Virus record (IMG/VR): IMGVR_UViG_3300010430_000018 | Location: 1-64,000 of that record | Reading direction: 5' to 3' (one strand) | DNA length: 64,000 nucleotides | Origin: a virus | Shown: piece after piece, positions 1-64,000 of the stretch | How the letters are laid out: each line of letters begins with the position of its first letter | How positions within the stretch are numbered: the stretch's first letter is position 1 | Notes under the pieces: generated by a model | Seen by the model: the letters and a program-made list of their open reading frames with translations, nothing else | What the model was told of the DNA's origin: nothing | The model's database searches: none | Translations under genes and position numbers: made by a program

Positions 1-1
1 A

Positions 2-487
2 CCTAATAATCCCTTTGATGTATCTCTTGAAGGTGTAAAAAATATACCAGGTTGGTGGAAAAATAAACTAGGTTTTAAAGAAGGTGGTTCAACTAGTTGG
101 AATTGGAAAGGTAAATCATATTCAGGTACACTTATTCCTAGCATGGAAACAGAGACAAATAGATATGCTAGAACTAAGAATGGTAAGATTAAAACATTAC
201 CTAAAAGACAAGATGGAGGATGCTCTTCATGTACTGAATCTATGAGACAGAGAGAAGGATCATATAACAAAGGTAGAGAGTATATACTTGATCCAAGATT
301 TAAACAAGAAGGTGGTTCAACAACAAACCCATATACTATTTATATGAATTATATTAATGGTCTTGATGATAGTGAAACTGCAAAAAATATATTTGATAAA
401 CTAAACAGAATGCATTATAAAGATGCAAAAGAGCGTGGAATGGGTGTAGCTAATTATATTGCTACTAATGTTATTGCTAATTCTTAA
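2..487 (+). CDS. C-terminal part of a phage virion protein (cut by window edge)
   Basis: The reading frame is open from the first bases of the window, well upstream of the internal ATG at 143, so this is the tail of a gene that begins to the left. The visible 161 residues are rich in K, N and G and carry three GG motifs: KEGGS, RQDGGCSSC and KQEGGS. Similar motifs recur in the next two proteins. No fold was recognised. It is followed by a 61-base gap and large virion genes on the same strand, so I infer a structural or virion-associated role. A stretch near its end (YTIYMNYINGLDDSE and onward) looks globular. Function unknown. Confidence 0.75.
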   Translation, partial: PNNPFDVSLEGVKNIPGWWKNKLGFKEGGSTSWNWKGKSYSGTLIPSMETETNRYARTKNGKIKTLPKRQDGGCSSCTESMRQREGSYNKGREYILDPRFKQEGGSTTNPYTIYMNYINGLDDSETAKNIFDKLNRMHYKDAKERGMGVANYIATNVIANS

Positions 488-516
488 ACCTTTAAAGATT
501 AGCAAATCTCTTAGAT

Positions 517-537
517 AATTTGTATATTAATAATATA
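517..537 (+). promoter_or_regulatory. AT-rich element shared with 34578-34598; candidate phage promoter
   Basis: AATTTGTATATTA, then three variable-centre bases, then ATATA. It lies 12 bases before the ATG of the 1007-aa gene. The same 13-mer followed by ATATA occurs before the rightward gene at 34619. A weak hairpin (AGATT/AATCT) lies just upstream, after the preceding stop. It does not fit the host TAnnTTTG box exactly. Promoter function is inferred from position and repetition only. Confidence 0.35.
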
Positions 538-548
538 ATATAGGTGAA

Positions 549-3500
549 ATGAACTTAAACAAAATAAGTGTAAAACAGCAAGGTGGACAGATGATTCCTA
601 ATCAACCCGGTATGCAACAGCAACCACAGGTTGATCCAGCTATTCAACAAGTTAGTGTGTTTTTTAAAGAGTCTATTGATAAAGGTGGTAAACCAGAAGA
701 AGTTGTAATGGGTTTAATGCAACAAGAAGTAGATCAAAACACTATTGTACAAGCACTTATGTCTTTGGGTTATCAAGAAAATGATTTACAAGTTTTGTTT
801 CAAAACATTCAGGAACAACAGCAACCAGCAGATCCTACTGCACAACAAATAAATCAAGATCCTCAGCAGTTAGCAAGACAACAAGAAATACAAGAAGATC
901 AACAAGGATTAAATGTAAATATAGATCCTATTGAAATGGCTAAGTCAGGCATAGAGATTAAACCTGAAAATGAAGGTAAGTTTACAGCATGGGCTAAGGC
1001 ACGTGGTATGAGTGTTCAGGAAGCGGCTAGGAAGGTTATGGCTAATAAAGATAGATATCCTACTAGAATAGTAAAGATGGCTAATTTTGCAAAAAATGCT
1101 GCTGGGTGGAAAAAAGAAGAAGGAGGAGAACAGAAAAAGTTTGAGCCACACTTTATGTATAAAGGTGATAGGAAGATTAGAGCTAAAGATATGGAAACAC
1201 ATCTTAGACTTAAAGAAGCTGGTTATACTCATGATGCACCTAAAGCACAGACAGGAAATGAAATGATTGATTCAGCATATGAATTTGCTAATAAAAACAA
1301 TACTACCGTAAAAGATTTAGAAGGTAATATTTTATATGGTGGCCAAGATGTAGTAAATGATAAAGATGATGGTTTAGTTCAAAATCCTTTTTATATTAAT
1401 CCTTCAGCATTTCATAGTGGTAAAAGATTTAGTCCAGCTTCTTTAGTAAATTCAGTAATGGATTTTGGTACAACTTTATTTAGTGGACAAGATAAAGATA
1501 AAGATGGACTTAAAGATGGATCATTAAGAGATCTTAAAAATAAAACAATTGCTAACAAAGCACAAAAATATGCTGATGCTGACTATACATTAAACTTAGA
1601 TTTAGGTGAGGAAAATATAAATAATTTTAAAAATTGGTTAACTCAATATCAAAAGGAAAACCCTACTGTAGAAAGTGCCATATCTAATTTGCCTACACCA
1701 AATATAAAAACTAATCAATCAGAAATAAATAATACAATTGATAATGTAGTTGAACAAGGAAAAGATTGGCTCAATAAAAATATAAGTGGTTTAAGTACTA
1801 CAGCTCAAGGTGTATATGATGCACTTAAAAAGAAAATTGGTAGTGAAGATTCAAAACAATTTGGTGGTTCTTCATTTAATTCTACTATGGATTATATAGA
1901 CGATATAGTACAAAATCAACTGCAAACGGATTACATGGCAGATACACAAGTTGTAGCAGATGCACAATTACAACAAAGGTTTCCTGGACTAGGTGATACA
2001 CCTTTAGAGTCAGAAACACAGGTTAATAGCCAGCAATTACTTGCAGATGCAGAATTAGATGCTGATTCATTATTTGATAAAGTTATATTTACATCAGATG
2101 TTGATACTGGTGGTGTATTTGGAGCTTTAAAGAGAGGGTATAATAGTAATGCAATGAGAGCTTTTGAAGATATAGCTGGAAAAGGTATTGGTATTATTTC
2201 TAACATAAATGATTGGAAGGAAGATGCTGATGATAGCGGTTATGTAGATGCACGTGAAAATATAATTGCTGATAATGCATATGCTACTAAAACAGATCCA
2301 CAATTTAAAAAAGGTAAAGGTCCTGATATTAATACTGGTTTGTTTGGCAGTGATGCCGATAGGGTGACTGGTTACTATATGAAAAATGGTGGTACTAATA
2401 ATCCAGGCTTTAAAGCATTACCAAAAAGTGTACAGGCAAACATATTACAAAACATGCAAGATGGAGGTGATCCATTTAATCCATTAAAATTATTTACAGG
2501 TAACTTAGAAGAATATCAACAAAAAGGTGAAACACCTACAAGATCACGTAAAAGTAGATCTGAGATTGAATCAGAAATGTTAGAATTACAAAACCAAATA
2601 GAAACTGAAAACTCAAGGATTGAAGATTTTCAATCAAATATAGATAAAATATACCGTGGTTTTTTAACATCTAAAGAAGCGGATAGTGATGAATTAAGAC
2701 AAAGTCAGCTGAATAAAATATTAGAAAATTCATCTATTAATCCAAATCTATTTAATGTTACAACTGATGCATATGGAGATGCAGTTGTAGGTTTAGATAG
2801 TATTCCTAGTGCAACTAGAAACTGGTTACAAAGTAGAACGGATAGTGGTCAAGCTGGATATGGCTGTACAAGTTATGGTTGTGGTATATTAAGACAAGCT
2901 GGTGCAACAACAGAAGAGGGCAAACCCTTTCCTATTATATCAGGTAATAGTCAACTTAATAGTATGATTGAACGCAATGAAGGAGGCTTAGGAATGCAAT
3001 TAATGGAACCTGGCTTTAGTGATTTAAAACCAGGTGATAGAGTTGTATCTAATTATAGTACTTCTGGTGGATCTGGTGCTGCACATACAATGATATTTAC
3101 TGGTGATTATGATAAAAATGGTTCTCCTATAATGATGGAAAATACAGGTGGAAGAGTGGGTAGTGGAGTAAATTATAGACCTCTATCTAGTATTAAAGGT
3201 TATAATGATACTAGTGATCCTGACTCAGGATTAAGAGTAACCAGATATGTTGGGTCATCAAATGATTTAAATAATCAATTGAGTGCTTTACAATCTCAAT
3301 TAGATAATAAAGATTATTTTGTTGAACCAATAAAAGTATCTATGATTGAACCAAGCCCTATAGCTTTGCCTGAAATTCAAGTACCAATAGGAGAGTTGTT
3401 GCTTAGGAATAATTATGGTGGTGAAAAAGGTGAAGCAGCTTATTTAGCAAATAGAGATAAAGTTATTAAAAGAGAAATGGCTAAGGCACAACAAGGAGGA

Positions 3501-3572
3501 GAGACAATAAATGTAGATTCTAAAATGTTAGCTAAATTAATTGCAGCGGGAGCTGACATAGAAATGTTATAA
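549..3572 (+). CDS. Large virion protein with C-terminal NlpC/P60-like peptidase
   Basis: 1007 aa. The N-terminal third is Q-rich (residues 15-130). Around residues 140-190 is a compact basic segment (KPENEGKFTAWAKARGMSVQ, then ANFAKNAAGW) of a kind I recognise from small phage virion proteins. Residues about 770-870 resemble NlpC/P60 or CHAP cysteine peptidases: Cys773 and Cys778 in GYGCTSYGCG, the LKPGDRVVS strand, and His846 in GAAHTMIF. Known members cut peptidoglycan, so a role in genome entry or lysis is plausible. The Q-x-G-[GN] motif occurs at Q10, Q234, Q437, Q637 and Q982. It lies 2 bases before the next virion gene, suggesting one operon. The peptidase call is moderate; the rest is unassigned. 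Confidence 0.7.
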   Translation: MNLNKISVKQQGGQMIPNQPGMQQQPQVDPAIQQVSVFFKESIDKGGKPEEVVMGLMQQEVDQNTIVQALMSLGYQENDLQVLFQNIQEQQQPADPTAQQINQDPQQLARQQEIQEDQQGLNVNIDPIEMAKSGIEIKPENEGKFTAWAKARGMSVQEAARKVMANKDRYPTRIVKMANFAKNAAGWKKEEGGEQKKFEPHFMYKGDRKIRAKDMETHLRLKEAGYTHDAPKAQTGNEMIDSAYEFANKNNTTVKDLEGNILYGGQDVVNDKDDGLVQNPFYINPSAFHSGKRFSPASLVNSVMDFGTTLFSGQDKDKDGLKDGSLRDLKNKTIANKAQKYADADYTLNLDLGEENINNFKNWLTQYQKENPTVESAISNLPTPNIKTNQSEINNTIDNVVEQGKDWLNKNISGLSTTAQGVYDALKKKIGSEDSKQFGGSSFNSTMDYIDDIVQNQLQTDYMADTQVVADAQLQQRFPGLGDTPLESETQVNSQQLLADAELDADSLFDKVIFTSDVDTGGVFGALKRGYNSNAMRAFEDIAGKGIGIISNINDWKEDADDSGYVDARENIIADNAYATKTDPQFKKGKGPDINTGLFGSDADRVTGYYMKNGGTNNPGFKALPKSVQANILQNMQDGGDPFNPLKLFTGNLEEYQQKGETPTRSRKSRSEIESEMLELQNQIETENSRIEDFQSNIDKIYRGFLTSKEADSDELRQSQLNKILENSSINPNLFNVTTDAYGDAVVGLDSIPSATRNWLQSRTDSGQAGYGCTSYGCGILRQAGATTEEGKPFPIISGNSQLNSMIERNEGGLGMQLMEPGFSDLKPGDRVVSNYSTSGGSGAAHTMIFTGDYDKNGSPIMMENTGGRVGSGVNYRPLSSIKGYNDTSDPDSGLRVTRYVGSSNDLNNQLSALQSQLDNKDYFVEPIKVSMIEPSPIALPEIQVPIGELLLRNNYGGEKGEAAYLANRDKVIKREMAKAQQGGETINVDSKMLAKLIAAGADIEML

Positions 3573-3574
3573 TT

Positions 3575-6490
3575 ATGGCAAAGATTAAAATAAATAAATT
3601 ACCTAAAGGGTTTAAACTAGTTGACGGCAAAGTTGTTGAAGATAAAGTTATGCAATACGGTGGTGATATGTATTTGACAGGTGACCAAGCAGATTATGGT
3701 TTAGTTACAACTCCACAAGAATATTACGGACAAACTATGTTTAATAACACTGATGATCAATCAGTAAGATATAGTTTATCTAGCGTACCTAGAGAAGATG
3801 CTAATATAGAAGCAGAAGGTGGAGAAACAGTTTTAACTGATTTAAATGACAATGGTGATTTTGGTCTTTACAATATAACAGGACCTAGACATTCACGAGG
3901 TGGTGTACCTATGTTTTTACCTGAACAATCTTTTATTTATTCTGATACACCTAAATTAAGGTTTAGTAAAGATGAAATGACTGAATTTGATATGGGTGGA
4001 TCAAGAAGAACGCCAGCACAAATTTCTAAAAGATTTGGATTAAATAACTATTATGCAGAATTAGATTCTCAATTTTCAGATAATATTTCTTCTAGAAGTG
4101 CAGAGTTAATGTTAAAGAAAAATATGGAAGACTTATCTAAATTAGCTTTTATGCAAGAAGCAAAAAAGAATTTTGAAGATGGTGTACCTTTAGCATCACA
4201 TCCTTTTTTAATGTCACAAGGATTAGATCCATTAGAGTTTACAGCTAATGTAGAACAGATATCTATGCAACAAGCACAAAATAATGCAATAGAACAATTA
4301 CCTGTGGATCAGCAAAATCAATTAAGAATGTTGCAACAAATGCTTGCTCAGGCAGAACAACAACAGGGTATGTCTGCACAAAATATGCAAGCTCCACCAA
4401 TTGACTCTGCTAATCAAATGCAACTTGCTCAAGCAAATAATGATATAATGCCTATGGCTAGGTTTGGTAATGAGATGAGTGACTTTTTAAAGAAAGCACA
4501 AACAGGTAATGGTGAAGAAACTGAAACTGATACAAATAGTTCTACTCAAACGTATTTAATTAACGGACAACCTGTGGATAGAGCTAAATATGTTGACTAT
4601 ATGATTAGAAGTAATATGCATAGAAGTTTTGATGGTACTATAAAACCAGATTTTATCAAAGGCTTGTCTGATGCAGAAATCAAAATGTATGGAAAGAATT
4701 TAACTAACATAAAAGATTATGATGTTTTTAATCAACCTACATTCTTAAAAAGAGTAGATTCAGATTTAAGTATTACAGAAGAGGAATTTAATGAAACTTA
4801 CGGTAATGTTAATAATAATCAATCTGATCAAATAACAACTATTGTTAAGGATAATGTTGAAAATGTAAGATCTAATGCACAAACAGAAGATAATGAAGCA
4901 ACAACGACTGGTGAAGCAACAACAAGTTCAGAATCATTTGATCCGTTAAAGTATTTTCCAGAGGGTAGTGATACATATAAGCTTATTCAAGAGAAACAAT
5001 CTAAAGGTTTTGAATTTTCTCTTACTGATGAAGGTAAGCTTAGATATTATAAACCCGCATCATCTAATTTTGAAGGTAGAGAGGGTAGAAGTCAAACTAG
5101 TGCAATAGATATTGTAGGGTCAGATGTTGAAGGAGATCCAATATATAGTGAAGATGAAAGAGGAACCGGAGAGGTTATTAATCAATCAGACATAGGTTAT
5201 TTTGACTATGGTATGTATTCAGATGGTAATATACCAGGAACACAATATTCTACAGGTAATCAAGATAGTTGGTATGGTTCAGATCAATATGCATCAGATG
5301 AAGCTAAAGATGATTGGATGAGGAGAGTTGGTAAGATAGCTGAAAAAATAGAAGGGTTTGATTATAATAAAGGGAAAAATGATCCACAATGGTTAGAGTT
5401 TCAAAAGTTATATGAAGAAGAAAGAAAGAAATTCTATGATAAAGTAGGTGCACCATATAGAGCTTACTTTGGATCTGGTGAAACTGGATCAGATTTAGAT
5501 GGTAAAGCAGGTGCTAAAGTATTTAATGCTCCTGGATTTGATATAGACTTTACAGCTGCAGAAGAAGGATTTATTGATATACCAGAAGTAAAAAAAGAAA
5601 AAGAGAAAATTAAAACTAATGATTTAGAAACTACACCTGGTCCCATAAAAGAAGTGTGGAGACAAGACCAAAATAACTTAATGGCTTTAGCAGCTATACA
5701 AGATGATTTATATTTACCTTGGTCACCTAAGTTAGAAGAACAAAAAATTGACTATGTATTAGATGACTATACTGGTAAAGTAAATGCAATTATGGGTGCT
5801 CAAAACACTATGGCTAGTGCATTAGGTGCTGCAGGTGGCCCTCAAGCAATAGCAAGAAGTAATATTCAAGGTAAAAGTCTTAATGCAATTGCACAAGCTA
5901 TAGACACAACCAATAGAACTAATATCAATATTATGAATCGTGCTGCATCACAACAAGCACAAATGGATGCACAGATTGATATGAGAAATAAAGCTATTGA
6001 TAAAGGTTTATATGATGATACAGTGTTTGCATTACAAGAAAAGCAAAATTTTGATAATGAAAAGATTGCTAAAAACAATGAACTTTTTAATGCAATGATG
6101 ACAAATGCAGCTAATACATATAACTTAAATACTTTATATCCTTATTTTAATACTAATGCACAGGGATATGGGGATGTTGAATTTACTGAAAATGGTAAAA
6201 AATTATATAAAGCAAATCAGGTAGACCAGCAAGAGGCATTTTTAGATGCATATACCAAACTCAGGAAAAACTTACCGGCAGATCAAAAGATAGATGCTGC
6301 TTTTTTAGATAGATATTTATCTTTAGGTAATAGTAGTATACCTGCTATTGGTACAACAAAGGGTCAAGCTGATATGCAACAACGTGGAATACCTGGATAC
6401 CCTGGTTCAAATGTGCAATTAAAAAAAGGTAAAGAAATAAAAAAACTACCAAAATCATTTCCATTTTATGGTGGAAAGATGGGGGTATAA
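3575..6490 (+). CDS. Virion structural protein, 971 aa
   Basis: The N-terminal region carries an EAEGGETVL motif, then GPRHSRGGVPMFLPEQSFIY, then RRTPAQISKRFGLNNYY. I recognise this succession from a family of uncharacterised virion proteins in large Bacteroidota phages. Residues about 220-290 are Q-rich and 300-460 acidic and probably disordered. The C-terminal 250 residues look alpha-helical, with many A, Q and N. Q-x-G-[GN] motifs occur at Q27 (MQYGGD) and Q309 (KAQTGNG), and the protein ends in FYGGKMGV. It starts 2 bases after the previous stop. A structural role is inferred from neighbours and family resemblance; no enzymatic motif was seen. Confidence 0.7.
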   Translation: MAKIKINKLPKGFKLVDGKVVEDKVMQYGGDMYLTGDQADYGLVTTPQEYYGQTMFNNTDDQSVRYSLSSVPREDANIEAEGGETVLTDLNDNGDFGLYNITGPRHSRGGVPMFLPEQSFIYSDTPKLRFSKDEMTEFDMGGSRRTPAQISKRFGLNNYYAELDSQFSDNISSRSAELMLKKNMEDLSKLAFMQEAKKNFEDGVPLASHPFLMSQGLDPLEFTANVEQISMQQAQNNAIEQLPVDQQNQLRMLQQMLAQAEQQQGMSAQNMQAPPIDSANQMQLAQANNDIMPMARFGNEMSDFLKKAQTGNGEETETDTNSSTQTYLINGQPVDRAKYVDYMIRSNMHRSFDGTIKPDFIKGLSDAEIKMYGKNLTNIKDYDVFNQPTFLKRVDSDLSITEEEFNETYGNVNNNQSDQITTIVKDNVENVRSNAQTEDNEATTTGEATTSSESFDPLKYFPEGSDTYKLIQEKQSKGFEFSLTDEGKLRYYKPASSNFEGREGRSQTSAIDIVGSDVEGDPIYSEDERGTGEVINQSDIGYFDYGMYSDGNIPGTQYSTGNQDSWYGSDQYASDEAKDDWMRRVGKIAEKIEGFDYNKGKNDPQWLEFQKLYEEERKKFYDKVGAPYRAYFGSGETGSDLDGKAGAKVFNAPGFDIDFTAAEEGFIDIPEVKKEKEKIKTNDLETTPGPIKEVWRQDQNNLMALAAIQDDLYLPWSPKLEEQKIDYVLDDYTGKVNAIMGAQNTMASALGAAGGPQAIARSNIQGKSLNAIAQAIDTTNRTNINIMNRAASQQAQMDAQIDMRNKAIDKGLYDDTVFALQEKQNFDNEKIAKNNELFNAMMTNAANTYNLNTLYPYFNTNAQGYGDVEFTENGKKLYKANQVDQQEAFLDAYTKLRKNLPADQKIDAAFLDRYLSLGNSSIPAIGTTKGQADMQQRGIPGYPGSNVQLKKGKEIKKLPKSFPFYGGKMGV

Positions 6491-6505
6491 ACTTAAACAG
6501 TTTAT
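6487..6505 (+). other. Short perfect hairpin after the 971-aa gene
   Basis: ATAAACT-TAAAC-AGTTTAT forms a 7-bp stem with a 5-base loop directly at the stop codon. No T-run follows, so it is a poor intrinsic terminator. It could be an RNA-processing or stabilising hairpin between two virion messages. The rest of the 59-base gap contains an ATACTTTGTA sequence resembling the shared elements at 517 and 34578. Confidence 0.35.
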
Positions 6506-6549
6506 AATGAATACTTTGTAAACTTATTAAATTATATTAATTTTGAATT

Positions 6550-9500
6550 ATGGCAACATATATTAAAGGAAGCAAATCTTACGTACCGGATATTAAACCA
6601 TTTACTCCGGATTATAAATTTTTGTCTGCAGTTTTGGAGACAAGAACAGATAAGTATGATGCCAATTTTAAAGCAACAAATGATCTATACAATAAAGTTG
6701 TGTATGCCGATCTATCAAGAGAAGATACAAAAGAACGTAGAGATCAGTTTGCTGAACAAATAGGACCGCAGATAGAAAAGATATCAGGTATGGATTTATC
6801 ATTACAGCAAAATGCTGATAATGCAAGAAGTGTATTTGCTCCTTTTTATCAAGATGATTTAACAGTTAAAGATATTGTGTTTACATCTAAGTATAGAGAT
6901 GAAATGGCATATGCCAATAGATTGCTTGATTCAACTGATCCAAAAATGCATGAACGATACTGGGAAACTGGTGTAAGAGGAATGCAATATAGAATGGATG
7001 ACTTTATAAATGGATCAGAACAAAAAGCTTTACAAGCACAATTACCTAAATATATAGGAGACGCTGATTTATTTGAGTTAGCAACTGAGTATTTAGAAAG
7101 CATGGATCCTCCACTTAAAATGAAAATAAATCATTATGGAGAAAATGAAGATGGTACTGCTAATACAGATTGGATTATAACTGAGCAGAATGGTAGATTA
7201 ATTACAGGAGCTGCATTACAAGCTGTACAGTCAGCATTGTTAGATAACCCAACTGTTCAAAGAGCATATCAAGAAGATGCATTTGTTAAGAGTAGAGATT
7301 TTGCAGCACAAGGAATGCAAGCCGGTCAATTTACATCAATTGATCAAGGTCAAGAAGCATGGGCACAAGAAACTATTGCAAGAATTAATGAATTAAATAC
7401 TCCCGAAATTCAAGAAGCAACTAAAGAATTAAAGAAAATTCAAAATGCAAATGTGAACTGGACAAACTATCAAGAAAATAATGGTATTGTTCCTGGCTCA
7501 GATTTAGAAGAGGCAATGGTTGAGCAACAAAGTGCTGCAGAAGCTATGCAAGCAGCATTAGATGCAAAGGTTAATATACAAACTTTAGCAAATACTCCGT
7601 CAAAGAGTTTACAAGGAACACTTAATAAAGCATATAATTTATTAATGAACTACAATATTAGTGGAGATTTGAAAAAAGCTGCTGTTAATTTTAGTGCACG
7701 TGATCAAGAGTATACTATGGAGGCTAATGATTTTGCTTTAAAAGAAAAACAATATAAGTATGACATGGCTAAGATAAGAGCTAATGCAGAAAATGATATG
7801 CTATTACAAGCTCAAAAAGCTAGGGATGCTAGAGATTTAGCAATAGCAAAAGGAGAAATTGTTGACACTAGCGAAGATCCAAATTCACTTAGATCATTAT
7901 TAAAAGGTACTAATGTATCTTTTGGTGATGCATCAACATTTGTTGCAGCTACAGATGAAGATGGAGTAATTGATCCAGATACTGATGTTACTAATATGAA
8001 TAATGAAGCATTTTTACGTAGAGATAATGCATTGTTCTTAAGACAAGTAGATAATATTCTTGCTGCTAAGCAAATTATAAACCCAAGGGGAGATTCTGCT
8101 GCTGAAAATGGTACTTATGGTATTAAAGTTATTCAAGATGGTAAAGAAGTAGAGTTTAGGGGAACTATTGCACAAATAAAAGAAAAACTTACAGCTCCAA
8201 CAATAGAAGGTGAAGGTGAAGAAGCTAAGATTACTGGATATGCAAATAGAAATTTAGTATCTGGTTTATATGATAAAACTAGAAATGCTTTTGTAGATAC
8301 ATATAATCAGACTAAACAAAATGCAAATTTAACCGGTGTTGATGCAAACTTTGCACCCTATCAAGAATTATATGATGCTATGGTTGGTCCAAATAATAGT
8401 ACAGATATTCAAATGAAAGGTCTTAATACAGCAATGAATACAGTACTTAGTAATCATAGAGAAACCTATGATCTTATGAAAGCTAACTTAGAAAGTAGAG
8501 GGGAATCTGGTTTTGATAAAAATGCTAAACTTCTTGCTGATGCTGGTTTTCCATCAATTATGAATGATCAAAATCAAATTATACCTAAAGAAGAGTATTT
8601 TAAAACAGTACAAGGTATGATAGCTAACGGTACAATTAAAAATCCAGATTTATGGGGATGGGATGGTACTGATGATGCAAAGTATATGATTGATGAAACA
8701 AGAATAGAAATGTATGAAGGTAGAGATGAAGCAGGTGTACCTACAATGAAAACAAGAACTGTATACACAGGAAATAAAGTACCTGATTATAATGAAATTA
8801 ACAAAGAAGCTGGAGAATACTATGATAAATTGTATCAATTATTTCAACAAGGATTAATTGGAACACAAGGAGATTTATCTACCGGTACAGTTGATAGTAT
8901 ATTAGCTGGTTATGGAGATGGATCAGATGGATTAAAGTTATCTCCTACATATAATTATAGTATAAACCCTTTAACAGGTAATTCACAAGGTGAAGCAGAG
9001 TTGGGTAACTTACTACAACAAATAAACACATTAGAAAAAAAAGGTAATGCGTATGGTATAGTTGCAGGCAGTATAGATAATGTTGATGATATTTTAATAA
9101 GTGATCCGATAGCAGAAAAAGCATGGAACTTATATAAAGAAGATTTAAATACTTGGTATAACAATCCTAAAAGGTCTAATACAGATGCTATAGCTCCTAT
9201 TGCAACTTTACAATACAAACCTATTTATGGTAAATCTCAAGATGGTAATAAAACTACAGCAGGTTATCAAGTTATTTTTAGCCCTGAATGGTTAGCTTCT
9301 AAAGTTAAAGGTGGCTCAGATCCAAGTGCTCAATACGGTGCTTTAACAACAAAGGATATTACATACTTATCTGATGCAGGTGAAAATGAAGCAGTTGGAA
9401 GTGGTGTATCATTTATATTTCAACAGAAAGAAGATATAAATGTTAAAGCAGCTTCTAATCAATATTACTCTGCTATAAACACAGATATTATGTCTAGTGA

Positions 9501-9804
9501 AAATGGGTATGCAGATTATACAGTTCCGGATATGCTATCACCAACTGCTAACTATAGAATAAGCAGAATTGATAATAACAACTATTCAGTTAACTATACT
9601 GTTAATAGATATATACCTTACAATTCAGAAACAAAAACTGGAGGTAATTATAGATCTGAGGAATTTACACAACCAATAGATATGACTTATGGTATAAGAG
9701 GTTTAGACCCTCAAGTTTATAAATTAGAATCATGGTTTAAAACAATAAGAGAAGAAAATAGATTAGCTAGAAAAAAAGACCAAGAACAGTACGGTATAAA
9801 ATAA
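6550..9804 (+). CDS. Large internal or ejected virion protein, 1084 aa
   Basis: No enzyme motif recognised. The N-terminus (YVPDIKPFTPDYKFLSAVLE and on) is followed by a mostly helical region to about residue 440, rich in Q, A and E with likely coiled-coil stretches around 260-350 and 390-440. The C-terminal half is more mixed and Asn-rich. The size, lack of a signal peptide and place between a virion protein and the giant RNA-polymerase-like gene suggest a packaged or ejected internal protein, as for the helical cargo proteins of crAss-like phages. Start: an ATG preceded by an AT-rich leader with no in-frame upstream alternative nearby. Role inferred from context. Confidence 0.65.
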   Translation: MATYIKGSKSYVPDIKPFTPDYKFLSAVLETRTDKYDANFKATNDLYNKVVYADLSREDTKERRDQFAEQIGPQIEKISGMDLSLQQNADNARSVFAPFYQDDLTVKDIVFTSKYRDEMAYANRLLDSTDPKMHERYWETGVRGMQYRMDDFINGSEQKALQAQLPKYIGDADLFELATEYLESMDPPLKMKINHYGENEDGTANTDWIITEQNGRLITGAALQAVQSALLDNPTVQRAYQEDAFVKSRDFAAQGMQAGQFTSIDQGQEAWAQETIARINELNTPEIQEATKELKKIQNANVNWTNYQENNGIVPGSDLEEAMVEQQSAAEAMQAALDAKVNIQTLANTPSKSLQGTLNKAYNLLMNYNISGDLKKAAVNFSARDQEYTMEANDFALKEKQYKYDMAKIRANAENDMLLQAQKARDARDLAIAKGEIVDTSEDPNSLRSLLKGTNVSFGDASTFVAATDEDGVIDPDTDVTNMNNEAFLRRDNALFLRQVDNILAAKQIINPRGDSAAENGTYGIKVIQDGKEVEFRGTIAQIKEKLTAPTIEGEGEEAKITGYANRNLVSGLYDKTRNAFVDTYNQTKQNANLTGVDANFAPYQELYDAMVGPNNSTDIQMKGLNTAMNTVLSNHRETYDLMKANLESRGESGFDKNAKLLADAGFPSIMNDQNQIIPKEEYFKTVQGMIANGTIKNPDLWGWDGTDDAKYMIDETRIEMYEGRDEAGVPTMKTRTVYTGNKVPDYNEINKEAGEYYDKLYQLFQQGLIGTQGDLSTGTVDSILAGYGDGSDGLKLSPTYNYSINPLTGNSQGEAELGNLLQQINTLEKKGNAYGIVAGSIDNVDDILISDPIAEKAWNLYKEDLNTWYNNPKRSNTDAIAPIATLQYKPIYGKSQDGNKTTAGYQVIFSPEWLASKVKGGSDPSAQYGALTTKDITYLSDAGENEAVGSGVSFIFQQKEDINVKAASNQYYSAINTDIMSSENGYADYTVPDMLSPTANYRISRIDNNNYSVNYTVNRYIPYNSETKTGGNYRSEEFTQPIDMTYGIRGLDPQVYKLESWFKTIREENRLARKKDQEQYGIK

Positions 9805-9812
9805 TAGACTAG

Positions 9813-12800
9813 ATGAAAGAGCAAGGGAACACACCTTTACAGACTGCTGTAACTAGCAATCAAAGAGAAACAAGCGTAGTTCCAACTGGACAATTTAATT
9901 TTATACCAGTTGAAGATATGTTTGAAGGACCAGAAACTCAGTTAGCTGAAGTATTAGCTACAGATCCTGGTGCAATTGCAAATGTAGGTGCATATAAAGC
10001 AGATATAGACAAGTATGGTATACCTGCAATGGCAAGTTTAGGTGTAGCTAGACCTTCTTTAGCTACAGGTTTATTTGATCCTGTTAAACAACAGAACCCT
10101 CCTCAAGATACATACAATACAGTAAAGAGTATTTTAAAAGCTGAGTCAGCTGGACCTGCGGCAGATATTGTTGATCCACGTTTTGCTAACATTAGACAAA
10201 GTAATTTTTTAAGGTATTATGAACACCCTGATTTTGCTCAGTTAGGTTTTACTCCTTATGCAGATATGGAATCATATTATAACGCAAACTCTTCAATTTG
10301 GGATGATATGTCTAGAATGAGAGGTGAGTTTGGTAGTTTAGTTGGTTCTGGATTTTCAAGTGTATATAGAAGTATAGGGGATTTATTTGATGATGATAAT
10401 TATTTTAGTGCACCGGATATTGAGTCAGGGATGGAGTTTGAAGATGCTATGGCTGTTGGTAACTCATCAAGAGGTGGTGCATTGGCTTTTACAAATAATT
10501 TACTTTTAAATAGCGGTTATACATTTGGTATAATTGGTTCTATTGCCGTAGAAGAATTAATACTTGCTGGTGCGACATATCTTACTGGTGGTGCTACAAG
10601 TGGGGTTTTGGGAGTAAGATCAGCAATGAATGCCGGAAGACTTGTAAAAAATGCAAAAAACTTTTTTAATATAAAAAACATGCAAGCTTCTACCAGAGCT
10701 TTAATGAATCAATTAAAAAATTATGATGCAGCTAAATCTTTTTGGCAAGCTGCAAAATCTGGAGGAAAAGTAGTAGGTAATATATTAACACCACAAACTT
10801 ATTCTGCACTTAAAAACTTTAAGACTGCTAAAAATGCTACACAAAATGCAAACAATTTGGCTAAAGCAAAAGCTGGATTTGGTGGTTTTTATAGAGATTT
10901 TAGATCAGTAAATTTAGCACTAGCTGAAAGTAAGCTTGAGGGTGGTATGGTTTACAATGAACTTGTAAGAGAAGGTGTAGCTATACAAAAGAAAAAAACA
11001 GGTAATGTTACACCTGAACAAATGGCTCTTATACAAAATCAAGCAGGAGAAGGTGCTTTTTATACTACAATGACAAATGCACCATTAATCTTTTTAAGTA
11101 ATCAAATTGTATTAGGAAATGCAATGGGTGGATTTAATAGATCATTGGGTAAAGTATTTAATGACACATTTAAAAAAGGTTTAAACGGAAGATTGTTTAA
11201 AGGTAAAGGTGTTAAAGATGCTGCCACTGGTAAAATTAAAGATGTATTTGAAGATGCAGGATCTGGTATTAAAGGTTGGTGGACTAAAGTAAAAGCCGGT
11301 GGTGTTAAGGGTAATACTGGAATGGCAATAGCAGCAACAGCAAGATACTTTGCTGCAAACGTAGCAGAGGGTTTACAAGAAATTGGGCAAGAGGCTATTG
11401 CTGTAGGTACTAAAGGTTATTATACTACTGTAATGGAAGATCCATTAGCAGGTGGTGTAGAATTACAGAATGATATGATTCTTTCTGGAATGGGTTCTCA
11501 GTTTAGTGGTCAAGGTGTTGAAACATTTTTGTCAGGATTTTTAATGGGTGGTATTGTACAAGGACCTCAAAAACTGGTGTTTCAAGGAATGCCTGCATTA
11601 TATAATAGAATTAGTGACCCGAAAGCATATAAAGAATACCAAGAGCAAAAAAAGCAATATGTAGCTGATTTAGTTAAAGTACATAATGAAGCATGGAATA
11701 GCACAATTGATGATCCCTCTGGTTTATTTGATCCAACTAAATTAAACTTTTTAGTTCAAAAACAAGTTGCCGCAGCAATGAAGCAAAATGCTTTTGCTCA
11801 AGATAGATTTGGTTTTACAGATGAAAACGACTTTGGTAAATTTCAACAACTTTATACTATTTTTCAAAATGGAACATCTCAGTATTTTAGATCTCAGCTT
11901 ACAGATTTTATGCAAATGAGTGATGAAGAATTAGCTCAAGCATTTCCTAATCAAAAAAGAGATATTAAAAGTGGTAAAGCAAGACAAAGACTTCAAGATT
12001 TAGTTAATAACATAGATAAGTATGAAACTACTTTTGAAAACAACAGAGATAAATTTACAAATCCTTATGATAGATCACAATATGATAAAGGTAGCAGACA
12101 ATATATTTTAGAAGCTATTAAAGAAAAAGCATTTGAACATGCTACATATCTTTATATGTTTACTGAAGACGGATTTAAACGTGCAACAGAAAGAGCTGAT
12201 AGTATTTATACTAACTTAAGTAATGATCCATTATTTGAGAAAATGGCAGCTAATGATATTACAGTATTATTAGACATAGACTCCATTAATAATGAAATTG
12301 GATTGCTATTACAAGATATTGCTGTTCAAGATAAAGATAGCAAAGACGGTAAAAAAGTTATTAAACAGAAAACAGATAAAATTAAAAAACTTCAAGCTGT
12401 TCAAAAAATATTAACTGCTCCAGAAAATTTAACCAAAGATGGCTCTTTTGATAGAAGAAAAATAAACAAACTTACTACAGCATTTCAGGACTATGTTCAA
12501 TTCATGGCACAATCAACTAACTCTTTTGTAGATAGATCCAAAATTCAAGAGGCTCTTAAACAAATGGTTGATTATCATGCATTAAAAGGTAGAGCTAAAG
12601 TTTATGATAAAGCAATTGAGTATTTAAACAACCCAGAAAGACTTAATGAAATTGTTGAAAGACAAATAGAGGTTAATAAAAATATATATAAAAGTCTTAG
12701 TAAAATACATAAGCAACAAATAGAAAAGTATATCAATATAAAAGAAGCTAATACTTTAATGAATAAATTATTTGAAGCTGGTTATGTTGGTGATCCTGAA

Positions 12801-15800
12801 CAAGTAAGGAAATTCTTACTTACAGGAAATGTAAATGAGCTAAAAAACTTTTATGATGAACAAGGTGATATAGATCCTCAATTAGATAAAGTAAAGTATG
12901 ATCAAATTCAAAGATTGCTTGATACATATAGAAAGATGTCAGAAAAAACTGATGACTCAGGAGAAACAACTGAACAAAAGAGTAAAGACATTGAGGTACA
13001 AGAAACAAAAAGTAATCAAGAAGAAATCTTAGAAGAAGCTGATATAGATGTTATTTTACCTGAATCTAATAATACTCCATTATTAAGAGCTTTATTAAAT
13101 AGACAGTACAGAAAGTATGCTGGTACTCAAACTGTTCTTGGTGAAAAAGTTAAAAGCTTTGAGGAGTGGAGAAACGAAGAAGGGTTGAGCTGGCAAAATA
13201 CATTTAATGCATTAAAGAAATTATGGATATCAGGTAAACTTCCAGTATTAGATGCTCAAGGTAATCCTGTATTTGGAGAATTAACTGATGAAGATATTAA
13301 ATCTGAAAAAGGTTTTGAAAATTGGTTAAAAAGCAGAGAGGTATTAGAAAATGATTTAGTAAAAGAAATACTTCAAGCAGCGGGTATACCATTAAATGAA
13401 ATGTATTATACTGAACCAATTGAGTCAGATCCAAGTACAGTTACTCCAGCAGTAGGTAATGAAGATGATGAAATTGATCCTGCTAATCCACCTAAACCAA
13501 GTATTTTTCAATTAGGTGCAACAACAGATGTACTTAAAATAATAACAATAAATCAGCAAGGTCAAGCTGAGGCTTTATATAAATTAATTGATAAGAAAGG
13601 AAATAATGTATCTTCTGAACTATTATCACAAATAGGCGTTACACTTAATGCTTTTAGTGATTCTGGATCTGCTATTGCAGCTATGAGAGAATTAGATAAA
13701 CGTGCACCAGATACTACACCATTTCCTTTTGATGGTCAAATGTTATTTCAAGGTCAATTGGTTTATGATAAAGATGGTAAAGAGTATAGAGTAATCAGCA
13801 CTCCTAAATTTATACAGGGTGGAAACTTACGTTTACTTCCTAATAACTTTGAAGGCAAACCTATTACATTACAAGCAGGGCAGTTTAAAAATTCTTATTC
13901 CATACAAGAATTTAAATTTGACTTATTACCAACAAATGTATCTAGAGTTAATATAACCGATATAAATAAATTGTATCCTCATGCAGATACTGTAAATGGA
14001 CAAAGAGACTATAGTTATGCAGATGATAGGTTAAATATTATATTAGATAACTTAACACAAGAAGAAATTAATAATCTTGAACTTGTTATTACATCAAATA
14101 AAATAGTTAACAACGAATCATCTAAATATATTGTATCAGGTAAAGAAGAAAATCCTTATGTTGATATAAAACAATCTAAGTATAGTATAGGGCTTGCTAT
14201 TCCTGATGGAGACACAAAAACAAAAATTAATAGAATATTAAAAGAAAATAAGATTCCTTTAACAGATAATGAAAATGGTGTATTTGCATATATTCCTAAC
14301 GGTAATGTAACTATGCAAGATGCTCAGCGTAAAACAATAAAATCTTTATCTAACATATCCAGAGAACAAGCGTTAAATACTTTATTTGTTAGTCCTGAGT
14401 TAAGAAATAAATTAGATCCAAAACAAGCTTTAGATTTAGCAAGAAATAATTTTGCTCTGAATGCATTATTGGTTTCATATGCTGATGGTGTAATGAAGAG
14501 TAATGTAGATATAAATATTGTATCATTAAATGATATACCATTTGGATTAGGATTTGTTGCTCAAAAAGGAGGAATGTCTTATGACAATAGTTCAACAAGA
14601 TCTTTAAAAGATTTACGCTATGAACACGCTGATGAAAATGGTAACTATTTTATTTTTGATTTAAAAAGGAAAAAGGGAGGTGCTAGATCAGTAGAATTTA
14701 TTACTTCACTAGAAGGTAGTGAGGGAGTTAAGCTATCTAATAAAATAAAATCTAGACTTGAAAAAGATTTAATGTGGGATGATATTAAGAATGGTACTGA
14801 TAGATATATAGCTATAGTACAATTACCTGATGGATCTTACAGACCTGTTAATTTAAAAGCCCGTACATTTAATAAATCTCAAAGAGATAATTTAGCAGCA
14901 GATCTTGTTAACCGTGCACAAAAAACTAAAAAGGAAAACTTAGATAAAGATGGTAAAGTTAAAGACTTAGCATATAACACTCAATTTAATGAAGAGAATA
15001 TAAGAGGGTCTGTATTCATATCAGCTAAAGAAGGTTATAATATTTCTTTACAAGTTACTCCATGGGGTAAGTTACAACTACAATTATATAATACAGATAT
15101 AGGTAAACAAATAGGAGATACTATTACTATAGATATACCTGCTGGAAATGCAAAAAGTTTTGTATCAGATTCATCTATCAATGGTTATATACAAGCATTA
15201 ATTAATGATTTTAATAATAACGCAGATATAGCAGAATCAGGAAATAAAATATCAAATAAAAACTTTAGACAATCATTTCCAACACAGGTATCTGCTGCTG
15301 ATCTTATAGATGCTACTACTACTAATGTGAGACCAGAAGTAGTATTAAATAATTCAGCTAGAGCAATAGGTGATTCCTCAGCCATTCAAGCTGAAATTGA
15401 TAAGGGTAACATAAAAGAAGATATAATTGAAGTAGTAGAAGAATCTAATTTTACTTCTGAAGAAGCGGAGTTTAGTTTATTAGATTTAAGTGATCCAGCA
15501 TTTGCTGAATTTGCAGCTAAAGATTTTATTACATTACCTTCTGAATACATTAATCATATAGTAAATAAAATTGTTAGAGAGGGTGTGGATAATCTAACAC
15601 CAAGAGAAGTAGAAGTTTATAATATGAGAGCTGCTACTATTAATGTAATGGTTTCTAAAAAAGGTGGCGAAGGTTCACAACCAACACAAGAAGTTAGTAA
15701 GCTTGAAGATATAAAACAAAAACTTGAAACTCTTAAGGCACAGCTGTTAGAAGGTGTACAACCTAAAGAAAGAGGTAAGACTCTTAGAACAAATGAAGAG

Positions 15801-18800
15801 TATCAAAAATTATTAGCTCAAAGAAAAGCAATTGAAAAAGAAGCTAATAAAATTATGTCTTCTTCTGATTTAAGTTTATCAGATGTAGAAGATATAGATA
15901 TCTTTACTGACTGGGCTGCAAGTAACTTACCTAGTTTTATTAATATAGCTGATATAACAACATTAGGAAATAATTTAAAAGCTGGTGGTGTACGTGTTGG
16001 TGCGTTTGTATTAGGATTAAATCATGTAGCTGGTGGACAAAAAGTATCAGGAACTATTTATACTGGTGCAACATCTCCATACAAATATCATGAGGCTTTT
16101 CATGGCGTATTTAGAATGTTACTTAGTAATGAGGAGATAACTAAATATAGAAGTATAGCAAGAAAAGAAGTAAGAGCTAAACTTAGAGCTGAAGGAAAAA
16201 GCTTTGAGAAAGAACTTGAAAAATTTAAAAACTCTGCAGATACATATAGTAACATGACTAGGAAACAACTAGAGAATGAATACTATGAAGAATATTTAGC
16301 AGATGAATTTGAAAAGTTCAAAATAAATCCTAAGAATACAAACACTGATGCAAGTGTTAAATCTTTATTTACTAGAATTATAGAATGGATACAAGGTGTT
16401 TTTAATTCATATTCAAAAAATGAATTACGTACTTTATTTGAAAATATTGACTCAGGTAAATTCAAAGGTGCACAAATAGCTAATAATGAATTTACTACAG
16501 CATTGGATGTAGGAACTACTATAGAGGCTAATGCATTAATACCACATGACTCAATAAGTAAAGATGATACTTTAGGGTTTATTTATTTAGATAGTGATAT
16601 AGCAGATCCTTTAGTAAGAAATATATCAGCTATGTTTTTACAACGTATATCTAAATTAAATGAATCTTATAATCCTAAAGAACAAATGGATTCTATACTA
16701 GATGATTTTGAATTTTTATATAGTATAGATAATCCTATTAATGAAAATAAAACTGATTTACAGAAACAAAAATTAATTGAAATACAATCAGCTTTTGATA
16801 ATTATAGTGATGAGATAAGAAATCAAAGTGTAAAGTATATTAATCAAATAAGTGATAAGGCCAATGAAGAAGAATTTCAAGTAGAAGAGTTTGAAGACTC
16901 TACTGGTTTGAGAACTACATCTGAGTATGATAAAGATGCATCAATGATTGGTGGATTTAGATCTTTATCTAGTCAGCTTAGAGCTTATATAGCAACAACT
17001 TCTGTAGAAGCAACTGATTATTTTGGAAATACTGAATTAACAAACGGTGAGCCAATAATAATAGCTGTTGATTTTGTAGAAGCTTATAATGGTTTACTTA
17101 AAGCTGTTAAAAACTTAACTGATCCTAAACAGATATTACAAAGCATGTATTTCTTTGGACAAGATAATTCAGAAACAGCAGCTGTTGTACGTAGGATCCT
17201 AAATGATGTAGGAATAACTGAACAACAATTGTTAAGTGACAATAGCATTCCGTTAGAAGTTAATTCTCCTTTATTATTTCAGTCAATACTAAAAGGTTTT
17301 GAAAACTTTAGAGTTGACTACTTATTTAATGAAAGGGACAATGCAGGTAACACAATAGTATATTCTGCGTCAGAAAGAGATGATACTAATTCTCAATTAG
17401 ATAGATGGAGTCAAGGATTTATTAGTAAAAGAAAACAACTTTTGTCTAATCCTAATTTGAAAACAGAACTGATAACTTTACTTGCTGAAATTCAAAGTGA
17501 AATAATACCAAACAGCAAAGGTATTAGTAGTACAAAACTTAAGAAAGATACTAAAAAATACTCTGAGCAATTATTTAATCTTTCTGGTATTAAAATTAGT
17601 CCACTTTATCTTCAGTATAGCATGTTATATAACAGATCTAATTTAAACTCTGATCAACGTGTTTTTTTAGATTTAAATAAAAATGAAACGCCATCATTAA
17701 CTCATGATTTAGACGGCAAGCCTTATAAAGAAAGTTCTATAGCTTTAATGAGTCAGTTAATTCAAGACAACAATGATATCTTTGCAGTTGATCAATCTGG
17801 CATGGATTCTAGATTAAAGAAAATGGCAGTTGGTAATGCACCATTTGATGAAACAATTGGAGCATCTGTATTTAAAAATCCTAATGGTGATTTAGTTTAT
17901 GCACACCAACTACCAACATATCATTTAAAAAAGGTAGCACAATTAAATAATGCAGATAGTTTAGAAGAGTTATTAAAATCAGATCCTTATTTGGCAAATA
18001 ACTTTTTATTAAATAATGCAGCTTTTAATCAGCTATCATTAGAATCAAGATTGCAAATAATAAGAGTAGCAGGAAATAAAATAGGTGACCTGTTATCAAC
18101 TGAAGAAGAACTAAATGATTCTTTACAAGGGGTCAAGCAAACTTCAACATATGGTGATTTTACCCCACAAGAGTTTGCTCTGAACTTAATAAATAATTAT
18201 GCAGGCTTATTAAATAGTAAAAGTTATAAAGTATCTAATGTAGAAAGTTTAGATGATGAGGGTAATAAAATTACTACTGGATTAGCACCGGTGCTTATAA
18301 GAGTAATGGAAGCGTCTAATACAGGAGATATGATTAATCTTCCGGTAATTAAGACTGTGGAAATGGTTAATGGAGAAGCTGTTTTAACTGAAGAGGCTGT
18401 AGATATATATATTGATAAAATTAGAACTGAGTTTGCTAGAATAAACAGAGAAGCAAATAATGCAACAAAAACTCAAGAAGATATATTAGGATATACTGAC
18501 GGAAGAGCACTTACATTTTTTAACACTAAGACATTAATGTCTGAAGAACAACAGACTTTTCTTATTAACGCAGCAATTCAAGCAGGTAATGCAGGTAATG
18601 TTATCACACTAGATGATGCTTTAGCAGGAACAGTGACAGTTGCACAACAAACTGGTGAGGTTACCAATGAGGTATCTGGAATGACAGCATTAAGAGAAGG
18701 TGTAGTTGATAGCTTAGAAAGCCGTTTTCAAGTATTTGAACAGTTAATAGATGAATTAAAAATAGAAGACCAAATATCTAATCAAGTAAAATCAGGTCCT

Positions 18801-21800
18801 ATTATAGCAGCTGGTGTAAGTAGAACTGCTCTTGTACAATCTGCTTCATTATTAAATCTTAATGATAACTACAGACATAATCTTAAACAGATATTTTTTA
18901 ATGATGCTATAAATTCATACTCTATAAATGAGATTCTTTTAGGTGATCAAGCTGTTTCTTTAAAAGATTCAGTAGATCAGATTAAAAGAGCTAAAATGCA
19001 AAACGGTGCATACTATAGTGCATACTCAGCTATAACGGCTCCATCTCATGGTGTTATCCATCCTGTAGATGATATAAGTTTAGTTACATTAGAAGAACCG
19101 GAAGACAGTGGAATTGATATTGCCGATGCTCAAATGTATATTACAACAAAAGCATTTAGATATATGTGGTTTGGTTTTGGTAAATTAACAGCAGCTCAAG
19201 CTGAATTGATTAATAGAATTGAGACAGGTCAAACAATAACTTCTGATTCAGTATTTGGAAATGAAGCTACACCTGAAGGTTATGCTAAGATGCAAGCATT
19301 ATTAAATTCCAAAAAGTTTGTTTATGGTGATGGAAGTACATTTCTTAAAATGTCTGCTTTTACTTTAACACCAGAATATACATCTATATGGGATGGAGAT
19401 ATAAAGATGTGGTTGCCAAAACCGGGACTGGAATCACTTCATAATCTAAGGGTAAAGTTAGAAGCTATTGAAAAAGAAAAAGAAACAATTGCAATTGCTG
19501 CTCCATTAAGTGCAGTTAAAATGAAAAAACAACGTGTTAATTCACTTGAAGAACTAGCCGATGGTAATCCATTTACCAAGGGTTATACTACATTAGATGC
19601 TAGATTTATGGGTCTACAACAATTAAATCCATCTAATAAATTAGAGCAAGTTGATCCTACACAAATAAAACAGATATTAACATCTGAACAAAATGATAAT
19701 CAATTTGTTCCAGCATTAAATATGACTGTTGGTGAAATTAGAACAGAATATAATAAAGCTGTATCAGAAAGAGTTACTTTAAGATTTAAAGATAAAAGAA
19801 ATTTAATATTTAGTTTTGATGGTGCAATGGATGAATTAAGCATATCTCAAGCTTCTGGTAAAGTTACACCTAAGCTTGCTGCATTTTTAGAGTTTGCATT
19901 AAGCGGTCTTAAAGCCTCACAATCTAGTAGCCAGATACTTGAATTCTTTTCTATGACTGGTGGAGTACCAAATTATAACTTAAATAATCAAATCACAGTA
20001 AGAAAGTTTGAGCAATTATTTTTAAGCTACTTTAGTAAAGGGGTATTTTCAGAAAGAACACCTGGCTTAGGTCTTACATTAGTATCAGACTTTGGAAATA
20101 AAGTTTATAGGAGAGTATTTGAAATTAAAGATGGAATACCAATTAGATCTGAAATTATAAGAAGAGCTGCTTGGCAAGGAAATGAAAATGATTTACTTAA
20201 TATTGATTCTTTAACACAAGAGAATATAGGTCCAGAAGGCGTTGTTGTATTAGATAGATTAAGACATGGTGTAATGGAATATGATGCTAATGGTGAACCT
20301 ACAGGTCAAAGATATACTGAGATGATGATGCCATCACATCATAAATCTGTAATGGATTTAATTGAAAATACACCTTCAGCAACTATGCCTGAAGTAATAT
20401 CAAAAATGTTTGGTGTAAGAATACCATCTCAAGATAATCACTCAGCAATGAATATTAAATGGGTTGATTTTATGCCTGTGTATTTTGGTTCATCAGCAAT
20501 GTTTGCTAGAGAATTAATTGAGGTATCTGGTGCAGATTTTGATATTGATAAAGTCTTTGCACAGTTTAAAGACTTCTATGTAAAAGATGGAGAATTTTTT
20601 GAGTATGGTAATAAAAATACAGTTGAAGAAAATTATTCAGATTATATTAGATATGTAAATACTAATGTAAGTAAGTCTGGAACAATATACTCTGAAGCTT
20701 ATTTAACTTATGATGAAAATTTAGATGCAGCTAAAATTGAAAATAGCCTTTCAGAATCTGAAGAAAAAGCATACTATCAATTTCTAACAAAACAAAATAT
20801 TGTTACAGATGCAGGATTAAAAGAAGCAGGTGTAAAGGCATTACAAATGCTTGGTTTACCTATTACCAAAGCACAATACGGTGAGTATGTTGCTAAATTT
20901 GGTGAACCATATGCTGCTCCATTAAATAACAAAATTTTAGATTATAAATATGCATTACTTGGAAATGATAGTGTAGCATCTGGAGAAAATCCTATTTCTT
21001 ATTCACCTGCTACATTAGATATACTTGAAACTACATTATCATTATTAGCTGAAGAATCAAAATTATTTGAGAATAGAATGTTAGAGGAAAATAATGATGT
21101 AGATGATTTGGTTGGTAAGATACTTGCTTTCAAAGCAAATAAAGGAGCTTCAATTGGAGCTGCTGTATTACCTAATTTATATCTGAGTTTGTTAACTGAA
21201 TATGATATTGATTTAAAAAGCCCAATTAGCATAGATGGTGTTACTTACGACTCATTTAAATATACTATAGAAAAAAAGAATGAGGGTAATCAAAGAAAAC
21301 AAGATACAATATCCTCTCTTATTACTATGGCTACAGATAATGCTAAAGAGCGTTTGTTTTCTAAGCTGGGTTTAAATAGACATGCATTAGGTTTGGTATC
21401 AATGATGACTTCATTAAGTGTACCTATTAGAACATCTATATTATTAATAAACAATCCCGTTATACAAGATTTGTATTCTCAAGCATTAAACAAAAAAGAT
21501 AAGTTTGATCCGGGCATTGAAAAATTAGTAGAAAACAAAATAAAGGAATTAGTTGAAGATGGATCTAAATCAACATTAAAAGTTAACGATGAATTATTAC
21601 TAAATGCCATTAATGAACCAGAGGGGGTAAGTGATCAAGATACTGTAAGTATACTGTCAAAGTTTAAAGAGTTTATGGATCTTGAAACTTTTACAAATAA
21701 AATGAGTGCACCCACAAGTCTTACTAAAGGTCTAGGTAAAGATATTGCAACTGTATTAGATAAGAAAAAAGATATACAAACTTTGCTTGATCCCAAAGCT

Positions 21801-23366
21801 CCACTAGATTTAACTAAAATTTATAGCAGTAATACATGGAATAGTACATATTTAAAGTTGTTTAAACAGCTTACTGATGAATTATTACCGGTAACATTTT
21901 TAAGTAGTTCACCTGTTTTTCAAGATATATTAGATAATGTAGTTGACAATATAGATACAAGGCCTACAACATTAAAAACAGAAGACGTGCAAAATATTGC
22001 ATTGGATCTTTTATCTTATCTTAATATAAAAGGTTATCAGTATAATCTTTTACAAAACGGGACGCTTAATGAAAAAGTATTAAGTAATGATTTAATATAT
22101 CCTAATTCAGATAGATCTATTGTTGATGTTATAAATGAAATAAAAGAAGTATTAGAATCAAAAAATGAATCAAATTTCTTTATTGATAATTTTGTTATAC
22201 CAGAATCTGCATCCGATGTAGGTAATAATTCAGGTCTTAATATAGCAATGGCTAATACATTTAGAAACTTATCTGCTCCACAAAAGGTGGATTTACAAAA
22301 TAGCTTTGCACAACTATATGGCTCTCTTGATACTAAAAATCAAGCTCAGACAATAATTAACTATATCATGGTTAAAGATGGGTTACAATTAAGATATGGT
22401 AGTTTATTAGAAGCAATTGCCCCATTTACAATAAATAAATTTTTATCCCATATTAATACTGTTGAACAAGCGGTTAGAGGAGATGTTTCTTTTGAATCTG
22501 TATTTGGGATATCTCAACAAGAGTTAACAAAAGAATTTACAGAAGGTTTTCTTGAGTCTAACATTAATGGATCAAAGCTTTGGACTTTTAAAAGGTCTAC
22601 AGTAACGGGAAGTTTAAAAAAGGGAGTTCAAGTAAAAGACAATGAAGTAACAGTAAACTGGATGGCAGTTGGTTTAAGTAGAGATGTTATACCAAACTAT
22701 GTTAGAATTGTTGATGTACAAGGTGTAATCAAAACATATAAGTTAGATTCAGAATCTAAAACATATAAGGAAATAGATCCGTTTGGTTCTAATCAACAAA
22801 CACATATTGGTTTTATGTTTGGACCTAGACCTACGTATAAAGAAGTAAGAGCTTTTGTAGATTCTAAAAATGGAACAACACAAAAAGATCCATCAGATTT
22901 TACAGTAGCAATAGATGATGCCGTAGCAATACAAGAGGAAATATTAAAAGCTGATAATGTAAATATTGAGGCAAATGAAAATAGTATTGAAGTACAACTT
23001 GATCCTGAAGCAACTATGACTAATGTTGCTGACACAGCATTACTGTTAGAGCAACTTGGGTTAAATCAAGATGCACAAGATCAAAGTGAATTAGAAGCAA
23101 ATGTTATTGATAATGTTGATACATCATTACCTGAAATAGATGAGGTGGAAAGCCTGATGACTTTAGATTTTGAAATGGAACTAGAAGAACAATTTCCAAC
23201 ACTTACTAATTTTTGGGATGCTAACATACAAGGAAATAAAGAAGCAATGGCATCTTTGAGAGAAAATAATATCCTATCTTTGGAAGACTTCATTGATGAA
23301 TATAATAACGGAATCTATGAAAATGAAGAAAGTTTCATAGATCAAATTAAAAAATGTAATTTATAA
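9813..23366 (+). CDS. Giant virion protein: metallopeptidase motif plus crAss-like RNA polymerase
   Basis: 4517 aa in one uninterrupted frame. Residues about 225-265 and 500-590 are hydrophobic and G/A-rich and could cross a membrane. A zinc-peptidase motif HEAFH is at 2093-2097, with acidic YYEEYLADEF about 60 residues later. Residues about 3170-3600 carry the marks I know from crAss-like virion RNA polymerases: KMSAFTLTPEY, then APLSAVKMK, then RIPSQDNHSAM, then GADFDIDKVF. Asp3575, 3577 and 3579 match the metal-binding NADFDGD loop of double-psi-barrel polymerases. The C-terminus is acidic. Characterised relatives are packaged and injected to transcribe early genes. This protein is about twice as long as the ~2200-aa enzyme of Cellulophaga phage phi14:2, suggesting fusion with ejection and protease regions. 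Residues 800-2000 are unassigned. Confidence 0.75.
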   Translation: MKEQGNTPLQTAVTSNQRETSVVPTGQFNFIPVEDMFEGPETQLAEVLATDPGAIANVGAYKADIDKYGIPAMASLGVARPSLATGLFDPVKQQNPPQDTYNTVKSILKAESAGPAADIVDPRFANIRQSNFLRYYEHPDFAQLGFTPYADMESYYNANSSIWDDMSRMRGEFGSLVGSGFSSVYRSIGDLFDDDNYFSAPDIESGMEFEDAMAVGNSSRGGALAFTNNLLLNSGYTFGIIGSIAVEELILAGATYLTGGATSGVLGVRSAMNAGRLVKNAKNFFNIKNMQASTRALMNQLKNYDAAKSFWQAAKSGGKVVGNILTPQTYSALKNFKTAKNATQNANNLAKAKAGFGGFYRDFRSVNLALAESKLEGGMVYNELVREGVAIQKKKTGNVTPEQMALIQNQAGEGAFYTTMTNAPLIFLSNQIVLGNAMGGFNRSLGKVFNDTFKKGLNGRLFKGKGVKDAATGKIKDVFEDAGSGIKGWWTKVKAGGVKGNTGMAIAATARYFAANVAEGLQEIGQEAIAVGTKGYYTTVMEDPLAGGVELQNDMILSGMGSQFSGQGVETFLSGFLMGGIVQGPQKLVFQGMPALYNRISDPKAYKEYQEQKKQYVADLVKVHNEAWNSTIDDPSGLFDPTKLNFLVQKQVAAAMKQNAFAQDRFGFTDENDFGKFQQLYTIFQNGTSQYFRSQLTDFMQMSDEELAQAFPNQKRDIKSGKARQRLQDLVNNIDKYETTFENNRDKFTNPYDRSQYDKGSRQYILEAIKEKAFEHATYLYMFTEDGFKRATERADSIYTNLSNDPLFEKMAANDITVLLDIDSINNEIGLLLQDIAVQDKDSKDGKKVIKQKTDKIKKLQAVQKILTAPENLTKDGSFDRRKINKLTTAFQDYVQFMAQSTNSFVDRSKIQEALKQMVDYHALKGRAKVYDKAIEYLNNPERLNEIVERQIEVNKNIYKSLSKIHKQQIEKYINIKEANTLMNKLFEAGYVGDPEQVRKFLLTGNVNELKNFYDEQGDIDPQLDKVKYDQIQRLLDTYRKMSEKTDDSGETTEQKSKDIEVQETKSNQEEILEEADIDVILPESNNTPLLRALLNRQYRKYAGTQTVLGEKVKSFEEWRNEEGLSWQNTFNALKKLWISGKLPVLDAQGNPVFGELTDEDIKSEKGFENWLKSREVLENDLVKEILQAAGIPLNEMYYTEPIESDPSTVTPAVGNEDDEIDPANPPKPSIFQLGATTDVLKIITINQQGQAEALYKLIDKKGNNVSSELLSQIGVTLNAFSDSGSAIAAMRELDKRAPDTTPFPFDGQMLFQGQLVYDKDGKEYRVISTPKFIQGGNLRLLPNNFEGKPITLQAGQFKNSYSIQEFKFDLLPTNVSRVNITDINKLYPHADTVNGQRDYSYADDRLNIILDNLTQEEINNLELVITSNKIVNNESSKYIVSGKEENPYVDIKQSKYSIGLAIPDGDTKTKINRILKENKIPLTDNENGVFAYIPNGNVTMQDAQRKTIKSLSNISREQALNTLFVSPELRNKLDPKQALDLARNNFALNALLVSYADGVMKSNVDINIVSLNDIPFGLGFVAQKGGMSYDNSSTRSLKDLRYEHADENGNYFIFDLKRKKGGARSVEFITSLEGSEGVKLSNKIKSRLEKDLMWDDIKNGTDRYIAIVQLPDGSYRPVNLKARTFNKSQRDNLAADLVNRAQKTKKENLDKDGKVKDLAYNTQFNEENIRGSVFISAKEGYNISLQVTPWGKLQLQLYNTDIGKQIGDTITIDIPAGNAKSFVSDSSINGYIQALINDFNNNADIAESGNKISNKNFRQSFPTQVSAADLIDATTTNVRPEVVLNNSARAIGDSSAIQAEIDKGNIKEDIIEVVEESNFTSEEAEFSLLDLSDPAFAEFAAKDFITLPSEYINHIVNKIVREGVDNLTPREVEVYNMRAATINVMVSKKGGEGSQPTQEVSKLEDIKQKLETLKAQLLEGVQPKERGKTLRTNEEYQKLLAQRKAIEKEANKIMSSSDLSLSDVEDIDIFTDWAASNLPSFINIADITTLGNNLKAGGVRVGAFVLGLNHVAGGQKVSGTIYTGATSPYKYHEAFHGVFRMLLSNEEITKYRSIARKEVRAKLRAEGKSFEKELEKFKNSADTYSNMTRKQLENEYYEEYLADEFEKFKINPKNTNTDASVKSLFTRIIEWIQGVFNSYSKNELRTLFENIDSGKFKGAQIANNEFTTALDVGTTIEANALIPHDSISKDDTLGFIYLDSDIADPLVRNISAMFLQRISKLNESYNPKEQMDSILDDFEFLYSIDNPINENKTDLQKQKLIEIQSAFDNYSDEIRNQSVKYINQISDKANEEEFQVEEFEDSTGLRTTSEYDKDASMIGGFRSLSSQLRAYIATTSVEATDYFGNTELTNGEPIIIAVDFVEAYNGLLKAVKNLTDPKQILQSMYFFGQDNSETAAVVRRILNDVGITEQQLLSDNSIPLEVNSPLLFQSILKGFENFRVDYLFNERDNAGNTIVYSASERDDTNSQLDRWSQGFISKRKQLLSNPNLKTELITLLAEIQSEIIPNSKGISSTKLKKDTKKYSEQLFNLSGIKISPLYLQYSMLYNRSNLNSDQRVFLDLNKNETPSLTHDLDGKPYKESSIALMSQLIQDNNDIFAVDQSGMDSRLKKMAVGNAPFDETIGASVFKNPNGDLVYAHQLPTYHLKKVAQLNNADSLEELLKSDPYLANNFLLNNAAFNQLSLESRLQIIRVAGNKIGDLLSTEEELNDSLQGVKQTSTYGDFTPQEFALNLINNYAGLLNSKSYKVSNVESLDDEGNKITTGLAPVLIRVMEASNTGDMINLPVIKTVEMVNGEAVLTEEAVDIYIDKIRTEFARINREANNATKTQEDILGYTDGRALTFFNTKTLMSEEQQTFLINAAIQAGNAGNVITLDDALAGTVTVAQQTGEVTNEVSGMTALREGVVDSLESRFQVFEQLIDELKIEDQISNQVKSGPIIAAGVSRTALVQSASLLNLNDNYRHNLKQIFFNDAINSYSINEILLGDQAVSLKDSVDQIKRAKMQNGAYYSAYSAITAPSHGVIHPVDDISLVTLEEPEDSGIDIADAQMYITTKAFRYMWFGFGKLTAAQAELINRIETGQTITSDSVFGNEATPEGYAKMQALLNSKKFVYGDGSTFLKMSAFTLTPEYTSIWDGDIKMWLPKPGLESLHNLRVKLEAIEKEKETIAIAAPLSAVKMKKQRVNSLEELADGNPFTKGYTTLDARFMGLQQLNPSNKLEQVDPTQIKQILTSEQNDNQFVPALNMTVGEIRTEYNKAVSERVTLRFKDKRNLIFSFDGAMDELSISQASGKVTPKLAAFLEFALSGLKASQSSSQILEFFSMTGGVPNYNLNNQITVRKFEQLFLSYFSKGVFSERTPGLGLTLVSDFGNKVYRRVFEIKDGIPIRSEIIRRAAWQGNENDLLNIDSLTQENIGPEGVVVLDRLRHGVMEYDANGEPTGQRYTEMMMPSHHKSVMDLIENTPSATMPEVISKMFGVRIPSQDNHSAMNIKWVDFMPVYFGSSAMFARELIEVSGADFDIDKVFAQFKDFYVKDGEFFEYGNKNTVEENYSDYIRYVNTNVSKSGTIYSEAYLTYDENLDAAKIENSLSESEEKAYYQFLTKQNIVTDAGLKEAGVKALQMLGLPITKAQYGEYVAKFGEPYAAPLNNKILDYKYALLGNDSVASGENPISYSPATLDILETTLSLLAEESKLFENRMLEENNDVDDLVGKILAFKANKGASIGAAVLPNLYLSLLTEYDIDLKSPISIDGVTYDSFKYTIEKKNEGNQRKQDTISSLITMATDNAKERLFSKLGLNRHALGLVSMMTSLSVPIRTSILLINNPVIQDLYSQALNKKDKFDPGIEKLVENKIKELVEDGSKSTLKVNDELLLNAINEPEGVSDQDTVSILSKFKEFMDLETFTNKMSAPTSLTKGLGKDIATVLDKKKDIQTLLDPKAPLDLTKIYSSNTWNSTYLKLFKQLTDELLPVTFLSSSPVFQDILDNVVDNIDTRPTTLKTEDVQNIALDLLSYLNIKGYQYNLLQNGTLNEKVLSNDLIYPNSDRSIVDVINEIKEVLESKNESNFFIDNFVIPESASDVGNNSGLNIAMANTFRNLSAPQKVDLQNSFAQLYGSLDTKNQAQTIINYIMVKDGLQLRYGSLLEAIAPFTINKFLSHINTVEQAVRGDVSFESVFGISQQELTKEFTEGFLESNINGSKLWTFKRSTVTGSLKKGVQVKDNEVTVNWMAVGLSRDVIPNYVRIVDVQGVIKTYKLDSESKTYKEIDPFGSNQQTHIGFMFGPRPTYKEVRAFVDSKNGTTQKDPSDFTVAIDDAVAIQEEILKADNVNIEANENSIEVQLDPEATMTNVADTALLLEQLGLNQDAQDQSELEANVIDNVDTSLPEIDEVESLMTLDFEMELEEQFPTLTNFWDANIQGNKEAMASLRENNILSLEDFIDEYNNGIYENEESFIDQIKKCNL

Positions 23367-23369
23367 GTC

Positions 23370-26300
23370 ATGGCTAGATGTCCTAACAAAAATACTGCAG
23401 AATATAAAGTATTACAGAATGTATACAAAACAGAGATTGCTACAAACAATGTTATAAATCAGTGGCAAGATCTTAATAATGTAGACATTTTTCCTACCGT
23501 GCTTGAAGCTGCTGATTTTGTAAGTAATCAAAAATTATTATTTGCTTTAAAACAAAGAAATTTTTCTGAAAGCCTATTAAATAATTTAAGAAGAGAAAGA
23601 ATAGGTCATAGCTTTCAAAATCAATTTTATATAAATAATTCAAATCCTAATACACAAGAGTATGATGAGTTTTATTTAAATAGTAATTTAAAAAGACTTA
23701 AAAGATATCTTTCTATAAATAATATTCCAGAAAATAGAGTAACTATTGAAAGAACACCACAATCATATAGAGTTATTGTAAATGAAGATATGTTTACAAC
23801 TAAAGATATGATTGAATCATCAAGGGCTTGGGATACCCCTAGAGCCAGAGCAGTTGTAATGCATCTTAAAAGAATGTTTCCTCAAGTCAATGTTCAAATG
23901 TTATCTGTATCTGATGCTGAGGCTATGTATAACGAAATGCCATCATGGAAAAAAAGCAATGTTCCTTTTGATAAGGTGAGATCTTTTTATGTAGACGGAA
24001 CAGCATATTTAATAAAAGGAAGAGTAACAAATGAAGTAGCAATAGAAGAAATGCTACATCCATTTATAGATGCAATTAAAGTAGATAATCAAACATTATT
24101 TGATAATTTATTAGCTGAAGCAAGAATTAATTTTCCAGAGATGGTACAAGAAATTACTGATTCATATAATAAAGAAAGACGCTTTAGTGAAACAGACAGA
24201 AATCTAGAGATAGTTACACAAGCATTAGCTAGACATTTTAGAGAAGAATATGAAACTACACCAACAAGTAGATTTTCAAATTTAATACAAGATGTGTTAG
24301 AGTGGTTTATGAATGTTATAAACAACTTAAATGAATATCTTACAGGGAGATCAGCACCGGTATCTGCAATAAATTCAGACACCAACTTTACTGATCTTGC
24401 TAAACTCTTAAATACCGAAGGCATTCAATTCAAACTTGAGAAAAGAGTAAATGGTAAAATTAGATATAACCTTTCTCCACAAAAGAAAAAGGCTTTAGAC
24501 ATACAAAGGAATTCAGCAAATGGTGTACAAAAAATTATACTAGATAAAATGTTTCATGTTGCACAGACAACAGAAACAGATATTGATTTTTTATCAGCAA
24601 ATCTAAAAGATACCTCTGATGGGTCAATTGTTATTCTTAATGAAAAAGATCATACATATTATAATATAAATACCGGTGAACAATATACTTCTGTCACTAC
24701 GGCTATAAAAGGTAAACTAAAAAATCAAGAAGATGTACAATTAAATCTTGACTTAGGTAATGATGTAGATGCTTTATTAGATGCTATTATTGCTGGTGAA
24801 GCTTTAGATAGTGTAAGTTTAAGTTTGCTTACACCTGAAATTGCTAATCAAGTATACAATCAATTAGAATCAAGTTTAAAATTTTTGATGCCTGAAGATT
24901 CAATAGCACTATCTCAAGTAGTTCTTTTTGATGATGCCACTAAAACAGCAGGTACAGTTGATTTAATGATTATTGACAAAAACGGTAAAATTAGAATATT
25001 AGATTTAAAGACAAGTAAGAATTCAATTCAATCTAAATACTTTAGACCAACAAAAGGTGGATCATTAACACTTAAAAAATATGATAAATCTTGGGATTTG
25101 AGTTCTGAAAGCTTACTATATCAGAAAGGAGTTCAATCATTATCTACTAGAGAGCAACATAATTTACAGGTTAACATCTACAGAAGGATGGCTGAAAATA
25201 TGGGGTATCAAGTATATGAAGGTGATTATGCAGCTGCAACTATACACTTTGTAGCAGATATAACTGGCAAAGGTAAAGATCAAAAGTTTGGTGGTAAGAT
25301 TCAAGCAGATGGTGTTGTGGATCACCCGCCTAGCCAGAACTTAGATATGGTAAATATGATTGTCCCTGAATCATTAGATTCTGCAAACAAAACAAAAAAG
25401 CTTGAAGAGGCTATTGCAGATCAATATAATGCACCATTTGTTCCAGAAGATCAATTTAAAAAAGATGAAGAAATAGCAGATAATATAGATATAAATGATT
25501 ATCCTGAATATAATACTATTTTAGGTGCATTAGAAACTTATAGAATTGGTTTGATCAAAAAGAGAGATGCTATTGATTCTGTAAGAAGTAGTGTCTTTAT
25601 GGATAGAAGTCAAAAGGATATGAAAGAAGATATTGCAAGTCATCTTGCATATATTGGGATTGCTATTGCAGAAGGTCCTGTATCTCAATCTCAGGCATAT
25701 TCAGCATTGTTAAGAGATGCTCTTAAACAAATTAAAGCATTTACAGAATATGTTGAAAATCCTGAAAATTTTGCTAAACCGGAGTTTATTACTTATGTAA
25801 ATAATTTTGACAGATTTATCAAAACATTTGAAGGTTTATATTCTATTGAAGAGTCTGGTGAATTAAATGCAACTCAAAGATCTTTACTATTATCACTACA
25901 ACTTTCTTTAAATAAACTAGCCGGTAGCCAAACTGATGGGGCAGGTATTATTAATGAAGCAGTATCTAACTTTGTTACTGAACAAGTAAGGCTTAATTCT
26001 AACAATGATTTTGGTGGTGTGGGTAGTGCATTTACTGAGCAAGATCTTATAGATCTAATAGAAGGCAATGGTGTTAAAGATATTGATACAGTTGCGTTAC
26101 AAACTAGAGACATGGCAACATCTCCAAAAGTTTTACTTGCTGTAATGGATAGATTATTCAAAGCTAAAAAACAAAGGTTGTTAGATAATATAGGATCTAG
26201 AAATGAGATATTAGCAAAAACATCAAATAAACTTCTTAAACTTTCACCTACTGATGATAGACAAAAGATTTATGATTTTATGCATGAATCTGATGGTAGA

Positions 26301-29042
26301 TACGTTAAACCCATTGGTCAACAGTATTATGATCTACAAGATGAATTACGTAGTGTACTTTACGACAATGAAGGTCATCCTTATGTTTATAATGATATTA
26401 CTGATTTAGATTCAGCATCACAAGAAGATATTAATTATAACATCAAGTTAGCAAATGATAAAAGAGCATTTAGTCAGTTTTTTGCTGCTGAGGCAAAAGA
26501 TGAAGATGGTAATTTAGTTGACGGAATGTACCATAGATACACATCAGAATTTAAAGAAGAAAGAAAAAAATATGAATATTGGACACCAGGTACAGAAAAT
26601 AATCCATATGGAACTTGGAGAAGAAAGAACTCAAGAACTATTTCAGATAAAGAGTATTCAATATATGAAGCAAAATATTATGATATAATTGACTACACCA
26701 AAGCACAACGTAATTCATTAGGTGAAGCAACTGGTATAGTAGTGCGTGGTCAAACATTTAGAGCTGTAAAAGAACAGTATAGAGATGTACGTTTAGAAAC
26801 CGCTGATGGTAGAGATATGGCTAGTGCTAAATACAGATCTATAATGAATCCTACAGATGCATTAGGACAAGCACAAAAAGAATTCTATGATATGTATATA
26901 GATATATATGAAAATGATTTATTAAAGAAGCTTCCCGTAGGCATTATGACACAAATGATGGGTAGAACTCCTTTGGTAAAGAATAATTTTATAGAGGATC
27001 TTAAAAAGCGCCCAAGCTTTTTTACAAGGGCATATGCAAAAACGATTGGTAATGAGGCCTGGAAAATATTCCAATCAACTTCACAACAACGAGGTATAGT
27101 AACTGATGAAAATGGAAACTTAATAAGTTCATTACCTATTTATTATGTTGGCAGACCAAGGCTTGAAGGTGAGTTAGAAGATATACAAAAACAAATAGTT
27201 ACTTTACAAGATAAGAAAAAGAAAGGTTTAATTGGACCATCTGCTTATTCTAAAGAACTTGCTGAACTAAAAGGTAAAGAGTCAAAACTACTTGCTCAAC
27301 CAGCAACAAATGAAATTAGCAGAGATCTTGGTGAATCATTAATGAAGTTTAGTGCTATGGCAGAAAACTATGAGGTGATGGGTACTATTGAAGATACTCT
27401 TCTTGCTTTTGTAAATGTAATTGAAAAAAGAGAATATCAACCCGCTGATCCTGCTATAACAACAGGGACAAGAATAGATGGTGCTTTTCAAGAAAGAGGT
27501 ATAATAAAAGGTGCAGACTCAAATATATTAAGGAAAGCAAAGAAGTGGATGTCTATGACCTATTATCAAGAAGATAGTATGAGTAAAGGGGCAGTAGATA
27601 AAATATCAGACGGATTAATTCAACTATCTTCATTATCTTATGTAGCATTTAACCCTTTTGGTAACTTTAATAACTACGTTATTGGTAGAATTAACAATAA
27701 TATAGAAATGCTTGGTTCAAGATTTTTTAGCAAAAAATCATATAGAAGAGCAACTTGGGAGTTTAACAAAAGAGCAGTTCCAGATTTAGTCCAAAGATCT
27801 TCTTATGTTGTTGGTGATTTAGGAGATGTACTAACTTTTGGGTTAGTTCCGGGATTACAAAATTCAACATATGATGCTAAGAAACCTAATAGTAAATATG
27901 AAGCATTTGTTGATATGTTTAGAATGATGGATAAAATGTCAGATCTACGTGAACAAACAACAGATACAAGCACTGGCAGGAGTTGGTTTTCTAAAGCAAG
28001 TGAATGGGGATATATACTTCAAGATGCTGCAGAATATAATGTTCAAACTAAAGTTGGTATGGCAATATTAATGGATACTCAACTTAAAAATAGTGAAACG
28101 GGTGAATCAATGTCTTTATATGATGCTTTTATATATGACTCTAAAACGCACAAAAATAAAATAAAAGATGGTTTTGATACTGTAATAAAAAGAAATGGAC
28201 AAGAGGTACCATATACTGATGAATTCAGATATGAAATAAGAAATGAAATAAGAGAGGTGAATAAACAAATTCATGGTAACTATGCAAAAGAAGATAGAGT
28301 TGTTATGCAAAGTACTACCATAGGTAAATTAGCTTTTCAATTTCATAAATGGGTTGCTCCAGCTATTAGAGCAAGATATCAAAGAGAATATTTTGATCAG
28401 AACTTAGGTTGGATGGAAGGAAGATATATATCTGCATTTAAGTTTTTAAATTATGTTAAGGGTGAGTTAGTAAAAGGTAATAAAGAATTTTCTAAATATG
28501 ATGAAGGTTTCTTAGAAGCCTATGGTTATACAGGTGAAGGTGGTAATTTAGACCAAAGAGCTAAAAATAAACTATATGGGTTTTATAGAAGTATGGGTGA
28601 GATAGGTATTATGTTATCTACTTTTGTTTTATCTCAAGTATTATCAAGTTTACTAGCCGGTGAAGATGATGATAGTGATACAACTAAAAGGTTAAAGAAT
28701 ATAATAAGATACCAGGCAGATAGAACTTATAAGGAACTTGTAATGTTTACACCATTACCTGATGGTTTAGAGCAGCAATATCAAATGTTTAAATCACCAA
28801 TAGCAGCAACAAGAACTATGGGTGAATTAGGTGAAGCAATATCATTAAGTATAACAACACCAATGGCGTATTTGTATTATAGTGATGAGGAGTTTAGAAC
28901 TAACTCTAATTATGTATATCAACAAAAACCTAGAAAAGGACAACTTAAAGTTTATAAAAACTGGAAAGATGTAATTCCTATTCTATATTCTATACAAAAG
29001 TATGATGCTTACTTAAGAATGAACAACTACTTCATTAAATAA
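23370..29042 (+). CDS. Giant virion cargo protein with PD-(D/E)XK nuclease domain
   Basis: 1890 aa, starting 3 bases after the giant gene. The opening MARCPNKNTAEYKVL resembles N-termini of helical cargo proteins in crAss-like phages. Around residue 224, VAIEEMLHPF looks like a zinc-peptidase helix whose first His is lost (EEMLH rather than HExxH). Residues about 420-550 look like a RecB/Cas4-type nuclease: DHTYYNINTGEQYTSVT, GTVDLMIID (Asp531) and ILDLKTSK (Asp545, Lys547). The C-terminal half is helical and ends with a hydrophobic segment (GIMLSTFVLSQVLSSLLAG) about 110 residues before the end. It may be injected and act on host or invading DNA; that is inference. Nuclease assignment is fairly firm, the remainder unassigned. 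Confidence 0.7.
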   Translation: MARCPNKNTAEYKVLQNVYKTEIATNNVINQWQDLNNVDIFPTVLEAADFVSNQKLLFALKQRNFSESLLNNLRRERIGHSFQNQFYINNSNPNTQEYDEFYLNSNLKRLKRYLSINNIPENRVTIERTPQSYRVIVNEDMFTTKDMIESSRAWDTPRARAVVMHLKRMFPQVNVQMLSVSDAEAMYNEMPSWKKSNVPFDKVRSFYVDGTAYLIKGRVTNEVAIEEMLHPFIDAIKVDNQTLFDNLLAEARINFPEMVQEITDSYNKERRFSETDRNLEIVTQALARHFREEYETTPTSRFSNLIQDVLEWFMNVINNLNEYLTGRSAPVSAINSDTNFTDLAKLLNTEGIQFKLEKRVNGKIRYNLSPQKKKALDIQRNSANGVQKIILDKMFHVAQTTETDIDFLSANLKDTSDGSIVILNEKDHTYYNINTGEQYTSVTTAIKGKLKNQEDVQLNLDLGNDVDALLDAIIAGEALDSVSLSLLTPEIANQVYNQLESSLKFLMPEDSIALSQVVLFDDATKTAGTVDLMIIDKNGKIRILDLKTSKNSIQSKYFRPTKGGSLTLKKYDKSWDLSSESLLYQKGVQSLSTREQHNLQVNIYRRMAENMGYQVYEGDYAAATIHFVADITGKGKDQKFGGKIQADGVVDHPPSQNLDMVNMIVPESLDSANKTKKLEEAIADQYNAPFVPEDQFKKDEEIADNIDINDYPEYNTILGALETYRIGLIKKRDAIDSVRSSVFMDRSQKDMKEDIASHLAYIGIAIAEGPVSQSQAYSALLRDALKQIKAFTEYVENPENFAKPEFITYVNNFDRFIKTFEGLYSIEESGELNATQRSLLLSLQLSLNKLAGSQTDGAGIINEAVSNFVTEQVRLNSNNDFGGVGSAFTEQDLIDLIEGNGVKDIDTVALQTRDMATSPKVLLAVMDRLFKAKKQRLLDNIGSRNEILAKTSNKLLKLSPTDDRQKIYDFMHESDGRYVKPIGQQYYDLQDELRSVLYDNEGHPYVYNDITDLDSASQEDINYNIKLANDKRAFSQFFAAEAKDEDGNLVDGMYHRYTSEFKEERKKYEYWTPGTENNPYGTWRRKNSRTISDKEYSIYEAKYYDIIDYTKAQRNSLGEATGIVVRGQTFRAVKEQYRDVRLETADGRDMASAKYRSIMNPTDALGQAQKEFYDMYIDIYENDLLKKLPVGIMTQMMGRTPLVKNNFIEDLKKRPSFFTRAYAKTIGNEAWKIFQSTSQQRGIVTDENGNLISSLPIYYVGRPRLEGELEDIQKQIVTLQDKKKKGLIGPSAYSKELAELKGKESKLLAQPATNEISRDLGESLMKFSAMAENYEVMGTIEDTLLAFVNVIEKREYQPADPAITTGTRIDGAFQERGIIKGADSNILRKAKKWMSMTYYQEDSMSKGAVDKISDGLIQLSSLSYVAFNPFGNFNNYVIGRINNNIEMLGSRFFSKKSYRRATWEFNKRAVPDLVQRSSYVVGDLGDVLTFGLVPGLQNSTYDAKKPNSKYEAFVDMFRMMDKMSDLREQTTDTSTGRSWFSKASEWGYILQDAAEYNVQTKVGMAILMDTQLKNSETGESMSLYDAFIYDSKTHKNKIKDGFDTVIKRNGQEVPYTDEFRYEIRNEIREVNKQIHGNYAKEDRVVMQSTTIGKLAFQFHKWVAPAIRARYQREYFDQNLGWMEGRYISAFKFLNYVKGELVKGNKEFSKYDEGFLEAYGYTGEGGNLDQRAKNKLYGFYRSMGEIGIMLSTFVLSQVLSSLLAGEDDDSDTTKRLKNIIRYQADRTYKELVMFTPLPDGLEQQYQMFKSPIAATRTMGELGEAISLSITTPMAYLYYSDEEFRTNSNYVYQQKPRKGQLKVYKNWKDVIPILYSIQKYDAYLRMNNYFIK

Positions 29043-29137
29043 GACAAATTTACAGTTAAAATGTTTTAATAACTGAGAGATATTCTCTATATTATAGTAT
29101 AAACCAACTGAATTTAAAATAATATTAATATTTAAAT

Positions 29138-30409
29138 ATGAAAAAATATTTAAGTCTGTTGGTTTTTATTGTGGTTCTTTGTTTACCTAATACTTCTCAC
29201 TCACAAGAAGTAAAACAAAAAGGTAAATTCTTTAAAGCATTGTACGAAGACTTTTTACAGTATGGAACTATATATGCAGCAGGAGATGCACGCAATTCTT
29301 ACCAGACAAGCAGACAAGACTTTTTTGTAGAACGACCAGCGGATGGTGATCTTTATGCTATTCCTCGTGTAATAGATGTAACAGAATACTTTGAATTTGA
29401 TTATAGAATAGGATTTGGAATAAGGAAACTAGCTAGATTTAACTATGAAAGAAAGCCAAGAAATTGGTATGACGGAACTGAACAACAATTAGCATTCACA
29501 GCCCCGTCTTCAGCTCTAACAGGATTAGAATATCAGTTGCATTTTGAAAAAGAAAGATTACGTGGTGAAGAATTTAATAACCATAGAATATTTATTAAAC
29601 ATACTGGAAAATATCATATAATTAAAGCTGAATCAAGAGAAGTAGGAAGCATTAACTTAAACTATAGGTCAGCAGAAGCCAGGTTACGTTTACCTATTGG
29701 TAAAAAGTTTAGCATATCAGCTGGAGCAATCTACCGTACACATGAGCGTGCTTATGGGTACAATCCAATTGAGATATGGCTTAATGAAACCGAACTGTTC
29801 TTTGACCCAGATGGTAATCCTTTTTTAGATGAGAATGGTAATCCTATTGAGTTTCCAGCTAACCCATGGTATTCTTTAGGTTATGAATATGGATACACAG
29901 ATGTTTATTTTACTGAAACTAGTATTGATCCTAATACAGGGGAAGAAATAGAAAGATCTGATTGGTATTGGGTAGATTCTGATGGAAATAGAGTTGCTGA
30001 TTCAGATTTAGAATTTAGAAATACTGTTTTTAGAGATTTAATAAATACATATAATAATGAACAATGGGATCTTTTAAGTGGATTTGGTGAGATAGCACCT
30101 GTAGTAGGATTTGATTTCTATCATTATAAAAGTAAGTTTTGGTTGCATGCTTATGCAAACTATATATTACCACATCATAAATACATCTCTGGAGATGAGG
30201 ACTTTAGTTATCTAAATAGAAACAATTGGGGTAAAGGTGGACTAAGAATAGATTCTGAACATGAGCAATGGGATGACTACAATGTAGGAGTTAACTTAGG
30301 ATGGAAATTGAGTAGACATTTTGGTGTCTTTGTAGAAGGAGAGTATGGCAAATTTTGGGATAGTGAATTATACCAAACTAGCATTGGATTAAATTTTTCA
30401 TTTAAATAA
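29138..30409 (+). CDS. Secreted beta-barrel-like outer membrane protein
   Basis: 423 aa. The N-terminus is a clear signal peptide (MKKYLSLLVFIVVLCLPNTS, cut near SHSQ). The mature part alternates aromatic and polar residues in strand-like blocks and ends in SIGLNFSFK, typical of outer-membrane barrels, where the last strand carries aromatic residues. An acidic insert with DPDGNPF and DENGNPIEF repeats (about 225-245) resembles calcium-loop or extracellular-loop sequence. Phages rarely encode outer-membrane proteins; roles in receptor masking, superinfection exclusion or lysis are possible but unproven. It heads an envelope cassette and follows a 95-base gap holding an AT-rich region with a small GAGA/TCTC hairpin and no clear promoter box. 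Confidence 0.65.
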   Translation: MKKYLSLLVFIVVLCLPNTSHSQEVKQKGKFFKALYEDFLQYGTIYAAGDARNSYQTSRQDFFVERPADGDLYAIPRVIDVTEYFEFDYRIGFGIRKLARFNYERKPRNWYDGTEQQLAFTAPSSALTGLEYQLHFEKERLRGEEFNNHRIFIKHTGKYHIIKAESREVGSINLNYRSAEARLRLPIGKKFSISAGAIYRTHERAYGYNPIEIWLNETELFFDPDGNPFLDENGNPIEFPANPWYSLGYEYGYTDVYFTETSIDPNTGEEIERSDWYWVDSDGNRVADSDLEFRNTVFRDLINTYNNEQWDLLSGFGEIAPVVGFDFYHYKSKFWLHAYANYILPHHKYISGDEDFSYLNRNNWGKGGLRIDSEHEQWDDYNVGVNLGWKLSRHFGVFVEGEYGKFWDSELYQTSIGLNFSFK

Positions 30410-30415
30410 TAAATA

Positions 30416-30706
30416 ATGGCACAACAAGCACCTCAGATAGGGGAACAAACTAAAGTAACTTTAGATTTAAAAACAATTGGCATGATAGTAGGGTTTGTAG
30501 TTTCTCTGTCAACCATGTGGTTTACACTTAAGGCTGATATAGCTCTAGCTATGGAAAGACCCGAACCTCCAATTGAAAGAGTAGAATATGATCTTAAAGA
30601 TGAACTTGTTAGAGAAACTATAATGACTACCCAAGAAGACGTTGAGGAAATTAAACAAACCTTAGCTAAAATGGAAGAACGCTTATATGAACTAAGTCAG
30701 AGATAG
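30416..30706 (+). CDS. Single-pass membrane protein with C-terminal coiled coil
   Basis: 96 aa. After about 22 polar residues there is one transmembrane helix (TIGMIVGFVVSLSTMWFTL), then a proline hinge (RPEPPIERVEY) and a charged helix (TTQEDVEEIKQTLAKMEERL) that should form a coiled coil. The layout resembles small phage lysis or spanin-like and XhlA-like proteins, but no family was identified. It lies 6 bases after the outer-membrane protein gene and 2 bases before the secreted thioredoxin-like gene, so the three are likely co-expressed and act at the envelope. Confidence 0.65.
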   Translation: MAQQAPQIGEQTKVTLDLKTIGMIVGFVVSLSTMWFTLKADIALAMERPEPPIERVEYDLKDELVRETIMTTQEDVEEIKQTLAKMEERLYELSQR

Positions 30707-30708
30707 AC

Positions 30709-31098
30709 ATGAAAAAGTTAATGTTAATTTTATTACTCGTTGTTTGCAATACTATGCACGCACAGGAGTGGATAACAGATGATGACTTTGATGTTAAAAT
30801 TAGTGGTAAAAATGCTTATGGTGAGTCATATGCAGTTGTAGTTGTAGAATTTTATGCAAGCTTTAATAAAGATAATGAGTTTAAGGATTGGGATTTACTT
30901 GAAGGAGTTAAATATTATAAGTGTGATATCAAAAAAGCCCCACAAGCAAAAAAAAATTACAAAGTTAGAATGGCACCTACCATAATAATATACTTAGAAG
31001 GTATACTACATGAAGATTATAGAGCAGGTCTTGATTTAGTATGTCCTGTAAATCTTGTTGAGCTACAAGAAGAAATAGACAAAATTAATAAGTATTAA
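30709..31098 (+). CDS. Secreted thioredoxin-fold protein lacking the CxxC site
   Basis: 129 aa. A signal peptide (MKKLMLILLLVVCNTMHA, then QEW) indicates export to the periplasm. The mature part has the thioredoxin pattern: a hydrophobic strand VVVVEFYASF, a helix, a strand KYYKCDI, the KVRMAPTIIIYLEG segment with the conserved cis-proline position, and a C-terminal helix. Where the active CxxC should follow the first strand the sequence reads ASFNKDNEF, so a redox role is unlikely. It may instead bind a partner or act as a scaffold. It sits between a membrane coiled-coil gene and a zinc-ribbon ORF that overlaps its stop. Fold call moderate, function unknown. Confidence 0.65.
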   Translation: MKKLMLILLLVVCNTMHAQEWITDDDFDVKISGKNAYGESYAVVVVEFYASFNKDNEFKDWDLLEGVKYYKCDIKKAPQAKKNYKVRMAPTIIIYLEGILHEDYRAGLDLVCPVNLVELQEEIDKINKY

Positions 31099-31210
31099 CG
31101 TAGCTCCAACATGTAGCTGTGGTAAAGTTATGACTTTTTATGAAGGTACAATAATAGATGGTCCTTTTTGGTTTTGCAGCAATTGTGATTATATTGAATT
31201 TATAAAATGA
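31094..31210 (+). CDS. 38-aa zinc-ribbon peptide with probable ATT start
   Basis: The frame reads TCSCGKVMTF, then GPFWFCSNCDYIEF. The paired CxC and CxxC knuckles about 20 residues apart are typical of a rubredoxin-like zinc ribbon. No ATG, GTG or TTG precedes the first cysteine pair; the only plausible start is ATT at 31094, overlapping the previous stop as ATTAA. The internal ATG at residue 13 would lose the first knuckle. The end overlaps the convergent gene 31189-31530 by 22 bases. Coding status is inferred from the well-formed cysteine motif and tight coupling. Confidence 0.5.
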   Translation: MNVAPTCSCGKVMTFYEGTIIDGPFWFCSNCDYIEFIK

Positions 31211-31530
31211 ATTGTCCAAGCAACTAAACCATTAAGTTGTAAAACTACTAGATTCCATTGTCTTCTTGATATTACCTGTAAAAGAACACAACAAAAACCA
31301 AGTATAAAAAGTATAGGTTCAACAGTCCACTGACCAGCAATAAGAAAACCCACACCCATATAACCAGCTCTTGTAGCTAGCCTTTCTATAGGTGTTAGTC
31401 TTCTATCACGCACCATCATTCTAAGAATGTCACGCCACCAGTTGTATTCACACTTACGACATGTTTTCTTTTTCTCTGTTTTAAAAAGCCAATCAGGCCT
31501 TTTGTTTTTACAAACGTTGCATGTTTTCAT
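31189..31530 (-). CDS. Zinc-finger-headed small membrane protein
   Basis: 113 aa. The N-terminus has two CxxC pairs (CNVCKNK, CRKCEY) that should bind zinc. The C-terminal half is hydrophobic with two or three membrane helices (GYMGVGFLIAGQ, EPILFILGFCCVLLQVI, LVVLQLNGLVAWTIHFI). The membrane part resembles short uncharacterised phage membrane proteins ending in QWNLVxLQxNxLxxxxIH. It follows nrdA by 17 bases on the same strand, so it is probably transcribed with the reductase genes. No enzymatic role can be assigned. Confidence 0.6.
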   Translation of the reverse strand: MKTCNVCKNKRPDWLFKTEKKKTCRKCEYNWWRDILRMMVRDRRLTPIERLATRAGYMGVGFLIAGQWTVEPILFILGFCCVLLQVISRRQWNLVVLQLNGLVAWTIHFINSI

Positions 31531-31547
31531 CTGATAAAAATAAAAAT

Positions 31548-33173
31548 TTAGCCTTCACAACTTGAACATTCTAATATATTTCTAGCAAAGTCTTGAGCGC
31601 TACTCTTACTAAATTGATAGTATAAAGTTTTTACACCTTCTTCCCAAGCATACAAATACAATTGATTAATTTGTTTAGCAGATACTGATGGGTCAATCAT
31701 TAAGTTTAGTGACTGAGACTGATCAATATACTTTTGTCTTTGTGCTGCCTGTAAAACAAGTTCTTTAGGTGATATTTCAACAAAAGACTTAAACACTTCT
31801 TTAGTTGGAAAATCAAGATGTTGTACACTTCCGTCTTTACTAAGTATAGACTTCCAAGTTTTATCTGTATTTAAGCCATACTTTTCTAATTCACATTCTA
31901 AGAATGGGTTTTTATAAACCGTTTTAGACTTAGCAAGATCTTTAATAAAGTAATTAGATTTGATAGGTTCTATACCCATAGACACAGCACCATGAATAAA
32001 ACTGCTGGACTTAGTAGGAGCAATAGCCATTAGTGTAGTATTGGCATAACCTTCTCTAATAGATGTATAGCCATATTCTGAATGTAACTTTCTAGATGCT
32101 ATTTCACTTCTATCTTTAATTGTTCTAAATATTTCAGAGTTTAAACCTTTAGCCTTTAAAGAATCAAAGTTTATTAATTTTGATTGAAATAAAGAATGAT
32201 AACCTAATACACCTAAACCAATTGCTCTATGCTTTTTAGCAAAGTTATGAGCTCTTTTCATACCGGGCATAGTTTCTGACTTAATTATAAACTCATCCAT
32301 TACGGCATTTAAAAAGTATACATATGTTTGTACTGCATCTGTTTCTTTTATTTCTTCCCAGTGTAATAAATTAATAGATCCAAGACAACATACAAAAGAG
32401 TTGTAGCTATCTGTAGGCAATTGAATTTCAGAACATAAATTTGAAGCTGTAATTTCCAAACCTAACTCTTTATATGGTGAATTATTATTTGAGTTATCTT
32501 TAAACATAATATAAGGAAAACCAAATTCAGATCTACGTTGTATGATCTTAGCCCATATCTTACGTTTCTTTCTGTCTCCGGCTTTCATTTCTTCCATCCA
32601 GGTATCACTAACTGTGATGCCATACTGTAAGTTTTGTATTGGGTTTCCCTCAGTACCAATATCTAAGAACTCTTCAATATCTTTATGTTCTACAGGTAGA
32701 TATACTGCGCATGCTCCACGTCTTGCTTCAGATTGTTTACACACATCCACAACAGTGTCATATATTCTAGCATAGTGTATGGGCCCATCTGCAAAGCCAC
32801 CTGTAGATATAACACTACCTCTTGGTCTTATATTACCTAAGTAAGCACTAGTACCCCCTCCATATTTAGACATCATTCCTATCTCTCGTCCTGCATTAAG
32901 TATGCTATCTAGATTATCATCAATGTTAGATCCATAACAACTAATTGGTAAGCCTTTTTGTTTTCCAAAGTTAATCCATACAGGAGTTGACAAAGAGTAA
33001 TAACCTTTTGCCATATAATCCTCAAATTTTTCTGCAAAACCTTTTATATTCAAATACTTTTCTGCCTTGATAGCAATGTCTTTGATTCTTTGTTCAGGGC
33101 TTTCTGATATATATCCTCTTGATAAAAATGTGCGGCTGTCTTCATTTAGCCAGTAATATTTATTATATTCCAT
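31548..33173 (-). CDS. nrdA: Ribonucleoside-diphosphate reductase large subunit (class Ia)
   Basis: 541 aa; reduces ribonucleotides to deoxyribonucleotides with NrdB, supplying dNTPs for phage replication. Seen: the redox cysteine in LPISCYGSN (Cys79), the YGGGTSA loop, the active-site NLCSEIQL (Asn245, Cys247, Glu249), the partner cysteine in FVCCLGSINL (262/263), the radical-transfer pair in TLYYQF, and the C-terminal shuttle CSSCEG (Cys536, Cys539). It is shorter than bacterial NrdA (about 750 aa) because the N-terminal ATP-cone is absent, so dATP feedback through that domain is likely lost, as in several phage enzymes. It follows nrdB by 14 bases. No glutaredoxin or CxxC thioredoxin lies nearby, so it presumably uses host reductants. 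Confidence 0.95.
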   Translation of the reverse strand: MEYNKYYWLNEDSRTFLSRGYISESPEQRIKDIAIKAEKYLNIKGFAEKFEDYMAKGYYSLSTPVWINFGKQKGLPISCYGSNIDDNLDSILNAGREIGMMSKYGGGTSAYLGNIRPRGSVISTGGFADGPIHYARIYDTVVDVCKQSEARRGACAVYLPVEHKDIEEFLDIGTEGNPIQNLQYGITVSDTWMEEMKAGDRKKRKIWAKIIQRRSEFGFPYIMFKDNSNNNSPYKELGLEITASNLCSEIQLPTDSYNSFVCCLGSINLLHWEEIKETDAVQTYVYFLNAVMDEFIIKSETMPGMKRAHNFAKKHRAIGLGVLGYHSLFQSKLINFDSLKAKGLNSEIFRTIKDRSEIASRKLHSEYGYTSIREGYANTTLMAIAPTKSSSFIHGAVSMGIEPIKSNYFIKDLAKSKTVYKNPFLECELEKYGLNTDKTWKSILSKDGSVQHLDFPTKEVFKSFVEISPKELVLQAAQRQKYIDQSQSLNLMIDPSVSAKQINQLYLYAWEEGVKTLYYQFSKSSAQDFARNILECSSCEG

Positions 33174-33187
33174 AATTGTTGGTTTAA

Positions 33188-34168
33188 TTAGAATAAGTCA
33201 TCAACCGTGATGCTTTTACTTTTTTTATTGTAATCAACACTTTTTTTGTAGAAAAAATCTCCTTCTTTTGTTCCAGTAATCTCTATATCAAACCATTCTA
33301 CTGATTTTAATATATCATAATTAACTTCAAAGATTGGTTTCATACCTATCTTTTCTAAAGAATTATTAAATCTATTTTTTATAAAGTGTTCTATAGTAGT
33401 TTGTGGTAAAAAATTGAGCTCACCTTTTTCAAAGATCCAATCTAGTATGCCACATTCTGCTCTATATGCTTTTCTACATGCAGAATAAATAAGCTCTTGA
33501 AATTCTACATCAAACCACTCAGGGTTTTCTTTTTTGATGATATTAATAATCTCAGCACCAAAGTTACCATGTATCTCTTCTTCTTTACTGGTAGCCTCAA
33601 CAACATTAGATATACCCTTAAGCACATTCTTTTCTTTATTAAAACTCATCATGATTAAGAACTGACTAAATAAACTTACGTGCTCTATAAATAAAGAAAA
33701 CAAAAGTACAGATTTAGTGTACATTTTATCATCTCTAGAACGTGTTCCATCAAGATACTTTTTTAAATACTTAAGTCTTCCTTTAATAGCAGGTACTTCA
33801 ACTACTGATTGAAATTCTTTTTCTAAACCTAATATTCTAAGTAGTCTAGCATATGCATCTTTATGACGTACCTCTGACTCAGCAAAAGTAAAACCAACGT
33901 CACCTACTTCTGTAATAGGCATGCGTTTATATAGGTCACCCCAAAAAGTCTTTACATTAACTTCTATTTGTGCAATAGCTAACATAGTTTTTTTTATAAC
34001 ATCTTTTTCATTATTTGAAATTGTTATTTTAAAATCTTGTATATCTTCTGTAAAATTAAATTCTGTGTCTATCCAGTAGGAATGTCTTATTGCATCTTTG
34101 TATGCTAGTAGTTGTGGGTATTCATAAGGTAATATGTTTGTTCTGCTTTTAAAAATGTTTTTATTCAT
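33188..34168 (-). CDS. nrdB: Ribonucleoside-diphosphate reductase small subunit
   Basis: 326 aa; holds the di-metal site and tyrosyl radical for NrdA. The ligand pattern is intact: FTED, AQIEVN (Glu69), ESEVRHKDAY (Glu99, His102, radical Tyr106 with E. coli spacing), FIEHVSLFS and EEEIHGNF. The presence of the tyrosine supports class Ia rather than Ic. The C-terminal tail (SITVDDLF) is the expected docking peptide for NrdA. First gene of the nrdB-nrdA-membrane protein group. An intrinsic terminator of the upstream small gene lies about 43 bases before its start, so it likely has its own promoter in the AT-rich leader, though no clear box is seen. Confidence 0.95.
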   Translation of the reverse strand: MNKNIFKSRTNILPYEYPQLLAYKDAIRHSYWIDTEFNFTEDIQDFKITISNNEKDVIKKTMLAIAQIEVNVKTFWGDLYKRMPITEVGDVGFTFAESEVRHKDAYARLLRILGLEKEFQSVVEVPAIKGRLKYLKKYLDGTRSRDDKMYTKSVLLFSLFIEHVSLFSQFLIMMSFNKEKNVLKGISNVVEATSKEEEIHGNFGAEIINIIKKENPEWFDVEFQELIYSACRKAYRAECGILDWIFEKGELNFLPQTTIEHFIKNRFNNSLEKIGMKPIFEVNYDILKSVEWFDIEITGTKEGDFFYKKSVDYNKKSKSITVDDLF

Positions 34169-34210
34169 ATTGGGTTTATTTATGTAATTAATATATATTC
34201 CTTATAGGAT

Positions 34211-34241
34211 ATAAAAGCCGCACCTTAGAAAAAAGTGCAGC
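34211..34241 (-). terminator. Intrinsic terminator upstream of nrdB
   Basis: On the minus strand GCTGCAC...GTGCGGC forms a 7-bp stem (one G-T pair), extended by TT/AA around a bulge, with a T-rich loop, and TTTTAT follows. It separates the 62-aa gene from nrdB. Confidence 0.6.
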
Positions 34242-34286
34242 AGTTAAGTAATTATAAAGTATGAAATATTTATGAGACTTAAAAGA

Positions 34287-34475
34287 CTAATCACTGATAT
34301 TTACATAACTTAATGTCAAAAAAATTAAACCTACTTCTATACCTGTTACGGGACGGTATTTTTCATCTGTACATAGGACTTCACAGTTGACTGCTTTAAT
34401 TCCTAAAAGAGTTTCCGTAGGGAAAAACTCTATACTAAATTTATTTTTAAATTGTATTGGATCTATTTTATTCAT
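34287..34475 (-). CDS. Small protein of unknown function, 62 aa
   Basis: ORF MNKIDPIQFKNKFSIEFFPT and on, with balanced composition and an AT-rich leader (TAATTTATG) typical of starts here. It contains two cysteines (NCEVLC) but no recognised motif. It is placed between a divergent promoter region and an intrinsic terminator, which supports it as a transcribed unit. Function unknown. Confidence 0.5.
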   Translation of the reverse strand: MNKIDPIQFKNKFSIEFFPTETLLGIKAVNCEVLCTDEKYRPVTGIEVGLIFLTLSYVNISD

Positions 34476-34577
34476 AAATTAAAATTTATTGGATTACTAA
34501 AATGATTATAATTTGAGCATCCATTGGCTAACAAAGATAATATATCTTTATGTGTTTCAGTTGTTATATTGATACAA

Positions 34578-34598
34578 AATTTGTATATTATTTATATA
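34578..34598 (+). promoter_or_regulatory. Second copy of the AATTTGTATATTA element
   Basis: AATTTGTATATTA, three bases, ATATA; 19 of 21 positions match the element at 517-537. It lies 20 bases before the ATG at 34619, at the head of the second rightward block, in the divergent gap after the leftward nrd region. Candidate late promoter; host TAnnTTTG spacing is not met. Confidence 0.4.
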
Positions 34599-34618
34599 GT
34601 ACCCTAAAATACTCAGTG

Positions 34619-34876
34619 ATGATAAAAAAATTTTTAAAAAAACTAATACATATTATTTGGACATTTAGTTTACAAGATTATTGGAAAGCTATTTGGTCAA
34701 AGACGTCTGTTGATGAAAAAGCAATAGCTACTGTTAAAGAGGTTAAAAAAAGATTTAAGTTAACAGCTGATGAGCTAGCTGATGTTGGTAGAGCAATAAA
34801 GGAAGTTGGTAATCAACTTGGAGATATTGATGATGCTGTTAAAGGCAAAGCAAGAAAGGGCAGAAAGAAAAAATAA
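34619..34876 (+). CDS. Small basic helical protein, 85 aa
   Basis: The start is set at MIKKFLKKLIHIIWTFSLQD; an upstream in-frame ATG at 34550 lies before the promoter-like element and adds only low-complexity residues. The first 20 residues form an amphipathic or membrane-surface helix, the middle (DEKAIATVKEVKKRFKLTAD and on) is a charged helical region, and the tail KGKARKGRKKK is strongly basic and may touch DNA. First gene of the second rightward operon; its stop overlaps the next start (TAATG). No family recognised. Confidence 0.6.
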   Translation: MIKKFLKKLIHIIWTFSLQDYWKAIWSKTSVDEKAIATVKEVKKRFKLTADELADVGRAIKEVGNQLGDIDDAVKGKARKGRKKK

Positions 34877-35001
34877 TGGCTAGAATTATAACAGGTGTAT
34901 ATAAAAAAGTGTCTGGTAAAAAAAGACCAGGTATACATAGTAAAAATGCATCTAAAGGTCAAAATGGTTATAAACAAAAATACAGAGGTCAAGGAAGATG
35001 A
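34876..35001 (+). CDS. 41-aa basic phage peptide (RGQGR ending)
   Basis: Starts inside the preceding stop (TAATG) and reads MARIITGVYKKVSGKKRPGI, then HSKNASKGQNGYKQKYRGQGR. I recognise the HSK...N-Y-K-K-x-Y-x-GQGR ending from small conserved proteins of Bacteroidota and marine phages, whose function is not known to me. Extremely basic, so nucleic-acid or virion binding is possible. Ends overlapping the next start. Confidence 0.6.
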   Translation: MARIITGVYKKVSGKKRPGIHSKNASKGQNGYKQKYRGQGR

Positions 35002-35099
35002 GACAAGTATGTTTATTTATACAATGGATTACGAGAGGTAAAATTTGTTTAGGGCATTGCCGTCAAGGTTTATGTCATAAGACAAAAAGCTCAGTGTAA
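34998..35099 (+). CDS. 33-aa Cys/His-rich peptide
   Basis: ATG overlaps the previous stop (ATGA). Sequence MRQVCLFIQWITRGKICLGH then CRQGLCHKTKSSV, with CLGHC and GLCHK spacing that could bind a metal. Its stop overlaps the next start (TAATG). The unbroken chain of three overlapping start-stop pairs is the main evidence that it is translated. Confidence 0.45.
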   Translation: MRQVCLFIQWITRGKICLGHCRQGLCHKTKSSV

Positions 35100-35242
35100 T
35101 GAATTGGGAATTAGAAATTGCATTTCATTGGCCACATGATAGATTGGCTCTTGGATGGGATATAATTAGACCTGATAAAGAGTTTAATTATAACACAATA
35201 AAATTATATATGTTTTTTGTTACATTAACATTAGACTTTTAA
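35099..35242 (+). CDS. 47-aa small phage protein (beta-rich)
   Basis: Reads MNWELEIAFHWPHDRLALGW and on, ending in LYMFFVTLTLDF. The pattern (aromatic strand, LGW, a charged turn with PDKEFNYNTI, then a hydrophobic strand with LTLDF) matches small uncharacterised phage proteins I have seen in Bacteroidota phages. Last of three overlapping micro-genes. Confidence 0.55.
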   Translation: MNWELEIAFHWPHDRLALGWDIIRPDKEFNYNTIKLYMFFVTLTLDF

Positions 35243-35253
35243 ATAATAATAAT

Positions 35254-35466
35254 ATGAAAAAAAATAGACCTTGTTTACCTATGCAAAAAGAACCAAAGAG
35301 TGCTGGAAAATTATTATCCAGTAATGGTGGTGAGTTAAATGAAATGATGATGGGTTCAGTAATTGCTAAAATGCGAGAAGGTGGAAACGCAAAAAGAGTT
35401 GCTAGTAAAGCAGACGGCACAGAACAATTACAATCATATAAAATAGGTGGTTGGACACATTCATAA
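35254..35466 (+). CDS. Small virion-associated protein with GG motifs, 70 aa
   Basis: Sequence MKKNRPCLPMQKEPKSAGKL and on, with SNGGEL, REGGNAK and KIGGWTHS. The spaced GG motifs resemble those in the large virion proteins and in the gene at 36828. Basic, with no predicted membrane segment. Lies 11 bases after the micro-gene chain and 12 before a structural-type gene. Function unknown. Confidence 0.55.
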   Translation: MKKNRPCLPMQKEPKSAGKLLSSNGGELNEMMMGSVIAKMREGGNAKRVASKADGTEQLQSYKIGGWTHS

Positions 35467-35478
35467 ATAAAACAAAAG

Positions 35479-36342
35479 ATGAATATCTTAACTGATGTAT
35501 TAAGTTTAATTAAAAGATCTGTTTTTGCAAAGAAAGCAAGTTTAGATGATGTTCTTATCTTAGGAGTTAATGAACAACCTGAAATGACAGGGGTTGCATC
35601 ACCAATACCCTATAAAAGCATAAAGGTTATAAAAGTGAGAGATTTAAAGGTTGCTGCTGAACATTGTGGGCAGGCTAATTCTCCAGCTACTCCAGCTGCT
35701 GGCACAGGACAAGTATATCAGAAGACAGTATCTGATGAAGTTGAAGAGACTTGTACTGTATATTTCAGATCTCTGAAGTCTCTGAGTAGCAACCTAACTC
35801 TTGCTAATTCATCAGATGATGATTATGTAGAGATAACAACAAGTGGTGAGCCAAATACAGCTGCAAGCGTAGGTACTGGATTTGCTATTTGGAAAGACAA
35901 AGTTGGTGAAACATTAAACTTTAGATCTTTAGTAGGAGGTACAAATGTAACATTGGCACAAACTGCAAATGAAATAACAATAAATGCCACAGATAGTAAG
36001 CCATATACAAGCTATGTAGCATTAATAGCACAAGCGGGTACAGCGGCTCCGGTGGCTACAGTATTAGAAAATACAACAGGTAAAACATTTACTTTTGTCC
36101 GTACAAGTGTAGGAAATTATGATGTAACATATGATTCAGCTGTTGCTGACGCAGACAAAGTAGTTATAGATTTAAGTATGACATTTAGAGGGGCAGGGAC
36201 AGCCTATGCAAATGCAAATGTTCATAGTACAAATACTAATGGATTTAAAATTGTTGCAGTAACCCAAGACTCTTCTGGATTAGAGATAGCAAGTGATGAT
36301 GTATTTCTTAGAACACCACTAACAATAAAAATATATTCGTAA
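35479..36342 (+). CDS. Beta-rich structural protein, probably tail or fibre related
   Basis: 287 aa. A short N-terminal helix (NILTDVLSLIKRSVFAKKAS) and hydrophobic strands (SIKVIKVRDLKV) are followed by T/S/A/N-rich beta sequence with a fibre-like LVGGTNVTLAQTANEITINA stretch, often seen in phage tail fibres. It ends in a strand SPLTIKIYS-like (TPLTIKIYS). Its stop overlaps the holin ATG (TAATG). Its length and composition fit a baseplate, fibre or head-fibre protein; exact role unknown. Confidence 0.6.
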   Translation: MNILTDVLSLIKRSVFAKKASLDDVLILGVNEQPEMTGVASPIPYKSIKVIKVRDLKVAAEHCGQANSPATPAAGTGQVYQKTVSDEVEETCTVYFRSLKSLSSNLTLANSSDDDYVEITTSGEPNTAASVGTGFAIWKDKVGETLNFRSLVGGTNVTLAQTANEITINATDSKPYTSYVALIAQAGTAAPVATVLENTTGKTFTFVRTSVGNYDVTYDSAVADADKVVIDLSMTFRGAGTAYANANVHSTNTNGFKIVAVTQDSSGLEIASDDVFLRTPLTIKIYS

Positions 36343-36815
36343 TGAGCACAAAACCTAAAAAGAAATTTAGTGAAACTAAAGTAGGAAAATTCTTAACAGA
36401 TAAAGTACCTTCTATAGTGGGTTTAGTTGGTAATGCACTACCAGATGCTGGTGTATTAGGTTTGGTTAAAGGTTTAATACAAAAAGAACCAGACATTGTA
36501 TTACCTCCAGAGGATAAAGAAAAAGCATTAAAACTATTAGAACAAGACATGGTTGAAATGCAAGAGGTAAGTAAGAGATGGCAAGCAGACATGAAGTCAG
36601 ATTCATATTTATCAAAAAATACAAGACCATTAACTCTGATATTTTTGACTGTTTCATTAGTTATCTTTATCTTGTTAGATGGTTTTGACATAGACTTTAG
36701 TATTGATGGAGGCTGGGTAGATTTACTTAAGTCACTTTTAATAACTGTCTATGTAGCTTATTTTGGTTCTAGAGGAGCTGAAAAATTTAAAACAATTAGT
36801 AATAACAACAAATAA
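36342..36815 (+). CDS. Holin-like membrane protein
   Basis: 157 aa. The N-terminal half is soluble and helical. After VSKRWQADMKSDSYLSKNTR come two transmembrane helices (PLTLIFLTVSLVIFILLDG and WVDLLKSLLITVYVAYFGSR) and the ending GSRGAEKFKTI. This pattern (DmkSDSxLSKNtRP...YFGSRGaEK) matches the three-TM/GTA-type holin family (PF11351-like). Holins time lysis by opening the inner membrane. No matching endolysin is adjacent; the NlpC/P60-like domain at about 2865-3160 is the nearest candidate hydrolase in the window. Confidence 0.7.
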   Translation: MSTKPKKKFSETKVGKFLTDKVPSIVGLVGNALPDAGVLGLVKGLIQKEPDIVLPPEDKEKALKLLEQDMVEMQEVSKRWQADMKSDSYLSKNTRPLTLIFLTVSLVIFILLDGFDIDFSIDGGWVDLLKSLLITVYVAYFGSRGAEKFKTISNNNK

Positions 36816-36827
36816 AAATTAGAAAAC

Positions 36828-37103
36828 ATGGGAACAAAAAAAGGAATGAAACGCAAAACAGCTAGGAGAGCTTATATGCCAAAAGCTGAGATGGGTGGCG
36901 GTGGATTCACTTATGGTGCAGGAGACGGTGATATATCTCCAAGAGAAGCAAACATGAACCAGATGGCTGCAGGTGGTGGTCTTAAAGGCTTTAAAAGCGG
37001 TGGTAGTGTTATGGATGGAATGGAAAAACCTAGTTATAAAAAAGGTGGCACTAAGAAAGGTATGAAAAGAAAAACTGCACGTAGAGCTTACATGAAAAAA
37101 TAA
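36828..37103 (+). CDS. Basic protein with duplicated terminal motif, 91 aa
   Basis: The 16-residue motif GTKKGMKRKTARRAYM occurs at residues 2-17 and again at 74-89, with codon differences between copies. The centre is G/M-rich with AEMGGGG, AAGGGLKGFKSGG and YKKGG. The ends are histone-like and could bind DNA; the GG motifs recall those in the large virion proteins. It precedes another basic protein by 5 bases. A role in packaging or as a cleaved scaffold or internal virion peptide is possible; no family assigned. Confidence 0.6.
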   Translation: MGTKKGMKRKTARRAYMPKAEMGGGGFTYGAGDGDISPREANMNQMAAGGGLKGFKSGGSVMDGMEKPSYKKGGTKKGMKRKTARRAYMKK

Positions 37104-37108
37104 AAGTT

Positions 37109-37384
37109 ATGCCAGCAAAAAAAATTAAACCTGCTAAAAAAATAGGAACTATGCCTAAAAGTGTAGTATCTTATAAAAAAGGAGGGTCTAAAAAATCTGG
37201 TAAAAACTGGATCAAAGGTGCAATTAAAAAGCCGGGTGCTTTAAAAGCTACTGCAAAAAGAGCAGGTGCTATGAAAGCTGATGGAACTATTAAAAAATCT
37301 TGGCTCAGAGAAAAAGCAAAAGGTAGTGGTAAGACTGCACAGCGTGCTAGACTTGCTTTAACATTAGGTAAAATGAAAAAATAA
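37109..37384 (+). CDS. Basic phage protein, DUF5872-like, 91 aa
   Basis: Lysine-rich start (MPAKKIKPAKKIGTM), a YKKGGSKKSG motif, then a conserved-looking core: WIKGAIKKPGALKATAKRAG, then DGTIKKSWLREKAKGSGKTA, then RARLALTLGKM. I recognise this core from phage and large-virus small basic proteins (DUF5872-type; name given from memory). Probably virion-associated and DNA-binding. Its stop overlaps the start of the CDGSH peptide (TAATG). Confidence 0.6.
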   Translation: MPAKKIKPAKKIGTMPKSVVSYKKGGSKKSGKNWIKGAIKKPGALKATAKRAGAMKADGTIKKSWLREKAKGSGKTAQRARLALTLGKMKK

Positions 37385-37470
37385 TGAATAATAAAGGAGT
37401 ACAATGTATATGTGGATGCACACAAAATCCTGATGGGTTATGTGATGGTTCACATTTATTAAATAAATAA
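37384..37470 (+). CDS. 28-aa CDGSH-type iron-sulfur peptide
   Basis: ATG overlaps the previous stop. The peptide MNNKGVQCICGCTQNPDGLC then DGSHLLNK carries the CDGSH signature: CxC, a Thr where S/T is expected, NP, and CDGSH, which in known proteins ligates a [2Fe-2S] cluster through three Cys and one His. There is one residue more between the CxC and the CDGSH than in the usual motif, plus an extra Cys. It is only the motif, with almost nothing around it. The 5-base gap to the next gene supports translation. Cluster binding is inferred from the motif. Confidence 0.65.
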   Translation: MNNKGVQCICGCTQNPDGLCDGSHLLNK

Positions 37471-37474
37471 AACT

Positions 37475-37720
37475 ATGGGAGCATCAAAGAAAAAAATATC
37501 TTTTCCTATGAAGGATCAAAGATATGTTAGAGAAACAACTAATAGTTATTATAATCCAACTTCTGTAACTCAAGCTATTCAACAAAAAAAGAATAGAAAG
37601 GCAGTAGAAGCAAAGATTAAAATGGCTAAAAAAACAAATTTAAATCCACCACAAAAGTCTACTAGAGCTAAAGAACCTGTTCAGTCAGCTGCTTTTAAGA
37701 ATGGATATAGAAATAGTTAA
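37475..37720 (+). CDS. Small basic protein of unknown function, 81 aa
   Basis: Sequence MGASKKKISFPMKDQRYVRE and on; K, N and Q rich, probably partly disordered, with no membrane segment or known motif. Located 4 bases after the CDGSH peptide and 5 before the decoration-like protein, within the late small-protein operon. Likely virion-associated by context. Confidence 0.55.
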   Translation: MGASKKKISFPMKDQRYVRETTNSYYNPTSVTQAIQQKKNRKAVEAKIKMAKKTNLNPPQKSTRAKEPVQSAAFKNGYRNS

Positions 37721-37725
37721 AAATT

Positions 37726-38070
37726 ATGGCACAATTAACAGCCCAACAGATATCACAATCTGGTTTAGAACCAACGTATGTCACACCCGCAGTGGGTGGT
37801 GATCAATTGGCTAATACAGGAAAAGAATTTTTTCATGTACAAAATAATGGTGCAGTTGCAATGACTGCAACTTTAGTACCTTATGTTACTACCTATGAAG
37901 ATCCTTCATTAGGTAAATTAGTTAAAGAAAATGCGGTTTTAAATTTAGCAGCAGGTGAAGAAGGTTTTTTGGGGCCGTTTGAAATTGCTGCCTTCAGTAG
38001 TACTGACGGTAATATAACAATAACATGCTCAGCTCAAACAAGTATATTGGTTGCAGCTTTGTATTTATAA
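37726..38070 (+). CDS. Capsid decoration or head-fibre-like small beta protein
   Basis: 114 aa. Begins AQLTAQQISQSGLEPTYVTP, then VGGDQLANTGKEFFHVQNNG, AAGEEGFLGPFEIAAF, and ends TCSAQTSILVAALYL. This order (Gly-Leu-x-Pro-Thr-Tyr, F-x-HV-x-N-x-G, GPF, VAAL end) is that of a common small phage structural protein often placed near capsid genes, which I take as a decoration protein. All-beta by appearance. Structural role fairly likely; exact place in the virion unknown. Confidence 0.6.
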   Translation: MAQLTAQQISQSGLEPTYVTPAVGGDQLANTGKEFFHVQNNGAVAMTATLVPYVTTYEDPSLGKLVKENAVLNLAAGEEGFLGPFEIAAFSSTDGNITITCSAQTSILVAALYL

Positions 38071-38081
38071 ATAATTGAATC

Positions 38082-41000
38082 ATGAGTGTATATACACAAG
38101 AAGTCTTAGGGCTATTAAAAAGAAATAAAAAGAAGACCACACTTGATAAAATCAAGGATCATTTTGAGTTTGGTAAGCTATACCGAAATAGCTCCTTAAA
38201 TACAGGGGCCGTTTATAATCCAACTATGGAACCATTTGTTATTAAATGGGGAGACTTCAAATGTGCTACAGAAGAAGGTATGGTAAGACAAGATCCTACC
38301 GGCACTGAAGAACGTTACATTACTATGTGGACAGACCCTGTCTTTCAAGGTGAATGTAGCACTGCAACTATTACTAAAACAATTATATCACAAAATGCAG
38401 CAGCAAATGAAATTAATATTGCTGGTGATTTAGATGTAGATAATAACCTAAATGTTGATGGTAATGCAGTAGTTGATCTACAGTTAACAGCTGGTTCAGC
38501 AAATATATTAGACCTTACAGATAACCGTATAGTTATAGTAGGGCCCAATGGTGAACTTGAAGATGATGCAAATTTTACTTTTGATGGTACAGAATTTAAT
38601 ATTGGTCAAGGCAACTTTACTGTTCAGGTAGGTACAGGTAATACTCAAATTATTGGTACTTTAGATGTTGATAGTCAAGCAACACTTGCTAGCGCTAACG
38701 TTGAAGATCTTACTGATAATAGAATTGTAATAGTAGGTGTTAATGGTGAGTTAGAAGATGATGCTAACTTTACAATGGATGGTACAACTTTTACAGCAAA
38801 TGTAGATGTAGTACATGGTACTGATGTAGCAGGAGTTCCAGCTACGACAACAGCTATAAACTCTAATCTTAAGTTAGAAGGTCCAGTATATGATTCACAA
38901 GGAAACATTGCACAATTATCTCAGGTATTAGTAGGGCTTGCTGATGGTAGAGTAATATGGTCAAATGATGATGTTGTTGAAGCATTGACATATGGATCAT
39001 TATGGCAAGGTAATTCAAATAATTTAAAACAAGAATTAGCAATTGGTACAGTTAATCAGATTCTTATATCTGACGGAACTACATTTTCATGGCAAGATGA
39101 CCCATATGTAGATGGTAGTGGTACACTATATAGATTACCTTTATGGACTCCTGACGGAGATTCATTAGGAGACTCTCTTTTAATACAAGATGGAGATGTA
39201 AGTACTCCAGCTACCCAAGTGCAAAATGATGGTATACTAAAGAATGTTGGTATAGTTAAATTAGACAGTGTTGCACAAGATGATACACTTACTCAAGTAC
39301 TTGTTAGAGATCCAGGCAGTGCAAATGAAGTAAAATTTAGAGACGCAGCATCAATCAAACCACAAGTTGGCTTTGATACATTAGACATGTTACCTGATGG
39401 GTGGGCATCTACTGATGGTAACTATAATGCATATGTAAAGCTTGATGACACAACAACTGCAGTCAAAAATATTAAAGATATGGATTGGCTTGTTGATGGA
39501 GATAGAGTTGTAGTAATTGCAGAGAATACTAAAACCGGTACATTATTAGCTGATAACGTTATTCAGTTCCCATCATGGCAGTATCCAGGTCCAGGTAGAG
39601 CAGTCTCTAATTTTAGTTCATGGAATCAAGCAAGTATAGGTGTTGGGTGGACGGGTGCTGTTAATAATGGATATCAGACCTCATCTATTTTATTTGGTGA
39701 AAAAATTAAATTTAAAGCAGAGATGTATGCTGTACCAGGTTCTCTAAATAATCAACTAAACTGGGATGCATGTTGCAAGATATATTCTAATAATACATGT
39801 CCTACAGGTTCAAATGGTTCAACCACTATTAATGAAGATACATCATTTAGCGGATCATTTAATGGTATTGATGATGGTTATGGTGGATATGGATTAACAT
39901 ATTCAATTGTAGCCGCTCCTTCAAATGGTACGGCAACCCTTACTGACCCTAGCACAGGAGCTTTTACATATACACCCAATGCTAATTACTTTGGTACAGA
40001 TGTTATTAAATGGGAAGTTACAGATGGGTATTGTACTAGTAATCAATATACTTTTACAATTACAATTAATGCTGTAGACGATGCTCCAGTATGGACATCT
40101 ACTGATCCTGTAACTGCAAATACATATCCAACCCTAACAGGTGGTGATACATGGACTTATAATTGGACAGTAGCTGATGCAGACACTCCATGTGCAAGTT
40201 TAACTTTCCCATCTCAAACTATACCAAGCTGGTTAACGTTTACTAATAATGGAGACTGTACCGGAACACTCTCTGGAACTTTTCCTAATACTGGTGGTAC
40301 ATTTTCAGTTCAACTAAATGTTAGTGATGGAACAAGTACTGCTTCACAGTCTTTTGAAATTGGAGGGTTAGCAGTAGATAATGATACATACTTTGTGAAT
40401 TGGTTTGATGGTTCTGGATCAATGGATGATACAGGTAGAATTCTTTCACAACTTTCTAGTACAGCTACTGTGATAGCTAAATCTAATGGAAGTGGTACTG
40501 GAACACCTAACTTAACACTTGAAGCTGGTGTTGCAAATGATGTAGGCATGTATGTAGATGATCCATCAGGAGATGCATTTAATGGTTATGAACTTCTTGT
40601 AGTTGGTATGACTGTTTCTGGTACTGGTATACCTGCAGGAACAACAATAACAAACGTATCAGCAGGTTCACCTTCGGTAACCTTAAGTAATAATCATACA
40701 ACTGGTGCTAATGCTGTAATTACTTTTGCTAGAACAGCCGCACAAAAAACTACTGACTATAATGATGTAAGTACATTTAGAAACTTACTTCAAGATTTTT
40801 ATGCTACAGGAGGAACTGAAAGCAGTGGCAATACAGATTCAGCTACAAATGGTGCTGACAGATATGATACTCACGTAAAATTTGGATGGGATCAATATCC
40901 TACTGAAGGTAATGGAGAAAGACAAATACAATATCTGGCCAACTTAGGTAACCCAATTAACACAGCTGCAGGACAGCTTTTTGAAAGTGCTTCTACAGTT

Positions 41001-41456
41001 GTAATAATGGCATGGGGTGATGAATCAGATAACTGGTATTACTCAAATACTGGAACTGGAACTTTATTTACTGATCCTACTTCAAGTTTTGGTTTAAGAG
41101 TTGCTAATGATGTAGCAGAAGTACAACAATTTATAACAACGTCAGAAACTAATGCTGGTAGTAATCAAATTTATAGAGGTATTTGGTTTAGTGTTGCTAA
41201 TAATACCCCTTATAGACAGATTGGTGAAGGATTACAAAATGGTATAAGTCCTAACTCACAATTTACAGGCACTTGGACTGATGCTGATTTATTAACAGCT
41301 CAATCATCCGGTTCTCCTACAAGAATACAATATGCAGGACAGACAGGAGACACAAACTATCCAACCGGTATTACTGCAAATAATACTACAGCAGGGTATT
41401 ATAGAGGCGTAGTACTTGCCAAATTACAAGATAGTGGATTTACAACTTTAACCTAA
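38082..41456 (+). CDS. Tail fibre or adhesin with Ig-like and VWA-like domains
   Basis: 1124 aa. The N-terminal region (to about 110) is probably the virion anchor. Residues about 143 and 208 begin two copies of DLTDNRIVIVGxNGELEDD, a tail-fibre repeat. Residues about 575-665 form a cadherin-like or VCBS-type domain (GAFTYTPNANYFGTDVIKWE), about 670-760 a second Ig-like domain, and from about 768 a von Willebrand A-like part with the metal-site motif DGSGS and later VVIMAWGDES. The VWA part appears interrupted by a T/S/G-rich insert (about 785-870). VWA and Ig-like domains bind proteins or glycans, so receptor binding is likely. Last gene of the rightward block, facing the leftward block across a hairpin. 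Confidence 0.7.
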   Translation: MSVYTQEVLGLLKRNKKKTTLDKIKDHFEFGKLYRNSSLNTGAVYNPTMEPFVIKWGDFKCATEEGMVRQDPTGTEERYITMWTDPVFQGECSTATITKTIISQNAAANEINIAGDLDVDNNLNVDGNAVVDLQLTAGSANILDLTDNRIVIVGPNGELEDDANFTFDGTEFNIGQGNFTVQVGTGNTQIIGTLDVDSQATLASANVEDLTDNRIVIVGVNGELEDDANFTMDGTTFTANVDVVHGTDVAGVPATTTAINSNLKLEGPVYDSQGNIAQLSQVLVGLADGRVIWSNDDVVEALTYGSLWQGNSNNLKQELAIGTVNQILISDGTTFSWQDDPYVDGSGTLYRLPLWTPDGDSLGDSLLIQDGDVSTPATQVQNDGILKNVGIVKLDSVAQDDTLTQVLVRDPGSANEVKFRDAASIKPQVGFDTLDMLPDGWASTDGNYNAYVKLDDTTTAVKNIKDMDWLVDGDRVVVIAENTKTGTLLADNVIQFPSWQYPGPGRAVSNFSSWNQASIGVGWTGAVNNGYQTSSILFGEKIKFKAEMYAVPGSLNNQLNWDACCKIYSNNTCPTGSNGSTTINEDTSFSGSFNGIDDGYGGYGLTYSIVAAPSNGTATLTDPSTGAFTYTPNANYFGTDVIKWEVTDGYCTSNQYTFTITINAVDDAPVWTSTDPVTANTYPTLTGGDTWTYNWTVADADTPCASLTFPSQTIPSWLTFTNNGDCTGTLSGTFPNTGGTFSVQLNVSDGTSTASQSFEIGGLAVDNDTYFVNWFDGSGSMDDTGRILSQLSSTATVIAKSNGSGTGTPNLTLEAGVANDVGMYVDDPSGDAFNGYELLVVGMTVSGTGIPAGTTITNVSAGSPSVTLSNNHTTGANAVITFARTAAQKTTDYNDVSTFRNLLQDFYATGGTESSGNTDSATNGADRYDTHVKFGWDQYPTEGNGERQIQYLANLGNPINTAAGQLFESASTVVIMAWGDESDNWYYSNTGTGTLFTDPTSSFGLRVANDVAEVQQFITTSETNAGSNQIYRGIWFSVANNTPYRQIGEGLQNGISPNSQFTGTWTDADLLTAQSSGSPTRIQYAGQTGDTNYPTGITANNTTAGYYRGVVLAKLQDSGFTTLT

Positions 41457-41462
41457 AAATAA

Positions 41463-41483
41463 AGGGCACTGTAATGGTGCCCT
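41463..41483 (-). terminator. Hairpin between convergent gene blocks
   Basis: AGGGCAC-TGTAATG-GTGCCCT, a perfect 7-bp stem. On the minus strand it is followed by TTATTTTTA, so it should end leftward transcription after the 46-aa gene. On the plus strand it directly follows the tail-fibre stop but lacks a T-run. Confidence 0.65.
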
Positions 41484-41622
41484 ATAACTTAGCAAATAAA
41501 GAAATAAATTCATAGACTTGATAGCTCATTAAACGTTCATTTGTTTTATCATCATACCAAGTATTATTTTTTTTTGTAACGGAATTACCTGTTACGTGAC
41601 TTCTATATATTTTATTTCTCAT
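41482..41622 (-). CDS. 46-aa protein at the end of the leftward block
   Basis: Reads MRNKIYRSHVTGNSVTKKNN, then TWYDDKTNERLMSYQVYEFI. The start overlaps the end of the preceding gene by 11 bases, and the stop lies in the first stem arm of the terminator, both signs of a compact real gene. No motif recognised. Confidence 0.5.
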   Translation of the reverse strand: MRNKIYRSHVTGNSVTKKNNTWYDDKTNERLMSYQVYEFISLFAKL

Positions 41623-41896
41623 TTTCTAGTTCTTTTTCTAAGCATGCGAGTGCACGCCATGCTACTTTAGCCGTATGACGAATTCCGTCATCATCTATAG
41701 TGCCAGCATCAATTAAATGTCTAGCGAGTGCATCATAATCATCTTTTGATTTATTACGATCCCAATGTAATGGTTTATCAGGATGATGCTGTTTGTTTCC
41801 TTGTAAAGAAACTCTTGCTATTTCCATAATTGCTTTAGGAAAATACTTTATAACACCAGTAAAGACCGGTCTTTCTTTTCTATCTTTTGCGTTCAT
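41612..41896 (-). CDS. dATP/dGTP diphosphohydrolase N-domain protein (DUF5664-like)
   Basis: 94 aa from the ATG at 41896 (an upstream TTG would add 18 poor residues). The sequence RPVFTGVIKYFPKAIMEIAR, QHHPDKPLHWDRNKSKDDYD, ARHLIDAGTIDDDGIRHTAK and VAWRALACLEKELE matches the phage family named after the N-terminal domain of dATP/dGTP diphosphohydrolases (PF18909-like). The conserved His, Asp and Glu residues are present. Here it stands alone, as in many phages. Likely role: control of purine dNTP pools during replication, by analogy only. Confidence 0.65.
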   Translation of the reverse strand: MNAKDRKERPVFTGVIKYFPKAIMEIARVSLQGNKQHHPDKPLHWDRNKSKDDYDALARHLIDAGTIDDDGIRHTAKVAWRALACLEKELENEK

Positions 41897-41984
41897 TATT
41901 AATTCTTTTTTAAAGGGAGAAATTAAAGGAGAAGGGGAATAAGAATGCAAAAACTTATCCCCCTGTTGGTTTACATCTCCCGGA

Positions 41985-42062
41985 CTAAAACTTGTCCATG
42001 TTGTTATTATGAGTTATGTAAAAACAAAATATAATTCCAAAAATGATAAGGAACCAAATCAT
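41985..42062 (-). CDS. 25-aa single-pass membrane micro-protein
   Basis: ATG at 42062 lies 2 bases beyond the stop of the upstream DUF932 gene. The peptide MIWFLIIFGIIFCFYITHNN then NMDKF is one hydrophobic helix with a polar tail. Evidence is the coupling and the consistent membrane character; too short to be sure. No function can be assigned. Confidence 0.4.
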   Translation of the reverse strand: MIWFLIIFGIIFCFYITHNNNMDKF

Positions 42063-42064
42063 AG

Positions 42065-42964
42065 TTACCTTCCCATAAATATATCTTGAACTAGTCTTTT
42101 TTCTGTTACATCCTCATCTATTTCTATAGCCCAGTCTGTATCAGTATTATCAATATCTAATTCACTATTATCATTATTTAGTTCATATGCTTTTAAATTA
42201 TTAGGATTCAATACCCTATTATTTAAACATTCAGCTGTCATAAAATCATGAAAGTTCTGTTGGTCATTTAACCAATCCCGTGGGTGAGCTTTCTTTAATG
42301 AGTGTGTAACATGATTATAAAAGGCCCAAGCGCTTGCATTAATTTCTGTTTCACCATAATCAAATGATGGTTTATCCATCTCTTTTTTAAGACATGTCAT
42401 TTGCTGTGTATCAAGCATATCCTCCTCAATAAAAAGTCTTCCTGCAAGTTCTGACTGTTGCTGACAATTTAATTTTATTGACTTAAACATATCTTTGTCT
42501 GTTATTAACCTCTTGTAATACTTCTCACCATTTTTAATTTGGCTAGCAATTTGGTTTCTAACGTCCATATCTGCTGATCCAGTATGTTTTCTTTTAAAAT
42601 TATACATATCTCCAGCTACCATCCCATTAGAACAAACTTTTACATAAGCTCCAATAGAACATTGAAATCTTGTACTTTTATCATATGAATTAGTCCAAGT
42701 AAACATCATACCTAATTCTGATTCACTATTTACAGCGTCATCAGTTGAGTTAGGTATTATATAATATATGCCACGGGCAACGTTAGCATTCATATTACAT
42801 GTATATAATTGTTCTGTAACAGTAAATCCACTATTCTCAAGTAGATTTAAAGTGTTGTCTATCACTGTTTTATGTGATATTACTGTATAGCTCTTACCAT
42901 GATTAGGTAAGGGCGCATTTTCTAGATAAGATCTAGTTGTATCAATTGGTTTTTTATATCCCAT
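42065..42964 (-). CDS. DUF932-like phage protein
   Basis: 299 aa. The order SYTVISHKTVID, MMFTWTNSYDKSTRF, GAYVKVCSNGMVAGDMYNFK, KHTG is typical of DUF932 (plasmid and phage proteins of unknown function). The C-terminal 40 residues are acidic. It has its own host-type promoter in the short gap upstream, one of few seen in the block, suggesting expression separate from the polymerase operon. Mechanism unknown. Confidence 0.65.
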   Translation of the reverse strand: MGYKKPIDTTRSYLENAPLPNHGKSYTVISHKTVIDNTLNLLENSGFTVTEQLYTCNMNANVARGIYYIIPNSTDDAVNSESELGMMFTWTNSYDKSTRFQCSIGAYVKVCSNGMVAGDMYNFKRKHTGSADMDVRNQIASQIKNGEKYYKRLITDKDMFKSIKLNCQQQSELAGRLFIEEDMLDTQQMTCLKKEMDKPSFDYGETEINASAWAFYNHVTHSLKKAHPRDWLNDQQNFHDFMTAECLNNRVLNPNNLKAYELNNDNSELDIDNTDTDWAIEIDEDVTEKRLVQDIFMGR

Positions 42965-42984
42965 AGTTTTAAACTTTTAAAGTG

Positions 42985-43015
42985 TAAATATAGTTAATTA
43001 ATCTGACTCAACAAA
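42985..43015 (-). promoter_or_regulatory. Bacteroidota-type promoter for the DUF932-like gene
   Basis: Minus strand: TTTG (43012-43015), a 19-base spacer, then TATATTTA (42985-42992), close to the TTTG/TAnnTTTG consensus. The -7 box ends 20 bases before the ATG, nearly the geometry of the promoter at 58463-58494. Confidence 0.45.
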
Positions 43016-43351
43016 TTAATATCCTTTTTCTTTTAGAAATTTTTTGACACAGTCTGGACAAGGTTTGACATTTTTCTTTACCCATATTAGATAGTTCAAG
43101 GGTATATTCTTAGGTTTTTTACCCTTGTACTTGCCAAAACTTAATGTAGGCCTTCTATCAGGCTTTATCATTCTTGTATTTCCATCTTGATTCCAAGACA
43201 TTCTAAATGTAAATTGTTTATTATTGTGTGTGACTGTAGTTTTATCTTTTATAGATTTATTAACTTTAGTAATTGGTATTTTAAAGTATTCTGAGGCCAG
43301 TTTTTTAGATTCAAACTGTTGTCTACTCTTCCATTCTATTATAGATATCAT
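43016..43351 (-). CDS. NUMOD-like HTH plus DUF3820 protein
   Basis: About 111 aa from ATG 43351; ATGs at 43390 or 43381 would lengthen the overlap with the SET gene. The N-terminal half (QFESKKLASEYFKIPITKVN, then KQFTFRMSW) resembles a NUMOD1-type DNA-binding helix-turn-helix. The C-terminal half LSFGKYKGKKPKNIPLNYLI then WVKKNV is the DUF3820 signature, a short domain often found with phage nucleases. It ends with CPDCVKKFLKEKGY. Suggests a DNA-binding accessory protein of the polymerase operon; function unproven. Confidence 0.55.
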   Translation of the reverse strand: MISIIEWKSRQQFESKKLASEYFKIPITKVNKSIKDKTTVTHNNKQFTFRMSWNQDGNTRMIKPDRRPTLSFGKYKGKKPKNIPLNYLIWVKKNVKPCPDCVKKFLKEKGY

Positions 43352-43631
43352 ATAATTGGTATTTAGTAAAGAGTTCATCTCCTTTTTCAATAAATTTTAA
43401 TGTAGTAAGACGTATAACATTTCCTACAACTATTAACTGTACATTAGGTTTATTATTATGATTTATAAATCCACCTAATGGAGTTCTAATATAATTATTC
43501 TCAAAATTTTCATCATAGACATGTGTTATCCCAAGCTCAATACCTTTAACAATATCTTGTTTAGCAAACAACCCCAAGCCATGAATAGGAGAGTCTTTTA
43601 TAGTTAGACTCTCCGGTAATGGTTTATACAT
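43323..43631 (-). CDS. Small SET-domain protein
   Basis: 102 aa. The sequence is nearly all SET fold: SPIHGLGLFAKQDIVKGIEL, GGFINHNNKPNVQLI (the NHxxxPN cofactor motif, residues 57-63) and IEKGDELFTKYQLYD with the usual catalytic Tyr (91). Known SET proteins methylate lysines using S-adenosylmethionine. The protein lacks the usual pre-SET and post-SET cysteines and is about the minimal size. The target is unknown; phage or host DNA-binding proteins are possible. Starts 1 base after the polymerase stop, so it is co-translated with it. Confidence 0.7.
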   Translation of the reverse strand: MYKPLPESLTIKDSPIHGLGLFAKQDIVKGIELGITHVYDENFENNYIRTPLGGFINHNNKPNVQLIVVGNVIRLTTLKFIEKGDELFTKYQLYDIYNRMEE

Positions 43632-43632
43632 A

Positions 43633-45624
43633 TTAAAATAATTTTAACTGATTATTGTTGACGGTGATAATACTATTTATCTCAGACTCTATAGCTTGCA
43701 TATAATAAGACTTATTAATTTTATAGTTTTCCCATTTAGGTTCTACCTCCATCTTATTAAATATAGTTTGTAACCACTGGCCTGATTCTAATTGTATTTC
43801 TCTACCATCATTTTTATTTACTTTAATTACTTTTTTACCTGCAGTAGATATAAAATATCTATTTATCTTTTGTAATTCATCTTCTACAAAAGAACCATCT
43901 TTTAAATATCTTGCTACTTGTTTCCAATCTCCTTTTGATTTTCCACCAATACAGTAATCTAAGATGTTTTTATTTTTATCTAAATAATCTTCTGGTAATA
44001 CATCATGTACAAAGTAATAGTAAATTGCTTTAGGTATAACTAACTTTGATTTATTCTTGTGTAATTGTAAATTATAAAAATCAAAACGTCCCTTTAGCTT
44101 TACAGGAGCAAAACTAAATTTGTCTTTGTCTACCTTATATAAATAATGTGGTTGACTTTGTTTTAGCTCTCTCCATTTAGTAATATCTACCTCTACAAAA
44201 TTGTTTACACCAATGTAATTATTTACATCAGCAAGTACAAGTTTTTGATATTCATCATGTTCAAGATTGAGATTCGTCTTATCCTCCCATTCTTTACATA
44301 TTTCCATATATAAATCAATGTGCTCTCTAGGTATTATTGTTTCAACACCATCTGTATTTTGTAATAAAGCAACAGCACCTGGAATTCTTTCCATTATCTG
44401 TTCATATAACATCATAAGAGTCAACTGACCATTAATAGTTATACGTAAACAAAGCTCAGGATCATAGAAAAAGCTATTAATATCATTGCTAAGACCAAAA
44501 GTAGAGTTAAGTATAATCTTATATACATAATTCATTGGATTGCTCTTAGGGATCTTCTTACGCTCTTCAAAGAACCATTCATACTGATTACAAAATTCTT
44601 CTTTGGGAAAGTGGCCAGGTGACCATTTATTTTTAATAGCTAGATTAGGATAAAAACTAGTAACATCAGATGATAGTATCACAAGATCTTCAGAGCTTTC
44701 ATATATACCTTTCTTTGCTGCACCGTGTGCACCACCTAAACCAAAATGTGTTTTAACACCTTTATAATCTATTTTATATTTAAAACTACCTTTAAGATTG
44801 CTAGCATTAACTTCTAATGCATTAAATCTAGCATGTAGAGACTTAAATTCATCTGACGTAAACGATACACAAGGTAAAATTATATCTGATACTTTTATTG
44901 TATCTCTATGTGTTCTCATTTTCCTTAAATCTCTTTTAGGAATATTAAGATTTTGAGATAGATAGTAACCAAATATTTCTTTACTAATTCTTGGCTCAGA
45001 GGCACTAAACATATTTATATTATATGTCATTGTAAGCTCTTTTCTAAGCCCTATTTGTGATTTAGATCTATTATATATCTCTTTAGTTGATCTAACATCA
45101 TTGATACAGTACTCAAGAATAGTATTAATCTGTTCTTGTGTAGTTATCTCTGTCTCATGATGAATAGGCATATCAAGAATGTTTTCCCAATCCATACTAT
45201 ACTGTATCCATTTAAGACTAGAGCGTTTAGCCGGGTTGTCCCAATGATGCAATTTAAAAACATCTATTTGACCAATCTTCATTTTCCATTGTGGATAATC
45301 ACTAAATTCTTTTTTATTAGATTTTTGAATACAAAGTTGAGCATATCTATAAATAACATTAGCAACCTCACAACCACTGAGATCTGACCAATCTTGATGA
45401 TTATCTATTATATAGTGAGTGACTTGACCATCAAAGGCCAATCCGTTATAGGATATATGCCACTCTTTGTTATTAATATTATCTTCTAAAAAAGATATGA
45501 AATCATTTATATCATTACGCAGGTCATGTATAACAAAGACTTTAGTTTCCGTAGTCTTATAATGTTCAAATACCCCTGTAAAACAATTCTTTAATGTTTC
45601 ATAATCCATTACCCAATGTCTCAT
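43633..45624 (-). CDS. Family B DNA polymerase with 3'-5' exonuclease
   Basis: 663 aa; phage replicative polymerase. Exonuclease motifs: DYET (Asp7, Glu9), SYNGLAFD (Asn60, Asp65) and CINDVRSTKEIY. Polymerase motif A SDVTSFYPN at about 320, motif B KIILNSTFGLSND at about 370, motif C QNTDGVE at about 423. Motif C has Asn where most family B enzymes have the first Asp (DTDS), while the metal-binding Asp in TDG is kept; I recall NTDG-type motifs in phage polymerases. No protein-priming TPR insert was identified. At 663 aa it is small for the family. Near-continuous with SET and DUF3820 genes downstream. Confidence 0.85.
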   Translation of the reverse strand: MRHWVMDYETLKNCFTGVFEHYKTTETKVFVIHDLRNDINDFISFLEDNINNKEWHISYNGLAFDGQVTHYIIDNHQDWSDLSGCEVANVIYRYAQLCIQKSNKKEFSDYPQWKMKIGQIDVFKLHHWDNPAKRSSLKWIQYSMDWENILDMPIHHETEITTQEQINTILEYCINDVRSTKEIYNRSKSQIGLRKELTMTYNINMFSASEPRISKEIFGYYLSQNLNIPKRDLRKMRTHRDTIKVSDIILPCVSFTSDEFKSLHARFNALEVNASNLKGSFKYKIDYKGVKTHFGLGGAHGAAKKGIYESSEDLVILSSDVTSFYPNLAIKNKWSPGHFPKEEFCNQYEWFFEERKKIPKSNPMNYVYKIILNSTFGLSNDINSFFYDPELCLRITINGQLTLMMLYEQIMERIPGAVALLQNTDGVETIIPREHIDLYMEICKEWEDKTNLNLEHDEYQKLVLADVNNYIGVNNFVEVDITKWRELKQSQPHYLYKVDKDKFSFAPVKLKGRFDFYNLQLHKNKSKLVIPKAIYYYFVHDVLPEDYLDKNKNILDYCIGGKSKGDWKQVARYLKDGSFVEDELQKINRYFISTAGKKVIKVNKNDGREIQLESGQWLQTIFNKMEVEPKWENYKINKSYYMQAIESEINSIITVNNNQLKLF

Positions 45625-45639
45625 ACTTTCATAACTTAT

Positions 45640-45837
45640 TTATTTAATAATTTCTACTTCAGCCCATGCTACTAAATGTACTACTTCATTATCACTATTA
45701 GTACAATAACTATACATTCCATCTACATGGCTAAAATTTAACACTTCTTGCTCTTCAATATTTTGAGCAGCGGGAGGTGTTTTAATATCTCCTAATACTC
45801 TGATTTTACTATTTCTAGGTACATCGTATAATTTCAT
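45640..45837 (-). CDS. Small conserved-looking protein, 65 aa
   Basis: Start placed at MKLYDVPRNSKIRVLGDIKT, just after the upstream stop; an ATG 12 bases earlier would overlap. The sequence has strand-like segments (FSHVDGMYSYCTNSDNEVVH, LVAWAEVEII) and resembles short beta-barrel phage proteins with a VPRNSKIRV opening, though no family name comes to mind. It precedes the polymerase by 15 bases. Confidence 0.55.
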   Translation of the reverse strand: MKLYDVPRNSKIRVLGDIKTPPAAQNIEEQEVLNFSHVDGMYSYCTNSDNEVVHLVAWAEVEIIK

Positions 45838-45838
45838 A

Positions 45839-46135
45839 TTACTTATCATTCAAAAGATTTTCATTATTATAATTCTCAATTGCTGTAACTTTTGCATCAC
45901 TTAAAAGATCCATGATACAATCATAAATACTTTCTACAGCCTTTAATTGATCAGGATCTAAAGATTTATTAATCTCTTTATCATATCTTTCAACAGCATT
46001 AATTACTTGTTTAACTCTGTATTTAGCTTTATGTTTATGAAGAAATTGCAAACCATGTGCAGTTTCTGACATGCATTTATTTAATGCAAATAATATATTT
46101 ACTTCTAATGATTCCTCAGCAGTTAATTCAGTCAT
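45839..46135 (-). CDS. Helical protein of unknown function, 98 aa
   Basis: Start set at the ATG giving MTELTAEESLEVNILFALNK; the frame extends to a TTG at 46156, but that lies in the terminator stem tail. The protein is all helical with charged residues (KQVINAVERYDKEINKSLDP) and has no known motif. First gene after a strong terminator, and upstream of the polymerase in its operon. Confidence 0.5.
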   Translation of the reverse strand: MTELTAEESLEVNILFALNKCMSETAHGLQFLHKHKAKYRVKQVINAVERYDKEINKSLDPDQLKAVESIYDCIMDLLSDAKVTAIENYNNENLLNDK

Positions 46136-46154
46136 ATTATTGTTTATTAGTGCC

Positions 46155-46180
46155 AAAAAAAGCCCAAATCAATGGGCTTT
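46155..46180 (-). terminator. Strong intrinsic terminator
   Basis: Minus strand AAAGCCCA-6-base loop-TGGGCTTT followed by a run of T. An A/T run on the other side would let it work in both directions. Ends the transcript of the gene 46212-46631. Confidence 0.75.
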
Positions 46181-46211
46181 CTTTTTTAAGTCAATAGAGT
46201 CAACCAATGAA

Positions 46212-46631
46212 CTATTGACCAGGTAGTATAATATTAGATTTTTTAGTTTCTTTTAAATCAACATTTAAGAATGAACTATAATCAAATTGTTCTGCATTTA
46301 CTGCAAACATATTAATAAATAATTCAATATCATTTTTATCTTGTAAATAAAATTCTGAAAAAGTATCAACAAGTCTTCTTTCTTCTTTATGGGTTTTACC
46401 GGTTTGTTGATTTGGAGCTTTTAATCTTACAGGTTGACCTGTATCATCTAGTTTTGGTACCATGTGGTATGATTGTTTCATAACCTTACTGATAACTGCT
46501 AATACGCCTGATGATGGGTCAAACATAGCTTCTACATATGGTGAGTCAATACTCACTGGAATAAGTGTAAATGATTTTGCATTTCTGAATGCTGAATTTA
46601 CCAGCATCATATTTTGTCCTATTTGTGTCAT
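46212..46631 (-). CDS. Phage protein of unknown function, 139 aa
   Basis: MTQIGQNMMLVNSAFRNAKS and on, with repeating strand-like segments (FTLIPVSIDSPYVEAMFDPS, GVLAVISKVMKQSYHMVPKL) and a polar C-terminus ending NIILPGQ. No domain recognised. Last gene of the recombination and exonuclease transcript, followed by a strong terminator. Confidence 0.55.
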   Translation of the reverse strand: MTQIGQNMMLVNSAFRNAKSFTLIPVSIDSPYVEAMFDPSSGVLAVISKVMKQSYHMVPKLDDTGQPVRLKAPNQQTGKTHKEERRLVDTFSEFYLQDKNDIELFINMFAVNAEQFDYSSFLNVDLKETKKSNIILPGQ

Positions 46632-46642
46632 TGGTTTAATTT

Positions 46643-47218
46643 TTATTTAGCCAAAGATATGGAACTTTTTTTTAATAATTGAAAGATTATTTGACTATTA
46701 TCTATTAAAGTTTCTTTTTCTAAGTCTGGTGGATCACATACTTCGTATGTGTTTTCTATTAATTCCACATCTACCCCTAACTCATCAGCATATTCTTCAT
46801 GTGCTGTGTCTGGAGATAAAAATCCTTTTACGTATGATGAAATCTTTTCTTGTGATCCAAAGAAATCAACTATATTAATTTTACTATTTAATGATAGTTT
46901 AGAATATGAACCTTTAATAAAATGCTCAAAGTCATATCTCAATGATTTATAATCAAATATAAATAAATGTCTATTATCATTTAACTCAATATAATCTTCA
47001 AACATTGTGTGATTTTGAAGATAATTAAAAGAAAACTTTCTAAATTCAGGGGTCATTTTTGTTTTATATTCACACATGAATTTATTATCATCAAGAGCAA
47101 AAACATTATCCCATGCAATATAAGTTTGCACGGGAACATGTGTTACGCCTTTCCTAATCTTTAATAAAGGATATAAAAAGACTTTGCTCTTTTGAAAATA
47201 ATCTGTATAGACCCCCAT
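46643..47218 (-). CDS. Conserved-looking phage protein, 191 aa
   Basis: Begins MGVYTDYFQKSKVFLYPLLK then IRKGVTHVPVQTYIAW. I recognise the opening (YFQKSxxFLYPLLxI..G....P..TY..W) from hypothetical proteins in Bacteroidota phages. No catalytic motif. Begins 1 base after the exonuclease stop. Function unknown. Confidence 0.6.
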   Translation of the reverse strand: MGVYTDYFQKSKVFLYPLLKIRKGVTHVPVQTYIAWDNVFALDDNKFMCEYKTKMTPEFRKFSFNYLQNHTMFEDYIELNDNRHLFIFDYKSLRYDFEHFIKGSYSKLSLNSKINIVDFFGSQEKISSYVKGFLSPDTAHEEYADELGVDVELIENTYEVCDPPDLEKETLIDNSQIIFQLLKKSSISLAK

Positions 47219-47219
47219 A

Positions 47220-48206
47220 CTATAATTTAATCTTATTTACTAAGAAATCATAGGGTAAAGAAAAGTTTCTTTCTTTATAATGATAGTCAGCAGTTTTTAA
47301 CGTACCACTTAAACCACTGGCCCACTGAGCCATAGTTTCCTGTGAAACACCAAATACATAGACTTGATTGTACTTATCAATTACTATAAAATTAAATATA
47401 AATGTATATTCATCTGCATCATCTCCAAGAGAATCATAGACTAATTTACTGTAAATAGCGGCCTGCAACCAATAGTTATAAAAGTCAACACTATCTCTAA
47501 AATCTACAATTGTTTTACCAGATGTTTTTAAATCACATATTGTTACTGTTTTTGATTCACTATCAACAGTATAATAATCTATATAACCATGTATTCCAAA
47601 AGGGTAACCTTCTAATTCAGAAGATAAATACTTTTCTGCATGTGTAGTTATTGGATCTAAATCAAAATCAGTTTGTTCATTTTTAAATAAACTCATTACT
47701 TCATCATTAGATTTTATAACTTCCGCTTTAGCTGTACAATCCTCTAAAGTATCTTGATTCACAACATCAACATTACTATTAGATAAAAACTTCCAATATG
47801 GTTCATTATCTTCTGTTCTTATCTTAGCTATTCTTGACTCATCTGCTTTAAGAGATTGATATAAGTTTAAACTTTTTAATGAATCTAATATAATAAAGTC
47901 ATCACATTCTTGTAGCGTTGGTGCATCTGTTACTAGTGACATATCTTTTAATACCTTTCTAACACTATCTGATGGTGCTTTACCGGGTACTACGTTAAAC
48001 TTTTTATTTAAGTTCTCAGGTTCAAACACTAAACAATGTACAAGCTTACCTTCTACTAAATGTTTATCAGTTCTGACCTCACGATCTTTTAATATATAGT
48101 CCTTATAAAATAAGGATGGTGAAAATAATAATCTATTAAGAGAAGAGTAGCTAAACCTAAATGGTTTAGCATAAAACTCCTCTTCTTTTTGCAAGTCTTT
48201 ATTCAT
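47220..48206 (-). CDS. RecB/Cas4-like exonuclease (PD-(D/E)XK)
   Basis: 328 aa. Motif order: RFSYSSLNRLLFSPSLFYKD (the S-x-S-x-L start of this superfamily), HLVEGKLVHCLVFEP, GIHGYIDYYT at about 205 and TICDLKTSGKTI at about 222, then NYWLQAAIYSKLV, the Q-x-x-x-Y helix. These are the hallmarks of the RecB/Cas4-type nucleases used by phages as recombination exonucleases. With Sak4-like recombinase and SSB-like protein in the block, it likely makes single-stranded ends for annealing. Overlaps the unknown 370-aa gene by 8 bases. Confidence 0.75.
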   Translation of the reverse strand: MNKDLQKEEEFYAKPFRFSYSSLNRLLFSPSLFYKDYILKDREVRTDKHLVEGKLVHCLVFEPENLNKKFNVVPGKAPSDSVRKVLKDMSLVTDAPTLQECDDFIILDSLKSLNLYQSLKADESRIAKIRTEDNEPYWKFLSNSNVDVVNQDTLEDCTAKAEVIKSNDEVMSLFKNEQTDFDLDPITTHAEKYLSSELEGYPFGIHGYIDYYTVDSESKTVTICDLKTSGKTIVDFRDSVDFYNYWLQAAIYSKLVYDSLGDDADEYTFIFNFIVIDKYNQVYVFGVSQETMAQWASGLSGTLKTADYHYKERNFSLPYDFLVNKIKL

Positions 48207-49311
48207 CTATATGTTTTTGCATTTCTTCTTTTATATTTAAACAATCAATTGGCATTTTAAATACTGCAGCAGTATCTCCAATTATAGAACCTAATATATT
48301 TTTGTATAAACGTTCTCTTGTTTTATTTAAAACAAAGGTAGTTAATTTTTCATCTTCTATCAATAATTGTATATACTGATTATATGAATGTATTCCTTCA
48401 CTTATACCGCCTTCATATTTTTTCATCCTTTTTCTGAATGATTTAACATTAACTGACTGCCAGTTTGAAGAATCTTTAAACCAATCATAATGCCAATAGT
48501 ATAAGTAACTTACAACATTGAATGACTTATTTATATTACAATTTGCAAGCATTTCTACTGCAAGTGATCTACTATCTCTATCTCCTGATGTAATCATTTG
48601 TTTAATAGTTTCAAACTCATCATCACTTATTTCAGCAAGCCCTTCATCAATTATATCAGAAACTTCAGTATCAAATATAATTTTTTCCGGGTTTGTATTC
48701 ATAATATCATCTAAAACTGGAATCATATCTTTTTTAATATATACAATTCTGTTGCTACGATGATCTGGAAATTCAAATTTAGAAACTGTAAGTTTAGTAG
48801 ATGAATTATAACTCCATGGTCTTTCTATAATTAACATACAGTCTTTAGGTAAACCTTCTACTATTTGCTTTACTTTAGTATAACCACTCTCTGATAAAAG
48901 TTTTTCTTCTACAAGATGTTTAAAGAATTTAAAACCTATTGTAAATGGATAACTTTTATCCCAACTGGTTTCTAATAAACTTTCAAAATACTTTGTTGAT
49001 ACAATTCTATAATCAGCAGTATCAACTTTTCTTGTAACTTTTAGATTATATTTATCCTTTAGTAAGTCAACTTTTTGTGTTGGTAAAGTTAATTTGGGAT
49101 ATCTATATATATTTTTATCTTGAAGATTTATTACATTATTATTTTCTGGTAATAAATGTTCTCTAATAAAAGATCTAGTTATATGCCACCCTGCATTATC
49201 CGCTACATAGTTTCCTAATTCTTTTACAGTAAAGGCTGAACTATTAAATTTTTTATCTGGAGTGATACATTCATCATTTGAACTTAATTTTATTTTATAT
49301 AATTTTTGCAT
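48199..49311 (-). CDS. Unknown 370-aa protein, possible paralogue of its neighbour
   Basis: No known domain recognised. An N-terminal part with helix-turn-helix-like AFTVKELGNYVADNAGWHIT is followed by a mixed region with DTADYRIVSTKYFESLL, an acidic helix (FDTEVSDIIDEGLAEISDDE) and a C-terminal helical region. By eye the segment MITSGDRDSRSLAVEMLANC then NINKSFNVVSYLYYW aligns with QLNSHGDDKALALKIIPTID then YKNNYHLLWQF in the next gene, and DTADYRI with YELADLI. The two may be diverged copies. Located between exonuclease and the MoxR/VWA pair. Confidence 0.6.
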   Translation of the reverse strand: MQKLYKIKLSSNDECITPDKKFNSSAFTVKELGNYVADNAGWHITRSFIREHLLPENNNVINLQDKNIYRYPKLTLPTQKVDLLKDKYNLKVTRKVDTADYRIVSTKYFESLLETSWDKSYPFTIGFKFFKHLVEEKLLSESGYTKVKQIVEGLPKDCMLIIERPWSYNSSTKLTVSKFEFPDHRSNRIVYIKKDMIPVLDDIMNTNPEKIIFDTEVSDIIDEGLAEISDDEFETIKQMITSGDRDSRSLAVEMLANCNINKSFNVVSYLYYWHYDWFKDSSNWQSVNVKSFRKRMKKYEGGISEGIHSYNQYIQLLIEDEKLTTFVLNKTRERLYKNILGSIIGDTAAVFKMPIDCLNIKEEMQKHIDE

Positions 49312-49317
49312 TTTTTT

Positions 49318-50352
49318 TTATTTTAAATATTTCTGATATTCTTTTTTTACAGCTACCTTGAATGTATAAAGATCTCTATTCTGAATGCTTATTTCTCTTC
49401 TGACTATTGGTTCTAAATATCTGAAAGTTGTTTTGCATAATTTATCATTTTCCTCTAACCATAGTATCATGTCTTGTGCACATTTACGACTTAAGGAATT
49501 AAATTCAGATGCTTCTATCCAATATTGTAAATCTTTATCTCTATTGTCTGCATATGTTATAAAACTACAGTCTTGTGCAAACTGCCATAACAAATGATAG
49601 TTATTCTTATAGTCAATAGTTGGTATAATTTTAAGAGCTAAAGCTTTATCATCACCATGCGAATTTAACTGAGCCTTAAGATCACTAAATAGTTGTTCGT
49701 CAAGAGTCATTTTAGTTGCAGAAGCATGAAGTACTGTTTCAGGATCAATAACACTTACATCTGTGGTGTCAATAATATGAGCTATACTTAATGCCATACC
49801 TGTAATCATCCAAACATCATATAAACTATCATTAATGTCTAAATCATAATATCTTACTTTATCAGTTAACTTATTAGTTATTATACATTCTTCTCCTGAA
49901 TTATAAATTTGTAATTCTAAAGATTGAGTTGCTGATGCTCTTCCATTAGTAGTTTCATAATTCCATAACTTATTCATCATTAAAGTAGAAGGAATATTCT
50001 CTCCATTTTCTAATCTATAACTTGCTATGTCGTCATGACCTATAATTAAATCTGCTAATTCATAATCATTTGTTACAGATATACCTTGCTCTTTGAGAGC
50101 AGCTTTTAATCTATCTTGAGATACACTACACTTAGGTAATATAAAAGCTTTCTTTTTTGTTCTAAAAGTTTGTTCATCTTCTGTGGGAACAGTTAATATT
50201 CTATATATTTTATCATATGTTTTTTCATCTTGAGTACATAATACTTTACTTACCCCTGAAGTAGAAAGGACACCATAAATAGTGTCCTGTTCTAAATCAA
50301 AGTAAGATAAAGCAGTAAGATCAAGATTTTGATATACTGATTTATTTGCCAT
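49318..50352 (-). CDS. Unknown 344-aa protein beside the MoxR-type ATPase
   Basis: No recognised domain. Alternating hydrophobic strands and helices (NEYELADLIIGHDDIASY-like segment ELADLIIGHDDI, MITGMALSIAHIIDTTDVSV) suggest a globular fold; a middle segment resembles the adjacent 370-aa protein. Starts 1 base after the AAA gene stop, so translation is coupled. Gene order VWA, AAA, this, 370-aa suggests a multi-part assembly in which the two unknown proteins could be substrates or adaptors. That is inference. Confidence 0.6.
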   Translation of the reverse strand: MANKSVYQNLDLTALSYFDLEQDTIYGVLSTSGVSKVLCTQDEKTYDKIYRILTVPTEDEQTFRTKKKAFILPKCSVSQDRLKAALKEQGISVTNDYELADLIIGHDDIASYRLENGENIPSTLMMNKLWNYETTNGRASATQSLELQIYNSGEECIITNKLTDKVRYYDLDINDSLYDVWMITGMALSIAHIIDTTDVSVIDPETVLHASATKMTLDEQLFSDLKAQLNSHGDDKALALKIIPTIDYKNNYHLLWQFAQDCSFITYADNRDKDLQYWIEASEFNSLSRKCAQDMILWLEENDKLCKTTFRYLEPIVRREISIQNRDLYTFKVAVKKEYQKYLK

Positions 50353-50353
50353 T

Positions 50354-51625
50354 TTATTTCATTGTCATTTTGATAATCTCTGGAATCATCATTAGTTTAT
50401 TAAACTTTTTCTTATTACCATTAAATATGGTGCGTACAACTAAATACTTAAGATCATTAGTAAAGTAATCTAAAGTACATAGAGACTTAAGTCTATCAGT
50501 AATTTTTTGTGTTATAGTATTATCTTTAGAATATACTACAGCATAATTACCAAGTCTTGTTGCCAATGTAGCAGCAATATCTGCACGGTAAGTATCATCT
50601 TTACCAATACAACCTCTAAGTTCACCAAGTATATAAGATTCATTTTCATGTGATAACAAATCTTTAGGTGTAACTAACTTATCTAACTTATTATTAATAA
50701 AGGTTGTAAACATAGAAGCAAAAGAATCACCAACACTACCTTCTCCAATCATTTGGATCAGAGATAAATTATCTTCAAAGTTGTCAAAACTAGATATAGC
50801 ATTAAAGAACGTTGTAATGGATCTTGCATTTGTTTCTTGTGTTACTAACTCTGGATGGAGCAACAGGAAGTTAATACATCTTGTATCAATTCCTGCACCC
50901 TCAGCCCATTGTGCCCATACATTAACATCAAACTTTAAGTTAGCGGTTACATATCTAGTCTTCTGTGCACTATCTACACTGTTAACCATATAGTCTCCAT
51001 TATCCGGGTTTGCTGTCAAAATTATGTGCCAGTCTTTTGGTAATGTCCATGAAATATAAGATTGTCTATCAATTAATTCCATAACTGCTTGAATAAATCT
51101 TGTATCAGCACGGTTCCAGTCATCTAGTAATAAGATACCACCGGCCTTTGCATCAGCAATCCATTCAGGAGCACAATAAGACATTCTATTTTTACCTGTC
51201 ATTTTATATCCATTTTTAAGATACTCTTGTACGGCAAGTTCATCTACCCACATCCCTACTTTTTTAGTAGTAGTAGTAGACATATTTGCTAGACTTGTAC
51301 CAGCCGCTCTCTGTGCTGCAGTTACCATAGATAAATCATCTATTTTCTTTGCAGGTACAGTTTTTTCTTTATACATCTGAAATTGACGTACAGGAAAACC
51401 AACAAGATCACCTAACTCTTCTATCTGAGCTAAGTTTAATTTTACAAACTTTAGATTATTTTCTTGAGCTAACTCAACAATTGTAGAAGTTTTACCAATA
51501 CCTGATTCACCTACAACTTCTACTGATACAGAGTTTTTATTCTCATCTTGCAAAAATCTATTGTTTTTTATTATGTGATTTATAAATCCTTTTAATTCTG
51601 TTACGTTTAAATTTACTTGTGCCAT
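50354..51625 (-). CDS. MoxR-type AAA+ ATPase
   Basis: 423 aa. Walker A GESGIGKT at 39-46, Walker B GILLLDDWNRAD at 163-174, sensor-1 HIILTANPDNGDY, and an arginine-rich AQKTRY, all typical of the AAA_5/MoxR branch. MoxR ATPases usually work with a VWA-domain partner to remodel protein complexes or insert metals. The partner gene lies 6 bases upstream. Similar AAA/VWA pairs are known in some phages and in bacterial chaperone systems; the target here is unknown. Confidence 0.8.
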   Translation of the reverse strand: MAQVNLNVTELKGFINHIIKNNRFLQDENKNSVSVEVVGESGIGKTSTIVELAQENNLKFVKLNLAQIEELGDLVGFPVRQFQMYKEKTVPAKKIDDLSMVTAAQRAAGTSLANMSTTTTKKVGMWVDELAVQEYLKNGYKMTGKNRMSYCAPEWIADAKAGGILLLDDWNRADTRFIQAVMELIDRQSYISWTLPKDWHIILTANPDNGDYMVNSVDSAQKTRYVTANLKFDVNVWAQWAEGAGIDTRCINFLLLHPELVTQETNARSITTFFNAISSFDNFEDNLSLIQMIGEGSVGDSFASMFTTFINNKLDKLVTPKDLLSHENESYILGELRGCIGKDDTYRADIAATLATRLGNYAVVYSKDNTITQKITDRLKSLCTLDYFTNDLKYLVVRTIFNGNKKKFNKLMMIPEIIKMTMK

Positions 51626-51631
51626 TTTCTA

Positions 51632-52795
51632 TTAATTTAATTTAATTTTTAATCCTGGTAATTCTTCATTTATTTCAGATACACTACTATGAACCCATAA
51701 AGTGTTCTTAGGACAGTCATCTGGAGAATATGCTTCACCATCTGTTAAATATATAAGAGCTGTATATTGCCCTTTTTTTTCATTATAGTGATCAATAACT
51801 GGTTGGAAGCTTGTTCCACCACGACCATGTATTTCCCAATCTTTTTTTGGATTGAATTCTTTCACGCTTTTCAAGCGAGTATCACACTGTGCAACAGTAA
51901 TCTTATGACCCGTCTTATGCATATGCGTAAGTTCACTAAAGAATTCTTTTAGCTCATCATTATTTACAGATCCACTTGTGTCAACTCCAACAAGTATATG
52001 ATTTTTAAACTTGATTTTAAGACCAGGATTAGCTGAGTAACGTTTGTTATACTTACGTCTCAGCTTTTTAGTATATACTATACTTGAATTCCCAACAAAT
52101 CTTCTTAAATAACCTCTCCAATCAAATTTAGGTGGCTCAACATGTAAAAGCCTATGTATGATATCAGCAAGTTCACCGGGTATATTACCACATTTTTTTT
52201 CTGTTTGCTCTGCTGTATCTTTTAACTGATGCTCAATTTGTTTTTGCATAAGTTTCTTATCTGCTTCAGGTAGCTCATCAAATTCCTCCCATGTACTATG
52301 ACAATAAGGTGATTCACCATTCATTTGGTTCATCAAATTATCAAGAGATGGACATGTACCATCTTCTTTAGCTTGTAAAAGTAAATTATAATATACTTTT
52401 GTACCTGCTTTAGTAGGAAGTTTTAATTCAGGAAAACTACTCAACAATAAACCTCCCTTAGGAAGTTTACTTTCCAGTATGTACTGGTTAATCTCTAGAT
52501 CTGCAGCTATATTAAATAATTTATGATCAGAGTATAAGTCTCTCATTATTAAATGACCAAATGCAATATGCAATAGCTCATGTTTAATTAATCCAAATCT
52601 GTGATCCTCACTTAAATTAATATAGAACTCTGGATTTATAGTCAATTGTATACCAATACCATGTTTACTTACACCTGCTGTAGGTATACGTTCACTATAT
52701 TGTTTGTTTATACCAATTAAAAAGAGCCCGTAAAAGGGCTCAGTAAATATTAAAGTTTTAGTTGTTTTAGCAACTTGATCTTGTATATTAATCAT
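51632..52795 (-). CDS. VWA-like metallopeptidase (DUF2201-type)
   Basis: 387 aa. N-terminal zinc-peptidase motif HELLHIAFGH (His72, Glu73, His76, His81), followed by a DLEINQYI helix. The C-terminal half has a VWA-like domain with the metal-site motif GVDTSGSV at about 265 and LTDGEAYSPDD near the end. This two-part build is that of DUF2201-type VWA metallopeptidases paired with MoxR ATPases. Probable task: ATPase-driven handling of a protein target; whether the peptidase is active is unknown, though the ligands are intact. Confidence 0.75.
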   Translation of the reverse strand: MINIQDQVAKTTKTLIFTEPFYGLFLIGINKQYSERIPTAGVSKHGIGIQLTINPEFYINLSEDHRFGLIKHELLHIAFGHLIMRDLYSDHKLFNIAADLEINQYILESKLPKGGLLLSSFPELKLPTKAGTKVYYNLLLQAKEDGTCPSLDNLMNQMNGESPYCHSTWEEFDELPEADKKLMQKQIEHQLKDTAEQTEKKCGNIPGELADIIHRLLHVEPPKFDWRGYLRRFVGNSSIVYTKKLRRKYNKRYSANPGLKIKFKNHILVGVDTSGSVNNDELKEFFSELTHMHKTGHKITVAQCDTRLKSVKEFNPKKDWEIHGRGGTSFQPVIDHYNEKKGQYTALIYLTDGEAYSPDDCPKNTLWVHSSVSEINEELPGLKIKLN

Positions 52796-52796
52796 C

Positions 52797-53102
52797 TCAT
52801 TTATTTTTAGTTATTTGTTTAAGTATTTTATGATATATATCATTTGCTTTATCAAAAGCCATATAAGCAACTATATTATTACTATATAAAGTTTCTATAT
52901 GAATGTCCATTTTAACAGCATCTATAAAATACTTTCTATTATCAAATACTAATGCTTTACACATAAGTAAATCAAGTAGTTCTTTTTCTTTATAGTTACT
53001 ATTATTATATATTTGACAAGCCATAGCTTGATCATCAGGTAAACCGTTAAACATTTCAACTAACTTAAAAAACTCTTTCTCTGTTATAATGTTTTTTGCC
53101 AT
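52797..53102 (-). CDS. Helical protein of unknown function, 101 aa
   Basis: MAKNIITEKEFFKLVEMFNG then LPDDQAMACQIYNNSNYKEK, an all-helical protein with TPR-like spacing and a final helix FDKANDIYHKILKQ. No family recognised. One base upstream of the VWA peptidase gene and 2 bases after RusA, so it belongs to the same transcript; it could be an adaptor for the VWA/MoxR pair. Confidence 0.55.
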   Translation of the reverse strand: MAKNIITEKEFFKLVEMFNGLPDDQAMACQIYNNSNYKEKELLDLLMCKALVFDNRKYFIDAVKMDIHIETLYSNNIVAYMAFDKANDIYHKILKQITKNK

Positions 53103-53104
53103 AC

Positions 53105-53497
53105 TTAATTAAAATCAACTATTTCTATCCAAACTCCTGGATTTTGTTTATCATATGTATATTTCTCAAATGCTGGTATAATAAATTCTGCATTATCATC
53201 TTCTATCCATCCATACTTAACCATATCATCTTGCACTGTTTGTGCAGGATTTATATAATCAAACTTATGACGGCTACCTCTAATAAATTCAAAAGATATT
53301 TTTATTGGTAACTCACGTGTTTTTAATGCTTCTTTAAATTCATCAGTATAGCTTAAATAAATAGCCTTAGTGGCCTTTCTATAATTCATTACAGCTTTAC
53401 TAGCAATAAAGTATTTACCTGTCCAGCGTCTTCCGTTCTTACTTGAAGGAACATTACCTGGTATCCACCAACGCATTACTTTTTTTATTTCTCCCAT
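53105..53497 (-). CDS. rusA: RusA-like Holliday junction resolvase
   Basis: 130 aa. The signature region HKFDYINPAQTVQDDMVKYG then WIEDDNAEF carries the acidic residues (Asp80, Asp90/91, Asp100/101) that in RusA bind magnesium at the junction. N-terminal WWIPGNVPSSKNGRRW fits the strand that begins RusA folds. Resolves branched recombination or replication DNA before packaging. Starts 1 base after the primase stop. Confidence 0.8.
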   Translation of the reverse strand: MGEIKKVMRWWIPGNVPSSKNGRRWTGKYFIASKAVMNYRKATKAIYLSYTDEFKEALKTRELPIKISFEFIRGSRHKFDYINPAQTVQDDMVKYGWIEDDNAEFIIPAFEKYTYDKQNPGVWIEIVDFN

Positions 53498-53498
53498 G

Positions 53499-54476
53499 TT
53501 ATTTATTTAATGCTTCTTTTAATAGCGGTTTTAACATTGCATGAACTTTTTGGAAACCGTGTTCCCTCATTGCATCTGCAATATCTTTACTTAAAGTAGG
53601 ATGAGTGCCATATACTTCATATGTCTTAGCATATCTTTCAATAGCTTCTATACCTGCTTTATCATTATCAAATAAAGTGATTACTTTTTTATACTTTTTT
53701 TTCAGATATTGTATTATGTGAGGTTTAATCATAGTATTCTCTGAGTCTGGTGCTATAACCTCTAAGTTATATCCCATACCTTTAAGACACATAGCATCTT
53801 TTAATGAAGAACATATTACTAAATAAGGTTGATTATATTTTAATTGATCTAACCCTTGTAAATAGTTTTTTACTTTAAAGAACTTATGTGTTTTACTTTT
53901 TGGTTGATAAAATTTAAATGGTTGCCCATCTTTATCAAAATATCCAAAACACATACTATTACCAATGCGTAAACTTTTAAATTCTGATCCTTTAGTTTTA
54001 ATTAAATTAAAATAATCAACAGGCTTAACATTATATTCTTCTAGTATTGTTTTTCCTATTCTATAACTTAACCAATACTTTTGATCAATTATACTCCAAC
54101 CTTTAGTTTTAACAAAATCCAGTTTCCACTTAGGTTCTGGTACAATATCTTGAGTTTTATATTCGGGTGACTTTACATATTTATTATAGTCTGCAACTAT
54201 TCTTTGCATAGCTTCTGCATACTCTATTTCAAATAGTGACTTTACTAAATCTATTTTATTACCACTTTTACCAGTTGAAAAATCTTTAAACTTATATTGC
54301 ATTATTGTTTTATCAACATATATGCAAAAGCTTGGTGTTCTTTCAGATGGATTAAAGATTGATTTAATCTTTACATCTTGTCCCGTAAGGGGTTCTGATA
54401 AATTTAAATAATATTGAAATATCCATGTGCTTGGTGCATCCGATCCTTCTAATACAAAATTTTTAGTACTAAACAT
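53499..54476 (-). CDS. DnaG-like primase with TOPRIM domain
   Basis: 325 aa. The first half resembles a reduced zinc-binding or CHC2-like region without cysteine ligands (PSERTPSFCIYVDKTIMQYK, then FKDFSTGKSGNKIDLV). The TOPRIM domain follows: LVICSSLKDAMCLKGMG at about 222, where the usual catalytic Glu is replaced by Ser/Leu-Lys, and VITLFDNDKAGIEA at about 270 with the DxD pair. The Glu loss is odd; similar SLKD forms occur in other Bacteroidota phage sequences I recall. Makes RNA primers for the phage polymerase. Starts with MFSTK, encoded by the TTTAGTACTAAA palindrome. Has its own promoter-like box and an upstream terminator. Confidence 0.75.
   Translation of the reverse strand: MFSTKNFVLEGSDAPSTWIFQYYLNLSEPLTGQDVKIKSIFNPSERTPSFCIYVDKTIMQYKFKDFSTGKSGNKIDLVKSLFEIEYAEAMQRIVADYNKYVKSPEYKTQDIVPEPKWKLDFVKTKGWSIIDQKYWLSYRIGKTILEEYNVKPVDYFNLIKTKGSEFKSLRIGNSMCFGYFDKDGQPFKFYQPKSKTHKFFKVKNYLQGLDQLKYNQPYLVICSSLKDAMCLKGMGYNLEVIAPDSENTMIKPHIIQYLKKKYKKVITLFDNDKAGIEAIERYAKTYEVYGTHPTLSKDIADAMREHGFQKVHAMLKPLLKEALNK
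54462..54473. repeat. Palindrome TTTAGTACTAAA at codons 2-5 of primase gene
   Basis: A perfect 12-bp palindrome directly after the ATG. An identical copy sits in the same place of the SSB-like gene (55200-55211); no third copy was noticed in the window. Possible operator or RNA-level control site. Confidence 0.5.
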
Positions 54477-54480
54477 AATC

Positions 54481-54488
54481 CAAATGTA
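54481..54488 (-). promoter_or_regulatory. Host-type -7 box TACATTTG before primase
   Basis: Minus strand TACATTTG, a perfect TAnnTTTG, ends only 4 bases before the primase ATG, so a transcript would be leaderless or nearly so. No TTTG was found at the -33 spacing, which overlaps the terminator. Confidence 0.35.
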
Positions 54489-54490
54489 TT

Positions 54491-54526
54491 AAAAAGAAAT
54501 GGGCTCAGCATTACACTAAGCCCATT
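54491..54526 (-). terminator. Intrinsic terminator after the SSB-like gene
   Basis: Minus strand AATGGGCTTAG-TGTAATG-CTGAGCCCATT, an 11-bp stem with one T-G pair, followed by TCTTTTT. Ends the Sak4/SSB-like transcript before the primase gene. The 7-base loop equals the plus-strand loop of the hairpin at 41463-41483. Confidence 0.8.
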
Positions 54527-54539
54527 CTTTTAATTAATA

Positions 54540-55214
54540 TTATAGGTCAAAATCATCACCTACTACTTTAGCTGGTTCAAAGCTATTTGTTTTAGGTTCA
54601 TCATTTTTTACTAATTTTCTTAAATGATTAGTATTATTACTATCAAATTGTAAGAGTCTGCTGTTCTCAGCATTTAAAGCTTCAATTGGTACACCGTCTT
54701 TACTTCTCTTAGGTAAAAATAGATCATTATTAATATAACCATCTCTGTTTTCCCATTCACGTGCACCTAAACAAACATTAATGTATTCACTATTAGAGAA
54801 TAATTTATTACACTCTACCATAAATGTTTCAATTGTATTGGCTTCAATTTTATCTAGCTCAGCTCTTTTACCAAGTGCTTCTGATAAAAACACCATAGAT
54901 TTTAATACTTCTGTATCTCTAGATATTTCTGTTCCACTTTGTAAAGTTGTATCTTTATATGGATACGGGCTAAATCTTACTCTACCAACTTGTCCTTCAT
55001 ATTTTGGTCCATTTGGGTTGTCCATATCTTTTAAGAAACCATTAAACTCTCCTGTTACAGGCTCTGATTCAACATGCAGTACAATATTGTATGCTTCTGT
55101 ATCATAAGGTGTTTGATCAAATGATATTGAGTTAATTTTAACTACTTGATTACCTGGTTCAATTACAGGTTTTGTTCCGCCTGTGTTTACAGACATGTCT
55201 TTAGTACTAAACAT
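54540..55214 (-). CDS. Candidate phage single-stranded DNA-binding protein
   Basis: 224 aa. Beta-rich N-terminal half (VIEPGNQVVKINSISFDQTP, YNIVLHVESEPV) consistent with an OB fold, and a disordered linker ending in the acidic-hydrophobic tail VVGDDFDL, as in many SSB proteins that recruit partners. It follows the Sak4-like recombinase by 32 bases, and Sak4 enzymes are commonly paired with phage SSBs. The start MFSTK is encoded by a 12-bp palindrome also present in the primase gene, which could allow self-regulation. No sequence family was named with certainty. Confidence 0.6.
   Translation of the reverse strand: MFSTKDMSVNTGGTKPVIEPGNQVVKINSISFDQTPYDTEAYNIVLHVESEPVTGEFNGFLKDMDNPNGPKYEGQVGRVRFSPYPYKDTTLQSGTEISRDTEVLKSMVFLSEALGKRAELDKIEANTIETFMVECNKLFSNSEYINVCLGAREWENRDGYINNDLFLPKRSKDGVPIEALNAENSRLLQFDSNNTNHLRKLVKNDEPKTNSFEPAKVVGDDFDL
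55200..55211. repeat. Palindrome TTTAGTACTAAA at codons 2-5 of SSB-like gene
   Basis: Identical to 54462-54473, with the flanking ATTATG also shared, giving 18 identical bases at two gene starts. See that entry. Confidence 0.5.
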
Positions 55215-55246
55215 AATTTACTTTTTTTATTTATTTATTAATTAAT

Positions 55247-55930
55247 TTACTCTTCATATTTTTCAATGCAATCTTTTACATACTGTAGGTCATTAGGAAT
55301 GAAGAAATCCTCAAACATACCCATAGGTGATTTACATGTGTTCTCTCCTGAGTTTTGAGTTTCAAAACCATATTCAAGCACACCATCATCATTTTTATTT
55401 ACTCTTCCAAATAATACTATAGAAAAGAGACCTTCCAAAGTTAAAGCATTATCAATCATTTTACCAATTGTTTTTGCTTTGATCTTTCTATTTCCGTTTA
55501 TATCAGTAGAATCTTCTGAGTGTGTCAAAAAGATTACAGTTAAGTCTTCTCTTAAATCTTTAGGTAACTTAGCAACCATGGCTAAATTAGATGCAATCTG
55601 AGTAAACTTATCATATCCTTTTTCATTAGCTCTATCAAAATATTCAAAAGAACTCATATACTGCCAGTCATCAACAACTATTGTTTTTATATCTGGCATT
55701 TTATCATTAACATGCTTCATTGCCTTTATAATACCAGGAGCACTTGCTGCTGATGTTAAATTACCTTTGGGGTTATCTTTAGTTATTTGAGTATACTTAC
55801 TCTTATAACCTTTGAAAGGTAAAGGCTTATTTGCAATGTTTATAATGAAAGTCTCTTTAGGGTTTAATGTTCTGATTGAGGTAGACTTTCCTGTACCTGA
55901 ATCTGCAATTACTAATACGCTTTGTGCCAT
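55247..55930 (-). CDS. Sak4-like RecA-fold recombinase
   Basis: 227 aa. Walker A ADSGTGKST at 9-17, Walker B TIVVDDWQ at 83-90, then LTVIFLTHSED with the sensor His. The short RecA core without extra domains matches the AAA_24/Sak4 group of phage single-strand annealing recombinases. Expected to act with the SSB-like protein downstream and the exonuclease at 47220. Starts 1 base after the stop of the unknown gene upstream. Confidence 0.75.
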   Translation of the reverse strand: MAQSVLVIADSGTGKSTSIRTLNPKETFIINIANKPLPFKGYKSKYTQITKDNPKGNLTSAASAPGIIKAMKHVNDKMPDIKTIVVDDWQYMSSFEYFDRANEKGYDKFTQIASNLAMVAKLPKDLREDLTVIFLTHSEDSTDINGNRKIKAKTIGKMIDNALTLEGLFSIVLFGRVNKNDDGVLEYGFETQNSGENTCKSPMGMFEDFFIPNDLQYVKDCIEKYEE

Positions 55931-55931
55931 T

Positions 55932-56486
55932 TTATTTAATTAATTTATTGATTACTTTTGTTAAGGTTATTATTGACTGATTGATATCTTCTAATTTATT
56001 TACCAATGCGTCTTCTTTATTAACTGGATCTGGTCCGGTTAAATCTTCAAAGGGTATAGGTTTACTTATATTAGTAATACTACCCTTTCTATTTGTTACA
56101 TCATTAATAACTTTTAACTCTGTAACAGGAATAAGATGTCTTTGAAAACCTGTACTGGAAGTAATTAATTCATATTCAGTTTTCCAATGAGGATTATACT
56201 TATGTAAGTACAATGTTCTTTTTGGATCTTCTGAATCATAATCTATACTAACAAATTCAGTATATACATTTTCTTCTTTTTCAAGTTCACTTGGAAAAAA
56301 GCTAACATGTAATTCATCTTTGCCTTTAGGTCTATAAGCCATCTTAGGAATATATAAAGCATTTATAATACCTTCTTTTTGAAAGTAATCTTCATGCTCT
56401 TCTCTTAATGTTGCAACTTTTTTTTTACGTTGCTCTGGTGTTAATCCCATTTTCTGTGTTTTATTTATGTTTTTAGTATTTATCAT
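55932..56486 (-). CDS. Replication-block protein of unknown function, 184 aa
   Basis: ATG overlaps the helicase stop (ATGA), supporting this start over a later Met. A basic helical N-terminus (GLTPEQRKKKVATLREEHED) is followed by strand-rich segments with aromatic residues (HVSFFPSELEKEENVYTEFV) and a C-terminal coiled-coil-like helix (EDINQSIITLTKVINKLIK). No family recognised. Sits between DnaB-like helicase and Sak4, so a replisome accessory role is plausible. Confidence 0.55.
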   Translation of the reverse strand: MINTKNINKTQKMGLTPEQRKKKVATLREEHEDYFQKEGIINALYIPKMAYRPKGKDELHVSFFPSELEKEENVYTEFVSIDYDSEDPKRTLYLHKYNPHWKTEYELITSSTGFQRHLIPVTELKVINDVTNRKGSITNISKPIPFEDLTGPDPVNKEDALVNKLEDINQSIITLTKVINKLIK

Positions 56487-57439
56487 CTTCTTTCTTGTTG
56501 GCCCGGAGTAGGCATTTCTTCTATTTGCATTTGTTCAAACTTTGCTTTAAAGAAACTCATTCTTGCATCTCCATTTCTGGCTTTTAAGAAGTGTAAAACT
56601 AAAGTTCTATCATTTTCTATTATATATCTATCAGGTCCATAGAATCTAATTTTTTGTTTAGCAGGTCTGTTAATACCTATTAAAGTATCTGCATGCTGTA
56701 ACATTGCATCTGATCCAAATATATCTGACTCAAGTATATAATTTCCATATTTACCATCTATTGCTCTGTCAGGATTATCTATATTCCTATTAAGTTGTGA
56801 CAAAGCAATAAATAAACAAGGATAATCTCTTTTACATTGCGTAAAGAATTCACCTAACTCAAATAACATATCTAATGTGCTATTTTGGTATGGTGCTCTC
56901 TTAACTAACATAGTATGATCAAGAGTTATCATTGTATTTTTACCTTTATGTGCAGTCATATATTTATCAATTTGCTCACGCATTTGATTAACTGTCATAG
57001 GTGTAGATATAATATCAACAGGATACTTTACTCTTTCTTTAGCATACTGGTGACATTTATTTAAAGTGTCTGTAGTTAATACACTACCAGCACTACATAG
57101 TTCTTTATAAGTTTTACCCGTTATAGAACTAAACTCTCTTATAGCTGAGGTTCTTCCTACCATTTCAAATTGAAATTCTAAAACTCTGAATTCATCATTT
57201 GGATTTAGCATGAATGACTCTCTAATTATTTGATCTTTAATTAACGTTTTACCTGAGCCAGGTCTTCCACCAATTACAGTTAGAGTATTCCATTCTAAAC
57301 CATCAGTGGTTGCGTCATTAAATTTAGGCCATGGAGTATAGATTGATTTCTCTTCTCCTGTTGACCTTCTAAACATATATTTAAGCGCTTCATTAAAGGC
57401 AGTATACTGCCCCACCCATGATTCTTTGGTTTTACTCAT
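56483..57439 (-). CDS. DnaB-like replicative helicase core
   Basis: 318 aa. Walker A GGRPGSGKT at 57-65, a long RecA core with FRVLEFQFEMVGR, Walker B TMITLDHTML, and LFIALSQLNRN, the Q/H motif region of DnaB. The C-terminal part RTLVLHFLKARNGDARMSFF fits DnaB motif 4. The N-terminal primase-interaction domain of bacterial DnaB is missing, as in several phage helicases. Unwinds DNA at the fork. ATGA overlaps join it to genes on both sides. Confidence 0.8.
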   Translation of the reverse strand: MSKTKESWVGQYTAFNEALKYMFRRSTGEEKSIYTPWPKFNDATTDGLEWNTLTVIGGRPGSGKTLIKDQIIRESFMLNPNDEFRVLEFQFEMVGRTSAIREFSSITGKTYKELCSAGSVLTTDTLNKCHQYAKERVKYPVDIISTPMTVNQMREQIDKYMTAHKGKNTMITLDHTMLVKRAPYQNSTLDMLFELGEFFTQCKRDYPCLFIALSQLNRNIDNPDRAIDGKYGNYILESDIFGSDAMLQHADTLIGINRPAKQKIRFYGPDRYIIENDRTLVLHFLKARNGDARMSFFKAKFEQMQIEEMPTPGQQERR

Positions 57440-57990
57440 ACTACATTTTCTTTAAAGTGTTCATCTTCTGTAGATATACCTTCAATAGTCATATCACAGT
57501 AGTCTGCTAACGTAGAGTGCTTTACTCTATGCTTATCTTGCTTACATATAAAGTATTGACTTGTTTGCATATACATATACTCTTTGTCTCTATACTCATT
57601 AACATACATGCTTGTTGCTTTCATCACATCATCCCATGTATGATCATATGTCTCAAAGAACCATCTAAATGCATCACTAAGTGCTTTAACATTATTTCTT
57701 GCTGGCTTACCACTTGGTAATTTTTTAGCAGGAAATATTTCTCTATAAGTATTTATATTATCTATAGAGTTTTTACCCATTAATGCTATATCTGTTTTCT
57801 TTTTTGCTTTTATAAAGTAATTGTCCATTCTAACTATAAATAGTTTAGCTTTAGGTGTTAGAACAAACTTACTGTCTTTTTTTTTTAAGTACTTTTCATC
57901 AATTAAATCAAGTACATCTTGTTTAGTTATGTATGGCAAGGAGACGCCTTGCTTGATCCCAAATAGTATCTGTAACTGGTTTGGGGTCAT
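57436..57990 (-). CDS. Possible helicase loader or replication accessory protein
   Basis: 184 aa from the ATG giving MTPNQLQILFGIKQGVSLPY; a further ATG at 58026 adds 12 residues. Either start overlaps the DnaA-like gene by 68-104 bases, which is long. The N-terminus resembles a winged helix (ILFGIKQGVSLPYITKQDVL). The C-terminal half (PSGKPARNNVKALSDAFRWF, YMQTSQYFICKQDKHRVKHS) looks like a conserved phage domain. The place between a DnaA-like protein and DnaB suggests helicase loading. Function inferred from position only. Confidence 0.55.
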   Translation of the reverse strand: MTPNQLQILFGIKQGVSLPYITKQDVLDLIDEKYLKKKDSKFVLTPKAKLFIVRMDNYFIKAKKKTDIALMGKNSIDNINTYREIFPAKKLPSGKPARNNVKALSDAFRWFFETYDHTWDDVMKATSMYVNEYRDKEYMYMQTSQYFICKQDKHRVKHSTLADYCDMTIEGISTEDEHFKENVV

Positions 57991-58441
57991 CTTTGCTTTT
58001 AAGATTTTCTGGAATAGTTCCCACATAATTTTTTAGTTCATTAATTATATTATTATATACATCTATTGTAAACTTATCATTGATATCCATACCATTACTA
58101 ACTCTTTTACATGAATTTATAACTGTAGCATGAGTTCTTTCTAAGTATATTCCTATTTTATTTTTAGTGTATCCTAAACTATATGCTATATAACAAAAAT
58201 TATGTAGGTATATCATATACTCCTTAACTCTTGTTCTATTTAATAGGGAAGTTATGTGTGTAAATTTTGGAATATCACGGTAAAGTGTTGCTAAAGTAAC
58301 TATTTCTAAAGTTGTTAGTGTAATTTTATTATCTTCTTTAGGTGGTACAAATACATGTAGGTTCACACCATAATCAGCATAAAATTTACTCTTGAAGTCA
58401 CGTATTACTTCTTTTTGTTCAACTAATTGGCTTTCAGGCAT
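57923..58441 (-). CDS. DnaA domain IV-like DNA-binding protein
   Basis: 172 aa. Residues 90-114, GYTKNKIGIYLERTHATVIN then SCKRV, match the DnaA C-terminal signature (S..EIG..F.GRDHTTV..A..K.), which binds DnaA boxes. There is no AAA+ domain, so it could mark an origin but not melt it alone. Its own host-type promoter lies 22 bases upstream of the start. Neighbours are a possible loader and DnaB-like helicase, which fits a phage initiation set. No cluster of DnaA boxes was identified by eye. Confidence 0.65.
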   Translation of the reverse strand: MPESQLVEQKEVIRDFKSKFYADYGVNLHVFVPPKEDNKITLTTLEIVTLATLYRDIPKFTHITSLLNRTRVKEYMIYLHNFCYIAYSLGYTKNKIGIYLERTHATVINSCKRVSNGMDINDKFTIDVYNNIINELKNYVGTIPENLKSKDDPKPVTDTIWDQARRLLAIHN

Positions 58442-58462
58442 TTATATTGGTTTTTGGTTATA

Positions 58463-58494
58463 CAAATGTAATGATTATTACCATTGTATACAAG
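58463..58494 (-). promoter_or_regulatory. Bacteroidota-type promoter for the DnaA-like operon
   Basis: Minus strand: CTTG (58491-58494), 20-base spacer, then TACATTTG (58463-58470), matching TTTG/TAnnTTTG except for one base. The -7 box ends 21 bases before the ATG at 58441; the -33 side lies inside the end of the ung gene. Confidence 0.5.
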
Positions 58495-59188
58495 CTTTAT
58501 CTTGTTTAATTAGTTCATCATTAACTTTATTAAATACGTCTTTACAATCCCATTCTCCACCCCTATAAGCGGCAGATGCAGGATGTGCTACTTTAAATAT
58601 TTTCATATTAGATAATAAGGGTGCCCACTCTTCAGCTTTTCTACCCATTAAAATAAATATCAAATCTTTATTATGTCTATTTAGTGTATCAAATAGATAT
58701 TCTGTAAATGATTTCCAAATTCCATAGTGTGAACCAATTTTATTTACTTCTACAGTTAATGCTGTATTAATTAATAATACGCCTTGATTAGACCAACGCT
58801 TTAGATCACATTCTTCTGGTGTATATATAACTCTACCTGTGTCAGTAAAATCACCTATAGTTTGTTTAAGTATATACTGCAGGGATTTTTCAGCTTTTCC
58901 TTTATTGCTACAGCTAAATGCTATACCATCAGCTACACCTAATTGTGGATATGGGTCCTGACCAACTATAACTACTTTTGTTTCTTTATAAGGACACTCT
59001 ACAAAAGCATTAAATGTATCCTTAAATTTAGGTGTAAATCTTCTACCATTATTTACACTATTAACTAATGTATTCATAATATGGTCAAAGCTTAATCCAT
59101 TTATATATGGTGATAGTACACGTTCCCATCCGCTATCATTTAATTTTTTAATTAGATTATCTCTTAAATTATTTATATTGATTTCCAT
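58478..59188 (-). CDS. ung: Uracil-DNA glycosylase, family 1
   Basis: 236 aa from ATG 59188. Seen: water-activating motif GQDPYPQLG (Asp78), GIAFSCS, LLINTALTVEVNKIGSHYG and the Leu-intercalation region with HPASAAYRGGEW (family HPSPLS). The second proline-serine of the HPSP motif is changed to Ala-Ser. Removes uracil from DNA; phages use it for repair or for processing host DNA. It is divergent from the plus-strand gene at 59232 across a 43-base gap. Confidence 0.88.
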   Translation of the reverse strand: MEININNLRDNLIKKLNDSGWERVLSPYINGLSFDHIMNTLVNSVNNGRRFTPKFKDTFNAFVECPYKETKVVIVGQDPYPQLGVADGIAFSCSNKGKAEKSLQYILKQTIGDFTDTGRVIYTPEECDLKRWSNQGVLLINTALTVEVNKIGSHYGIWKSFTEYLFDTLNRHNKDLIFILMGRKAEEWAPLLSNMKIFKVAHPASAAYRGGEWDCKDVFNKVNDELIKQDKACIQW

Positions 59189-59231
59189 TTTTATTATATT
59201 ATTACTATATTTACACATTAAAATTATTACT
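59189..59231. promoter_or_regulatory. Short divergent intergenic region
   Basis: 43 bases of almost pure A and T between the ung start and the only rightward gene of this block. It must hold at least the rightward promoter, but no TAnnTTTG match is seen. Confidence 0.3.
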
Positions 59232-59666
59232 ATGGCAGAAGATAAAGAAAGATTACAAACCTATGTTACTTATGATTTAGCATCTATAATTAAAGATATT
59301 GAAGTATCTGCTTCTTACATTCCTGCATTACAATCTATGATTACTAGAAAGATTATGACAAGTGATAAAGTTGATGAAATTGGTACCATCTTTACTAAGT
59401 TTGAAAAAATGGTTAAAAACTCACAAGATAAAGTACCTGAAGATGAGGCTAATTTATCTTTTGATCAATGGGAAGCTGATTTATACATTTTATTTTCTTT
59501 AGTTCAAATGTTTAAGTATAAAGCTAAAGAACAGAATCTTGAAATTAAACAAGAGACTACTACTACTAAAGCTGAGTTTGAACAATTAGCAAGAGATGCA
59601 TTTAACGGTGAAGATATTACACAAAAATTAAAGGACTTAGACTCTACACTAAAAATAGTTAAGTAA
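59232..59666 (+). CDS. Helical protein of unknown function on the opposite strand
   Basis: 144 aa from MAEDKERLQTYVTYDLASII; an upstream ATG at 59178 would place the start inside the ung gene. All-helical with charged surface (ESKFEKMVKNSQDK-like segment FEKMVKNSQDKVPEDEANLS) and no cysteine. It is the only rightward gene between 41482 and 63983, and it abuts the NinB-like stop tail to tail. An isolated gene with opposite orientation may be expressed at a different time. Function unknown. Confidence 0.6.
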   Translation: MAEDKERLQTYVTYDLASIIKDIEVSASYIPALQSMITRKIMTSDKVDEIGTIFTKFEKMVKNSQDKVPEDEANLSFDQWEADLYILFSLVQMFKYKAKEQNLEIKQETTTTKAEFEQLARDAFNGEDITQKLKDLDSTLKIVK

Positions 59667-60050
59667 CTATCTTAATTGCATACCACTAAAATCTCCTATC
59701 TCAAGACATGCTTGTATAGCTAGATTTAGTTCTTCTTTATCACATTTACCAAAAGACTTACAAAACTCTACTCCATTTTTATTAAAACATAGGCCAGCTT
59801 TACGCTTGACTTGTAGTTTTACTTCTTCAAAAGTATGACCTATTTCATTTGCTATTTCTCTTATCATAGCATGTACTCTGGCTAATTGTGGATTACTACC
59901 TTTACCATCTTGTACACCTATAAATAATTCTATACGTGCACCTTCAGGCATTTCTTTTAAAAAATTATTATATTTACTTTCATAAGCTTTTATAGGAAAG
60001 TGTAATTTACCATCTTTTATTGTTGCTTGAACAAATAGTTGATTTCTCAT
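59667..60050 (-). CDS. NinB/Orf-like recombination protein
   Basis: 127 aa from the ATG overlapping the upstream stop (ATGA); a further ATG at 60056 adds two residues. The core ARIELFIGVQDGKGSNPQLA then RVHAMIREIANEIGHTFEEV then KLQVKRKAGLCF and CKSFGKCDKEELNLAIQACL resembles NinB-type recombination mediators (Q-x-x-x-HA-m-x-x-I-A). NinB/Orf of lambda helps RecBCD-independent recombination. Assignment is from memory of the pattern and moderate. Confidence 0.5.
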   Translation of the reverse strand: MRNQLFVQATIKDGKLHFPIKAYESKYNNFLKEMPEGARIELFIGVQDGKGSNPQLARVHAMIREIANEIGHTFEEVKLQVKRKAGLCFNKNGVEFCKSFGKCDKEELNLAIQACLEIGDFSGMQLR

Positions 60051-60184
60051 AAACATTTATTTATTATAGATAAGACAATCAGTAAGCCCAAACATGCTAA
60101 TATAGTTATACCAGCAACTTTTTCTGTTTGTTCTACTTGATACTTACTTCTTCCCTGTCTGTATTTTTTGTCTTCTTCTGTCAT
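60047..60184 (-). CDS. 45-aa single-pass membrane protein
   Basis: MTEEDKKYRQGRSKYQVEQT, then a hydrophobic helix AGITILACLGLLIVLSII and a KCL end. Starts overlap the previous gene (ATGA) and its stop overlaps the NinB-like start (ATGA). Coupling at both ends is the main evidence. Function unknown. Confidence 0.6.
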   Translation of the reverse strand: MTEEDKKYRQGRSKYQVEQTEKVAGITILACLGLLIVLSIINKCL

Positions 60185-60339
60185 AACATTTCTTTTATTT
60201 CTATTAGTAAAGAATATGCAACGTCTAGATTTCTTTGATTCATACCTGGCATTACTTCCACGTCTTCCAAATAATCTATGACATCATTTAATTTATCCTT
60301 TATTTCATTTATATTATCATCTATTCTATTTATCATCAT
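60181..60339 (-). CDS. 52-aa helical micro-protein
   Basis: MMINRIDDNINEIKDKLNDV then IDYLEDVEVMPGMNQRNLDV, an acidic two-helix protein. ATG overlaps the preceding stop and its TGA overlaps the next ATG. No family recognised. Confidence 0.55.
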   Translation of the reverse strand: MMINRIDDNINEIKDKLNDVIDYLEDVEVMPGMNQRNLDVAYSLLIEIKEML

Positions 60340-60485
60340 CTTTTATTTTCTAGATCCCATAACCAACCATAATCTGGATCATGTGGATCTACTTCATCCT
60401 GCGTATGAACTCTTACACGAACCCATACATCATTGACTAATTTATATGTTTTACCGTTTTTATGTTTTACTATTTCTTCACTCAT
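60336..60485 (-). CDS. 49-aa micro-protein
   Basis: MSEEIVKHKNGKTYKLVNDV then WVRVRVHTQDEVDPHDPDYG, beta-like with a W-rich end (WLWDLENKR). Overlaps neighbours by 8 and 4 bases. No motif known. Confidence 0.55.
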   Translation of the reverse strand: MSEEIVKHKNGKTYKLVNDVWVRVRVHTQDEVDPHDPDYGWLWDLENKR

Positions 60486-60741
60486 GATATTTTTCAATTA
60501 TTTCATCTGATAAAAATTCTGGATCTATTAATCCTAATACATCTACTATACTGGAACTACCTTCATCATTTTCTAATTCACACCATATACGAATCATTTC
60601 TGCTGATGGAGCTGTTCCTGGTGTTCCTGGATCTCCATTTGAATCATACATTTGATCAGGTTCTCCAGGATAATAATAATATTCTACTTCTACTTCATTA
60701 CCAAATAAAGTCATTGGTACTACGTTTACTGATGCTCCCAT
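60478..60741 (-). CDS. Acidic protein of unknown function, 87 aa
   Basis: MGASVNVVPMTLFGNEVEVE then YYYYPGEPDQMYDSNGDPGT; very acidic (few Lys/Arg) with a tyrosine run and a C-terminal helix (DPEFLSDEIIEKYHE). Could be a protein-binding or DNA-mimic-like inhibitor on composition alone. Abuts the zinc-ribbon gene (TAATG overlap). Function unknown. Confidence 0.55.
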   Translation of the reverse strand: MGASVNVVPMTLFGNEVEVEYYYYPGEPDQMYDSNGDPGTPGTAPSAEMIRIWCELENDEGSSSIVDVLGLIDPEFLSDEIIEKYHE

Positions 60742-60983
60742 TATTTATATCTTAATACGTTATTATCTATAAATATGAACTCTTGTCCACATTTTTTACA
60801 TACACCTTCTTCTTCATGAGTTCTTAAAACATAACTCCTTGTACAATTTGGACATGGTGTTTCTTCTGAAGGTATAAACTCTTCAACTGAAGGGCGTGCA
60901 AGACCATGTATCATAGCATCATGTGCACCACGATACTCAGAGTTATGTCTTTCTTCCATAAATAATTCTTTCATTTTTCCCAT
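60741..60983 (-). CDS. Zinc-ribbon protein, 80 aa
   Basis: N-terminal helix (KELFMEERHNSEYRGAHDAM), then the four-cysteine ribbon CPNC...CKKC at about residues 44-65, ending IFIDNNVLRYK. Such ribbons bind nucleic acid or protein. Overlaps the upstream C2H2 gene by 13 bases. Possible transcription or replication accessory role; unproven. Confidence 0.6.
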   Translation of the reverse strand: MGKMKELFMEERHNSEYRGAHDAMIHGLARPSVEEFIPSEETPCPNCTRSYVLRTHEEEGVCKKCGQEFIFIDNNVLRYK

Positions 60984-61123
60984 TGTGTTGTTTTTTTAAT
61001 GTATTCTTGTTTATTTTCTGCTTCATACCACTCATCTAAATGTTTATCAAAATGCCATCTATAATCTAAACCTGAACAAAAGGTTTCAGAACATCTACTA
61101 CATTTAATGATTGGTTTACACAT
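60971..61123 (-). CDS. 50-aa C2H2 zinc-finger-like protein
   Basis: MCKPIIKCSRCSETFCSGLD then YRWHFDKHLDEWYEAENKQE. Cys8, Cys11, His24 and His28 have exact C-x2-C-x12-H-x3-H spacing of a classical C2H2 finger. ATG overlaps the helicase stop (TAATG). Such fingers are uncommon in phages; DNA or protein binding is possible. Confidence 0.6.
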   Translation of the reverse strand: MCKPIIKCSRCSETFCSGLDYRWHFDKHLDEWYEAENKQEYIKKTTQWEK

Positions 61124-62241
61124 TACTTTTTTAATGGATTATAATATAAAACTTTAGATTGATCAAAATCTTGAATTGCATTATTTACCCATGTTTCATC
61201 TTGTGTATTCTTGTAACACAGTATATGACATGTTGCTGTCTCAGTTGGATTAAGTCTTAATAATCTACCAATTCTTTGTGCAGTCTTACGTTCATTACCA
61301 TATGCATGCATAATAATACCTGCTTTAAGCTTAGGAATTGTAACACCTTCTGATAATTGTAACACGCATGATAGTTTATCAATCCTGCCATCAGAGAACA
61401 ACTCAAGGTTTTCCTCTGATTTTGGATTTTTAGAATGATAACTATGTTTACATATTCTGTCTGCTTGTTTTTGAGTATTAGCAAATATAATACACTTTGT
61501 ATTTATATTTTTTATTATACTCTTAACATAGCTCTCTTTACTTGTATAATCCATTATAGCACGCATTCTCATAATTCTACCAAATTGAATTTGCTTAGAT
61601 GTTTCTGCGTCTTGTAATCTGGATGTTGCATAGTTATAATCCTTTCTTTCAGATGTATACCAAAAACCACCTTTTTTATTTTTTTTCTTTAATGTAGGTA
61701 ATTTTGATAGTTCTAACTCATGAATGATTATTTTGTAATCATTTAATATGTTTGAGTCAGTTGCATCATCTACTTCAAATGTATATTTGATTGGACAATA
61801 CTTCTGAACAAGTTTTCCTTTTTCAGATTCTTTATCTCTAGGTGGTGTACCAGTTAATCCTAATATTTTACCTTTGAATTGAGATAAAAAAGCTTCATGT
61901 GATTCTTTTAAACTATGCCACTCATCTAAATAAACTATATCATAATCATTTGGATTTTGTTTATTAAGTGATAAGTAAGTTGTAAAAGTAATATGATCTT
62001 CAAGAATATTATTATTCATTTTATCTAATTCATCATACCAAGACTTCATTACAGACTTTTTTGGTACGGCTACTAATACTTTTATAAATGGATTAAAGTT
62101 TGCTAATAAGTGTTGTATAGCAATTCTTGTTTTGCCTACACCCATAGATATACCTAAGCCACATCTTCTATGTTGTGATGCTATTGTCAATGCATCCGCT
62201 TGTACTATGTCCCTATGACTAATTTCCATACTTGATGCCAT
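61123..62241 (-). CDS. Superfamily 2 helicase
   Basis: 372 aa from ATG 62241 (an alternative GTG upstream adds residues overlapping the next micro-gene more). Walker A SMGVGKT at 32-38, motif II DEWH at 106-109, motif III LTGTPPR, motif VI QRIGRLLRL at about 330. These are the SF2 helicase motifs (UvsW/DEXD-like). Likely branch migration or fork repair during phage replication. Confidence 0.8.
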   Translation of the reverse strand: MASSMEISHRDIVQADALTIASQHRRCGLGISMGVGKTRIAIQHLLANFNPFIKVLVAVPKKSVMKSWYDELDKMNNNILEDHITFTTYLSLNKQNPNDYDIVYLDEWHSLKESHEAFLSQFKGKILGLTGTPPRDKESEKGKLVQKYCPIKYTFEVDDATDSNILNDYKIIIHELELSKLPTLKKKNKKGGFWYTSERKDYNYATSRLQDAETSKQIQFGRIMRMRAIMDYTSKESYVKSIIKNINTKCIIFANTQKQADRICKHSYHSKNPKSEENLELFSDGRIDKLSCVLQLSEGVTIPKLKAGIIMHAYGNERKTAQRIGRLLRLNPTETATCHILCYKNTQDETWVNNAIQDFDQSKVLYYNPLKK

Positions 62242-62315
62242 AATAATATTGTTATTGATGCTATAACGCACCACGTTATCATTTTAATTAATCTATTTTT
62301 TTCCCATTCATCCAT
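62205..62315 (-). CDS. 36-aa membrane micro-protein overlapping the helicase start
   Basis: MDEWEKNRLIKMITWCVIAS then ITILLWHQVWKLVIGT, one membrane helix. It starts 2 bases after the preceding gene and overlaps the helicase start by 37 bases, so translation of the two may be coupled. Evidence is position and composition. Confidence 0.45.
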   Translation of the reverse strand: MDEWEKNRLIKMITWCVIASITILLWHQVWKLVIGT

Positions 62316-62317
62316 AA

Positions 62318-62506
62318 CTAAAAATTTAATAAAAATAATCTACGTTGATATTTTCTTATTAGTAATGTATTATTTTTGATGCTTCTATTATGACCTTTAT
62401 CTTTAAAGTCTTCCATTGATGCTTCAAATGTTTTATTTAATGTATCATATTTTAAATTATATAGATACTTTCTTACGTATTGAATATGTTTTTTCTTTCT
62501 TCTCAT
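62318..62506 (-). CDS. Small basic protein, 62 aa
   Basis: MRRKKKHIQYVRKYLYNLKY and on, highly basic and helical, probably nucleic-acid binding. Lies 4 bases after the HNH gene. No motif recognised. Confidence 0.5.
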   Translation of the reverse strand: MRRKKKHIQYVRKYLYNLKYDTLNKTFEASMEDFKDKGHNRSIKNNTLLIRKYQRRLFLLNF

Positions 62507-62510
62507 AATT

Positions 62511-62753
62511 TTAGTGTCTTGATTGTGAAAATCCTAACTCATAAGCTTCTTGTGGGTGTGTTTCTATCCATGTGTGACAGTTTCTACAAACTGGTAACCA
62601 TGTAGATTCATCAAGATGATATTCTCCACGTCCTTTCTTATGATGAACTTCTGTAGCATGCAAAGAACACTTATGGATCTTTGCATGACAGATGTTGTGG
62701 TCAGATAAATACTTTCTACGCTGTTTAGAATAGGCAGTATTTATTTTAGCCAT
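62511..62753 (-). CDS. HNH endonuclease-like protein
   Basis: 80 aa from ATG 62753, one base after the upstream stop; another Met at 62780 would overlap. The HNH core TEVHHKKGRG, then TWLPVCRNCHTWIE, has the histidine-asparagine-histidine and CxxC zinc features expected. Free-standing HNH proteins in phages are nickases, packaging-associated nucleases or homing endonucleases; here it is inside the replication block, not near terminase. Confidence 0.7.
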   Translation of the reverse strand: MAKINTAYSKQRRKYLSDHNICHAKIHKCSLHATEVHHKKGRGEYHLDESTWLPVCRNCHTWIETHPQEAYELGFSQSRH

Positions 62754-62754
62754 T

Positions 62755-63297
62755 TTACTTGATACTTTTTTGATGCTCATTTGGACTTAATGTAAAATAA
62801 TTTTTAGGTAATAAACCTATAGATAAAAATTTAAGAACTACATCTTCATAGGTTATACCTAAATCTTTAAATGTAAATGTATTTTTAAAGTCATCTAATA
62901 TTTCATCAGCAGGTATACTTACTATATACTGTGCTGTAGGAGAACTTTTAAAAGTTTTACTAAGATAAGCATTTACTTTTTTATTACAAAGAGTTTGTTT
63001 CCAAGCATTTATCTCTCTTTGTCCTCTTCTCCATACTTTACTTATACGTCTTTTTTTATCCCAATGAAGCTTTTTAACTTCTTCAGGTTTATAAACTTTT
63101 AAACCGTGGAGTACACGTTTAAACAAAAAATGTTGATAAGGATTAAGTTTATTGTATTGAAATGAGTTTATTATTGATGGAGGATGCAATTGATACTCCG
63201 TTAATAAGCCTAAATATTGATACCTTTCTATGCGTTTGCTTAGTTTTATCTGATCTTTATTAAGTTTTAGTTTTGATATTTGTTCTTGAGATAGCAT
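62755..63297 (-). CDS. Basic protein of unknown function, 180 aa
   Basis: MLSQEQISKLKLNKDQIKLS and on, rich in Lys, Tyr and Leu with many aromatic helices (YQYLGLLTEYQLHPPSIINS, RVLHGLKVYKPEEVKKLHWD). C-terminal half has a DDFKNTFTFKDLGITYEDVV helix pair. DNA-binding is possible from charge. No family recognised. Upstream gap holds a conserved-looking hairpin. Confidence 0.55.
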   Translation of the reverse strand: MLSQEQISKLKLNKDQIKLSKRIERYQYLGLLTEYQLHPPSIINSFQYNKLNPYQHFLFKRVLHGLKVYKPEEVKKLHWDKKRRISKVWRRGQREINAWKQTLCNKKVNAYLSKTFKSSPTAQYIVSIPADEILDDFKNTFTFKDLGITYEDVVLKFLSIGLLPKNYFTLSPNEHQKSIK

Positions 63298-63346
63298 ACA
63301 TGTTTATTTAATGATTAAGTAATTAAGTGATATATATAAATGTCCA

Positions 63347-63382
63347 GGAGTAGCTTGTGGCAACGATTCCACTTACTACTCC
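63347..63382. other. Long imperfect hairpin in the 110-base gap
   Basis: GGAGTAG (63347-63353) pairs with CTACTCC (63376-63382), with an inner GTGG/CCAC stem (63357-63360, 63369-63372). No T-run follows on either strand. Possible regulatory or processing RNA structure between two leftward genes. Confidence 0.4.
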
Positions 63383-63407
63383 CTTTCATTTCTTAGAAAA
63401 CTAACGT

Positions 63408-63983
63408 TTATAGTTCAAATGTTTCTTCTTCAAGAACATCTTCTGTTTCTTCTACTTCACTTACTACTTCTTCATCTACTACTTCTTGATCATTTGCATC
63501 ATCATCTCCTTCTAAACCAAATGCTTCAGCGGGAGTTACTGTAGTTTTAACTGCATTAGTATTCATACCATTGGCTTCACGGATTGCATCTCCATTAGTA
63601 TGAGCAATTAATACATCCTCAGCTGTAGCATCAGCTACAAAGAATGTTTTCCTATAAATAGGTTCACCTTCTACTGCACAGATAATTCCTGTTTCTCCAG
63701 CCATTTTTAGATCTCTATCTGGATCATTGTTACTAAATGGTGTAAGAGATTCTTTTACAATTATCTTACCAGTAAGCGGTGTGTTAACGTTTAGTTGTAA
63801 ATTCTGTAAATCATCCATTTTACCATGTAATAATGTTGATCTATTTGAACTTTTAACCCATCCGGTATTTCCAAAAACTACTCTTTGTTGTTCTAATCTA
63901 ATGTGACCGAATTCTGCGTTTTTACTTGATTGACGGATGATATTACCCATATCATCAGCCACAATGTTGACTTTGTTTTGCAT
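63408..63983 (-). CDS. Acidic-tailed phage protein, possible SSB-like
   Basis: 191 aa. Beta-rich body (GHIRLEQQRVVFGNTGWVKS, LTGKIIVKESLTPFSNNDPD, EPIYRKTFFVADATAEDVLI) and a very acidic C-terminus ending EEETFEL, reminiscent of SSB or T7 gp2.5-type tails. Its sequence pattern resembles uncharacterised proteins of Bacteroidota phages. It is the most upstream leftward gene seen and may begin an early operon that continues beyond the window. SSB role is inference. Confidence 0.5.
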   Translation of the reverse strand: MQNKVNIVADDMGNIIRQSSKNAEFGHIRLEQQRVVFGNTGWVKSSNRSTLLHGKMDDLQNLQLNVNTPLTGKIIVKESLTPFSNNDPDRDLKMAGETGIICAVEGEPIYRKTFFVADATAEDVLIAHTNGDAIREANGMNTNAVKTTVTPAEAFGLEGDDDANDQEVVDEEVVSEVEETEDVLEEETFEL

Positions 63984-64000
63984 TTTTAATAAAATTTAGT

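What the first reader, a model, noticed from the sequence alone, without database searches (positions are those of the whole stretch)
37384..37470. 28-residue CDGSH iron-sulfur peptide
The CDGSH motif with CxC and NP is nearly the whole protein and is below the size cut-off of most gene callers. It is coupled by TAATG to the basic-protein gene. A phage micro-protein carrying a [2Fe-2S] cluster would be novel to me.
Basis: partly seen in the sequence, partly recalled or inferred. Interest (0 to 1): 0.7.

Follow-up and report, generated by a model that had tools for sequence, protein, structure and literature searches.

The report
Tiny iron-sulfur-like CDGSH protein family
The 28-residue phage protein is a real, conserved member of a previously undescribed family of about 25-30-residue "CDGSH" proteins shared by marine phages and bacteria, probably the smallest natural metal-cluster proteins of their kind, although which metal they bind has not been measured.

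Summary
The ORF is real. The 28-aa protein MNNKGVQCICGCTQNPDGLCDGSHLLNK (37384-37470, +) starts inside the stop of the upstream basic-protein gene (TAATG). Purifying selection is clear (core dN/dS about 0.17). The same 25-30-aa gene is chromosomal in marine Flavobacteriia, where YceI ends directly upstream in 57 of 92 loci and an FMN reductase starts directly downstream in 16, and in Paenibacillus/Brevibacillus. Opitutae carry it as a tandem pair. In phages it sits mostly in lysis/late regions and also occurs as a tail on XkdF-type proteases and other proteins. It keeps all four ligands of NEET/CDGSH [2Fe-2S] domains and (S/T)7-D-G-(S/T). It differs by a one-residue insertion between Cys 2 and Cys 3, by lacking Pro11, and by lacking the whole beta-sandwich, and it scores below Pfam's cut-off. 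Best reading: a motif-only, NEET-like redox or metal microprotein, most likely [2Fe-2S]; zinc is the main rival. This is a new variant of a known kind. The metal and the phage role are untested.

The parts
37384..37470 (+). micro-CDGSH gene, 28 aa MNNKGVQCICGCTQNPDGLCDGSHLLNK
   Evidence: relatives; dN/dS
37405..37455 (+). the 17-codon motif C8-x-C10-G-C-T13-x-x-x-x-G18-x-C20-D-G-S-H24 (putative ligands C8, C10, C20, H24; one more residue between C10 and C20 than canonical CDGSH)
   Evidence: A1 invariant columns C8 C10 G11 T13 G18 C20 D21 G22 H24; unbiased sample
37109..37384 (+). upstream 91-aa basic protein (phrog_20603-like), whose stop overlaps the ATG of the micro-ORF (TAATG)
   Evidence: present next to the micro-ORF in 8 of 17 syntenic loci that carry it
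37475..37720 (+). downstream 81-aa protein, 4 nt after the stop
   Evidence: no significant family; relative c25 follows the micro-ORF in 9 phage loci
37726..38070 (+). 114-aa tail protein (phrog_16194), used as a neutral anchor to find syntenic loci
   Evidence: E 8e-11
36342..36815 (+). holin (phrog_3427), about 570 nt upstream: late/lysis neighbourhood
   Evidence: E 2.7e-17

Best explanation
The ORF encodes a motif-only, NEET-like CDGSH microprotein. Its 17-residue loop with three Cys and one His holds a small redox-active metal centre, most likely a labile [2Fe-2S] cluster, folded by the metal without the beta-sandwich of known CDGSH domains and probably paired with a second copy. Shown: the gene is real, conserved, translationally coupled and under purifying selection, and is shared with bacteria. 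In Bacteroidota it lies directly between a YceI lipid/isoprenoid-binding-type protein and an NADPH-dependent FMN reductase, with MarR, HxlR or pirin genes nearby. Inferred: in the host it passes electrons between reduced flavin and a quinone-type acceptor, or senses redox state, as mitoNEET does in vitro. Phages infecting these bacteria carry their own copy and express it late, beside lysis and tail genes, to supply or modulate that redox/metal function or as a small accessory of virion or lysis proteins.
For: Motif family: at least 119 viral loci against 3 at the control spacing. (S/T)7 in 46 of 49 and Gly11 in 43 of 49 distinct cores that were not selected for them. Loose search of 250 Flavobacteriaceae genomes: 17 with a match; the non-chance hits keep the same residues. 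Core dN/dS about 0.17 (0.157/0.908) in syntenic phage copies. PF09360 zf-CDGSH is the family most members match: 30 of 54 micro members (best E 7e-4) and 10 of 10 tandems (best E 4e-4). The PDB hits include CDGSH proteins 3tbn (E 0.0025) and 3tbm. Bridging forms: canonical-spacing phage CDGSH microproteins that also lack the sandwich reach E 2e-6 to 9e-9 over PF09360 positions 29-48 only. Operon: YceI directly upstream 57/92, FMN reductase directly downstream 16/92; fusions to YceI in L191 and L206. Precedent: mitoNEET takes electrons from FMNH2 made by flavin reductase and passes them to oxygen or ubiquinone (PMC9490426); type 5 CISDs are fused to an FMN-binding domain (PMC3174974). NEET proteins were first called zinc fingers, and their fold depends on the cluster (PMC10937110). 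Lysis genes within 2.5 kb in 71/91 phage loci.
Against: No metal or expression data. The spacing is 9 instead of 8, Pro11 is absent and the beta-sandwich residues do not exist, so the known cluster-holding context is missing. Scores stay below Pfam's cut-off (16.6 against 29.5 bits), and the window protein itself has no hit. The AlphaFold model of the tandem form is uninformative (pLDDT 52). In phages neither YceI nor FMN reductase was seen among the common neighbour clusters, so the redox role is carried over from hosts. Only about 6-7% of sampled Flavobacteriaceae genomes have the host gene.
Confidence: 0.55

Rival explanations
1. Zinc knuckle: the three Cys and one His bind a single Zn(II) ion (SEC-C-like logic, CxCx8-9C-x(0-3)-H), giving a tiny protein- or nucleic-acid-binding tag; this would suit its use as a detachable tail on XkdF proteases, bS16, RicT/PSP1-like and other proteins.
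For: The peptide is short, without a hydrophobic sandwich; its flanks are basic (K/R/N); it occurs as N- or C-terminal tails on unrelated proteins. The one-residue insertion and the loss of Pro11 break the strict [2Fe-2S] loop consensus.
Against: The D-G-(S/T) between the last Cys and His, and (S/T)7, are specific to the CDGSH [2Fe-2S] loop and are kept. The profile matches are to CDGSH, with no SEC-C or other zinc family ahead of it. The neighbours are redox/flavin genes. NEET proteins themselves were first mis-annotated as zinc fingers.
Confidence: 0.3
2. Structural or lysis accessory: whatever the metal, the phage copy acts in the virion or lysis cassette (for example metal delivery to, or timing of, the M15 endolysin/holin), not as a redox partner borrowed from the host.
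For: 71 of 91 phage loci have holin-like or M15-peptidase genes within 2.5 kb; a TM protein is directly upstream in 51; an M15 motif is downstream in 43 of 90. The window copy lies between a holin and a tail gene. Fusion to the XkdF-type prohead protease (PF14550).
Against: The position varies: some copies adjoin GroEL/GroES (L038, L119) or other genes. Only 17 of 44 syntenic loci have the gene, so it is dispensable for that module. Bacteria carry it with no phage genes nearby.
Confidence: 0.35
3. Chance or non-coding ORF.
For: Very short; no match in Pfam, PHROGs or NCBIfam for the protein itself.
Against: Motif statistics, spacing control, synteny, dN/dS and cross-phylum recurrence.
Confidence: 0.01

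Closest known systems
CDGSH iron-sulfur domain / NEET (CISD) proteins, PF09360; smallest solved form PcCISD, 53 aa (PMC3174974)
   Same: 3 Cys + 1 His in the order C-x-C...C-D-G-(S/T)-H; (S/T)7; hydrophobic/aromatic residue before the third Cys in most members; single-motif and tandem-motif versions both exist
   Different: 9 instead of 8 residues between Cys 2 and Cys 3; conserved Gly where Pro11 would be; Phi1 replaced by K/Q; no beta-strands, no P motif; 25-30 aa; below Pfam cut-off
CISD3/MiNT and type 6 CISD (two motifs in one chain, e.g. MmCISD 3tbn)
   Same: Opitutae proteins carry two motifs in one 54-63-aa chain, and 3tbn is their best PDB match
   Different: The linker is only about 10-15 residues and there is no sandwich; the spacing is 9 in both motifs
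Canonical-spacing CDGSH microproteins in viral contigs (found here)
   Same: Motif-only proteins of 24-60 aa with the motif starting near residue 3-10; no beta-sandwich
   Different: They keep spacing 8 and Pro11 and mostly pass or approach the PF09360 cut-off
SEC-C zinc motif
   Same: C-x-C-x8-C start and small size
   Different: SEC-C ends in C[CH] without D-G-(S/T)-H; not returned by the Pfam scans. Comparison from memory

Membership tests
CDGSH iron-sulfur domain (CISD/NEET, PF09360) | Four ligands C2, C4, C13, H17 (3 Cys + 1 His) | tested here: met
   invariant in all 54 aligned relatives; kept in every copy found by synteny
CDGSH iron-sulfur domain (CISD/NEET, PF09360) | Eight residues between C4 and C13 (17-residue motif from Phi1) | tested here: not met
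   nine residues in this class; the spacing is a fixed class: x9 more than 120 loci, x10 only 3
CDGSH iron-sulfur domain (CISD/NEET, PF09360) | (S/T)7 and D14-G15-(S/T/A)16 | tested here: met
   (S/T)7 in 46 of 49 distinct cores not selected for it; D-G-(S/T) required by the pattern but also kept in all syntenic copies
CDGSH iron-sulfur domain (CISD/NEET, PF09360) | Pro11 before Phi12 | tested here: not met
   Pro occurs two positions earlier in 123 of 209 cores only; the Pro11-equivalent is mostly Gly
CDGSH iron-sulfur domain (CISD/NEET, PF09360) | Phi1 in an N-strand, P motif, intertwined beta-sandwich dimer | tested here: not met
   in free forms only about 3-10 residues precede the motif and a few follow; the match covers profile positions 32-48 of 48 only
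CDGSH iron-sulfur domain (CISD/NEET, PF09360) | Score above Pfam gathering cut-off | tested here: not met
   16.6 against 29.5 bits for a tandem member; no hit for the window protein
CDGSH iron-sulfur domain (CISD/NEET, PF09360) | Binds a [2Fe-2S] cluster | not testable with these tools
   needs spectroscopy
CDGSH iron-sulfur domain (CISD/NEET, PF09360) | Fold similarity by structure prediction | tested here: inconclusive
   AlphaFold of the tandem form: pLDDT 52, pTM 0.24
SEC-C or other zinc knuckle | Profile match to a zinc family ahead of CDGSH | tested here: not met
   zf-CDGSH is the family most members match; other weak hits are scattered

The most novel reading that the evidence does not exclude
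A family of free-standing 25-30-residue [2Fe-2S] proteins, the smallest natural iron-sulfur proteins. They are used by marine bacteria as redox partners between flavin reductases and the YceI/quinone system and were picked up many times by phages, both as free genes and as plug-in tails on phage proteins.
Probability: 0.4. Interest if true: 0.88.

Novelty: new variant of a known kind. Interest (0 to 1): 0.7.

Why it matters
If the [2Fe-2S] reading holds, a natural cluster-binding protein can be half the size of the smallest solved CDGSH protein (53 aa) and needs no beta-sandwich. That bears on minimal and early iron-sulfur proteins and on what the CDGSH loop alone can do. The conserved YceI - micro-CDGSH - FMN reductase operon gives a bacterial genetic setting in which to test what CDGSH proteins do with flavins and quinones. 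The gene is absent from Pfam, PHROGs and NCBIfam, so it is overlooked in marine phage and Flavobacteriia annotation.

Tried and rejected
Family scans of the 28-aa protein alone gave nothing. AlphaFold of the tandem form failed, so no fold search was run. Strict coupling to the basic 91-aa protein was rejected: 8 loci have both, 9 have only the CDGSH, 3 only the basic gene. Phage-specific origin was rejected because of chromosomal copies. A role of the 109-aa fusion as a cyclic-nucleotide sponge (suspected from memory) got no support: no Pfam, PHROG or PDB match for its helical part. The apparent cluster c7 downstream of the phage micro-ORF looks like another reading frame of the M15 peptidase; a direct motif check found the M15 signature in 43 of 90 loci.

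Full report
OBSERVATION. The ORF at 37384-37470 (+) encodes MNNKGVQCICGCTQNPDGLCDGSHLLNK. Its ATG overlaps the TAA of the 91-aa basic ORF 37109-37384 (TAATG), and the next ORF starts at 37475. The window is bases 1-64000 of an 82,420-base virus record, 31% G+C. Window proteins match phage DNA polymerase, primase, DnaB-type helicase and class I ribonucleotide reductase, and there is no near relative among named phages. The gene lies in a late run: holin, two basic proteins, micro-CDGSH, 81-aa protein, tail protein.

IS IT MORE THAN CHANCE. Leaving T, N and G free still saturates the scan. The same pattern with one more residue of spacing gives 3 loci in the entire collection. In new hits not selected for these residues, position 7 of the CDGSH numbering is S/T in 46 of 49 distinct cores and the Gly before the third Cys is kept in 43 of 49 (a few of the 49 are evident chance matches). 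Among 44 loci found only through the adjacent tail gene, 17 carry the micro-ORF 286-348 nt upstream of the tail gene, all with intact Cys and His, including variants that the first pattern would have missed; many of these contigs are near-identical, and there are 9 distinct sequences counting the window. Nei-Gojobori dN/dS over the core of those 9 is about 0.157/0.908 = 0.17. The gene is accessory: 27 syntenic loci lack it.

IT IS NOT PHAGE-SPECIFIC. The same pattern in one-genome-per-species bacterial contigs again saturates at 120. Marine Flavobacteriaceae, Polaribacter and Cryomorphaceae have 25-30-aa free genes (typically MKxDRPKCGCGNTQNPEGYCDGSHxNK). Paenibacillus and Brevibacillus have 25-aa forms (MGKCACGNTQNxEGNCDGSHAKKDK). 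Opitutae have tandem 54-63-aa forms with two motifs. Fusions occur to YceI-like proteins (L191, L206), to a large 'MGCSNCSTCEVSE' protein that I take from memory for RicT/PSP1-like (L182, L272, L283) and to a protein that looks like ribosomal protein bS16 (L262). A loose search of 250 genomes of the Polaribacter family found 17 with a match, three of them evident chance matches and the rest carrying the same motif.

HOST CONTEXT. In 57 of 92 Bacteroidota loci a YceI-family gene (PF04264, E 1.3e-24) ends within 100 nt upstream of the motif on the same strand. In 16 an NADPH-dependent FMN reductase (PF03358, E 3.2e-24) begins directly after it. Either is present in 62. MarR, HxlR and pirin genes are nearby in subsets. 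In a Bacillales MAG (L183) the order is pirin-like, MarR-like, micro-CDGSH, then a flavodoxin-fold reductase-like gene, and three Paenibacillus loci have a nitroreductase-like gene close by (the Bacillales names are read by eye). These loci are not independent samples, but the pattern spans several lineages.

PHAGE CONTEXT. Of 91 loci with a free micro-ORF, 71 have holin-like or M15-peptidase genes within 2.5 kb. A TM protein is the nearest upstream gene in 51, and an M15 peptidase signature lies within 1.2 kb downstream in 43 of 90. The motif also forms the C-terminus of XkdF-type prohead proteases (PF14550; L118) and the N-terminus of a 109-aa protein of unknown function.

COMPARISON WITH CDGSH/NEET. 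The published consensus is Phi-C-x-C-x-x-(S/T)-x-x-x-P-Phi-C-D-G-(S/T/A)-H. [quoted passage not shown] The micro family meets the ligand set, (S/T)7 and D-G-(S/T). It does not meet the spacing, Pro11, Phi1 or any of the sandwich. PF09360 is the family most members match but below cut-off, and the PDB matches include the CDGSH proteins 3tbn and 3tbm. I therefore do not file it as a PF09360 member; it looks like a derived or parallel motif-only form. A bridge exists: viral contigs also hold many canonical-spacing CDGSH proteins of 24-60 aa in which the motif starts near residue 3-10. Those tested reach E 2e-6 to 9e-9 to PF09360, but only over the cluster loop.

MECHANISM. Shown: a conserved, coupled gene with an intact four-ligand set; a host operon with YceI and a flavin reductase; a phage late/lysis setting. 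Inferred: a metal centre, most likely [2Fe-2S] because the D-G-(S/T)-H and (S/T)7 signature is that of the NEET loop, and because mitoNEET is reduced by FMNH2 from flavin reductase and passes electrons to oxygen or ubiquinone (PMC9490426), which fits an FMN reductase/YceI operon. NEET proteins need the cluster to fold (PMC10937110), so a peptide with no other core could in principle be cluster-folded. Against this, the missing sandwich and inserted residue make a zinc knuckle a serious alternative (0.3). The phage role is the least certain step.

NOVELTY. Full-text searches found no paper on a CDGSH phage protein of this kind (10 papers hold both words, none on this topic by title), no paper holding both CDGSH and YceI, and nothing on phages in the main phylogenetic study of the domain. 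The library holds open-licence papers only, so an earlier description elsewhere cannot be excluded.

LIMITS. Residues fixed by a search pattern say nothing about conservation; only searches do. AlphaFold was uninformative. No metal, expression or phenotype data exist here.

Noticed in passing
L310-L429, e.g. L310, L331, L363, L395: Canonical-spacing CDGSH proteins in viral contigs are also mostly motif-only microproteins (24-60 aa), e.g. MRQCTCGRSNAYPYCDGTHKLKK..., hitting PF09360 only over the cluster loop.
   Followed up: partly
L017, L022, L027, L062, L109, L118, L458, L459, L461, L481: XkdF-type prohead proteases (PF14550 tested in L118) end in ...MSKTKCRKNGGCACGRTENPNGLCDGSHLK, a micro-CDGSH tail.
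   Followed up: partly
L053, L067, L103 and about 10 more: A 109-aa phage protein has an N-terminal micro-CDGSH and a domain of unknown function, next to a GroES-like 95-aa gene; no Pfam, PHROG or PDB match for the rest.
   Followed up: partly
L038, L119: A phage GroEL-like gene (530-548 aa) and a GroES-like gene lie near a micro-CDGSH gene.
   Followed up: no
L314, L328, L432, L449: CDGSH tails, with spacing 8 or 9, on a family of about 110-125-aa phage proteins (Sm/WYL_2-like by eye).
   Followed up: no
window 9813-23366: A single 4517-aa ORF in an 82-kb phage genome, possibly a giant virion protein of the kind seen in crAss-like phages; not tested.
   Followed up: no
window 31548-34168 (-): Ribonucleotide reductase large and small subunit genes (phrog_84, phrog_86).
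   Followed up: no
window 549-3572 and 37109-37384: A stretch of phrog_20603 (basic KADGT...-type repeat) occurs both in the free 91-aa protein and inside a 1007-aa protein of the same phage.
   Followed up: no
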